Shown: piece by piece, positions 1-27,745 of the stretch
How positions within the stretch are numbered: the first letter of the stretch is position 1
How the letters are laid out: each line of letters starts with the position of its first letter
IMG/VR virus record: IMGVR_UViG_3300049846_000338
Location: 1-27,745 of that record
Reading direction: 5' to 3' (one strand)
DNA: 27,745 nucleotides
DNA from: a virus
Notes under the pieces: model-generated
Told to the model about the DNA's origin: nothing
What the model saw: the letters and a program-made list of their open reading frames with translations, nothing else
Database searches by the model: none
Position numbers and translations under genes: made by a program

Positions 1-115
1 GACCAATTCCAGACGATGCAGCTGCTGCAGGAGACTCAATTGGTATGAATCCAAGCTCTATGGCAGCTCCATCAAAAAGATACTTTAACCTCTGTCCTTC
101 AAATCTCTGGGCCAT
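1..115 (-). CDS. Partial hypothetical protein, N-terminus only
   Basis: An open frame starts with ATG at 115-113 and runs off the left edge without a stop, giving 38 visible residues that begin MAQRFEGQRLKYLFDGAAIE and continue into an Ala/Ser-rich stretch. It starts only 3 bases after the TAG stop of the preceding tail gene (120-953), the same tight spacing seen through the whole operon, which supports it as a real gene. The Shine-Dalgarno signal is weak. I do not recognise the family. Its position at the end of the tail-fibre block makes a structural or accessory virion protein plausible, but this is inference only. Confidence 0.55.
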   Translation of the reverse strand, partial: MAQRFEGQRLKYLFDGAAIELGFIPIESPAAAASSGIG

Positions 116-119
116 GACA

Positions 120-953
120 CTAACCGTCTATAATGTTTAAACTAATATTTTGAGCGCCAGCCGGGTTTCCTGAAGACATCATCAGGGAGTGAACGCATGC
201 CCCGCTTTTTAACTCTACAAGACTTCCACATCCACCCAATACGCTATTGAAGTAAGAAAAACCGTTCTGGGACAGACTGTTTGCCATTCTGTTCACCATC
301 ATCAATGGCCTGAAAAGAACCACACCGAAGGCTCCAGCAGTCCCGGTGGTTGCAAGGACAGTGACACCCTCAACGCTTTTAACGCCGGTGTCTCCATCGG
401 CAAGAGGAAGGATAATGAATCTCCCAGCCTCACGTTCGCTTGTTCCGCCAAAAACGACCGCTTTTGTCACTCTGCTTCCGGTTCCAGCTTGATTGGTATA
501 GCGAGCTGTAACTGTTGTTGCTGTTGTCCCTACAGCCGTATGGATTTCCAATGCAACAAATACCCCCACTCCATCCGTATATCTTGTAAGTGCCGCAGTG
601 GGTAAATTTGTCGTTTGTTCAGTAGTAACGGTCCCCGATAGACCCCCTTGGTGAGAGAGTCTGTCAATAATAATTCCCGAAGCCCCAGAAGAAGTGGTCA
701 GAGAGCACCACGTAACGTCAGAAATATACCTAGTCACACCAGACCAAGTTGACACCTCTGGATTCTTCAGCCTGTGTCCGGCGGTAGTATTGGAGCAGGC
801 TGCTGCCGTTGTGGGGGCGCTTGGGGCGTTTGGCGTTGCTAAGAATTGGCTGCCTATCCTCTGGGCAATTAAAGTCTGCGCGTCAAGTGTCCATTTTGGG
901 TTTGTGGCGCTTAAACAGGCTGTCTTATACGCCGAGTAATCTGTCAACGCCAT
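120..953 (-). CDS. Minor structural (tail/adhesin-like) protein, paralogue of its upstream neighbour
   Basis: This 277-residue protein has no recognised catalytic motif. From about residue 95 onward it aligns closely with the gene just upstream (956-1801). Shared blocks are GGLSGT, QTTNLPT, ALTR, GTTATT, NQAGT, PLADGDTGV and TGTAG, and by eye about half the positions in that region are identical. The N-terminal third differs more. The composition (Thr, Ala and Gly rich, few charges, two Cys near the C-terminus) suits a beta-rich virion protein. The two genes are 2 bases apart and cotranscribed. By place in the tail module it is probably an exposed tail or decoration component. The function is inferred from position, not from a known domain. 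Confidence 0.75.
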   Translation of the reverse strand: MALTDYSAYKTACLSATNPKWTLDAQTLIAQRIGSQFLATPNAPSAPTTAAACSNTTAGHRLKNPEVSTWSGVTRYISDVTWCSLTTSSGASGIIIDRLSHQGGLSGTVTTEQTTNLPTAALTRYTDGVGVFVALEIHTAVGTTATTVTARYTNQAGTGSRVTKAVVFGGTSEREAGRFIILPLADGDTGVKSVEGVTVLATTGTAGAFGVVLFRPLMMVNRMANSLSQNGFSYFNSVLGGCGSLVELKSGACVHSLMMSSGNPAGAQNISLNIIDG

Positions 954-955
954 GA

Positions 956-1801
956 CTACGACTCAATCATAGATAGCTGTCCGTTTATAATCGGAGCAGT
1001 TGTTGACTGCGACAAGAAGGCCAAAGCAAGACAGGCATCCGTATCTATCTCCACCATTGCCGGAAACCCTGAAATCAGATCAAGAGATGCCCCCGCACCA
1101 GAAGAGTTAATGGGGATCATGGCGAGTGGTCTTGCTATGCACATCCCGATATTCCCCGCTGTTCCGGTTGATGCCAGCAAATCAAAGTTTTCAATGGTTG
1201 TTACGCCCGTATCCCCATCAGCCAGAGGAACCTGAATGATCCTCTGCGCCTCTCTTAGGTTAGTTGCCCCAATATCAAACGCCTTTGATGTTTTCAGCGT
1301 CCCTGCCTGATTCTTATAATCAACAGTAGCGGTGGTAGCCGTGGTTCCGATCTGCGTATAAATCTCAACAAAAATCTGATTACCAACACCTCCGGTATTC
1401 CGCGTCAATGCTGTTGTCGGGAGGTTTGTCGTCTGAGCAGTCGTCGTCGTACCGGATAAACCGCCCATATGCACAAGGCGGTCGTAAAGTATTAAAGCGC
1501 CAGCAACAGATGAGCTTGCCCCAAGACCCAAAAGCCACTTTTCTCTCCCACCTCCAGGGTCGGTCTGGAAAAGACCTCCATTTGTGGCGTTTGTTGGGAT
1601 CGATGAAGTTGTTGGCTGCGCTCCTGAACCGCCGGGATTTTTCTCGTATTCCCAAAGAGAGGTGATCCTGTTGGCTACAGTCGCAGCAGCCGCAGCACCA
1701 GCTACTCTGTTATTCACAAAAAACCAAAGCTGTTCTGGCGTTCCAGAGTTTCCTCCAGTCAACCTATTTACCATATCAGATAAATTTGTTAATGCTGTCA
1801 T
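956..1801 (-). CDS. Minor structural (tail/adhesin-like) protein, paralogue of its downstream neighbour
   Basis: This 281-residue protein starts at ATG 1801-1799. The N-terminus (to about residue 50) is helical-looking, followed by a Gly/Pro/Thr-rich linker, and then the region shared with 120-953 (GGLSGT, QTTNLPT, GTTATT, NQAGT, PLADGDTGV, TGTAG). The two genes look like a tandem duplication that has diverged, mostly at the N-terminus. Its start lies 26 bases inside the end of the preceding small gene (1776-1988), so translation is probably coupled. No enzyme motif is visible. A tail-surface or head-decoration role is an inference from gene order. Confidence 0.75.
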   Translation of the reverse strand: MTALTNLSDMVNRLTGGNSGTPEQLWFFVNNRVAGAAAAATVANRITSLWEYEKNPGGSGAQPTTSSIPTNATNGGLFQTDPGGGREKWLLGLGASSSVAGALILYDRLVHMGGLSGTTTTAQTTNLPTTALTRNTGGVGNQIFVEIYTQIGTTATTATVDYKNQAGTLKTSKAFDIGATNLREAQRIIQVPLADGDTGVTTIENFDLLASTGTAGNIGMCIARPLAMIPINSSGAGASLDLISGFPAMVEIDTDACLALAFLSQSTTAPIINGQLSMIES

Positions 1802-1988
1802 TCTCTATAGCTTTCAATTGCTGTTGTTTATACTCCAGAAGATTAGATATATCTTCATTTGTTAAGCTAACAAATTCTAGCATCTCATCAATGGTGTCAG
1901 TACGATACTTTACTCCATCAACTGTAGCTTGCCATTTATTTACTGGTGTATCATAGGTAGCTACACCGCCATTGACTAAACTGATCAT
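1776..1988 (-). CDS. Small hypothetical tail-module protein
   Basis: This is a 70-residue protein. Its ATG at 1988-1986 overlaps the TGA stop of the upstream fibre gene in an ATGA arrangement, and its end overlaps the start of the next gene by 26 bases. Such coupling on both sides argues that it is a real gene. The first half is short and beta-like (NGGVATYDTPVNKWQATVDG); the second half is acidic and helical (DEMLEFVSLTNEDISNLLEY). Small proteins directly after a tail fibre gene are often assembly factors or chaperones, but I see no motif of a known fibre-assembly family, so the role is unknown. Confidence 0.65.
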   Translation of the reverse strand: MISLVNGGVATYDTPVNKWQATVDGVKYRTDTIDEMLEFVSLTNEDISNLLEYKQQQLKAIENDSINKFI

Positions 1989-3223
1989 GATTTTATCACT
2001 TTCATAACAAGGTTAATTCTTGTGGCGGATGTAACGCTATCAAGGTTATATTCTATAATGTCTCCTGCAGTTATTACGTTAGATGTCCAGCTTGCTGCAG
2101 AAGCATTGGCGAACTTATCTCCAGCTAGAGTCGGTTTGTTTCCTGCTCCGACTATGCTGCTACCTGATCTCTTCACATCTATAACTGCACTAGCAGACGC
2201 ATCAGCAGCCATATACCAATTGGTGATAATTCCCGCGTATGGAATAGTTACAAATCCATAACTACCTGTAGCCATTACAGTACCACCACCGTCAATCGTA
2301 ATTCCTGGGCCAGCTATCATAGTGTTATTGAGGCCGAGAGAGTTCTGTGCCGCTGCCGTTGTAGCCGCAGCAAACACTTCCTTGCCTACAGCGCCTGCAC
2401 CCAATGTGTTTTGTGCAGCGGCTGTAGTCGCTGCCCCAAACACAGCCTTGCCTACTGCTGTGCCGCCAAGGGCGTTTTGCGCTGCAGCTGTGGTGGCTGT
2501 CTTGTATACCTGAACACCGACAGTCCCACCTTCAAGCAGATTATGTACAGCTGCGGTTGTTGCCGCCTTGAACACTGTAAGGCCAGCTGCGCCCGCCTCA
2601 AGCAAGTTCTGGGCAGCAGCGGTGGTGGATGCAGCAAAGATACCTTTTCCAGCGGTACCACCACCAAGCTGATCCAAAGCTGCTGCTGTTGTCGCGGTCT
2701 TATATACAGCAACGCCAACAGCCCCACCCTCCAGCAAGTCGTGGACTGCAGCGGTAGTTCCAGCTACAAATATTCCCTTACCTACGGTTGAAGCTCCAAT
2801 AGATAAAGCGCTCGTTCTCTCTATCGCAGCATCAATCTGGTTTATTGCCGTTTGTACGTTTGTAGCGCTAACGTGTACGAGGGTTCCTGGAGTAAACGGC
2901 ACGTTTGCTGCAGAGCCTGTAAACCCCCCGCCTGTACCCACAATGTCAGTTACGGCTGCTGTAGTAGCTGCTTTGAATATCTGCAGGCCAACAGTTCCAG
3001 CTTCAAGGAGATTATGCGCCGCAGCTGTGCTGGCTACCCTTACAAGCTGTCTACCTAGCGTAGTGGCATCAGATACCTGACCTGCGGTAACAACTGCGTT
3101 CGTATATAGGGTGTTAGCCTGTAATTGCTGGTCTTCTGTCTGTCCAGCAATCCTTACCAACATAATGTCTGAGCCTGAGAAGGCCGCTGCTGTGGTTAAT
3201 GTAGGTAGTGTTTTATTAGTCAT
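1985..3223 (-). CDS. Tail fibre-like protein with 22-residue tandem repeats
   Basis: This 412-residue protein has three parts. Residues 1-60 are an N-terminal segment (MTNKTLPTLTTAAAFSGSDI) of the kind that begins many phage fibre proteins. Residues 147-297 hold seven consecutive units of 22 residues with the pattern VGxxVFxAATTAAAQNxLGxGA, and two looser copies lie at about 62-100. The C-terminal 110 residues (from GPGITIDGGG) form a beta-rich module with GIITNWYM, KPTLAG, GDIIEYNLDSV and a final LVMKVIKS. That pattern is familiar from the ends of many phage tail proteins. The repeats probably form an elongated shaft and the C-terminal module a distal knob, perhaps for receptor binding. It overlaps the genes on both sides by a few bases. 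Confidence 0.8.
   Translation of the reverse strand: MTNKTLPTLTTAAAFSGSDIMLVRIAGQTEDQQLQANTLYTNAVVTAGQVSDATTLGRQLVRVASTAAAHNLLEAGTVGLQIFKAATTAAVTDIVGTGGGFTGSAANVPFTPGTLVHVSATNVQTAINQIDAAIERTSALSIGASTVGKGIFVAGTTAAVHDLLEGGAVGVAVYKTATTAAALDQLGGGTAGKGIFAASTTAAAQNLLEAGAAGLTVFKAATTAAVHNLLEGGTVGVQVYKTATTAAAQNALGGTAVGKAVFGAATTAAAQNTLGAGAVGKEVFAAATTAAAQNSLGLNNTMIAGPGITIDGGGTVMATGSYGFVTIPYAGIITNWYMAADASASAVIDVKRSGSSIVGAGNKPTLAGDKFANASAASWTSNVITAGDIIEYNLDSVTSATRINLVMKVIKS
2333..2785 (-). repeat. Seven tandem 66-bp coding repeats in the fibre shaft
   Basis: These bases encode residues 147-297 of the fibre protein, six full units and one shortened unit of 22 residues each. The core TTAA(A/V)xxxLxxG(A/T) is kept in every unit. 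Two sub-types differ at the aromatic position (VFxA versus VYKT), and the VYKT type occurs at units 2 and 5, hinting that the array grew by duplicating more than one unit at a time. At DNA level the units have drifted in third positions, so the repeat is old or kept by selection on protein rather than freshly amplified. Confidence 0.85.
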
Positions 3224-3416
3224 TGCTTACATACCTATTCGCCATAGCATCATCTGTATAATACGCGTTAGCCATTGCATCATCGGTAAAGTACTCACCA
3301 GCGATAGCAGCAGCTATAATCTCACCAACAGATACACCGATATATCTAGTCACGCCAACCAACGAAGCAAGGCCGGATCTATTATCAGATACCCCGCTTT
3401 TGTTGCCTAACGCCAT
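3216..3416 (-). CDS. Small tail-module protein with C-terminal decapeptide repeat
   Basis: This is a 66-residue protein starting at ATG 3416-3414, two bases after the stop of the coiled-coil gene. It has a Gly/Ser-rich start, then GVTRYIG, which resembles the GVTRYIS segment of the protein at 120-953. An Ala-rich helix (GEIIAAAIAG) follows, then two copies of a 10-residue unit (YFTDDAMANA, YYTDDAMANR) and a short remnant (YVSND). It overlaps the start of the fibre gene by 8 bases. I do not recognise a family. It may be a small structural or fibre-linked protein. Confidence 0.65.
   Translation of the reverse strand: MALGNKSGVSDNRSGLASLVGVTRYIGVSVGEIIAAAIAGEYFTDDAMANAYYTDDAMANRYVSND
3234..3293 (-). 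repeat. Two tandem 30-bp coding repeats
   Basis: The bases encode residues 42-61 of the 66-residue protein as two copies of Y(F/Y)TDDAMAN(A/R). The two DNA copies differ at several positions, so they are not a very recent duplication. A third, degenerate start of a unit (YVSND) follows at the C-terminus. Confidence 0.7.
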
Positions 3417-3418
3417 AA

Positions 3419-3919
3419 CTACCCAGTGATCTTCTTAAGGTCAGAGAGTTTCTTCTCATATTCTTCTCTGAGAAGGTCGATGTTTTTCTGCCTCTCCTGT
3501 ACTTTCTTCTCTCTTTCAGCCAATGCTTGTGACTTAAGCTCAAGTTCAGATGTTGCGGCTGCGTGGCGAGCCTCCATTTCTTTCCTTGATGCGTCAACAG
3601 CTGCCTGTACAGCAGATATCTTCTGGAGTTGTTTATCATTCTCCATCTTCTCTGCGGCGAGGGACTCGCGCTGTTTCCTGAGAGACAGAGCTGACGCGTT
3701 GTTCTCATCTGTCGCTGACTCAAGATCAGAAGCGGCCTTTGCTGCCTTCTGGCTTGACTCCTCAGCAATAGCGATAGCGTTGTTTGCGTCTTCGGTCCTC
3801 TTCTTAAGATCCGCCAACGCGTCCTTCAGCTCACCGCCCTTAAGAGCTAAAACAAGATCGTTTAACTCACTCAGAACATCAAGTAACTGAGGATTTTTCT
3901 GTAATTGTCCAAGTGCCAT
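3419..3919 (-). CDS. Coiled-coil protein of the tail module
   Basis: This 166-residue protein is almost entirely predicted helix. After a short start (MALGQLQKNPQLLDVLSELN) it is rich in Ala, Glu, Lys, Gln and Ser with heptad-like spacing of Leu, Ile and Ala. The stretch from about residue 80 to 160 (SLRKQRESLAAEKMENDKQL, then ELELKSQALAEREKKVQERQ) is a strong coiled coil. There are no cysteines, signal peptide or membrane segment. Its ATG shares one base with the stop of the preceding small gene (TAATG). A rod-like tail, fibre-connector or scaffold function is likely from the structure, but the partner is not evident. Confidence 0.75.
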   Translation of the reverse strand: MALGQLQKNPQLLDVLSELNDLVLALKGGELKDALADLKKRTEDANNAIAIAEESSQKAAKAASDLESATDENNASALSLRKQRESLAAEKMENDKQLQKISAVQAAVDASRKEMEARHAAATSELELKSQALAEREKKVQERQKNIDLLREEYEKKLSDLKKITG

Positions 3920-4104
3920 TAGATAATTCCTTTCTGCTTTAGAGTGTTTTCAAGTTCCAACAATTTTTCTTCCGTTGATTTTACAACAGGATCTTGCTGC
4001 CTGTTGGCAATAGCTATAGCTGCCTCTATCTCATCTTGATTCATGTCAACCACTGACTCTTGCTTACCCATAGGTTTAGAGCAATCTACAACCAATTTTT
4101 TCAT
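3919..4104 (-). CDS. Small hypothetical protein of the tail module
   Basis: This 61-residue acidic protein starts MKKLVVDCSKPMGKQESVVD and ends with an amphipathic helix (TEEKLLELENTLKQKGII). It sits between the fibre gene at 4106-5164 (1 base away) and the coiled-coil gene, sharing a TAATG stop/start with the latter. Proteins of this size, with a DxNQDEIEAAIAIANR-type middle and a KGII end, are common beside phage tail fibre genes. I recall no assigned function. Confidence 0.65.
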   Translation of the reverse strand: MKKLVVDCSKPMGKQESVVDMNQDEIEAAIAIANRQQDPVVKSTEEKLLELENTLKQKGII

Positions 4105-4105
4105 G

Positions 4106-5164
4106 TTAATTTATCCCATAAAGTGTGTATGTTCCGCCATCGAATACACCTGTTGCCACGTTATCCCAAGTGATGCGTATTCCAGTCAATCCTCTCGTTT
4201 CTGCTACGTGTGTTCCAGCGTTGCTAGAGAACAATCCATGAATTGCAATGTTATTTGTTCCGTTATTCCATGAAGATCCAGCAGTTTGAGCTACTGCTGC
4301 CCTAGCTATGAATTGTTTTGGGCCTCCGTTTTGATAGCCCATGATTTGAAACATGCAGGAGGATACTTGTGCAGCAGTTTGCGTTACGGCTGTCCATAGC
4401 CTGTTTACAAGGGCTACGTTTGTTGCTGTAGTATTATTGATCTGAACAACGATAGCTTCATTGTTTGCGTTACCAAGCCCATTACCAAAATCTACGTCTA
4501 TAAGAAGTGCGCGAGTGGCTGTATCGTTGCTTGCGGCTTCTATATGCAACATAAGACCGCGATAGGTCTGTGGGATAGAGGTAATGTCCACAGCAGATGG
4601 AGATCCTGTAGCCAAGCTCCCTGAAGCTATGGCCGTTATACCGCCACTTGAAGATCCCAACGCAGCAATCGCGTTCTTAACCAACACTGGGTTCATAATA
4701 GTGCCATCGTTAGTTCCAGCGTTTGCTTGGGCTGTGGTTGCGAACTTGGCTGATGTGAAAGCTAGTGTTTCGATAGCGTTTTTCGTCACCACAGGGTTCA
4801 TAACAACGCCTGTAGCTGTGCCAGCGTTTGCTTGGGCTGTCGTGGCTACTAATGCTCCGGCAACCATGCTGCTTACGTCTGCAGTTGTAGTAAAAATTCC
4901 AGCAAGTCCTGTAGTAGCTAGGGCTGTAGTATACATCGTAATGCCCATGCTGGTTCTAACTGTTGCATAACTTGCAATACTTGGAGTGCCGCCAGAGTCA
5001 GTAATAACTACACCCTGAGATCCAGCACTACATGCAGTTTCCAATGTACCAATGGGTCCCGACTTATCTACATAGCTATCAATAAAATCAATGAATTGAG
5101 ATTCAGTCGGTCTATCACCGGTCTGAAAAAACGCTTTTATCTCTGTTTTTGTTTTATTGGTCAT
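4106..5164 (-). CDS. Tail fibre-like protein with duplicated 25-residue unit
   Basis: This 352-residue protein begins with a motif common at the start of phage fibre and minor tail proteins: a short helix, then TGDRPTESQFIDFIDSYVD (residues 15-33). Residues 107-131 and 142-166 are two near copies of ATTAQANAGTxxGxxMNPVxxKNAI, the repeat type seen in many side-tail fibres. From about 175 on there is a beta-rich C-terminal module with SIPQTYRGLMLHIEA and a final GGTYTLYGIN, typical of the ends of phage tail adhesins. It probably forms a trimeric fibre. It overlaps the preceding gene by 11 bases. The receptor is unknown. Confidence 0.8.
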   Translation of the reverse strand: MTNKTKTEIKAFFQTGDRPTESQFIDFIDSYVDKSGPIGTLETACSAGSQGVVITDSGGTPSIASYATVRTSMGITMYTTALATTGLAGIFTTTADVSSMVAGALVATTAQANAGTATGVVMNPVVTKNAIETLAFTSAKFATTAQANAGTNDGTIMNPVLVKNAIAALGSSSGGITAIASGSLATGSPSAVDITSIPQTYRGLMLHIEAASNDTATRALLIDVDFGNGLGNANNEAIVVQINNTTATNVALVNRLWTAVTQTAAQVSSCMFQIMGYQNGGPKQFIARAAVAQTAGSSWNNGTNNIAIHGLFSSNAGTHVAETRGLTGIRITWDNVATGVFDGGTYTLYGIN

Positions 5165-6809
5165 TTTTTACTGCCTTGCTAGATTGAGCTGCAGATATAG
5201 CCGCTATAATTTTTGTTATTTCTGAATTTAGAAGTGAGCCTGCGACAGGAAGACCCTTTGTTAAATATCTTTTACCTGCAGCGCTATTCATTACTGCCTG
5301 AACAGCAGATGGGCCACCAATAGACAGCGCCGCTGCAGCTAATGCTGTTTCTGGATCGTGAGTTGCATAATACGTGGCTCCGCCTGCCCCAAGACCAAGG
5401 CCGCCACCAGTCAAAATGCTCTGCACTAGCTGTCTTTGAGCAGTTCCAGAATCAGGAACTGCATCATCCAAGATAGCAGCACCACTCCTAGCAAGATCAT
5501 AAAGATCTCCATACCCTTTTTGTCCCTTGGTCTTGTTGGCAGATTCAATGTTCCTAAGTAAAGTTTTAGGCGACAAGACGCCCTCCAAACTATCCTTAGA
5601 AAGCGAAGATGCCGTCTTTTGTATTATCTTATAATTTGAATATTGTCTATTCAATTCTTTCCATATGCCCTTTTTCCCTGTTGGCAAAGATCTTTCAGCG
5701 GCATCGTCAAGAGCGTTTCTTAATGTTCTCAGCGTGTTAGCAGTAAATGGATCAGAAACCGACAATGATCTGGCTTGTTGACTAAGTTGTGATCTAGCGG
5801 CCTGATAAGCCTCCCCAGACATTTTTCCACCTGTATTTAGTATGTCATCTATATAAGACATCACTATAGGCTTTATGTTTGTTGGAAGCTTATTAAGCTG
5901 GTTGGTTTCTACATTTGATAAAACCTGAATAACCTTATCATCTATATTCACGGTTTCGTTTTCTACAAGATCCCCGAATCTCTTGCTAAATTGAGCCTCA
6001 GCAGCCGCTCTAACTTCTGGGCCGATGTCGTCACCTGTTAATCCGGCCTTTTTCAAAGCGGCGGTAGTAAATTTTCTCAGCTGTTTCTCTGTTGCTGCCC
6101 TAGATTTTCCTGACGTAAATGGCATTTTAGCTAATGTCGCTTCTATCAATTCTAGTGTTTTGTTTCCAGTAATTTGAGCAGCGGTCAAATCATCAATTCC
6201 CGCTGCTTTTAGTGTTTCCGTAAACCCCTTCCTAGCCGCGCTAGCAGCCCCGATTGCAATGGGCTTGGCGACTTTTCCAGCGATGTTGACTATTCCAGCC
6301 CCTAAAGCGCCCGGTAGAGCACCGGATAGATCACCTTCGCTTGCTAATGTAGACATAGCCCCCTGCACAGCGCCTGCTGCAGGAACTCCTAATAAACCCT
6401 GTCCCAATCCCAATGCTTTTGTTACAGATCCAGCCGGAATTGCCGTTGTTAATATATTTCCAGCAACTTGACCGGTGCCGAAATATCCAGGCCTTTCTTT
6501 TTGAGCTAATCCTTGTCTACCCTCAAGAGACATCTGCCTTGCCATTTCAAGCCCCTCTTGAAATGGAACTCCTTCGGAAACTTTAGCCGTTAACGCAGCT
6601 ATAACATCCCTTGGCTGCTGAATTGCCCCATATATAGCCCCCCTACCAAAAGATTCTGCCCTTCCTATTGTCGGCTCTGCAGAATCAACATTTCTTGACG
6701 TCTTATCTGCATCAGGAAATTTCTTAAGGATCATTTGTTTTATTTGATCACCCGGCATGTCGTCTGGGAACCTAACTCTATCTCCGTTTGGCATAGTGAT
6801 TACAGGCAT
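5154..6809 (-). CDS. Probable internal virion / DNA ejection protein
   Basis: This 551-residue protein starts with a short domain, PNGDRVRFPDDMPGDQIKQM, followed by LKKFPDA. That pattern (a Gly-Asp turn, FPDxM, then an amphipathic helix) opens many large phage internal virion proteins. Residues about 110-190 are Gly/Ala-rich and hydrophobic, the middle is long and helical, and residues about 465-510 form a second Gly/Ala-rich hydrophobic stretch (TGGGLGLGAGGATYYATHD). Hydrophobic segments flanking a helical body suit a protein that leaves the capsid and helps form a channel through the cell envelope. It overlaps the upstream gene by one base. No lysozyme or peptidase motif is visible. The role is inferred. 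Confidence 0.65.
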   Translation of the reverse strand: MPVITMPNGDRVRFPDDMPGDQIKQMILKKFPDADKTSRNVDSAEPTIGRAESFGRGAIYGAIQQPRDVIAALTAKVSEGVPFQEGLEMARQMSLEGRQGLAQKERPGYFGTGQVAGNILTTAIPAGSVTKALGLGQGLLGVPAAGAVQGAMSTLASEGDLSGALPGALGAGIVNIAGKVAKPIAIGAASAARKGFTETLKAAGIDDLTAAQITGNKTLELIEATLAKMPFTSGKSRAATEKQLRKFTTAALKKAGLTGDDIGPEVRAAAEAQFSKRFGDLVENETVNIDDKVIQVLSNVETNQLNKLPTNIKPIVMSYIDDILNTGGKMSGEAYQAARSQLSQQARSLSVSDPFTANTLRTLRNALDDAAERSLPTGKKGIWKELNRQYSNYKIIQKTASSLSKDSLEGVLSPKTLLRNIESANKTKGQKGYGDLYDLARSGAAILDDAVPDSGTAQRQLVQSILTGGGLGLGAGGATYYATHDPETALAAAALSIGGPSAVQAVMNSAAGKRYLTKGLPVAGSLLNSEITKIIAAISAAQSSKAVKNDQ

Positions 6810-8113
6810 TATTTAAAATACTCCGTATAATCGACTTCCAAACTCACTGGCGCTTGTTTTTTAGGATATTGAATACCAATATCATAAGGCTTGGCTGCCG
6901 ATGGAACCTTTGAGGCTTCTCTCTCATATCTATTAATCGCCCATTTAGCCTGTCTATCAGAAATCTGGATTATCTTTCTAATGGCTTTTTCATCAAGATT
7001 AATTTGTCCAGCCGCTGCCTTTTCAGCATAATCCCTATCAGCGTCAGACAATCCAGTGCCTGATCCGAACAATTTAATTATTCTTCCTACCTGTTGCGCT
7101 CTCATAGCAAGAAATGCCTGAGTATTTGCTACTGGGTCTTCTGCTAAATCCACTCCAGATTGTGAGAGCGCCCTGCCCATATTAACGAGGAAATCTGCGC
7201 CATAGCCAGTTATTACTCCTTTATCCAAAACTTCTCTTGCGGCGGCGTTAGCGTAAAGAGTTTCTTCGGCATCTAGAGCAGCTTCTCTTTTAGCTGTGAA
7301 TTGTTCTGCTATGCCCTTAGAGATGTCTTTTGATAGCTCCTCTCCACCAGCAACCTGTTGAGTTGTGGAAACTAGACCCGGCTGAGGAACGATCTCTCTA
7401 GTTATTGGATCTTTAGCATACATTTTTCTTTCTAGCGGTGACATTCCGCCTCTAGAGAGAGTTTCAACTCTTGTTTTTAGTAAACTAAGTTCGTTATCTT
7501 CTTGCGGAGTCCTGGATGTTTTTGAGGATAATTCACTAATTCTTGCTATATTTCTCTCAAACTCCGCATTACCTGATCCACCACTTGCCCTCTGTTCTGC
7601 CAGTGCCGCTTTGCTCTGTGCGTCAACAAGACCGCTAATGCGTTCTTCTTCAAGCTGATTATAACTAACTGGTTTACCAGTTTGAACCAATCTAAATAAA
7701 GCTTCACTTAGATATTGTTGCGGAGATAGAGATTTAGATCTTTGTTTTGCCCATTGAGCTAAAATTTTGTTGGTTTGATAACTGTTACCGGGATCTACAT
7801 CTTCTGGATGTTGAAGAACAAAATTAACAGCATCATCGTATTCTTGAGGAGTTTTGGCATAGTTTTTTACATGCCTATCTAACTCTCTAGCTTGAGGAAC
7901 GCCTGCATCAATAGCTTGCTTGAAATCTTCAACTCCTGCAGGCTGTTGTTGAGGGAGTGGCATAGGTGCAGACCTAATACCAGCCAGCAGGTCATCTCCA
8001 GTAGGCTGAGGTGCTGGAGCCTTACTATTCATTATGGCTGTTATTTTATCAGCCCTCATCAATTCTTCAGGCCGTTGGAAAGATCCATTAAGATAATTAA
8101 GGAAATCTGTCAT
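6809..8113 (-). CDS. Probable internal virion / DNA ejection protein
   Basis: This 434-residue protein is mostly helical and polar. The N-terminal 60 residues are Pro/Gln-rich (KAPAPQPTGDDL, PMPLPQQQPAG). The segment from about residue 300 to 390 (NMGRALSQSGVDLAEDPVAN, then GSGTGLSDADRDYAEKAA) matches a pattern I know from phage injection or internal virion proteins: a GxGTGLSDxDxxYA block followed by a helix. It is coupled by ATGA to the upstream 205-residue gene and shares one base with the downstream 551-residue gene. Three such genes in a row after the tail nozzle mirror the ejection-protein triplets of T7-like and P22-like phages. The exact role is inferred from order. Confidence 0.65.
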   Translation of the reverse strand: MTDFLNYLNGSFQRPEELMRADKITAIMNSKAPAPQPTGDDLLAGIRSAPMPLPQQQPAGVEDFKQAIDAGVPQARELDRHVKNYAKTPQEYDDAVNFVLQHPEDVDPGNSYQTNKILAQWAKQRSKSLSPQQYLSEALFRLVQTGKPVSYNQLEEERISGLVDAQSKAALAEQRASGGSGNAEFERNIARISELSSKTSRTPQEDNELSLLKTRVETLSRGGMSPLERKMYAKDPITREIVPQPGLVSTTQQVAGGEELSKDISKGIAEQFTAKREAALDAEETLYANAAAREVLDKGVITGYGADFLVNMGRALSQSGVDLAEDPVANTQAFLAMRAQQVGRIIKLFGSGTGLSDADRDYAEKAAAGQINLDEKAIRKIIQISDRQAKWAINRYEREASKVPSAAKPYDIGIQYPKKQAPVSLEVDYTEYFK

Positions 8114-8727
8114 TGTCTATTCCAATCTACCCTACCAACATTATTAAAATATGTTGATGACCCTGGTTTAGCTGGTTGATAGAATTTACTGATCTGGTCA
8201 GGCGTTGGCCCTCTGGTCGCAGAAAAAATATCCAATAGCTGCTGCGGTATTTTACCTTGCGACTCAATTAGCTCCATTTTCTGCCCAAGAGCGCGTTCTT
8301 GCCTAGCCGCCTGCGGCGCTATCTGACCAGTCATGCCTTGAGCCGACCGCAGTATCCTGTCCATAGCCGTTTGCTTTGCCTGTTGTGCGATACCTGGCAT
8401 ACCCCTTGATGTAAGGAAGTCCACGGCCTCGTCTGCCCTCTCTGGGTTAAAGAACGTGTTCTGACGCCCCAGAGCTCCTTGGCGGCGGTCTGCGTTCTGC
8501 ATAGCCCTAATGGTGGATAAAAGCCCAGAAGCCCCCTGCGCCTCTTCCTCCTGAGCCATTTGCGCCAGCAATGGGCTATTCGGGTCAGACAATGCTTGGT
8601 AAAGAGCAAAAGCCTGCTTTTCAGCAGGAGTTTGTACGTTATATTTAGATACGGCCCCGTACTGTCTTCTAGCGCTTACAGCGTCAGCTATGAACGGTAT
8701 CGCCCGAGTGAGCCAAGAAGCGCCCAT
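8110..8727 (-). CDS. Hypothetical virion protein, first of three ejection-type genes
   Basis: This 205-residue protein begins with a short amphipathic hydrophobic helix (MGASWLTRAIPFIADAVSAR) and is otherwise Ala/Gln/Arg-rich and helical, with no cysteine. The next gene overlaps it by 4 bases (ATGA), and its ATG directly precedes the TAA of the nozzle gene. By analogy with phages that encode three internal virion proteins downstream of the tail nozzle, the smallest of the three often comes first. That order, not a recognised domain, is the reason for this assignment. It could also be another minor head or tail protein. Confidence 0.6.
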   Translation of the reverse strand: MGASWLTRAIPFIADAVSARRQYGAVSKYNVQTPAEKQAFALYQALSDPNSPLLAQMAQEEEAQGASGLLSTIRAMQNADRRQGALGRQNTFFNPERADEAVDFLTSRGMPGIAQQAKQTAMDRILRSAQGMTGQIAPQAARQERALGQKMELIESQGKIPQQLLDIFSATRGPTPDQISKFYQPAKPGSSTYFNNVGRVDWNRQ

Positions 8728-10794
8728 TTAAACCTTCCCTATAATATTTCCGTAAATAGTATATCCAGTGATGATGTCGGGACCGTTGGCATCGTTAGTT
8801 TCAATCCTTATCTTAAACTGTTTTCCCTTCCATCGCAAAGGCAGCTTCTTATCAAGAATTCTCGTTCCGCCAACAGGAGATGTCCCCACTTTAGCAAATC
8901 CCACCTGACCAACGCCTTCAGCCGTTACGCTTACAGTATCTGAGGCAATTTCCGAGAAGTCGCCAACAACTGATAGAGTGTACGTAACTGGGCTTCCGGC
9001 CTCGAATTGCACTCTTACATAATGACCCGACTTAAGCTGAGTTGATTGTTTAGGCTCATTCATAGTAAGCCATCCACTCTCAATAATTGTATTGATGTTA
9101 TCGCCATCATCGCTATAAGACCCGGTATCAAACTTATAGACCTTGCCGCCTGCACCAGCGCATATAAAGTCGCCATTCCGTCTTACAAGATAGCACTTTT
9201 GTTGAGCTAATTTTGTGGTAAATTTAGACCAAGATCCGTATGTAGACCCTGTTACCTGACCGGCGGAATAGAATGGTGTGTAGTTATAGTTATAGATAAC
9301 GTCACCAACCTTGCACATTAACCAGTTTCTTCTTGGATAATGGATAACCTGTATCTCATCAGCGTCTGTTAATTTTGAGGAGATTTGGCTTGCAAGCTCT
9401 GACTTTATAGCTTCAGAGATGTTTGCGGTCTGGAATGTCAGGCTGTCTGCGCCTGCAGCAAAGTTCCTTGCCCCATCATTGCTGACGAAAATCATGGATC
9501 CGCCGATGCTCTTTAGTCCAAACCTAGATACTCCGCCTTGGGGAAACAGGCCGACTGGATTGAAGCTGATAGAAGCAGCCGTGGTGTCTTGAATGGAGTC
9601 AATACCGTCATCTGCATATACGTTACGCTCTCCATTGGCAACAAGGTACTTCTGGAACGTATCCAAGCTAAGAAGCCTCTCCGCTTGAGGCTGTCTAGCG
9701 CCGTAGTCTTGCGATATGGCATTAAGCGTGCGCTGGAATGTAGTCATGTCCTGTGGGTCATTGGGACCACTGATCCTGACCTTGGTGGGCGTTCTGGCAT
9801 CAATATAATATGCCCTGCTGAAGTGAGTATGCGCCCATGAGGAGATCGGCATGGCCGACTTGAAGAACTGTAGACTGTCGTTCGCAGTTTGCCCAGTAAT
9901 TGAAGTTCCTGTCAGTTGCGCTGTTGTAACTGCGCTGACCTGAGCAATAGCTGATCTTGTCGTGTTATAATAGTAATCTCCTACTCTTATCTCTGTGTTG
10001 AGCCAATTAACGCCAGACACAGCAACGCCAGCAGCAGAAGTTCCAGTTGTCCCGATTGCAAAATTGTCATACCCGTTGTTTTGAGGAATGATATTTAGTT
10101 CTACCAAGTCAACTATCTGGTAAAAGTCTCCACCAACCTGATTGGCTGAAGCTGAAATCGTAGGGTGTCCAAGCCCAGTAGCAGCACTACCTATAGCTGT
10201 ATGCTGTATGTTCGTAGAGCCAACGCTCGTAATAACCGCATATCCACCTATTGATGAGTTATAGACAAGATCGTTATTAGTCACGAAAGTCTCTGACAGC
10301 CAGTTCTCTACGGAGCTATCTGACAGACCTGCGGCGCTGGTGGATGTGCTAGACGATTGGCCGCGAACCATAAGAGCCTTAAGCTCGTTGAAGGATGTTC
10401 CGCCGTTATCAGTATAGAAGTTCCTGTCAGATCCGTTAACGAATATTAACTTATCGCCCATCTGCATAGATAACAGTCTCTTTGAGGAATCCTTCCCAGT
10501 AAGTATCTGCGACCATGTTTCCGTGGTTTCATTATATTTATATATTGTTCCGTTGGAAGAGGCCATCAGGGTAGCAGTTCCGTCCTCGTCAACATACTCA
10601 TGCAGGCCAGTTATCTCATTTGAGCCGGCAAGACCGCCGAGCCGAGTTAAGCCCTGAATCTTTTCTGCGTTTCCATTGATATTGATGAACCTGTTTACAA
10701 GCCTGCTAGAATATTCAATAGGTATCTCTGAGTCGGCGAACTCTGTCGTCAACCCATATCTACCCGGAGCATATTTAGTTTGGACTGTTGTCAT
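8728..10794 (-). CDS. Tail nozzle / packaged-DNA stabilisation-like protein
   Basis: This 688-residue protein is beta-rich. The N-terminus reads SSRLVNRFININGNAEKIQG, then GLTRLGG, and a little later GLHEYVDEDG. The pattern of a 'VNR...N..GNAEKRPG' opening followed by propeller-like strands with FVNGSDRNFYTD and GGKVYKFDT is typical of podovirus nozzle proteins of the P22 gp10 and T7 gp12 kind. P22 gp10 is shorter (472 residues) and T7 gp12 longer (794). It lies directly after the head-tail adaptor gene, with a 4-base ATGA overlap, exactly where a nozzle gene is expected. In the virion it would form the tube that closes the tail. The assignment is by pattern and position and is fairly secure. 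Confidence 0.7.
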   Translation of the reverse strand: MTTVQTKYAPGRYGLTTEFADSEIPIEYSSRLVNRFININGNAEKIQGLTRLGGLAGSNEITGLHEYVDEDGTATLMASSNGTIYKYNETTETWSQILTGKDSSKRLLSMQMGDKLIFVNGSDRNFYTDNGGTSFNELKALMVRGQSSSTSTSAAGLSDSSVENWLSETFVTNNDLVYNSSIGGYAVITSVGSTNIQHTAIGSAATGLGHPTISASANQVGGDFYQIVDLVELNIIPQNNGYDNFAIGTTGTSAAGVAVSGVNWLNTEIRVGDYYYNTTRSAIAQVSAVTTAQLTGTSITGQTANDSLQFFKSAMPISSWAHTHFSRAYYIDARTPTKVRISGPNDPQDMTTFQRTLNAISQDYGARQPQAERLLSLDTFQKYLVANGERNVYADDGIDSIQDTTAASISFNPVGLFPQGGVSRFGLKSIGGSMIFVSNDGARNFAAGADSLTFQTANISEAIKSELASQISSKLTDADEIQVIHYPRRNWLMCKVGDVIYNYNYTPFYSAGQVTGSTYGSWSKFTTKLAQQKCYLVRRNGDFICAGAGGKVYKFDTGSYSDDGDNINTIIESGWLTMNEPKQSTQLKSGHYVRVQFEAGSPVTYTLSVVGDFSEIASDTVSVTAEGVGQVGFAKVGTSPVGGTRILDKKLPLRWKGKQFKIRIETNDANGPDIITGYTIYGNIIGKV

Positions 10795-11477
10795 CTAATC
10801 TTGTTGCCCGGCTTGAAATATATATCTCCGCCGGTATCTCCATTAAACCGGTTATATGTCTCTTCTTTCATTTTGTCATACAACTCTAGGTTGGTTGCAT
10901 ACCTTATGGTAGGCTCTCCATCGCTCTCATCAAGTATGGTTTTAGTGAGCAATCCCTGAACTACAAGCCTGCCAGGAAATGGCACAGTTGCTGACGCGTC
11001 AGCCGTGGAATAAGCAGATACCTTCCGATAGTATCCAATATTGAAATATCCATCATCCGTATTTGTCGGCCATCTATCAAAAGTAATAATAGGATTACCT
11101 TCACTATTAATACCCTTCAAGCACCAATGATACGGAGATCCTGTGTTATTGTTCCTTTGCAGAAGTCGCATCTCATCAATACCAACTCTCTTAAGAGCAG
11201 ATTGTCTAGTGCTTATAGCCACTTCATGAATGTTCTGTATAACAACTCCTGATACGGAGTAATCTCGCACACTAGTGGATACAGACACGATAGCTTCTCT
11301 ATAAAGCTCTTGCCAGTTAGCGAAGTCTGATAGTTCAGATACCACATCATTTAGATAATGAAGTTTTGTAATGCTATCGCTATCTTGGTCTAAAGTAGAT
11401 GCAGGAGAAAGCTTTGATTTCCTCCTTACTTCATTTATGGCACCGATAACTGTTACTTTAAAATCTGATTCAGCCAT
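10791..11477 (-). CDS. Head-tail adaptor (P22 gp4 / T7 gp11-like)
   Basis: This 228-residue protein has the signature of the podovirus adaptor family. It starts with an N-terminal helix (VIGAINEVRRKSKL), then a helix with KLHYLNDVVSELSDFANWQE, a beta-rich middle with RDYSV and a segment ending IDEMRLLQRNN, an aromatic strand (NIGYYRKVSAYS), and a C-terminal helix (YATNLELYDKMKEETYNRFN). Family members form a ring under the portal and join it to the tail. It is followed at once by the nozzle gene and preceded by small structural genes, which supports this. The length fits the family's usual 160-230 residues. Confidence 0.7.
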   Translation of the reverse strand: MAESDFKVTVIGAINEVRRKSKLSPASTLDQDSDSITKLHYLNDVVSELSDFANWQELYREAIVSVSTSVRDYSVSGVVIQNIHEVAISTRQSALKRVGIDEMRLLQRNNNTGSPYHWCLKGINSEGNPIITFDRWPTNTDDGYFNIGYYRKVSAYSTADASATVPFPGRLVVQGLLTKTILDESDGEPTIRYATNLELYDKMKEETYNRFNGDTGGDIYFKPGNKIR

Positions 11478-11986
11478 TAAAACCTCTGATATGAATAAGC
11501 AGAAGCGGCAACATGTAGAATTTGAATTGATTGGCCTACAGAGAGCAACAGAGGTCCATTTGCAGCCGTTCCCAAGAAATTCATTCCGGCTGCAGGAAAT
11601 AAGCTAATAGCGGTAACACTCGCTGTGTCACTTACTATATATTGCCTCCTACCTTGATGATGCTCAGGAAGAACAAGGCTCCTCTCTCCAGCGACTGTGC
11701 AGGTGACGTATGCCATATCAGCAGAAACAACACATGCGCTTGCCTGCGTCGTTCCACTAGGAGATCTCTCCATATAACTATTTCTTAAGAACCCATTGAT
11801 ATGCACATTCTCTGCGCTAACTGTTGTTGCGCTTACGGCGGGACAGTTTAATCTTCCATTAATAGACTGTTCGGCACTTGACTCTAGGCTAAGAAAGCTA
11901 TCAAACACATCCTGATAGTCTGACTGTGTTGGAATATCGTTCGTCTCAAACCTTCCCTTAAGATATGTAACGCTGCGCTGTGTCAT
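11477..11986 (-). CDS. Minor structural protein with fibre-type N-terminal motif
   Basis: This 169-residue protein shares its opening motif with the fibre at 4106-5164. A basic strand-helix and YLKGRFETNDIPTQSDYQDV lead to FDSFLSL, comparable to the fibre's TGDRPTESQFIDFIDSYV. The rest is Ser/Thr/Ala-rich and beta-like, ending in QSIQILHVAASAYSYQRF. The adaptor gene's ATG shares a base with its TAA stop. It may be a short spike or a head-attached fibre that uses the same docking motif as the tail fibre. No enzyme motif is present. Confidence 0.65.
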   Translation of the reverse strand: MTQRSVTYLKGRFETNDIPTQSDYQDVFDSFLSLESSAEQSINGRLNCPAVSATTVSAENVHINGFLRNSYMERSPSGTTQASACVVSADMAYVTCTVAGERSLVLPEHHQGRRQYIVSDTASVTAISLFPAAGMNFLGTAANGPLLLSVGQSIQILHVAASAYSYQRF

Positions 11987-11990
11987 TTTT

Positions 11991-12356
11991 CTACCTTACT
12001 GTAAAGTCTGTTCCAATAATCATTTCTCCAATACCGGGATCACCAGCCTGAACAACTCCAGGCAAGAACAAATGCGTAGCGGGGCCAATTGGAGTAGGTA
12101 TATTGGTCCCGTAGACGAACGCGCTTACATTATAAGCAGATGTATCATATGTGATAGCCGGAGAAGCTTGTGGGTATCCTATTTGCGGATCGTTCTTAGC
12201 TCTCACGAAATCTTGAGGATGTCTGCTATCGGCCTGATCTTTTCGCTTTAATACGCCATAATAATCCTTACGGACATTAGACGCGTATTCTACGAATCCA
12301 CTTTCCTCATCCCTTACGAGCCAGTCTCCGCGCTTCCATCCACTTCTGCTCTTCAT
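11991..12356 (-). CDS. Conserved phage structural-region protein, RHPQDF family, cysteine-less
   Basis: This is a 121-residue protein. The first half, with RSGWKRGDWLVRD, then SGFVEYASNVRKDYYGVL and RHPQDFVRAKND, matches a widespread small phage protein family of the form 'kRGDw...CdvCGFk..as.lRk.WdG..VC..d.e.RHPQDF'. In Cys-containing members two CxxC-like pairs suggest a zinc ribbon. Here all the Cys positions are replaced (RDEESGF, LKRKDQAD), so no metal site is possible. The second half is variable. I know no function for the family. It usually lies in the head or head-tail gene cluster, as here. Confidence 0.7.
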   Translation of the reverse strand: MKSRSGWKRGDWLVRDEESGFVEYASNVRKDYYGVLKRKDQADSRHPQDFVRAKNDPQIGYPQASPAITYDTSAYNVSAFVYGTNIPTPIGPATHLFLPGVVQAGDPGIGEMIIGTDFTVR

Positions 12357-12359
12357 CCA

Positions 12360-12692
12360 TTAACTCACAATCCCTGCTTGAATGAACGTACCGGATACAC
12401 CGCCTTCGTTTGAGGCACTAATCTCAATCCTGATGCCTGCTACTGGGTATGCATAGTTACCATCATTGTCTGCAGATGAAGCCACCACAAACTCATGAGG
12501 GAACCATGTCAAGGCTCCAGCAGACACTTCAAGAGGATTTTGGAACGTATGCTGTACGGTATATTTAGCAGTAGTAGCGATTTTGCATCCAAACCCAATA
12601 TTGAATGGGTTCAAATGAACGTCAGGAACAAAAATACCGCTATGAGAGTTTCCAGCAACAGATGCGCTTACGGTAATAGTTTGACTACGCAT
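12360..12692 (-). CDS. Small virion-type beta protein
   Basis: This 110-residue protein opens with MRSQTITVSASVAGNSHSGI. It is beta-rich and low in charge, with one Cys. A paired pattern of VPDVHLNPFNIGFGCKIA and KYTVQHTFQNPLEV is followed by IRIEISASNEGGVSGTFIQA. It resembles small phage proteins that sit between capsid and adaptor genes and are often found in virions. Spacing to both neighbours is 3 bases. A decoration or head-fibre role is possible, but nothing in the sequence proves it. Confidence 0.65.
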   Translation of the reverse strand: MRSQTITVSASVAGNSHSGIFVPDVHLNPFNIGFGCKIATTAKYTVQHTFQNPLEVSAGALTWFPHEFVVASSADNDGNYAYPVAGIRIEISASNEGGVSGTFIQAGIVS

Positions 12693-12695
12693 GGA

Positions 12696-13112
12696 TCACC
12701 CCTCAGTGATATATTCGATGTAAGCCCTGCCACCGCCTCCAGTAAATACCGTCGTAGACAGAGCCGACAGAGTAGCGTCAACAGTCGTAGCTACATCAAG
12801 TACAGCAGCAGAAACAAACGTAGACTCATGATAACGAGTGTTTGCAGAAGCTGTAATATCAGCCATCAAGTTAGTGCCGTTTGAAAACTTGATGCTCATA
12901 GCAGAAACTGGGTCAGTCCCAGTGAAAGCTGACGTAGGAACGAAAGAGCATTTCGTAACCACAGACCTTGCCGGAACAAGTACTCTGGCAGATGGAGTGG
13001 CTTGAGAAAGCAGAAGAACCCTACGGCCAGGAACATAAGCCCGAGTATCCGATGCCGGAGTACCAGAGTTATCTCCGAAAGTAACAGGGTTTTGAAAATT
13101 AGTTGTCGTCAT
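12696..13112 (-). CDS. Small virion-type beta protein
   Basis: This 138-residue protein is the first gene after the major capsid gene. It is beta-rich, Thr/Ser/Ala/Val-rich, and ends GGGGRAYIEYITEG. The patterns PSARVLVPARSVVTKCSFVP and ESTFVSAAVLDVATTV suggest stacked strands. It has a strong ribosome binding site (AGGGAG, about 7 bases before the ATG), just after the stem-loop at 13133-13158. It forms a pair with the next gene (12360-12692) in size, composition and spacing. A capsid-surface or minor head role is inferred from place only. Confidence 0.65.
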   Translation of the reverse strand: MTTTNFQNPVTFGDNSGTPASDTRAYVPGRRVLLLSQATPSARVLVPARSVVTKCSFVPTSAFTGTDPVSAMSIKFSNGTNLMADITASANTRYHESTFVSAAVLDVATTVDATLSALSTTVFTGGGGRAYIEYITEG

Positions 13113-13132
13113 TTTTATCTCCCTATAGGTGG

Positions 13133-13158
13133 AGGGGGCTGGAGTTAACCAGCCCCCT
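13133..13158 (-). terminator. Perfect 10-bp GC-rich stem-loop after the capsid gene (possible attenuator)
   Basis: AGGGGGCTGG and CCAGCCCCCT form a perfect 10-bp stem around a 6-base loop, 5 bases after the stop codon of the major capsid gene in the direction of transcription. There is no run of U after the stem (the transcript continues CCACCUAUAGGGAG), so it does not fit a classical intrinsic terminator. It could act as a partial terminator, an RNA-processing point or a 3' stabiliser that sets capsid expression above that of the downstream genes. Confidence 0.5.
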
Positions 13159-13163
13159 ATCCT

Positions 13164-14078
13164 TTACGCGCCTTGCGAACCCCAAATATCGCGGGGATCG
13201 GTGAATCCGACAGAAAACCGCTTCGTGGTTACGATAGCAAGGTTTTGCGTGCCGACGCGATCATTGTCACGCTCCATATCAGCGGCTCTGCGCTCATAGA
13301 ACACAAGGCCGTTAGGAACGCCATTCTGGAGGAACCAAGCATCTTGGTCAGTGAGATAGTTAGTTACAACCAACTCAAGACCAAGTTCGTTGATGATGTT
13401 CACATCGTTATCAGCAGATCCTACTTTTTTCTGAGTTTTGAGGATCTTCTGACCATTGAAGAAATCACCCCGGCTGACGATCAGTTTTTTAGGCTGATAG
13501 CTAAGACGCTGGTTATTGGCATCACGCAGGTTGAGAACGTCGATAAACGCAGACTCAAGAGAGGTTTGCGTAAGATCAACAGCAACAGCAGGTACGTTAG
13601 ACCATGTACCGCCACCAGAACCAGAGAACGGGTGGGCGGAGTTACACAGCGACACACCATCTGCGCCAGTTACTGACGTATCAAATGCGTTGTTGAGAAC
13701 GGCAGTAGCAACCGTCTCTTCAGTACGCACCAGCGCTTCAGACAGAAGACGAGGAATCTGCTGGATGAAGCCGTATTGGTCATCTTCCATCATTTCTCTC
13801 GTTACTACTGCGCCAAGTCCATAAGTGATATGGACGTATTCTTTTTGAACGCCTTGGGTAAGACGAGCAAACGCTACGCTATCACCTTGGTCTTTAACAC
13901 CAGCCGTAGTAAAGCCGGACAGTTCTTGCTCTTTCTCAAAAGCCCTGTCTGACTTTTTGATATTGAAGAACTTGTCGTATTTTTTGGGATGTTGATTGTA
14001 AGCAGTACCCCAAAGTTCAGCTAGGCCAGGATAAAGAAGTTCTGGAGCAAAGCCGGTAGAATGTACGAATCCAGTCAT
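13164..14078 (-). CDS. Major capsid protein, HK97-fold type
   Basis: This 304-residue protein has the layout of a capsid subunit of the kind with no delta domain cut. A helical, charged N-terminal part (KYDKFFNIKKSDRAFEKEQE) is followed by GLGAVVTREMMEDDQYGFIQ, then a long helix (LLSEALVRTEETVATAVLNN). HPFSGSGGGTWSN follows at about residue 149, with LIVSRGDFF and a C-terminal segment RFSVGFTDPRDIWGSQGA. The HPF...G...N loop and the 'LIV' strand after SYQPKK are typical of Mu gpT-like and related HK97-fold capsid proteins. A strong AGGGAGA ribosome binding site precedes the ATG. Decoration and scaffold genes upstream and the stem-loop downstream agree with a highly expressed capsid gene. Confidence 0.85.
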   Translation of the reverse strand: MTGFVHSTGFAPELLYPGLAELWGTAYNQHPKKYDKFFNIKKSDRAFEKEQELSGFTTAGVKDQGDSVAFARLTQGVQKEYVHITYGLGAVVTREMMEDDQYGFIQQIPRLLSEALVRTEETVATAVLNNAFDTSVTGADGVSLCNSAHPFSGSGGGTWSNVPAVAVDLTQTSLESAFIDVLNLRDANNQRLSYQPKKLIVSRGDFFNGQKILKTQKKVGSADNDVNIINELGLELVVTNYLTDQDAWFLQNGVPNGLVFYERRAADMERDNDRVGTQNLAIVTTKRFSVGFTDPRDIWGSQGA

Positions 14079-14090
14079 GTATTATCTCCC

Positions 14091-14675
14091 TTAAATGATC
14101 TGACCGCCGCCGCCGAGGGTCGGGTTAACGATCATAACCTCTACCAGAGCGCTTGCAGCCGACGCAGCAGCAGAAGATCTGGGGTTGGAAATGAACTGTT
14201 CAGGCGCAAGCCCAAGGATACGGAACTGAGCATCTGCCGTGGTGATGACTGTGCCATCAAGACCTTGGCCGGAAAGACCAGTGCTCGTATTGGGTGCTCC
14301 AGCAGATACTTTAACACCGCCGAACACTGTAGCGTCGTTGGCGTTACCACCGAACTCAGCTACATACGTTTGATGCGGATCACAGTTTACAAGAGCATAA
14401 CCGGGAACGCCAGAAGCAAGGAACGGACCTCTCGTTGGTTGACTGAACGTAAGGGGTTTACCGTTTTGGTCCAAGAACCCGATAATTACGCCAAGGGGTC
14501 TGGTAGCGAGGGGCGTACCAGCCTTCAAGGGACGTACTTTACCAGTAGTAGAAGCAATAACTGCGTCACCAAGGAAGTAAGCTTCGTTGGTTGCGGCAGA
14601 AACAGGGAATTGCTTGGTAATGGCTTTGCCACCGCCTAGCTTCCTGCATGGTACAAAACCACGTTGATTAGCCAT
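14091..14675 (-). CDS. Capsid decoration/cement-like protein
   Basis: This 194-residue protein lies directly before the major capsid gene. The pattern FPVSAATNEAYFLGDAVIAS, then KVRPLKAGTPLATRPLGVII, DQNGKPLTF and SGVPGYALVNCDPHQTYVAE is that of a small beta-barrel. The 'fxGDaV...G....g...plGVi' pattern is typical of phage head decoration or cement proteins encoded next to the capsid gene. The end is Gly-rich (NPTLGGGGQII), perhaps a flexible tail. It has a good ribosome binding site (AAAGG). The role is inferred from the fold-like pattern and the neighbour. Confidence 0.7.
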   Translation of the reverse strand: MANQRGFVPCRKLGGGKAITKQFPVSAATNEAYFLGDAVIASTTGKVRPLKAGTPLATRPLGVIIGFLDQNGKPLTFSQPTRGPFLASGVPGYALVNCDPHQTYVAEFGGNANDATVFGGVKVSAGAPNTSTGLSGQGLDGTVITTADAQFRILGLAPEQFISNPRSSAAASAASALVEVMIVNPTLGGGGQII

Positions 14676-14692
14676 TTGTTTACCTTTCTAGA

Positions 14693-15166
14693 TCAATTTA
14701 TAATAACGCGTCCAGCTTGCCCTTTTGGAGCATAAACTTCAACGCCACCTTCTTTGAGCTTTTCGTCCGTCTCACGAAGGACGCTTCTCATAGCTTCCTT
14801 GTTCTCGTTACGGATGTACTCGTCTCTTTGTGCCTTAAGTTCCTTTGGGATCATGATAGCCACCAGATCCCGGTATCTCAAAGCACCAGTCAATGAAGCA
14901 ACATCATTGACGTCAATATTTACAATCTCATCGCCGTGATTGTCTGAGGGTTTCATAACTTTCCATCCCTCTGACATACGCTCAGTCAATTTAGAGATGC
15001 TAGACCATTTTGGATGCCAGCCGGGAGGAGCCTTAAGCTTGGGCAGTTGCCCTGACGGACGCCAACCAGGAGGAGTTCCTTTTTTCTTTGGTTTAGCAAT
15101 AACTTCTTCTGTCACTTGGACTTCAACTTCGCTCTTTTCAAACATTTCTTTCTCTTTCGTGCTCAT
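14693..15166 (-). CDS. Conserved small protein of the capsid assembly block
   Basis: This is a 157-residue protein. The N-terminal 30 residues are acidic, then a basic Pro-rich stretch with two copies of a PPGW motif (KKGTPPGWRPSGQLPKLKAP and PPGWHPKW). The second half is a charged helix (IPKELKAQRDEYIRNENKEA), and the end is EVYAPKGQAGRVIIN. It is coupled by ATGA to the scaffold gene. Proteins like this appear between scaffold and capsid genes in related environmental phages, but I know no assigned function. An assembly factor or minor head protein is plausible. Confidence 0.65.
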   Translation of the reverse strand: MSTKEKEMFEKSEVEVQVTEEVIAKPKKKGTPPGWRPSGQLPKLKAPPGWHPKWSSISKLTERMSEGWKVMKPSDNHGDEIVNIDVNDVASLTGALRYRDLVAIMIPKELKAQRDEYIRNENKEAMRSVLRETDEKLKEGGVEVYAPKGQAGRVIIN

Positions 15167-16074
15167 TGTTTCTTCCCTTTCAGTTCGTCACGCCTTTCAG
15201 CGTATTTTTTAGGATCAACTCCGAGCTTCTTGGCAATTTCTAGTTCTTGCCTTGTCATTTTAATTGTGGCTCGTTGTTTAGTGTTTGTCAAATTGCTGCC
15301 CTGCATTGGATTGGGCGCTCTATTGTTCGGAGCTTGTTGCGCAGGTTGTTTAGGTGTACTCATCCTTGACCTCATTACATTATCTAACTCTAAAAGTGAT
15401 TTTGGGACAGCTTGCGGATCACCTACGTATTTCGCAGAGATTGTTTGTAAAGCGCCTAAAGCTTTCTCAAAATCTTGATGACCTTCATGGAGCCAAGGTC
15501 TAAGTACGTTTCCACTAGGATCTTTTTCCTGCATGAGAGATGCTACATAACCAACATCCTGCATATCATTTACTTGTGGCTGTACCGGCTTGGCAGGTGT
15601 ACTTCTTTCAGCAAGCTTCTTGTCTGCGATAAACTCAGCGTATTCCTTAAACGCGTTTACCTCAGCAAGATCATCTCCAGCGTCTCTAGCCTGCTTGATT
15701 TTGGCAGTCAGCATAGCCTCAGCCGTAGCGGAGTCATCCTTGCTGTTTCTGGCCTTTAGTTCATCAAGTTGGCGCTGCTGTTCTTGTAGAAGATCTGTGA
15801 GCATCTGATTACGAGCATCGGACATTTTGACTTGTTTATAGACATAATCAAACTTCTCCTGCTGTTCAGGAGTTGTGAAATCCACACGATCACTCTTGGG
15901 ATCGAATGGCTTCTTTTCTTCTGCTACTGGCTTTTCATCTACTTGAGATGCGTCTGATGTATTTACTTCGTCAACGACCTCCAGTTCAATTTCAGGAACT
16001 TGGTTTTCGTTAGTGGCATCAACCTTAACTTCTTCCTGCTGTACAGGATCTTCTTTCTGTAACGCTTCTGTCAT
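15163..16074 (-). CDS. Probable capsid scaffold protein
   Basis: This 303-residue, highly charged protein has no cysteine. The first 90 residues are very acidic and probably disordered (IELEVVDEVNTSDASQVDEK). A coiled coil follows at about 95-160 (MLTDLLQEQQRQLDELKARN and neighbours), then a helical middle, a Gln/Pro/Asn-rich linker (PKQPAQQAPNNRAPNPMQGS), and a basic C-terminus (RQELEIAKKLGVDPKKYAER, DELKGKKQ). Acidic start, central coiled coil and basic helical C-terminus is the usual plan of internal scaffold proteins, where the C-terminus binds the coat. It lies just upstream of the decoration and capsid genes and is ATGA-coupled to both neighbours. Confidence 0.75.
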   Translation of the reverse strand: MTEALQKEDPVQQEEVKVDATNENQVPEIELEVVDEVNTSDASQVDEKPVAEEKKPFDPKSDRVDFTTPEQQEKFDYVYKQVKMSDARNQMLTDLLQEQQRQLDELKARNSKDDSATAEAMLTAKIKQARDAGDDLAEVNAFKEYAEFIADKKLAERSTPAKPVQPQVNDMQDVGYVASLMQEKDPSGNVLRPWLHEGHQDFEKALGALQTISAKYVGDPQAVPKSLLELDNVMRSRMSTPKQPAQQAPNNRAPNPMQGSNLTNTKQRATIKMTRQELEIAKKLGVDPKKYAERRDELKGKKQ

Positions 16075-16451
16075 TTCAATTCTCCAAAGATGTCTGAGTC
16101 TGTAGCTAAAACGAACTCAGCCTTAGACCCATCCGGCTGAGGAACGATGATGTCTTCACCGCTGTATTTTGCGAAAAGAATCCGTTTTCCGATCAATCTA
16201 ACGGCCTCTTCGTCAGCAGTAGGGCCACATTTAATAAGAAATCCTTCTGAGGATTTGTATGCATCCTTAACAGCATCTGCTGTAATAAGACCTGATTTTT
16301 GGAGTTTTCTTTCTACTGCGCTTTTTTCGCGCTTGACCAAGATTCGGTCATAAGATGGATCGAAAGATTCAGCTTCCTTGAAAGCTTTTTGTATATCTGT
16401 GAGTGGTTCGACGGTAGCATCAATAACATTCTGGTTCTTAGCAAAGCTCAT
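16071..16451 (-). CDS. GroES-like co-chaperonin
   Basis: This 126-residue protein carries a recognisable GroES domain after a 33-residue N-terminal extension. YDRILVK (34-40) is the first strand. KSGLITADAVKDAYKSSEG (52-70) aligns with the GroEL-binding mobile loop of E. coli GroES (KSAGGIVL...KSTRGEV). FLIKCGP (71-77) is the next strand, IGKRILFAKYSGEDI (87-101) is the 'GdxVlfxkYsGxEi' motif, and DSDIFGEL (118-125) is the usual C-terminal 'eDIlg'. GroES forms the heptameric lid of GroEL. Phage versions such as T4 gp31 replace the host lid so that capsid protein can fold. Here the gene is directly upstream of scaffold and capsid genes, which fits that role. It has a good ribosome binding site (AAAGGA). 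Confidence 0.85.
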   Translation of the reverse strand: MSFAKNQNVIDATVEPLTDIQKAFKEAESFDPSYDRILVKREKSAVERKLQKSGLITADAVKDAYKSSEGFLIKCGPTADEEAVRLIGKRILFAKYSGEDIIVPQPDGSKAEFVLATDSDIFGELK

Positions 16452-16487
16452 CTGTCCATTCCTTTCTAATCAAGACAACTAATCGTC

Positions 16488-16515
16488 ATCTTAATTTTTG
16501 GGGATAATGGGACAA
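16488..16515 (-). promoter_or_regulatory. Weak sigma-70-type promoter candidate before the co-chaperonin gene
   Basis: Read on the minus strand, TTGTCC (16515-16510, 4 of 6 matches to TTGACA) is followed after 16 bases by TAAGAT (16493-16488, 4 of 6 matches to TATAAT). The site lies in the 105-base AT-rich gap 16452-16556, the longest non-coding stretch of the window, which otherwise holds only the ribosome binding site of the co-chaperonin gene. The match is modest and could be chance. Confidence 0.3.
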
Positions 16516-16556
16516 AAATCAAATTTGGGATGTGCGTTTAATTATCAAAATTAGAC

Positions 16557-17513
16557 TTAGGAAATTCCTTGAAGGAATTTGATGATGTCGGAGGTATTTT
16601 TACCTCTACGGGAGAAATACTGGCTTTCAATCGGCATGAGGAAATCTTGGCTAGATCTATTTACCTCGCCACCGTCTCCAATCATTGTTCTATTAAGTAA
16701 ATTTATGTAATAGGCGTTTTCTTCAGCGCCAAGCCCAGAATTAATACCCTTCGTAGCTAATGCGCTTCTTTCCTGCTCTGGGGAGAAGCCTGCAAACTCA
16801 TTGAGAGATGCCGGTCTGGACATAGCTTCTTGTTTCTTCGGGGTAAAATCTTTAACTGCTGGAGTAGATGGATCGCCTATCCTCTGGTTAGCTATAGATT
16901 GTTTTTGCGGAGCTATAACTGACATAGCCTGCATTATTTTTGACGCGTTATCGAGTAAACCGCCTCCAGAAATGCCAGATGTTAATGCTCCAAATGCTCC
17001 TGGAGATCCTTTTAACACGTTTGATACTCCGCCGAATATAGTCCCAGATTGGGGACCTATAACTCCAGCAGTAGGAAGAGATCCAGCCGCACGCAATCCT
17101 GAAGCCAGTCCAGACCCTCCATACCCAGATAAACCACCGGTTATAGCGCCTTTTATGCCGCCGCCACCAAGAGCGCCTATGCCAGCACCCATCGCAGCAG
17201 ATGCTATAGGGCCTACACCTGGAATGAAGCCTACCGCTATTGGAGCAACGGCCTTCGCTACCTTAAACAGCTTTTTAAAGAACCCAAACTCAGGGTGTCC
17301 GGTATATGGGTTAATGTCCATATCAGAACCTACCCTGAACTGTTCTGGGTCTACGCCAGATTGTCTGATAGCCCTGACAATAGCTAAGGCAAGCTGAGGA
17401 TTTGCGTCTAAAACTGGCTTAGGAACAATTTGCTCACCGGGGGCGACATGCGCCATCATGGTGTCTTCAAAATTGCCGTATTTAGCCATAGGATGTTGGT
17501 ACGATCCAGCCAT
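16557..17513 (-). CDS. Gly/Ala-rich hydrophobic protein, ejection- or membrane-active-like
   Basis: This 318-residue protein has a conserved-looking N-terminus (HPMAKYGNFEDTMMAHVAPG, then EQIVPKPVLDANPQLALAIV), a segment NPYTGHPEFGFFKKLFKVAK, and then a hydrophobic Gly/Ala-rich stretch (about 86-140: AVAPIAVGFIPGVGPIASAA and more) that could insert in membranes. The C-terminal third is polar. 'AHVAPGEQIVP...' with a downstream Gly-rich hydrophobic region is a pattern I associate with hypothetical proteins beside portal genes in environmental podovirus-like phages. A DNA-ejection or internal head protein is plausible but not shown. Confidence 0.65.
   Translation of the reverse strand: MAGSYQHPMAKYGNFEDTMMAHVAPGEQIVPKPVLDANPQLALAIVRAIRQSGVDPEQFRVGSDMDINPYTGHPEFGFFKKLFKVAKAVAPIAVGFIPGVGPIASAAMGAGIGALGGGGIKGAITGGLSGYGGSGLASGLRAAGSLPTAGVIGPQSGTIFGGVSNVLKGSPGAFGALTSGISGGGLLDNASKIMQAMSVIAPQKQSIANQRIGDPSTPAVKDFTPKKQEAMSRPASLNEFAGFSPEQERSALATKGINSGLGAEENAYYINLLNRTMIGDGGEVNRSSQDFLMPIESQYFSRRGKNTSDIIKFLQGIS
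16562..16580. other. Short AT-rich inverted repeat at the end of the Gly/Ala-rich gene
   Basis: AAATTCCT and AGGAATTT form a perfect 8-bp stem with a 3-base loop, overlapping the last codons of the gene at 16557-17513. In the transcript the stem is followed by CCUAAGUCUAAUUUU, a short U-rich stretch, so weak termination before the co-chaperonin gene is conceivable. The stem is low in GC and lies inside coding sequence, so it may be incidental. Confidence 0.3.
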
Positions 17514-17548
17514 AATTAATTATCTAACAAGATTTATAGTTTTGCAAA

Positions 17549-17776
17549 TCAGGCTGATTTACTCTCAAATATCACCCTTAGATCGTCCAGCATATCTGCC
17601 TGCGCTCTAAAATACTCTATCTTCTCTACTGGGCAATCACGCAGTCCCATATGGGGATTGTAGAGCCTGCATAAGTAATTCCATATCTCCTGAGTTACTT
17701 GGTTCCGCCGCCACTGGTCCATTAGGTCCTTGTCCGGCAACTGGTGAGTTCGGTTGGATTGGATTACCATGCTCAT
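17549..17776 (-). CDS. Small protein overprinted on the end of the portal gene
   Basis: This is a 75-residue protein whose first 140 bases overlap the portal gene in another frame. The core (MDQWRRNQVTQEIWNYLCRL and EYFRAQADMLDDLRVIF) resembles a family of small phage proteins that follow the portal and read 'W..n.vTq.f...L', so I take it as real. The ATG at 17776 has GGAG 6 bases upstream. An alternative ATG at 17722 (MDQW) has AAGGA 5 bases upstream and would shorten the overlap. The function is unknown. Confidence 0.65.
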   Translation of the reverse strand: MSMVIQSNRTHQLPDKDLMDQWRRNQVTQEIWNYLCRLYNPHMGLRDCPVEKIEYFRAQADMLDDLRVIFESKSA

Positions 17777-19928
17777 CTAAAACTCCATTGATTTGACCAA
17801 AAAATACACCTAAGTGTTGAGCGCGATGTCTAAGTAGATTGGAAATCAACTCTTCTTTTTGCTCCGATGACATTGACTGCACAAGGCGCTTAATACCGGG
17901 ATCTCCGCCAGTACCGAGTTTGCCAACCTTGTTATCCTGCCCAAGAACGGAAGGTTTCTTCGGATCTTCACCCTCAAGAGGAATCTCCATAGCCTCGCCC
18001 TGATCCAAGAATGACGAGATAAACTTATCAATCATCTGGATATGTTTAACGTGGTCTTGATCAGGGAACACATCAAACAACGGACGTTTATCAGGTGGCA
18101 TAATGTAATATGCGTTCTCAAGGTTTTGATCGTCAATTCTAGCGGGTTCAGGAACGCTAGGTTGAGGAAGAACTTCATCAATATTCTCCACATCAAGAGC
18201 CTCAAGATACCTACGCCCTGCCAAGTATAGAGATTTAGGGTTTTGCGCCGTTAACGGGAACTGCAGGACGAAATCAACCTCAGCCTGCGCTTTTGCGAGC
18301 TTTTGAGAGCGAGTAGCATACTTAGGATCAAAGATAGGGACAATTCTAAAGTCATCCTGATAGTCCTCTCTAGTGACAGTTATTTGTTGATCACCGTCAA
18401 AGAAATATTCCTCTGACTGCATATATTTAGCGTTCAGCCTAAATACCTTATGGAGTTCTTCCTCCATAGATACGGCCATAAACTCCTGCACGCTGCTATA
18501 TAGCTGAAGTCCCTGCTCAAGCATGGAAAGCAAAGCCTGCGGTTGGTACACCTTGTCAGGCTGGCCTGCTAGGATGTCGCTATTGTTTGCAACCCTCTGG
18601 GCAACGCCCTGCAGGTACTCAATAGCCTGTTGAATTGCAGGATCTGGGCCGCGAAAATCAAGCTTCATAAAGTGCTTTTGAATATCAGCCACATTTCGCG
18701 GGATCTTGATACCCTTGCCCATAACGAGTTGGAAATCATCTCCAGGAATACCAAGAGCGTCAGAGATAAGATATGTAAGGTTTCCAACAGTAGAAAGCTC
18801 ACCAGCATCAATAAACATGCGGGTTAGTTTGTTCAGAGCAAAGTTAATTTTAGCCAGTAGGAACCCAAATCCAAACCCATAGAAGCCATCAGGGTTCGGC
18901 AAGAACTGATAGTGAGTGAAGTGCTCAATAGGCTCTTTACCCTTTGTCGGGTTGCCCATCTCGTCAACCTCATACCGGACCTGAATACGAAGGGTTTTCC
19001 TAGCCTGAGCGTCTACCCATACAATGTACGGCTCAGATATACCGTCCTCGTCAAGATCAAGCAGGCAATGCTGCTCAAGAATAAGCGCTCCTTTTGTGCT
19101 CTCGCTTGAGATGTCGGAGTCAGATACGCCCTGCTGCTCATCAACAACTTCTTGAGCCTCACCAATGTCCTCATGACCAGTATACGGCTCTGCAGGACTA
19201 ATGAAATAACCCATTTTATGAAGGATCTTGGTGTTATTGACAGAGACGAACTTTACGTGCGTCTTTCTCTCTAACTCTTCAATGGAGATTTGTCCTACAT
19301 GGTACGGAACAACAAGATCTTGCGCCCTAACTCGCTCGATAACTACCCGACGCTTCATATGATCGAAATACGTCTTGGTAAAGTCTGACCCATGAAGCCC
19401 ACAGGCCATAAACATCTGGTTTTTGTTGCGCTTGTACGTGCGATCAACTACACCAAGCTGGAAGTTCATATGCGCGGCAATTCTCTCTCCGCGCTCTCTA
19501 GCATCCTGAGAAGACTTGCCTACAGGAATAGCCTCTACAAAATACCTATTAGGGAAGAACGCCTTATATGTTCTGCTTTGGAACTGGTTAACAGCCTCTG
19601 TCAGCAGCGGGATAGACTCATTGCTCGACCCATCCCAAGGCGGATTCTCAGCCATATCGCTCTGGTAGAAAAGACGAAGATAGTCTGCGTTCTTCTCTTC
19701 CCAGTCAGACCTGCTGGTAAGATCATCCTTATAGTTTTTGATTACATCGTTCGCAATTTCCTGAAGCTCATCTTCTTCAAGGTCTTCTGCGAGGTTAGTT
19801 TCCTCTATAGGAAGCTGCGGCCCTTGTGGGGCAGGAGGCAGCACTTCTTGATCTTCTAACGGAATCTCTATTATCTCGTTAGGATATTCACTGTTTTCTA
19901 GAAAGTTCGCTTCCTCTGGTAACTGCAT
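17637..19928 (-). CDS. Portal protein (P22-like, large type)
   Basis: This 763-residue protein would form the ring through which DNA enters and leaves the capsid. A disordered acidic N-terminus (1-60) is followed by NYKDDLTSRSDWEEKNADYL, then PPWDGSSNESIPLLTEAVNQ and FQSRTYKAFFPNRYFVEAIP, the pattern of the P22-type portal core. HYQFLPNPDGFYGFGFGFLL, NKLTRMFIDAGELSTVGN and GVAQRVANNSDILAGQPDK are the characteristic stem and clip helices. The C-terminus (from about 690) is Pro/Gly/Asn-rich and overlaps the next gene. It starts 41 bases inside the end of the glycosyltransferase fusion gene, with GGAAGAG upstream. The assignment rests on these patterns plus its place before scaffold and capsid. 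Confidence 0.85.
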   Translation of the reverse strand: MQLPEEANFLENSEYPNEIIEIPLEDQEVLPPAPQGPQLPIEETNLAEDLEEDELQEIANDVIKNYKDDLTSRSDWEEKNADYLRLFYQSDMAENPPWDGSSNESIPLLTEAVNQFQSRTYKAFFPNRYFVEAIPVGKSSQDARERGERIAAHMNFQLGVVDRTYKRNKNQMFMACGLHGSDFTKTYFDHMKRRVVIERVRAQDLVVPYHVGQISIEELERKTHVKFVSVNNTKILHKMGYFISPAEPYTGHEDIGEAQEVVDEQQGVSDSDISSESTKGALILEQHCLLDLDEDGISEPYIVWVDAQARKTLRIQVRYEVDEMGNPTKGKEPIEHFTHYQFLPNPDGFYGFGFGFLLAKINFALNKLTRMFIDAGELSTVGNLTYLISDALGIPGDDFQLVMGKGIKIPRNVADIQKHFMKLDFRGPDPAIQQAIEYLQGVAQRVANNSDILAGQPDKVYQPQALLSMLEQGLQLYSSVQEFMAVSMEEELHKVFRLNAKYMQSEEYFFDGDQQITVTREDYQDDFRIVPIFDPKYATRSQKLAKAQAEVDFVLQFPLTAQNPKSLYLAGRRYLEALDVENIDEVLPQPSVPEPARIDDQNLENAYYIMPPDKRPLFDVFPDQDHVKHIQMIDKFISSFLDQGEAMEIPLEGEDPKKPSVLGQDNKVGKLGTGGDPGIKRLVQSMSSEQKEELISNLLRHRAQHLGVFFGQINGVLDEHGNPIQPNSPVAGQGPNGPVAAEPSNSGDMELLMQALQSPYGTA

Positions 19929-21588
19929 TTACATACTCTTCCAATGTTGGGGTTCCAGCTCGCATCTTCTCCAAGTTATCATTATACTCTTTCTGCCACA
20001 TTTTAAAAAGTCGATGGTGCTTGTATAGCCATCCAGCCATACCGTCTCCATAGATATTGATGTTAAGATCTGGCCTAGACTTATAAAGATCCTTCAGCTC
20101 GTTACTCTGCGCCAAGAACTGCCCTTCTGTCCAAAACGTGCGAGTAATGTACTTACCCTTGTACGTGTTTGTCCCAATAGTCAATTCCATATACTTTGGT
20201 TGCCCATCCGAGTTCTTTTCATTCATGTCTGGCTTCGCGTGGTGACATAGATCATATCCGAAAAGATGGAACTTGCTATACCCAAACATATCTGAGAATA
20301 GGCCAATGCTTCTGGTTGATGTTGCTGACCCACCAGAAACCGGAAGATCGGCGCAATTCATAAGGTCAGTCTCACCAGCGTTAACGTATGCGTGATAGCC
20401 AATTACCTTGCACTTGTTATCGTTAAGGGTACTTACAACGCTTGGATCGCACATGCTAGCTACAAAGTACACAGGGTCAGTGTCAGGCGACTTAACAAAT
20501 CCCTCTACGTGTCCTCTTGGGTCTAGCAGCACAACAGCCCAAGGCTTGATGCCGTGGATCTTTAAGGTTTCTATAGCGTGTTTGACCGCAATAACCTTAG
20601 CTCCGTTATCTTGAAGCGCCTTGATCTCATCAATATGGTTAGATAGTGAAGGTCCCGCCGCACATATAACAACCTCTCCGTCTGGATTCCTTTTGCACAA
20701 ATTTACCCAAGATCTGATCTGGCTAAGGTTAGCGGATACGTTCGCCTTAATTTTATCATGATCCAGGCAATTTCTTGTCTTGATCTTAATATCTGAAGAG
20801 TCAACTACTCCGTTACCCTGCTGTTGCTGCATGTCCTTAATCTTTCCCCTGTTTTCTGCGGCTTGAAACTTCCTATTTCCCTTCCGGTGTGCCATTTTCT
20901 CAGCCAATTTCGTCTTAGGCCACACATCAATATCAGTAAGCTCCTTAACATAGAAAGGAGCAAGATTTTTAGTGGGCAATCCAACGATACAATGATCGAG
21001 AACGTGGCAATCGGTCCATCCGCCAGGATAAGATTTGAATGAGTCGTTAATATACTCGTTCTTCATCTTCAGCAGAAGATCATACCCTCCTGCTTTGAGG
21101 TTATATGCTACAAATCCGCACTCACTGTAGAAGTTCTTTCTGCCAAGATAGCTGACTACTTCATCTCCGGTTGGCAGAACTTCCCTTAGCCAGTCCAGCG
21201 TAATAGGCTTCTTAGTGATAACGTCAGCATCAAGCCAGATAAGATAATCGTATTCATCCTTAACAGCCTCAGCACACCTCTCAAGAGCGAAGATCTTATG
21301 TGAGAACTTTACAACATCATCAAGATATGATTTAGGCTTATGATCTTTCCATCTCTCGATGAATTGCTTTTGCTCATCTTCAAACGTTCTGGCAATGAAT
21401 GATCTTTCCTCTCCAACTATATCTATAATATGGTTGTTTAGAGTGACGAAAGATTCTCTCGGCTGCTCGTCTAACTGAATATAGATCTTAATGTCTTCAG
21501 GCCAATATTGATGGAATGATGCAAGCATTTCTGCTGCACATACCTCAAAGTGGTTATTGGGAAAGGTGGTGCATACGGCTATTTTCAT
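19888..21588 (-). CDS. Fusion of GT-A glycosyltransferase and DUF115/Maf-like domain
   Basis: This is a 566-residue two-domain protein. Residues 1 to about 240 look like a GT-A glycosyltransferase: KIAVCTTF at the start, then YDYLIWLDADV with a DxD metal motif at 120-122, CGFVAYNL, and WTDCHVLDHC. Residues about 300-540 match DUF115 (MptE-like / motility accessory factor family): VVICAAGPSLS at 307-317, VIAVKHAIETL, PWAVVLLDP, PVSGGSATST and FHLFGYDL. Maf proteins of this family transfer nonulosonic acids to flagellin; archaeal MptE is a pterin kinase. The fusion suggests a bifunctional sugar transferase, perhaps acting on protein. It is ATGA-coupled to gmd upstream and overlaps the portal gene by 41 bases. 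The acceptor is unknown. Confidence 0.8.
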   Translation of the reverse strand: MKIAVCTTFPNNHFEVCAAEMLASFHQYWPEDIKIYIQLDEQPRESFVTLNNHIIDIVGEERSFIARTFEDEQKQFIERWKDHKPKSYLDDVVKFSHKIFALERCAEAVKDEYDYLIWLDADVITKKPITLDWLREVLPTGDEVVSYLGRKNFYSECGFVAYNLKAGGYDLLLKMKNEYINDSFKSYPGGWTDCHVLDHCIVGLPTKNLAPFYVKELTDIDVWPKTKLAEKMAHRKGNRKFQAAENRGKIKDMQQQQGNGVVDSSDIKIKTRNCLDHDKIKANVSANLSQIRSWVNLCKRNPDGEVVICAAGPSLSNHIDEIKALQDNGAKVIAVKHAIETLKIHGIKPWAVVLLDPRGHVEGFVKSPDTDPVYFVASMCDPSVVSTLNDNKCKVIGYHAYVNAGETDLMNCADLPVSGGSATSTRSIGLFSDMFGYSKFHLFGYDLCHHAKPDMNEKNSDGQPKYMELTIGTNTYKGKYITRTFWTEGQFLAQSNELKDLYKSRPDLNINIYGDGMAGWLYKHHRLFKMWQKEYNDNLEKMRAGTPTLEEYVNAVTRGSELSRKQ

Positions 21589-22592
21589 CTTGTCACCATC
21601 ATATTAACAAGTTCTCTGAAACCAACCTTAGGTTTCCACCCAAGAACTGAATTGATCTTTGAAAAGTCTCCTCTGAGATAGTTAAGATCGTTAGGTCTAT
21701 AGAAATTGCTATCAACCTCCATAACCAACGTATCTCCTACATATCCTTTTTCTTCGGCTCCTGATCCTTCAAACCTTATTTCCAATTTATATACTTTAAA
21801 CGCTTCCTGAAGGAACTCTCTAACGCTATGCACTTCTCCTGTAGCCACGATAAAATCATCCGGCTTATCATGTTGGAGCATCATCCACATGGCTTCTACA
21901 TAGTCACCGGCGTACCCCCAGTCACGTTTGCTATCAATGTTCCCTAATTTAATAGGAGACATATCTCTTTTATTCCCGCCTAAAATACCAGTGATAAGTC
22001 TATTTACTCCATTGGTGATCTTTTTCGTCACAAAGTCTGGATGCCGCAATGGTGACTCATGATTGAACAAAATGCCGTTGCTTACGAACTGGTCGGCCTC
22101 ATGCCTAGCGTTCACGCCAGCCCAGTGAGAGGCAACCTTGGCTACCGCATATGGAGACTTGGGCTGGAAAGGAACGTATTCTCCTGTAATTGATGCTGAG
22201 GCGTATCCGAACATCTCACTGGTTCCAGCTTGATAGATTCTTGCATTTGGTACGATCTGCCGAGCCGCCAGAAGCACATTCAAAAATCCGGTATAGTTAA
22301 CTTCGCATGTCATTTTCGGGCATTTAAAGCTATATCCGACATGAGACTGTGCAGCGAGATTGTATATTTCATCTGGATTGCTGACTTTAATGGCCATAGA
22401 TACTGCTGACTCGTCAGTAATATCTCCCTCAATAATCGTCACCTTTCCGAGAATATCCAGATATTTATGGTTCTCCATAGATGTTCTCTGTTTGGTAAGA
22501 CCATAAACATTATATCCCTTATCAAGCAAAAACTTAGCTAGATAGCTACCATCCTGACCGGCAACGCCTGTGATTAATGCTGACTTCATCAT
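21585..22592 (-). CDS. gmd: GDP-mannose 4,6-dehydratase
   Basis: This 335-residue protein is a short-chain dehydrogenase/reductase of the extended type, converting GDP-mannose to GDP-4-keto-6-deoxymannose, the precursor of GDP-rhamnose, GDP-fucose and related sugars. ITGVAGQDGSYLAKFLLDKG (7-26) carries the GxxGxxG NADP site. NLAAQSHVGYSF, GTSEMFG with catalytic Thr124 and Glu126, and SPYAVAKV with Tyr148 and Lys152 complete the active site. FNHESP and DWGYAGDYVEAMWMMLQ are signature segments of Gmd. The length is slightly below the usual 340-375. All catalytic residues seem intact. It is ATGA-coupled to both neighbours. No fcl (epimerase/reductase) gene follows, so the keto sugar must be used by another enzyme or by the host. 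Confidence 0.93.
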   Translation of the reverse strand: MMKSALITGVAGQDGSYLAKFLLDKGYNVYGLTKQRTSMENHKYLDILGKVTIIEGDITDESAVSMAIKVSNPDEIYNLAAQSHVGYSFKCPKMTCEVNYTGFLNVLLAARQIVPNARIYQAGTSEMFGYASASITGEYVPFQPKSPYAVAKVASHWAGVNARHEADQFVSNGILFNHESPLRHPDFVTKKITNGVNRLITGILGGNKRDMSPIKLGNIDSKRDWGYAGDYVEAMWMMLQHDKPDDFIVATGEVHSVREFLQEAFKVYKLEIRFEGSGAEEKGYVGDTLVMEVDSNFYRPNDLNYLRGDFSKINSVLGWKPKVGFRELVNMMVTR

Positions 22593-23359
22593 ATATTCCT
22601 ATAGTTAACTACGCACATATCCGCTGCAGGGTTTTGAGGCTCTTTGTTCATCTCTTTATAAGCCCTCCACCAATCATCTGCAAACATGCAGTCCTGATAG
22701 TCTCTGAACCAAGGACCGCCCTCAGAGTAGTGGATTACTTTTGGGTTAACATTTCCTGGGCTTGATCCATCAATCCAGTTAAATGATGCCGGAAGATCAC
22801 CTATCTCATTATCTTTAAGCCAAGAGAATGTATGCAGGAAGTTACCAGTCGCTGTATTCACCATCTCTTTTGTGAGGAATTTATTAGATGGATGACTGCA
22901 GTTGATAAGCATAAAGCTAGACCAGTTCTTCCTGAAATACCCCTGCTGAGGAGATCCGTCCATCTTAAGGCTCTTACTTACCTTTTGCCTGTGCTTCACG
23001 CACATCACGGCGTACCTATCATCTGCGTGCTGGAATATCTCCTTAACATCACATTTGAATAGCATGTCGCAATCAAGAAAAAGCGCCCAGCCTTTAAAAC
23101 CCATTAACTCTGGTACAAGAAATCTTGAGTGGCTAAACTCAGTGCTAAACGGCTTGCCATCCAGCATATCAATCCTGTTGCCGGTCAGCGCCTCAACAAA
23201 CCAAGGTCTTTGGAAAAACCCCTGTTTCCTAAGTTCCTTGTGATATAGGGGAATGACCCTGACATGGCCAGATTTGTACCTATCCAGAGAGAACTTGCAC
23301 ACGTCATATGCAACCTTTTCCCTATCATCCCACCCAATAAACACCCTTAGTTCAGACAT
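22589..23359 (-). CDS. GT8-like glycosyltransferase
   Basis: This is a 256-residue single-domain GT-A protein. It starts LRVFIGWDDREKVAYDVCKF, typical of family 8-like phage and bacterial transferases. FSHSRFLVPELMGFKGWALF is followed by LDCDML with the DxD motif at residues 96-98. The C-terminal part has NPKVIHYSEGGPWF, matching the H..G..KPW motif that closes the GT8 active site. No membrane segment or signal is present, so it acts in the cytoplasm with a nucleotide sugar donor. It overlaps the upstream gene by 13 bases and gmd by 4. Donor and acceptor cannot be read from the sequence. Confidence 0.82.
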   Translation of the reverse strand: MSELRVFIGWDDREKVAYDVCKFSLDRYKSGHVRVIPLYHKELRKQGFFQRPWFVEALTGNRIDMLDGKPFSTEFSHSRFLVPELMGFKGWALFLDCDMLFKCDVKEIFQHADDRYAVMCVKHRQKVSKSLKMDGSPQQGYFRKNWSSFMLINCSHPSNKFLTKEMVNTATGNFLHTFSWLKDNEIGDLPASFNWIDGSSPGNVNPKVIHYSEGGPWFRDYQDCMFADDWWRAYKEMNKEPQNPAADMCVVNYRNI

Positions 23360-24054
23360 GCAACTCCCCTATCTTTTATCTCTTCTAAAGTGAATTGTTT
23401 AGGCTCGTAGAACTTCCTTATTTCTTCGTACTTGTAGTACGGAACAACGCTATCGAATAGTTCTGAGTTTCTTACGATCCCATGAGTTGTATATACACCC
23501 TTGCCCATCTCTATCGCTTTCATGACGCCCATGCTATTGAACGCCAGAACAGCATCGCACCACTCAAGTTGCTCATCCAAAGAGTGAGAACCAGCTTCCT
23601 TCTCCCTGATAACCAGTGTATGACCTAACTTCTTTGAAACAGACCTCCAATAGATAATCCAGTCTTCAGGTATCATATCGTTCATGAACGCTGTATACGG
23701 AGTTGGTGGCATCACAAGAATGTTCATAGGCCCTACAGATCTTGTGAACGGCTGAACATTAATAGGTTCTATCATCTGGTTTTTCACCACACGATATTTA
23801 CCTGTCATCTCTTTAAATCCGTCTTTATCTCTATATTCCGCCTCAAAGTACCCGTTATCTACATACCAGAAATCAACACCCATCATCTTCTGGTATCTCA
23901 TAGCAATACCCGATCCACGAAGTATGCCATAGAAAATGCTATTAACATCTTTGTTCTTACTAAAGTTATTTATATGAGATGTTTGAACTCCTGATAGTGC
24001 AAAAGCCCTCATCACTCCCTGGCTTACGCTATTATCTGTGTAGTAGCCTAACAT
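23347..24054 (-). CDS. Capsule-type (GT-B-like) glycosyltransferase, putative
   Basis: I place the start at ATG 24054 (MLGYYTDNSVSQGVMRAFAL, 235 residues). A longer frame begins only with TTG at 24081 and overlaps the preceding gene by 34 bases. The protein lacks DxD-type GT-A features. ILRGSGIAMRYQKMMGVDFW, then YVDNGYF, and near the end WCDAVLAFNSMGVMKAIEMG with KGVYTTHG recall capsule polysaccharide synthesis/export transferases of the KpsS/KpsC kind, where an 'S..G..A...GkPV' loop binds the nucleotide. This is moderate evidence. It sits between a mannose isomerase and a GT8-like gene, so a sugar-transfer role is consistent. Confidence 0.55.
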   Translation of the reverse strand: MLGYYTDNSVSQGVMRAFALSGVQTSHINNFSKNKDVNSIFYGILRGSGIAMRYQKMMGVDFWYVDNGYFEAEYRDKDGFKEMTGKYRVVKNQMIEPINVQPFTRSVGPMNILVMPPTPYTAFMNDMIPEDWIIYWRSVSKKLGHTLVIREKEAGSHSLDEQLEWCDAVLAFNSMGVMKAIEMGKGVYTTHGIVRNSELFDSVVPYYKYEEIRKFYEPKQFTLEEIKDRGVACLN

Positions 24055-24380
24055 TTTCTCTCTATATCGCTTTCTACGCAATGCCCGGTTTGTATCTCAA
24101 GAACCAACGTGCGATTTAAGGCCGTATATTTATGCCAGTAACCAACAGGAACAGTAAAACAGTCCCCACTAGAAACCTCTCCGCCGTCACCAGAAGATAG
24201 GTCTGGAGAGTAGGTCATGAACCAACCATTTCCGAACATAAACAGCCACAGCTCGCTTCTCTTAAAGTGCCTTTGCTTTGATAGCTGGCTTCCCTTGCGA
24301 AAATAGAGAAATTTAATCTTGAAGCCGCTTGCGCTCCAAATAGTTAAATACCATCCCCATTTCCGCTTAGAAAATTCCAT
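24048..24380 (-). CDS. Stand-alone cupin mannose-6-phosphate isomerase (ManC C-terminal type)
   Basis: This 110-residue cupin matches the C-terminal isomerase domain of bifunctional ManC/AlgA proteins. KWGWYLTI (7-14) matches 'PWGWY'. KQRHFKRSELWLFMFGNG (35-52) is the 'lSlQ.H..R.EhW.vv.G' metal-binding motif, with Gln36, His38 and Glu43 kept. FTVPVGYWHKYTALN supplies the last His (83). LVLEIQTGHCVESDIER (92-108) is the 'iEvQ.G....EdDI.R' signature. It interconverts fructose-6-phosphate and mannose-6-phosphate. The N-terminal guanylyltransferase domain of ManC is absent. Its ATG shares one base with the stop of the 42-residue gene (TAATG). It is normal in length for a lone cupin. Confidence 0.83.
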   Translation of the reverse strand: MEFSKRKWGWYLTIWSASGFKIKFLYFRKGSQLSKQRHFKRSELWLFMFGNGWFMTYSPDLSSGDGGEVSSGDCFTVPVGYWHKYTALNRTLVLEIQTGHCVESDIERKC

Positions 24381-24508
24381 TATTTCTTCTTTACGCCCTT
24401 AATAGTACCTTTGCGCTCACTAGCATAAAAAACTTGTTCTCCTTTTTTCTTACCGTACTGCTTAACCATAGATTTTTTGATTTTAGTCCCCTTTTTAGTT
24501 AGTGGCAT
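24380..24508 (-). CDS. Small Lys-rich conserved phage protein (42 aa)
   Basis: This short gene encodes a 42-residue protein that begins MPLTKKGTKIKKSMVKQYGK and ends KGTIKGVKKK, about one third lysine. The pattern 'MPLTKKG.KI..SM..QYG.KKGE.VFYAS.NKG.I.GV' is a small protein I recognise from many phages, often near terminase and portal genes. It has a strong ribosome binding site (AAGGAG, 7 bases before the ATG), overlaps the end of the preceding gene by 14 bases and shares a base with the next start (TAATG). No function is known to me. The charge suggests nucleic-acid binding or a packaging role, which is inference. Confidence 0.85.
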   Translation of the reverse strand: MPLTKKGTKIKKSMVKQYGKKKGEQVFYASERKGTIKGVKKK

Positions 24509-24797
24509 TAGTTTTCTCCTTTATATCCGAGTTGTTTATTACCCATTCACACACCGGAATATAGTTATTGTTAAGTGGTGAGAATGAGTATTTAGTAGAG
24601 AGTTTTCCGTCTTTAATTTTAACCAGTCCGTCATTTAAAGCCTTTGTCACCATGTCAGACTTATAGTACTCTTTGTTTTTTCTCAGGTAACTTCTGCAAA
24701 TAGAAAATTCAACCATATCAATAATAATATCATTGAACTTCTCAGCTATGTCTGGTGAATTAACAATTACGTCTATTTCCCCAAAGCATGTTTTCAT
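24495..24797 (-). CDS. Small hypothetical protein
   Basis: This is a 100-residue protein. I choose the ATG at 24797, which shares a base with the TGA of the upstream nucleotidyltransferase gene (TGATG), instead of the TTG one codon earlier. It looks like a compact alpha/beta domain (MKTCFGEIDVIVNSPDIAEK, then DIIIDMVEFSICRSYLRKN), with a Tyr/Asn/Ser-rich end. I do not recognise it. It lies inside the sugar cassette and overlaps the next gene by 14 bases, which carries that gene's ribosome binding site. Confidence 0.65.
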   Translation of the reverse strand: MKTCFGEIDVIVNSPDIAEKFNDIIIDMVEFSICRSYLRKNKEYYKSDMVTKALNDGLVKIKDGKLSTKYSFSPLNNNYIPVCEWVINNSDIKEKTNATN

Positions 24798-25246
24798 CAA
24801 GCAATTCCCGCATTAGCCAACTTTGCCTGCACAGCCTTATCTACAAGCCTGCTGCTGGCCTGAACCTTGTCATCTCCGCCTATCTCCCAAAGCATTGTTA
24901 TTCCCAGACCTTCGCAAAGTTCTTGTTCTGGAGTGTTCTCTTTCGTCCTGTCTCCGCCCTTTGCGAAGTAGTCAGGCATAATATCTTTCAATGCCTTGCA
25001 AACCGTACCGTCAGCGTCATCAACAGGAACAACAGTTTTAACTCCAGAGATAGCCCTAATGATCTCAGCGCGCTCTTCATATTTCATGAATACAAAACCC
25101 TTCTTGCGCTTAAGCCAGTCATCTGAGTTAAGAATGACCACTAAATCCCCATACATTGCCGCGTGTTTAATATACCTCACATGACCAGCATGTATCGGAT
25201 CAAACCCACCAGAAACACATACCAATGGCGTCCTGTACTTAGACAT
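24797..25246 (-). CDS. RfaE/HldE C-domain-like nucleotidyltransferase
   Basis: This is a 149-residue protein of the HxGH cytidylyltransferase superfamily. GGFDPIHAGH (13-22) holds the nucleotide-binding HxGH. VVILNSDDWLKRKKG is the NSD..lkr.KG segment of the RfaE C-terminal domain, YEERAEIIRAI follows, PDYFAKGGDR (91-100) is the KGGD motif, and SSRLV (131-135) stands at the ISSS position. HldE adds AMP to heptose-1-phosphate; relatives use CTP or other substrates. I start at ATG 25246, which has GGAGGAG and AAGG upstream and begins just before the domain. The longer frame uses TTG at 25288 and overlaps the methyltransferase. In this cassette it could activate a sugar phosphate, but the nucleotide and sugar are not known. 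Confidence 0.8.
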   Translation of the reverse strand: MSKYRTPLVCVSGGFDPIHAGHVRYIKHAAMYGDLVVILNSDDWLKRKKGFVFMKYEERAEIIRAISGVKTVVPVDDADGTVCKALKDIMPDYFAKGGDRTKENTPEQELCEGLGITMLWEIGGDDKVQASSRLVDKAVQAKLANAGIA

Positions 25247-25271
25247 CAACCTTTTCTCCTCCATTTGTCGA

Positions 25272-25838
25272 TCAATCTTGAACACCAAAAACCTGCGCCA
25301 TCATTGTGATGCCGCCGTCTTTAACTTTTCCGCCTACCGGTAGAACAACGGCTCCAGGAAGATCATCTACGATCTTGTTGCAGCCATAGAGTGAGGTATC
25401 TGGGCATTTACCTTCATTGTCTGGGAGGTAGTAATCATCAAATATTACCACTGAGCTTCCCTTGCATTTCTCATAGTCGTTCTTGATTGTCTCTACGCTA
25501 TGACCGCCATCAATGTATGCCAAGTCTGCAACCACTGGGTTCAGCGTCTTACGCGTGTCACCCTTGATGAGATGCACCTCTACATTAGGACATTGATGCT
25601 TGATGAATGTCTCTACGTCTGCGACTTTATAGTGATCCTTTACGTTAAGCTCCTCTTTGTCAGTCTGGTCTGACGCATCTTCAAAAAGGTCGTATCCGAT
25701 ATATTTGACGTTCTTGCGCCATCTGGACGCGTGCTTGATCATTCGGACAGCGTTCTGCCCGTTCCATGTTCCAATCTCTACAATGCTCTCTGGTTTATAA
25801 AGGTCGATAACATGGAGTAGCTGGTCATATCTGGTCAT
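25272..25838 (-). CDS. Class I SAM-dependent methyltransferase
   Basis: This 188-residue protein belongs to the Methyltransf_24 / CmcI-like group. SIVEIGTWNGQNAVRMIK (18-35) holds the SAM-binding E.G...G motif. YIGYDLFEDA (46-55) supplies the acidic residue at the end of strand two. LIKGDTRKTL and AYIDGGHSVETIKNDYEKC are hallmarks of this group, whose IDGxH residues bind a metal or substrate, and VVIFDDYY follows. Such enzymes often O-methylate sugars or small hydroxylated molecules. It starts at ATG 25838 after AGGGGA, 8 bases below the phosphomannomutase stop. Its location among sugar genes suggests sugar methylation, which is inference. Confidence 0.82.
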   Translation of the reverse strand: MTRYDQLLHVIDLYKPESIVEIGTWNGQNAVRMIKHASRWRKNVKYIGYDLFEDASDQTDKEELNVKDHYKVADVETFIKHQCPNVEVHLIKGDTRKTLNPVVADLAYIDGGHSVETIKNDYEKCKGSSVVIFDDYYLPDNEGKCPDTSLYGCNKIVDDLPGAVVLPVGGKVKDGGITMMAQVFGVQD

Positions 25839-25846
25839 AAAATCCC

Positions 25847-26620
25847 CTATCTACTGAGTAAGTACTCTATGACCTCCAGCGTATGATCGACTCCAGAAAC
25901 CTTCAACGAAACATTTTTGGGACAAGCGTCACTTATTCTCTTGACAGGATAATCATTCCCTCCTTCTTCCATCTTGTCTCCCAGGAAGATGAACTCTTTT
26001 CCTCTATCAAGAATGTACTGTGCTGCGCGTGATTTATCTGCGCCTTTGCTGAAGATGTCTATGCTAACTGCCCCTCCTTTCGCAACATCCACCCCCGGCC
26101 ATATGACCTTCAACGCTGCAATTGTGTCGTCTCTCCATGATGCATCGTGCTCTTGACGTACCGTATAAGGTGCATACCGACCAATCCTGCTGAAATTAAG
26201 CATCCTTGGTGAGCGCCACTCTATCCTGTTACCGTAGTGGTCAGGATAATCCTTAAGCATGTAATGAAGCGTTCTCTCTATCTGTGGAGGAAGCGGTGGA
26301 GTTACATCATCCTTCCACATGAGCTTTCCGCGCATTGTGCGAAGGTCATCTCCATTGTTGCAGAACACACCCATAAAATGAGCGATAGGACCATTGAGAA
26401 TATCAACGGTCTTTACGTAGTTGTTACCTGTTACGAAATAAACTTGATAATGCCTTGAGAGCCTGTGCAGAGCGCCCTGCATTGTGTCACTGACTGGAGT
26501 TTGCGGCTCACATATAACTCCATCTATATCTAGCAATATAACTTTATTACGAGTATCTACCGACTTTAGAGACTCCTCCACGCCTGTCTGCGTCGAAGGC
26601 TTTCCTTCTTGAAGACTCAT
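25847..26620 (-). CDS. HAD-type phosphomannomutase (eukaryotic PMM family-like)
   Basis: This is a 257-residue HAD enzyme. ILLDIDGVI (28-36) carries the Asp31/Asp33 nucleophile and acid pair. YFVTGNNYVK (61-70) is motif II. MLNFSRIGR (140-148) corresponds to the 'mlNvSpiGR' signature of eukaryotic PMM. GGAVSIDIFSKGADKSRA (182-199) matches GG.iS.DVF..G.DK, and FLGDKMEEGGNDYP (212-225) matches 'FfGDk...GGNDyei'. PMM interconverts mannose-6-phosphate and mannose-1-phosphate; the length is that of PMM (about 250). The ATG at 26620 has GAGGGG upstream and overlaps the terminase gene by 74 bases. An HAD sugar phosphatase of the same superfamily is the main alternative. Most bacteria use the unrelated ManB type. 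Confidence 0.8.
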   Translation of the reverse strand: MSLQEGKPSTQTGVEESLKSVDTRNKVILLDIDGVICEPQTPVSDTMQGALHRLSRHYQVYFVTGNNYVKTVDILNGPIAHFMGVFCNNGDDLRTMRGKLMWKDDVTPPLPPQIERTLHYMLKDYPDHYGNRIEWRSPRMLNFSRIGRYAPYTVRQEHDASWRDDTIAALKVIWPGVDVAKGGAVSIDIFSKGADKSRAAQYILDRGKEFIFLGDKMEEGGNDYPVKRISDACPKNVSLKVSGVDHTLEVIEYLLSR

Positions 26621-27745
26621 ATTTCCCCTCTTCCCGTTTACTGGCAGTCCATGTTACCGGACGAGAAACAAGGGCATATGACACCTCATCATATACGTGA
26701 TCTTCTTGGCGTGTATCCGGCCCCTTCTCAGGTTGCCTCTCATCCAATTGTAATTCTGGGACAGTTCTCCAAAAATGCAAGCAGTTTTCAGTGACATAGA
26801 ACCCAGGCTCCCCCTCGCCTGCTGCGATCCTGCGTCTGACCTCAAGGTAGTTGGCGGCTCTGTCCTTGAGTGACTGCTCCATAACTACGCCGTTACTGGC
26901 GAAGTTCTCAGCTACGCTTGGGCCATCATGCTCCGCCCACATAGCCGAGTCGCCTATCCTGTAGTCTATATACTCAGCTGTATCTTTAGAACTCTCTCGC
27001 TCTATAGTGTCGAGCATGTTTTTACCTGCATCAATATCCGGGATAATATCCTCGATACCTAGCTCTATAGCTCTTATCTTCTGCGCGACCTGCCAGCTTT
27101 CCTGCCTGCAGCCTTCGTCCGGTTTACCGTTCCATCCATACATCTCTCTGTATCTGATAATGGAGTTCTTTGGTATAACCACATCCTCGTAAGATCCCTT
27201 GCCTTTGAGGACAACATCCTCATCCGGCACGCAATACCACCCAACGCTGTATGGTTTGGCTGTTCCCCAGTCCACGCTGATATATTTAGTCCAGTGCTTC
27301 ATAGGAGTGAAAGATCTTATCATATGTCTATTTCTCGAAATCTTCTCAAATGCAGCTCCAGCTACAATATCCCAGTTGCCTTCCTTCATAGCTCTTACGA
27401 GGTCTGGTGAACCAAGACCATCCAGCTTTTTAAAGTAGTCTGGATCGTTCTGCATTAATGTAGGGTTATCTGCCAATTTAGCTGGAATGAACTGTCTTCT
27501 CATACCTCCTTCTTCTGGAGGCATGTCTCGTATCTCGTCCGGCTTTGTTCCATCAATAAAGCATCTCTTAACCCAAGTGTGTCCGATGCCTCCGGGGTTT
27601 GTGGCCGAGACAATGCCCGGCAGCTTCTTGGCCCATTGTTCTTTGACCTTAAGGCCGCCCAAGCGAACCCGCGATCGCAAGTACCGATATTGGTACTCTG
27701 TGAAGTGAGTTAGCTCGTCCAATAGTAATAGATGAAGCTCTGCGC
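26547..27745 (-). CDS. terL: Terminase large subunit, 5' end outside the window
   Basis: The open frame continues through the right edge; the visible part is about 399 codons. Just before the apparent TTG start at 27722 the frame reads LLLLDE, so the Walker B motif with its catalytic Glu is present (LLLLDELTHFTEYQYRYLRS) and the Walker A part lies outside. SATNPGGIGHTWVKRCFIDG contains the coupling-motif region (ATNPGG). The RNase H-like nuclease follows: YISVDWGTAKPYSVGWY with the first Asp, DIIPDIDAGKNML, then RIGDSAMWAEHDGPSVAENF, and DHVYDEVSYALV with the last acidic residues. TerL cuts concatemeric DNA and pumps it into the head. The C-terminal end (EGKYESSRRKAFDADRRGG) overlaps the next gene by 74 bases. 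Confidence 0.93.
   Translation of the reverse strand, partial: AELHLLLLDELTHFTEYQYRYLRSRVRLGGLKVKEQWAKKLPGIVSATNPGGIGHTWVKRCFIDGTKPDEIRDMPPEEGGMRRQFIPAKLADNPTLMQNDPDYFKKLDGLGSPDLVRAMKEGNWDIVAGAAFEKISRNRHMIRSFTPMKHWTKYISVDWGTAKPYSVGWYCVPDEDVVLKGKGSYEDVVIPKNSIIRYREMYGWNGKPDEGCRQESWQVAQKIRAIELGIEDIIPDIDAGKNMLDTIERESSKDTAEYIDYRIGDSAMWAEHDGPSVAENFASNGVVMEQSLKDRAANYLEVRRRIAAGEGEPGFYVTENCLHFWRTVPELQLDERQPEKGPDTRQEDHVYDEVSYALVSRPVTWTASKREEGKYESSRRKAFDADRRGGVSKVGRYS

What the first reader, a model, noticed from the sequence alone, without database searches (positions are those of the whole stretch)
19888..26620. Ten-gene sugar-nucleotide and glycosyltransferase cassette lodged between terminase and portal
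Terminase and portal genes usually lie close together. Here they are separated by about 6.6 kb holding a cupin mannose-6-phosphate isomerase, a PMM-type mutase, a nucleotidyltransferase, Gmd, a methyltransferase and three transferase-like proteins. The motifs seen (QxH..R.E.W, GGxxSxDxF with GDK..GGNDY, HxGH, GTSE with YxxxK, and DxD twice) are intact, so the block looks functional. Family knowledge gives a route from fructose-6-phosphate to GDP-4-keto-6-deoxymannose. The inference is that the phage makes its own modified deoxysugar during infection and attaches it to virion proteins, host surface or DNA. I know of no described phage with this exact set.
Basis: partly seen in the sequence, partly recalled or inferred. 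Interest (0 to 1): 0.78.

Follow-up and report, generated by a model that had tools for sequence, protein, structure and literature searches.

The report
Sugar-making module in phage packaging operon
This uncultured short-tailed phage, like every relative in its branch that could be checked, carries a block of sugar-making and sugar-attaching genes wedged between its two DNA-packaging genes, most likely to coat its own particles with a custom sugar while they are assembled.

Summary
Ten co-directional, overlapping ORFs (19888-26620, minus strand) lie between TerL and portal; eight encode recognisable sugar enzymes or transferases. The arrangement is not a one-off. In a portal tree, 26 loci with such a module and 4 truncated ones form one fully supported clade. 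On the other side of the tree, 30 loci have TerL and portal adjacent (gap -119 to +437 bp) and 2 hold unrelated inserts. One other fragment (L023) has the same enzyme set in the same order. The constant core is a GT8-like glycosyltransferase plus a two-domain protein whose C-terminal half is MptE-like/Maf; its model's top PDB match is the flagellin O-glycosyltransferase Maf. Methyltransferases, epimerases, an oxygenase and other tailoring genes vary between phages. The nucleotidyltransferase belongs to the cytidylyl/HldE class, not the GDP-mannose pyrophosphorylases, and no such pyrophosphorylase and no second SDR reductase was found in relatives, so GDP-mannose must come from the host. Best reading: a cytoplasmic virion O-glycosylation module with phage-specific sugars (0.5). 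The rival is late modification of the host envelope (0.25). Acceptor, donor and product are inferred. New variant of a known kind.

The parts
26547..27745 (-). Terminase large subunit, truncated by the contig edge; left flank of the module
   Evidence: phrog_979 2.9e-14; 53-75% identical to TerL of five syntenic relatives
25847..26620 (-). Eukaryote-type phosphomannomutase-like HAD enzyme (accessory: only here and in L023)
   Evidence: PF03332 3e-16; aligns to solved PMMs with DxDG, IGR and GDK..GGNDY retained; homologue in L023
25272..25838 (-). Class I methyltransferase (Methyltransf_24), probably sugar O-methylation
   Evidence: PF13578 1.9e-10; the same domain is fused to an MptE-like domain in L022 and, by HMM hit and sequence, in L191
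24797..25288 (-). HxGH nucleotidyltransferase, cytidylyl/adenylyltransferase (HldE domain II-like); likely makes a CDP- or ADP-activated donor
   Evidence: PF01467 4.6e-15; TIGR02199 67.9 bits, below the 181.5 cut-off; nearest solved proteins ethanolamine-P and G3P cytidylyltransferases
24495..24800 (-). ORF101, no assignable family
   Evidence: no family in three libraries at the thresholds used, only a sub-threshold Pfam match
24380..24508 (-). 42-aa Lys-rich ORF between ORF101 and cupin
   Evidence: translation
24048..24380 (-). Single-domain cupin, type II mannose-6-phosphate isomerase-like
   Evidence: PF01050 2.1e-8; QxH..R.E.W, PxGxxH and EIQTG visible in the sequence; conserved in L019, L020, L021, L023
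23347..24081 (-). GTx: putative GT-B glycosyltransferase, Kdo-transferase-like (KpsC/KrkA/WbbB)
   Evidence: no Pfam family; AF2 model pLDDT 88; Foldseek top 13 hits all Kdo transferases, E 1e-5 to 6e-4, TMq 0.33-0.49
22589..23359 (-). GT8-like GT-A glycosyltransferase (phrog_28018), part of the constant core
   Evidence: phrog_28018 1.6e-65; PF01501 3e-4, below its cut-off; present in every complete interval of the clade
21585..22592 (-). GDP-mannose 4,6-dehydratase (Gmd)
   Evidence: PF16363 7.6e-110; TIGR01472 352.6 bits, below the 415 cut-off; aligns end to end with solved GMDs, TSE, SPYAVAK and NHESPLR kept
19888..21588 (-). Two-domain transferase: N-terminal GT-A (IWLDADV) fused to C-terminal MptE-like/Maf domain; constant core, overlaps portal start
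   Evidence: PF01973 1.1e-19, found in 19 of 19 homologues; AF2 model pLDDT 86, top PDB match Maf 5mu5 E 2e-10, other hits retaining GT-A enzymes
17637..19928 (-). Portal protein; right flank of the module
   Evidence: phrog_1216 8e-16; 58-70% identical to relatives

Best explanation
The block is a resident glycan module of an uncultured podovirus-like clade, inserted between TerL and portal and read with the late morphogenesis genes. Soluble enzymes steer host sugar phosphate toward mannose-1-P (cupin PMI, PMM). They take GDP-mannose made by the host guanylyltransferase to GDP-4-keto-6-deoxymannose (Gmd). This is then reduced, by Gmd itself or by a host enzyme, and probably O-methylated. The HldE/CCT-like nucleotidyltransferase makes a second activated donor. 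The Maf-like/GT-A fusion starts the glycan on Ser/Thr of a cytoplasmic virion protein, and the GT8-like and Kdo-transferase-like enzymes extend it before the particle is finished. Tailoring genes turn over between phages while the transferase core stays, which suggests selection for diverse virion surface sugars (adsorption, escape from recognition). Shown: genes, order, families, clade-wide conservation, fold matches, no predicted membrane segments. Inferred: co-transcription, donors, acceptor, product and purpose.
For: Same order in five relatives. A gap of 3.8-6.6 kb filled by GT8+DUF115 in all complete intervals of the clade, against about zero in 30 sister loci. One clade on the portal tree. 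Maf 5mu5 is the top structural match of the fusion's model; Maf enzymes O-glycosylate Ser/Thr of flagellin and share domain pfam01973 (PMC11339370). No candidate membrane segment in any cassette protein (max KD19 1.15). Gene overlaps with TerL and portal. Tailoring enzymes vary between phages. Mycobacteriophages glycosylate capsid and tail-tube proteins with their own glycosyltransferases (PMC12363180). Chloroviruses make GDP-sugars and glycosylate their capsid (PMC5408694).
Against: No acceptor is identified and no virion data exist. MptE-like also names a pterin diphosphokinase family. Known Maf donors are CMP-nonulosonates and no gene for making one was found in the cassette. GT8, Kdo-transferase-like and HldE-like families are common in LPS core synthesis. 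The structural matches cover single domains (TMq 0.32 for Maf, 0.33-0.49 for KpsC/KrkA). The higher Ser/Thr content of the clade's MCP (15.0 vs 13.3%) is confounded by ancestry.
Confidence: 0.5

Rival explanations
1. The module modifies the host envelope (LPS core or capsule) late in infection, blocking superinfection or keeping progeny from sticking to debris. Soluble core-type transferases (GT8, Kdo-like, GT9 in L042) act on lipid-linked acceptors at the inner membrane face.
For: GTx resembles Kdo transferases; the nucleotidyltransferase is nearest to HldE domain II; L042 carries a GT9 heptosyltransferase-like gene; LPS genes in cyanophages are usually read this way (PMC9602691).
Against: No membrane proteins, flippase or polyprenol transferase in the cassette. 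It sits inside the late head operon. The most constant member is Maf-like and abuts portal. Only 2 of 9 relatives carry a tyrosine integrase, so lysogenic conversion is not a general purpose.
Confidence: 0.25
2. Auxiliary metabolism: PMI/PMM/Gmd mainly shift host carbon or mannose flux to favour replication, as was suggested for the MPI of cyanophage S-SCSM1.
For: Cupin MPI and Gmd occur in cyanophages and are discussed as metabolic genes (PMC9602691).
Against: PMM and cupin are the dispensable members; the transferases are the constant ones. Transferases and methyltransferases do not fit a flux role.
Confidence: 0.06
3. The module glycosylates phage DNA.
For: Phage DNA glycosyltransferases exist in other phages (general knowledge).
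Against: No thymidylate synthase/dCMP hydroxymethylase homologue in nine relatives; families unrelated to known DNA glucosyltransferases (general knowledge); located in the late structural operon.
Confidence: 0.03

Closest known systems
Maf (motility-associated factor) flagellin glycosyltransferases, PF01973; Magnetospirillum 5mu5
   Same: Shares the MptE-like/Maf_flag10 domain; top structural match; cytoplasmic protein O-glycosylation
   Different: N-terminal domain is a GT-A transferase (or a methyltransferase in L022/L191); no flagellin context; no nonulosonate synthesis genes found in the cassette; phage late operon
Mycobacteriophage virion glycosylation (Che8, Corndog, Myrna)
   Same: Phage-encoded glycosyltransferases acting on virion proteins (PMC12363180)
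   Different: Here the sugar nucleotide genes come along too, the transferase families differ, and virion glycans are not shown
Chlorovirus (PBCV-1) autonomous capsid glycosylation
   Same: Virus-encoded GMD, conserved core transferases plus variable decorating enzymes, predicted rhamnose methylation (PMC5408694)
   Different: Eukaryotic NCLDV; scattered genes expressed early; unrelated transferases; has a separate GMER
LPS/cell-wall gene clusters of T4-like cyanophages (P-SSM2, S-SCSM1)
   Same: Gmd, type II MPI and glycosyltransferases in a phage
   Different: Large myoviruses; not a TerL-portal insert; no clade-wide constant Maf-like core shown
Short-tailed phages HTVC027P, DSL-LC04, Alcaligenes QDWS535
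   Same: Homologous TerL, portal and MCP with a GroES gene downstream of portal
   Different: TerL and portal adjacent or separated by other genes; no glycan module found between them

Membership tests
Complete phage route F6P to GDP-4-keto-6-deoxymannose | Mannose-6-phosphate isomerase | tested here: met
   PF01050 over cut-off; motifs intact; by homology only
Complete phage route F6P to GDP-4-keto-6-deoxymannose | Phosphomannomutase | tested here: met
   PF03332 over cut-off and catalytic motifs aligned; absent from four of five close relatives
Complete phage route F6P to GDP-4-keto-6-deoxymannose | Mannose-1-phosphate guanylyltransferase (NTP_transferase fold) | tested here: not met
   The nucleotidyltransferase is PF01467, HldE/CCT class; PF00483 absent in 8 related records. 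The rest of the window's own genome is unseen.
Complete phage route F6P to GDP-4-keto-6-deoxymannose | GDP-mannose 4,6-dehydratase | tested here: met
   PF16363 7.6e-110; solved GMDs align end to end with the catalytic motif; below the NCBIfam equivalog cut-off
GDP-fucose or GDP-rhamnose synthesis | Separate 4-reductase (Fcl/GMER or RMD) | tested here: not met
   Only one SDR (Gmd) in each of L018, L019, L020 and L023 records. PBCV-1 GMD makes GDP-D-rhamnose (PMC5408694), so a single enzyme could suffice; not tested here.
Maf flagellin glycosyltransferase | PF01973 central domain | tested here: met
   1.1e-19, 19 of 19 homologues
Maf flagellin glycosyltransferase | Maf fold | tested here: met
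   5mu5 is the best PDB match, E 2.1e-10, 264 columns; TMq 0.32 since one domain matches
Maf flagellin glycosyltransferase | Flagellin acceptor and nonulosonate donor genes nearby | tested here: not met
   No such gene among the cassette families; no flagellin recognised by inspection of the window ORFs
Kdo transferase (KpsC/WbbB type) | Recognisable family profile | tested here: inconclusive
   Fold hits only, TMq 0.33-0.49; PF05159 in 1 of 20 homologues at 0.053
Virion protein glycosylation system | Glycan on structural protein | not testable with these tools
   Needs purified virions

The most novel reading that the evidence does not exclude
An entire uncultured podovirus-like clade has a Maf-type cytoplasmic O-glycosylation system in its packaging operon. 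It has a fixed transferase core and exchangeable sugar-tailoring genes, so each phage dresses its virion in its own sugar, a phage counterpart of serotype variation.
Probability: 0.4. Interest if true: 0.78.

Novelty: new variant of a known kind. Interest (0 to 1): 0.6.

Why it matters
It would show that virion glycosylation can be a lineage-defining, inherited part of a phage's structural module rather than a stray accessory gene, and that flagellin-type Maf transferases have been adopted by viruses. It gives a testable set of acceptors (head and tail proteins in the same operon) and a natural series of tailoring variants that would link genes to sugars on phage particles.

Tried and rejected
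Looked for the same set in cultured phages. PMM and the DUF115 fusion have only remote hits there, and Gmd is common but elsewhere. A single-sequence IMG/VR scan with the DUF115 protein found nothing; the alignment-based scan worked. Rejected the nucleotidyltransferase as a GDP-mannose pyrophosphorylase. Rejected DNA glycosylation. Rejected lysogenic conversion as the general purpose. Considered that the gap pattern came from fetching loci by the DUF115 gene: among loci fetched by the portal or MCP query alone, every clade member with sequence upstream of portal still has DUF115-type hits. Papers describing a TerL-portal glycan module were sought and not found; subscription journals are mostly missing from the library. 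The host could not be assigned; the genome scan found one phage-like contig in a Myxococcales MAG (L191).

Full report
The window is an IMG/VR virus record of 27,745 bases, linear and incomplete. All the genes read as real lie on the minus strand. They run from a truncated TerL at the right edge, through the module, to portal, a GroES-like gene, the major capsid protein, head-tail proteins, a DNA ejection protein and fibre-like proteins at the left edge.

The ten ORFs of the finding are at the stated places. Neighbouring ORFs overlap by a few bases, the first overlaps TerL and the last overlaps portal, so the block is built like part of the late operon; co-transcription itself is inferred. Family scans give PMM (PF03332 3e-16), Methyltransf_24 (1.9e-10), CTP_transf_like (4.6e-15), MannoseP_isomer cupin (2.1e-8), GT8-like phrog_28018 (1.6e-65), GDP_Man_Dehyd (7.6e-110) and MptE-like PF01973 (1.1e-19). 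PMM and Gmd align with solved structures with their catalytic motifs kept. ORF101 and the 42-aa ORF stay unassigned.

The module is a clade trait. Portal relatives L018, L019 and L020 (58-69% identical) carry MT, NT, GTx, GT8, Gmd and DUF115 in the same order at the same place, with the cupin in L019 and L020. L021 and L023 add two more, and L023 also has the PMM, so it holds the same eight enzyme families in the same order. Across all fetched loci with both TerL and portal, 30 have a gap of -119 to +437 bp. Every locus of the window's clade with a complete interval has 3.8-6.6 kb holding a GT8-like gene and a DUF115-type hit. Two cultured phages outside the clade have other genes in the gap (HTVC027P: two proteins with no Pfam match; DSL-LC04: a PcfJ-like protein). 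A portal tree puts all 26 module-bearing loci and 4 truncated ones on one side of a branch with full support.

What is constant and what varies is informative. The DUF115-type protein next to portal and the GT8-like protein recur throughout, and GTx nearly so (not detected in L117). The tailoring set changes: FkbM, Methyltransf_23 and Methyltransf_24 methyltransferases, SDR epimerases, a 2OG-Fe(II) oxygenase and a GT9 transferase, plus a protein whose sequence looks like a radical SAM enzyme (L191, read by eye). The N-terminal GT-A half and the MptE half are separate genes in L036, L048 and L118. In L022 the MptE half is fused to Methyltransf_24, and L191 appears to have the same fusion. The halves therefore probably work together. 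The window is itself mosaic: its TerL (75%) and PMM go with L023, its DUF115 (66%), portal (70%) and MCP (80%) with L018.

Fold evidence. GTx matches no family, but its model (pLDDT 88) hits Kdo transferases KpsC and KrkA at the top (E 1e-5 to 6e-4, TMq 0.33-0.49), so it is probably a small GT-B enzyme of that kind. The DUF115 fusion model (pLDDT 86, pTM 0.51, so domain orientation is unsure) has Maf 5mu5 as its best match. The other leading hits are retaining GT-A enzymes (GT6/GT8 types, LARGE1), consistent with the N-terminal half. Maf proteins share pfam01973 and O-glycosylate flagellin on Ser/Thr (PMC11339370).

Pathway. The nucleotidyltransferase is of the HxGH class whose known members use CTP or ATP on phospho-alcohols or heptose-1-P (general knowledge). 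NTP_transferase PF00483 is absent from eight related records, while all 14 control genomes ring. Gmd is the only SDR in the Gmd-bearing relatives, so the 4-keto product needs a host reductase or Gmd's own reductase activity; chlorovirus PBCV-1 GMD makes GDP-D-rhamnose (PMC5408694). The phage therefore probably boosts and diverts host GDP-mannose rather than making everything itself.

Function. I favour virion protein glycosylation (0.5). The place in the late operon, the constant Maf-like protein abutting portal, and the absence of any predicted membrane segment in the cassette favour a soluble acceptor made at the same time. Mycobacteriophages are a precedent (PMC12363180) and chloroviruses work similarly. 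The main rival is late modification of the host LPS core (0.25), because GT8, Kdo-type and HldE-like enzymes also belong there. DNA glycosylation is unlikely. MCPs of the clade are slightly richer in Ser/Thr (15.0 vs 13.3%), but this is confounded by ancestry and is not counted as evidence.

Limits. Portal and MCP scans use short peptide patterns, so the clade is sampled, not exhausted. Some loci were fetched with the DUF115 protein and necessarily have it, but those fetched with portal or MCP queries show the same pattern. The tree was the quick method. About a third or more of this phage's genome is unseen, judging from related contigs of 41-46 kb. No host, acceptor, donor or product is established.

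Noticed in passing
L182 (HTVC027P) 4510-8641: Pelagibacter phage HTVC027P has two proteins of 483 and 892 aa with no Pfam match between TerL and portal; DSL-LC04 (L187) has a PcfJ-like protein there. The TerL-portal gap may be a general insertion site in these phages.
   Followed up: partly
L191 4030-10102: A contig binned in a Myxococcales MAG is phage-like and carries the module with a radical SAM-like gene and a Methyltransf_24 region apparently fused to a DUF115 region.
   Followed up: partly
L149, L151, L161, L166, L170, L177, L179, L180: Homologues of GT8, GTx, NT, Gmd and the DUF115 protein also cluster within about 10-20 kb in other, apparently unrelated viral contigs (one contig is 155 kb), in another order and partly on opposite strands.
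   Followed up: partly
25847-27745: The window is mosaic: TerL and PMM are closest to L023 while the portal side is closest to L018, so recombination acted within or near the module.
   Followed up: partly
120-1801: Two neighbouring proteins (277 and 281 aa) look like diverged tandem duplicates with Ser/Thr-rich stretches; no relatives among the fetched loci.
   Followed up: no
1985-3223: Repeat-rich protein with many TTAA-type units, weakly like head fibre proteins (phrog_5711); a possible glycan acceptor.
   Followed up: no
24380-24508: 42-aa Lys-rich ORF (MPLTKKGTKIKKSMVKQYGKKKGEQVFYASERKGTIKGVKKK) inside the cassette, function unknown.
   Followed up: no
L018 record 39119-39628: Tyrosine integrase domain in the closest relative (L018) and in L045's record, absent from seven other relatives.
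   Followed up: no

What the first reader, a model, noticed from the sequence alone, without database searches (positions are those of the whole stretch)
25847..26620. Eukaryotic-type (HAD) phosphomannomutase in a phage
The MLNFSRIGR, GGAVSIDIF..GADK and GDKMEEGGNDYP blocks follow the PMM1/PMM2 pattern and not the bacterial ManB/AlgC type. The Pro of NVSPIGR is replaced by Arg, and the DxD motif reads DIDGVI where DVDGT is usual, so specificity may have shifted. A PMM of this fold next to a mannose-6-phosphate isomerase in a viral genome is unusual.
Basis: partly seen in the sequence, partly recalled or inferred. Interest (0 to 1): 0.6.

Follow-up and report, generated by a model that had tools for sequence, protein, structure and literature searches.

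The report
Divergent phosphomannomutase in phage sugar cassette
A bacterial virus carries an unusual, diverged copy of the enzyme that makes mannose-1-phosphate, inside a block of sugar-making genes between two of its DNA-packaging and capsid genes; the enzyme type turns out to be common but unrecognised in aquatic phages.

Summary
The minus-strand ORF 26620-25847 (257 aa) belongs to the HAD-type phosphomannomutase family: PF03332 60.4 bits against 28.5 for the best HAD phosphatase model; AlphaFold pLDDT 91.5; the 24 best Foldseek hits are all PMMs or the related L. lactis alpha-phosphoglucomutase. Residues that catalyse the reaction and hold the sugar phosphates are kept, and it carries PMM-type IGR/R, not PGM-type IGQ/K.

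The context claim fails. At least 543 relatives occur in IMG/VR, and others in Asgard archaea and bacteria, so a PMM of this fold in a phage is not rare. The Pro-to-Arg change is at a variable position. The motif-I change is real at subfamily level: only the window and a syntenic phage (L281, 43% identical) share V for T16, Q for the Arg21 clasp, N at S47, and a shortened cap loop. They form a third deep branch beside eukaryotic and prokaryotic/phage PMMs.

The gene opens a nine-gene sugar cassette (PMI-type cupin, HxGH nucleotidyltransferase, GDP-mannose dehydratase, glycosyltransferases) between terminase and portal. Sister phages keep most of the cassette without it. Most likely it is a mannose-6-P/mannose-1-P mutase topping up GDP-mannose for surface glycan modification. 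Activity is untested.

The parts
25847..26620 (-). HAD-type phosphomannomutase-family protein, 257 aa (the finding)
   Evidence: PF03332 60.4 bits; model pLDDT 91.5; PDB matches all PMM/alpha-PGM; relative L281 43% identical
25272..25838 (-). SAM methyltransferase (Methyltransf_24), 188 aa
   Evidence: PF13578 42 bits; 57% identical syntenic relative in L281
24797..25288 (-). HxGH nucleotidyltransferase (HldE C-domain/TagD-like), 163 aa
   Evidence: PF01467 56 bits; TIGR02199 67.9 bits, below its 181.5 cut-off; N-terminal half of the nucleotidyltransferase-cupin fusion L095:5730-6497
24495..24800 (-). 101-aa ORF of unknown role
   Evidence: no Pfam or PHROG match over threshold
24048..24380 (-). 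PMI-type cupin (mannose-6-phosphate isomerase C-terminal family), 110 aa
   Evidence: PF01050 34.8 bits, cut-off 23.6; TIGR01479 matched only in its PMI part; homologous to the C-terminal half of the L095 fusion
23347..24081 (-). 244-aa conserved cassette protein, unknown
   Evidence: homologues in the cassettes of fetched relatives (L281, L282, L285-L290, L292/L293, L295); no family match over cut-off
22589..23359 (-). glycosyltransferase (GT8-like), 256 aa
   Evidence: phrog_28018 222 bits; Glyco_transf_8 20.9 bits, below cut-off
21585..22592 (-). GDP-mannose 4,6-dehydratase-like, 335 aa
   Evidence: PF16363 367.9 bits; TIGR01472 gmd 352.6 bits, below its equivalog cut-off 415
19888..21588 (-). 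MptE/DUF115-type protein, probable glycosyltransferase or flagellin-modification-like, 566 aa
   Evidence: PF01973 71.3 bits
26547..27743 (-). large terminase, 3' part (upstream boundary of the cassette)
   Evidence: phrog_979 59 bits
17637..19928 (-). portal protein (downstream boundary of the cassette)
   Evidence: tblastn to portal / head-to-tail connecting proteins, e.g. 29% to HTVC027P

Best explanation
[quoted passage not shown] It is an optional first gene of a phage sugar cassette. The likely path is fructose-6-P to mannose-6-P (cupin isomerase, 24048-24380), to mannose-1-P (this enzyme), to GDP-mannose (host ManC, or the cassette's HxGH nucleotidyltransferase), to GDP-4-keto-6-deoxymannose (GMD-like enzyme, 21585-22592), then transfer by the cassette glycosyltransferases to a virion or host-surface glycan. 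Shown by computation: family, fold, conservation of catalytic and phosphate-holding residues, conserved cassette. Inferred: the reaction, its direction, the pathway order and the biological target.
For: PF03332 60.4 vs Hydrolase_3 28.5 bits. phmmer: top PDB hits all eukaryotic PMMs at up to 64 bits; L. lactis alpha-PGM 35 bits. AF2 pLDDT 91.5. Foldseek ranks 1-24 all PMM or alpha-PGM, E 2e-20 to 2e-16; trehalose-6-P phosphatases follow at 3e-11. VIA Z 26.0 to PMM1, 21.8 to alpha-PGM 4bnd, 20.0 to trehalose-6-P phosphatase. Kept: D31, D33, R136, R148 (PMM2 R134), R155 (R141), S186, D188, K196 (K189), N222, D223, where R134/R141/K189 hold the two phosphates in PMM2 (PMC4263888). IGR/R instead of IGQ/K of L. 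lactis alpha-PGM. PMI-type cupin and GMD in the same cassette, kept in syntenic L281. In two Lokiarchaeota the cellular homologue lies divergently beside a protein that reads as a ManC-type guanylyltransferase, identified by eye from its sequence (L024, L025).
Against: No activity data. The PMM2 Arg21 clasp is Gln40 here and in L281, T16 is V, S47 is N, and a cap loop is shortened, so mutase turnover could be impaired or specificity changed. Sister phages L282, L283, L289, L290 keep much of the cassette without the PMM, so downstream steps do not need a phage PMM. No PF00483 guanylyltransferase in the window, its neighbour contig L342 or 15 related records, so the mannose-1-P-to-GDP-mannose step is unassigned. 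PMMs of this family can also act on glucose phosphates (PMC3465800).
Confidence: 0.6

Rival explanations
1. It is a sugar-phosphate phosphatase: a PMM-derived HAD-IIB enzyme that lost efficient mutase cycling when the Arg21 clasp became Gln, and hydrolyses a sugar phosphate or a hexose bisphosphate in the cassette's pathway.
For: Subfamily-level changes at T16, Arg21 and S47 and the short cap loop, all shared with L281. Human PMM1 itself hydrolyses hexose bisphosphates (PMC5736207 abstract). HAD-IIB phosphatases share the fold.
Against: All other phosphate-holding residues (R136, R148, R155, K196) and S186/D188 are kept, which a simple phosphatase need not keep. Structure and profile place it with PMMs well ahead of phosphatases.
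Confidence: 0.2
2. It is a mutase of another sugar: alpha-phosphoglucomutase (as PgmH of Lactococcus lactis), or one serving a heptose- or other sugar-1-phosphate that the HldE-like nucleotidyltransferase activates.
For: L. lactis PgmH is a family member with PGM function (4bnd). The cassette nucleotidyltransferase is closest to heptose-1-P adenylyltransferase. T. brucei PMM has PGM activity (PMC3465800).
Against: The window has IGR and R155 where PgmH and its clade have IGQ and K. The tree separates the PgmH clade from it. The cassette holds PMI-type cupin and GMD-like genes, which point to mannose.
Confidence: 0.15
3. It is a passenger or decaying gene with no current enzymatic role.
For: Present in only 2 of 17 related terminase-bearing records tested; long branch.
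Against: Open frame with a ribosome-binding site, syntenic 43%-identical relative with catalytic residues and subfamily motifs kept.
Confidence: 0.05

Closest known systems
Eukaryotic phosphomannomutases PMM1/PMM2 (PF03332; e.g. 6cfu, 2fue, 9hn3)
   Same: Whole fold with cap (Z 26, 228 residues, rmsd 2.4), DxD nucleophile/acid, IGR and second cap Arg, S/D sugar contacts, Lys, GGND
   Different: 24-27% identity; T16 to V, Arg21 to Gln, S47 to N, short cap loop, Pro131 to Arg; separate deep branch
Prokaryotic and phage PMM-like HAD proteins (Lokiarchaeota L024, Flavobacteriales L023, cyanophages P-TIM68 and S-SSM7, at least 543 IMG/VR contigs; phrog_29277, unknown function)
   Same: Same family, same active-site set, often near nucleotidyltransferase or cupin genes
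   Different: They keep DVDGT/DIDGT...R; most phage ones have Gly where the window has Ser186
Lactococcus lactis alpha-phosphoglucomutase (4bnd)
   Same: Bacterial HAD mutase of the PMM family
   Different: IGQ and Lys in place of IGR and Arg; lower profile and structure scores; separate clade
Bacterial ManB/AlgC phosphomannomutase and ManC/AlgA (GMP-PMI)
   Same: Would fill the same pathway steps
   Different: Non-homologous mutase fold; no PF00483 guanylyltransferase in the phage
Chlorovirus PBCV-1 GMD A118R / GMER A295L capsid-glycan pathway
   Same: Virus-encoded GDP-mannose dehydratase for surface sugars
   Different: PBCV-1 is described as relying on host GDP-mannose (PMC9614988); here the phage also encodes isomerase- and mutase-type upstream enzymes

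Membership tests
PF03332 eukaryotic-type phosphomannomutase family | Profile score above gathering cut-off and above other HAD families | tested here: met
   60.4 bits vs cut-off 22.4; Hydrolase_3 28.5
PF03332 eukaryotic-type phosphomannomutase family | Rossmann core plus PMM cap fold | tested here: met
   VIA Z 26.0 to PMM1 over 228 residues; Foldseek top 24 all family members
PF03332 eukaryotic-type phosphomannomutase family | Catalytic DxD, phosphate-holding cap Arg pair, core Lys, GGND | tested here: met
   D31, D33, R148, R155, K196, N222, D223 present
PF03332 eukaryotic-type phosphomannomutase family | DxDGT motif I and core clasp Arg (PMM2 Arg21) | tested here: not met
   V35 and Q40; also in L281. 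Arg in 68 of 69 other phage and 15 of 18 prokaryotic proteins; Lys, not Arg, in L. lactis alpha-PGM, so the Arg does not define the whole family
Functional phosphomannomutase (EC 5.4.2.8) | Man-6-P/Man-1-P interconversion activated by hexose-1,6-bisphosphate | not testable with these tools
   needs enzyme assay
HAD-type alpha-phosphoglucomutase (PgmH) | IGQ and Lys in the cap, clustering with 4bnd | tested here: not met
   IGR and R155; outside the PGM group in the tree
Bacterial ManB/AlgC hexose-phosphate mutase superfamily | Match to the phosphohexomutase domain models | tested here: not met
   only HAD-type families listed at E up to 1
HAD-IIB phosphatases (Cof, trehalose-6-P phosphatase) | Best profile or fold match to these rather than PMM | tested here: not met
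   28.5 bits Pfam; NCBIfam HAD-IIB 39.0, below cut-off 41.8; Z 20.0 vs 26.0

The most novel reading that the evidence does not exclude
The phage module is a partly non-homologous rebuild of the GDP-mannose pathway: the HxGH (HldE/TagD-like) nucleotidyltransferase acts as a mannose-1-phosphate nucleotidyltransferase in place of ManC, as suggested by widespread phage fusions of it to a PMI-type cupin (the same partner that bacterial ManC/AlgA is fused to), and the Arg21-less mutase is tuned to feed it.
Probability: 0.12. Interest if true: 0.65.

Novelty: new variant of a known kind. Interest (0 to 1): 0.4.

Why it matters
PMM-family HAD enzymes are widespread in aquatic phages; the cyanophage matches found here are annotated 'hypothetical protein', and the matching PHROG has no function. 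Recognising them shows that some phages carry an upstream mannose-1-phosphate step and not only tailoring enzymes, which bears on how phages alter virion or host surfaces. The window's branch also offers a natural test of whether the Arg21 clasp is needed for mutase action in a family where human mutations cause PMM2-CDG.

Tried and rejected
(1) Pro-to-Arg as a specificity marker: rejected, the position is variable. (2) Eukaryotic gene capture: not supported, prokaryotic, Asgard and phage relatives exist and the window lies outside the eukaryotic clade. (3) Tight functional coupling of the nucleotidyltransferase-cupin fusion with PMM: only 3 of 40 fusion-bearing records, most of them probably fragments, also hold PF03332, so the coupling is loose. 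(4) Nucleotidyltransferase or cupin within 1.5 kb of the phage PMM in 27 of 50 loci with enough flank; no matched background was computed, so this is descriptive only. (5) A viral scan with the window nucleotidyltransferase alone found no relatives because of its pattern choice. (6) Searching for more members of the DIDGV..Q subfamily found only L281 and L345, which matches with the same identity, span and E-value and is probably the same sequence. (7) No PF00483 guanylyltransferase in the window, neighbour contig or relatives, 1 of 50 PMM-bearing records. (8) Literature: no paper in the held library joins phosphomannomutase with viral contigs or phage GDP-mannose AMGs.

Full report
What is there. 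The finding's coordinates hold a 257-aa ORF on the minus strand (26620 to 25847). The plus strand over the same bases is broken by stops. The start ATG has a purine-rich agaggggaaat upstream and overlaps the end of the large terminase gene by 74 nt. The quoted motifs are present. The window is an IMG/VR virus record of 27,745 bases. It holds terminase, portal, capsid-region and tail genes; the portal is 29% identical to that of Pelagibacter phage HTVC027P.

Family and fold. Pfam PF03332 scores 60.4 bits (E 3e-16, cut-off 22.4), Hydrolase_3 28.5; NCBIfam offers only HAD-IIB at 39.0, below its cut-off. Sequence search of the PDB ranks eukaryotic PMMs first (64 bits) and L. lactis alpha-phosphoglucomutase next (35 bits). 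An AlphaFold2 model from 59 aligned sequences has mean pLDDT 91.5. Its 24 best Foldseek matches are all PMMs or that alpha-PGM, followed at much weaker E-values by trehalose-6-phosphate phosphatases. VIA Z-scores are 26.0 for human PMM1 (228 residues, 2.4 A), 21.8 for alpha-PGM and 20.0 for the best phosphatase.

Residues. Against 69 other phage proteins, 18 prokaryotic ones, three eukaryotic PMMs and L. lactis alpha-PGM, the window keeps D31/D33, R136, R148, R155, S186, D188, K196, N222 and D223. In PMM2 the equivalents of R148, R155 and K196 hold the two phosphates of the bisphosphate intermediate (PMC4263888). Alpha-PGM has IGQ and Lys in place of IGR and Arg. Three positions depart: V35 for Thr16, Q40 for the Arg21 clasp, N66 for Ser47. 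A loop in the cap is also several residues shorter. The closest relative, L281 (43% identical), shares all four changes, so they define a small subfamily and not random decay.

Distribution. Isolate phages with members include Prochlorococcus phage P-TIM68, Synechococcus phage S-SSM7 and Acinetobacter phages, mostly annotated 'hypothetical protein'. A scan of genome contigs found members in Lokiarchaeota, Flavobacteriales, Rhizobiaceae and others. The 'Rhodobacteraceae Water_Bin34' contigs carry phage-like neighbours and group with phage sequences, so they are probably phage contigs in a bin. In two Lokiarchaeota the homologue lies divergently beside a ManC-type guanylyltransferase, recognised by eye from its sequence, which supports a PMM role for the wider group. 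The tree places window plus L281 (support 99), eukaryotic PMMs (100) and the prokaryotic/phage set (97) as three separate branches, all apart from the PgmH group; it is a quick tree with long branches, so relations among the three are not resolved.

Cassette. Between terminase and portal lie PMM, methyltransferase, HxGH nucleotidyltransferase, a 101-aa ORF, PMI-type cupin, a 244-aa conserved protein, a GT8-like glycosyltransferase, a GMD-like dehydratase and a DUF115-type protein. L281 has nearly the same order. L282, L283 and L289 keep the methyltransferase and much of the rest but no PMM; L290 lacks PMM and cupin; L286-L288 lack PMM and GMD (L282 and L283 are cut short by their contig ends). 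PF03332 is found in only 2 of 17 related records. In annotated isolates MW202796 and OK172329 terminase and portal are adjacent, so the interval is an accessory site. The PMM is thus an optional member of the cassette; whether it was gained here or lost in the sisters is not resolved.

Pathway reading. Cupin isomerase, PMM and GMD-like dehydratase fit a route from fructose-6-P to GDP-4-keto-6-deoxymannose. The missing step is GDP-mannose synthesis: no PF00483 enzyme is present in the window, in the neighbour contig L342 or in the relatives, and in only 1 of 50 PMM-bearing phage records. Either the host supplies it or the HxGH nucleotidyltransferase does. For the latter there is one suggestive fact: phages commonly encode a fusion of this nucleotidyltransferase with a PF01050 cupin (L095:5730-6497, PF01467 plus PF01050; many full-length relatives), the same partner that bacterial ManC/AlgA carries. 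Against it, the nucleotidyltransferase scores best to heptose-1-P adenylyltransferase, and only 3 of 40 fusion-bearing records also hold a PMM. By comparison, chlorovirus PBCV-1 encodes GMD but is described as relying on host GDP-mannose (PMC9614988). Glycosyltransferase and rfaE-type genes in pelagimyophages have been read as altering the host O-chain (PMC7029224).

Verdict. A real, well-folded, diverged phosphomannomutase-family enzyme in an accessory phage sugar cassette. Interest is moderate.

Noticed in passing
L342:9578-10092 (contig IMGVR_UViG_3300049846_001267; overlaps window 27619-27745 by exactly 127 identical bases, probably the adjoining contig of the same phage): The terminase gene is interrupted in its Walker A motif by a 33-nt in-frame gap holding a stop (TTTCCCGCCCTCTAGGTAACTAGGGGGCGGTTC, 9656-9688) that forms an 11-bp hairpin with a GUAA tetraloop. 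Hopping from GCT (9653) to GCA (9689), both Ala, gives YGGAAGAGKS as in relatives. This resembles T4 gene 60 translational bypassing (gap, stop, hairpin with stabilising tetraloop, matched codons, and a homing endonuclease gene, mobA, nearby upstream; PMC3014915). The element occurs once in the viral collection; the fold's z-score is only -1.5 against shuffles, and assembly error or a dead terminase is not excluded. Deserves its own follow-up.
   Followed up: partly
L342:8895-9578: A GIY-YIG-like endonuclease ORF (recognised by eye) directly upstream of the interrupted terminase gene; no Rfam intron match in L342 or the window.
   Followed up: partly
L095:5730-6497 and many IMG/VR contigs: Widespread phage fusion of an HxGH nucleotidyltransferase (PF01467) with a PMI-type cupin (PF01050), architecture parallel to bacterial ManC/AlgA.
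   Followed up: partly
L024, L025 (Lokiarchaeota): HAD-type PMM homologues in Asgard archaea beside a ManC-like gene; of interest for the origin of eukaryotic PMM.
   Followed up: no
L003:8028-9514: A phage PMM-like gene directly followed by what reads as a KDO-8-phosphate synthase, and another KdsA-like ORF in L095:9197-9994; some phages may pair this family with KDO synthesis.
   Followed up: no
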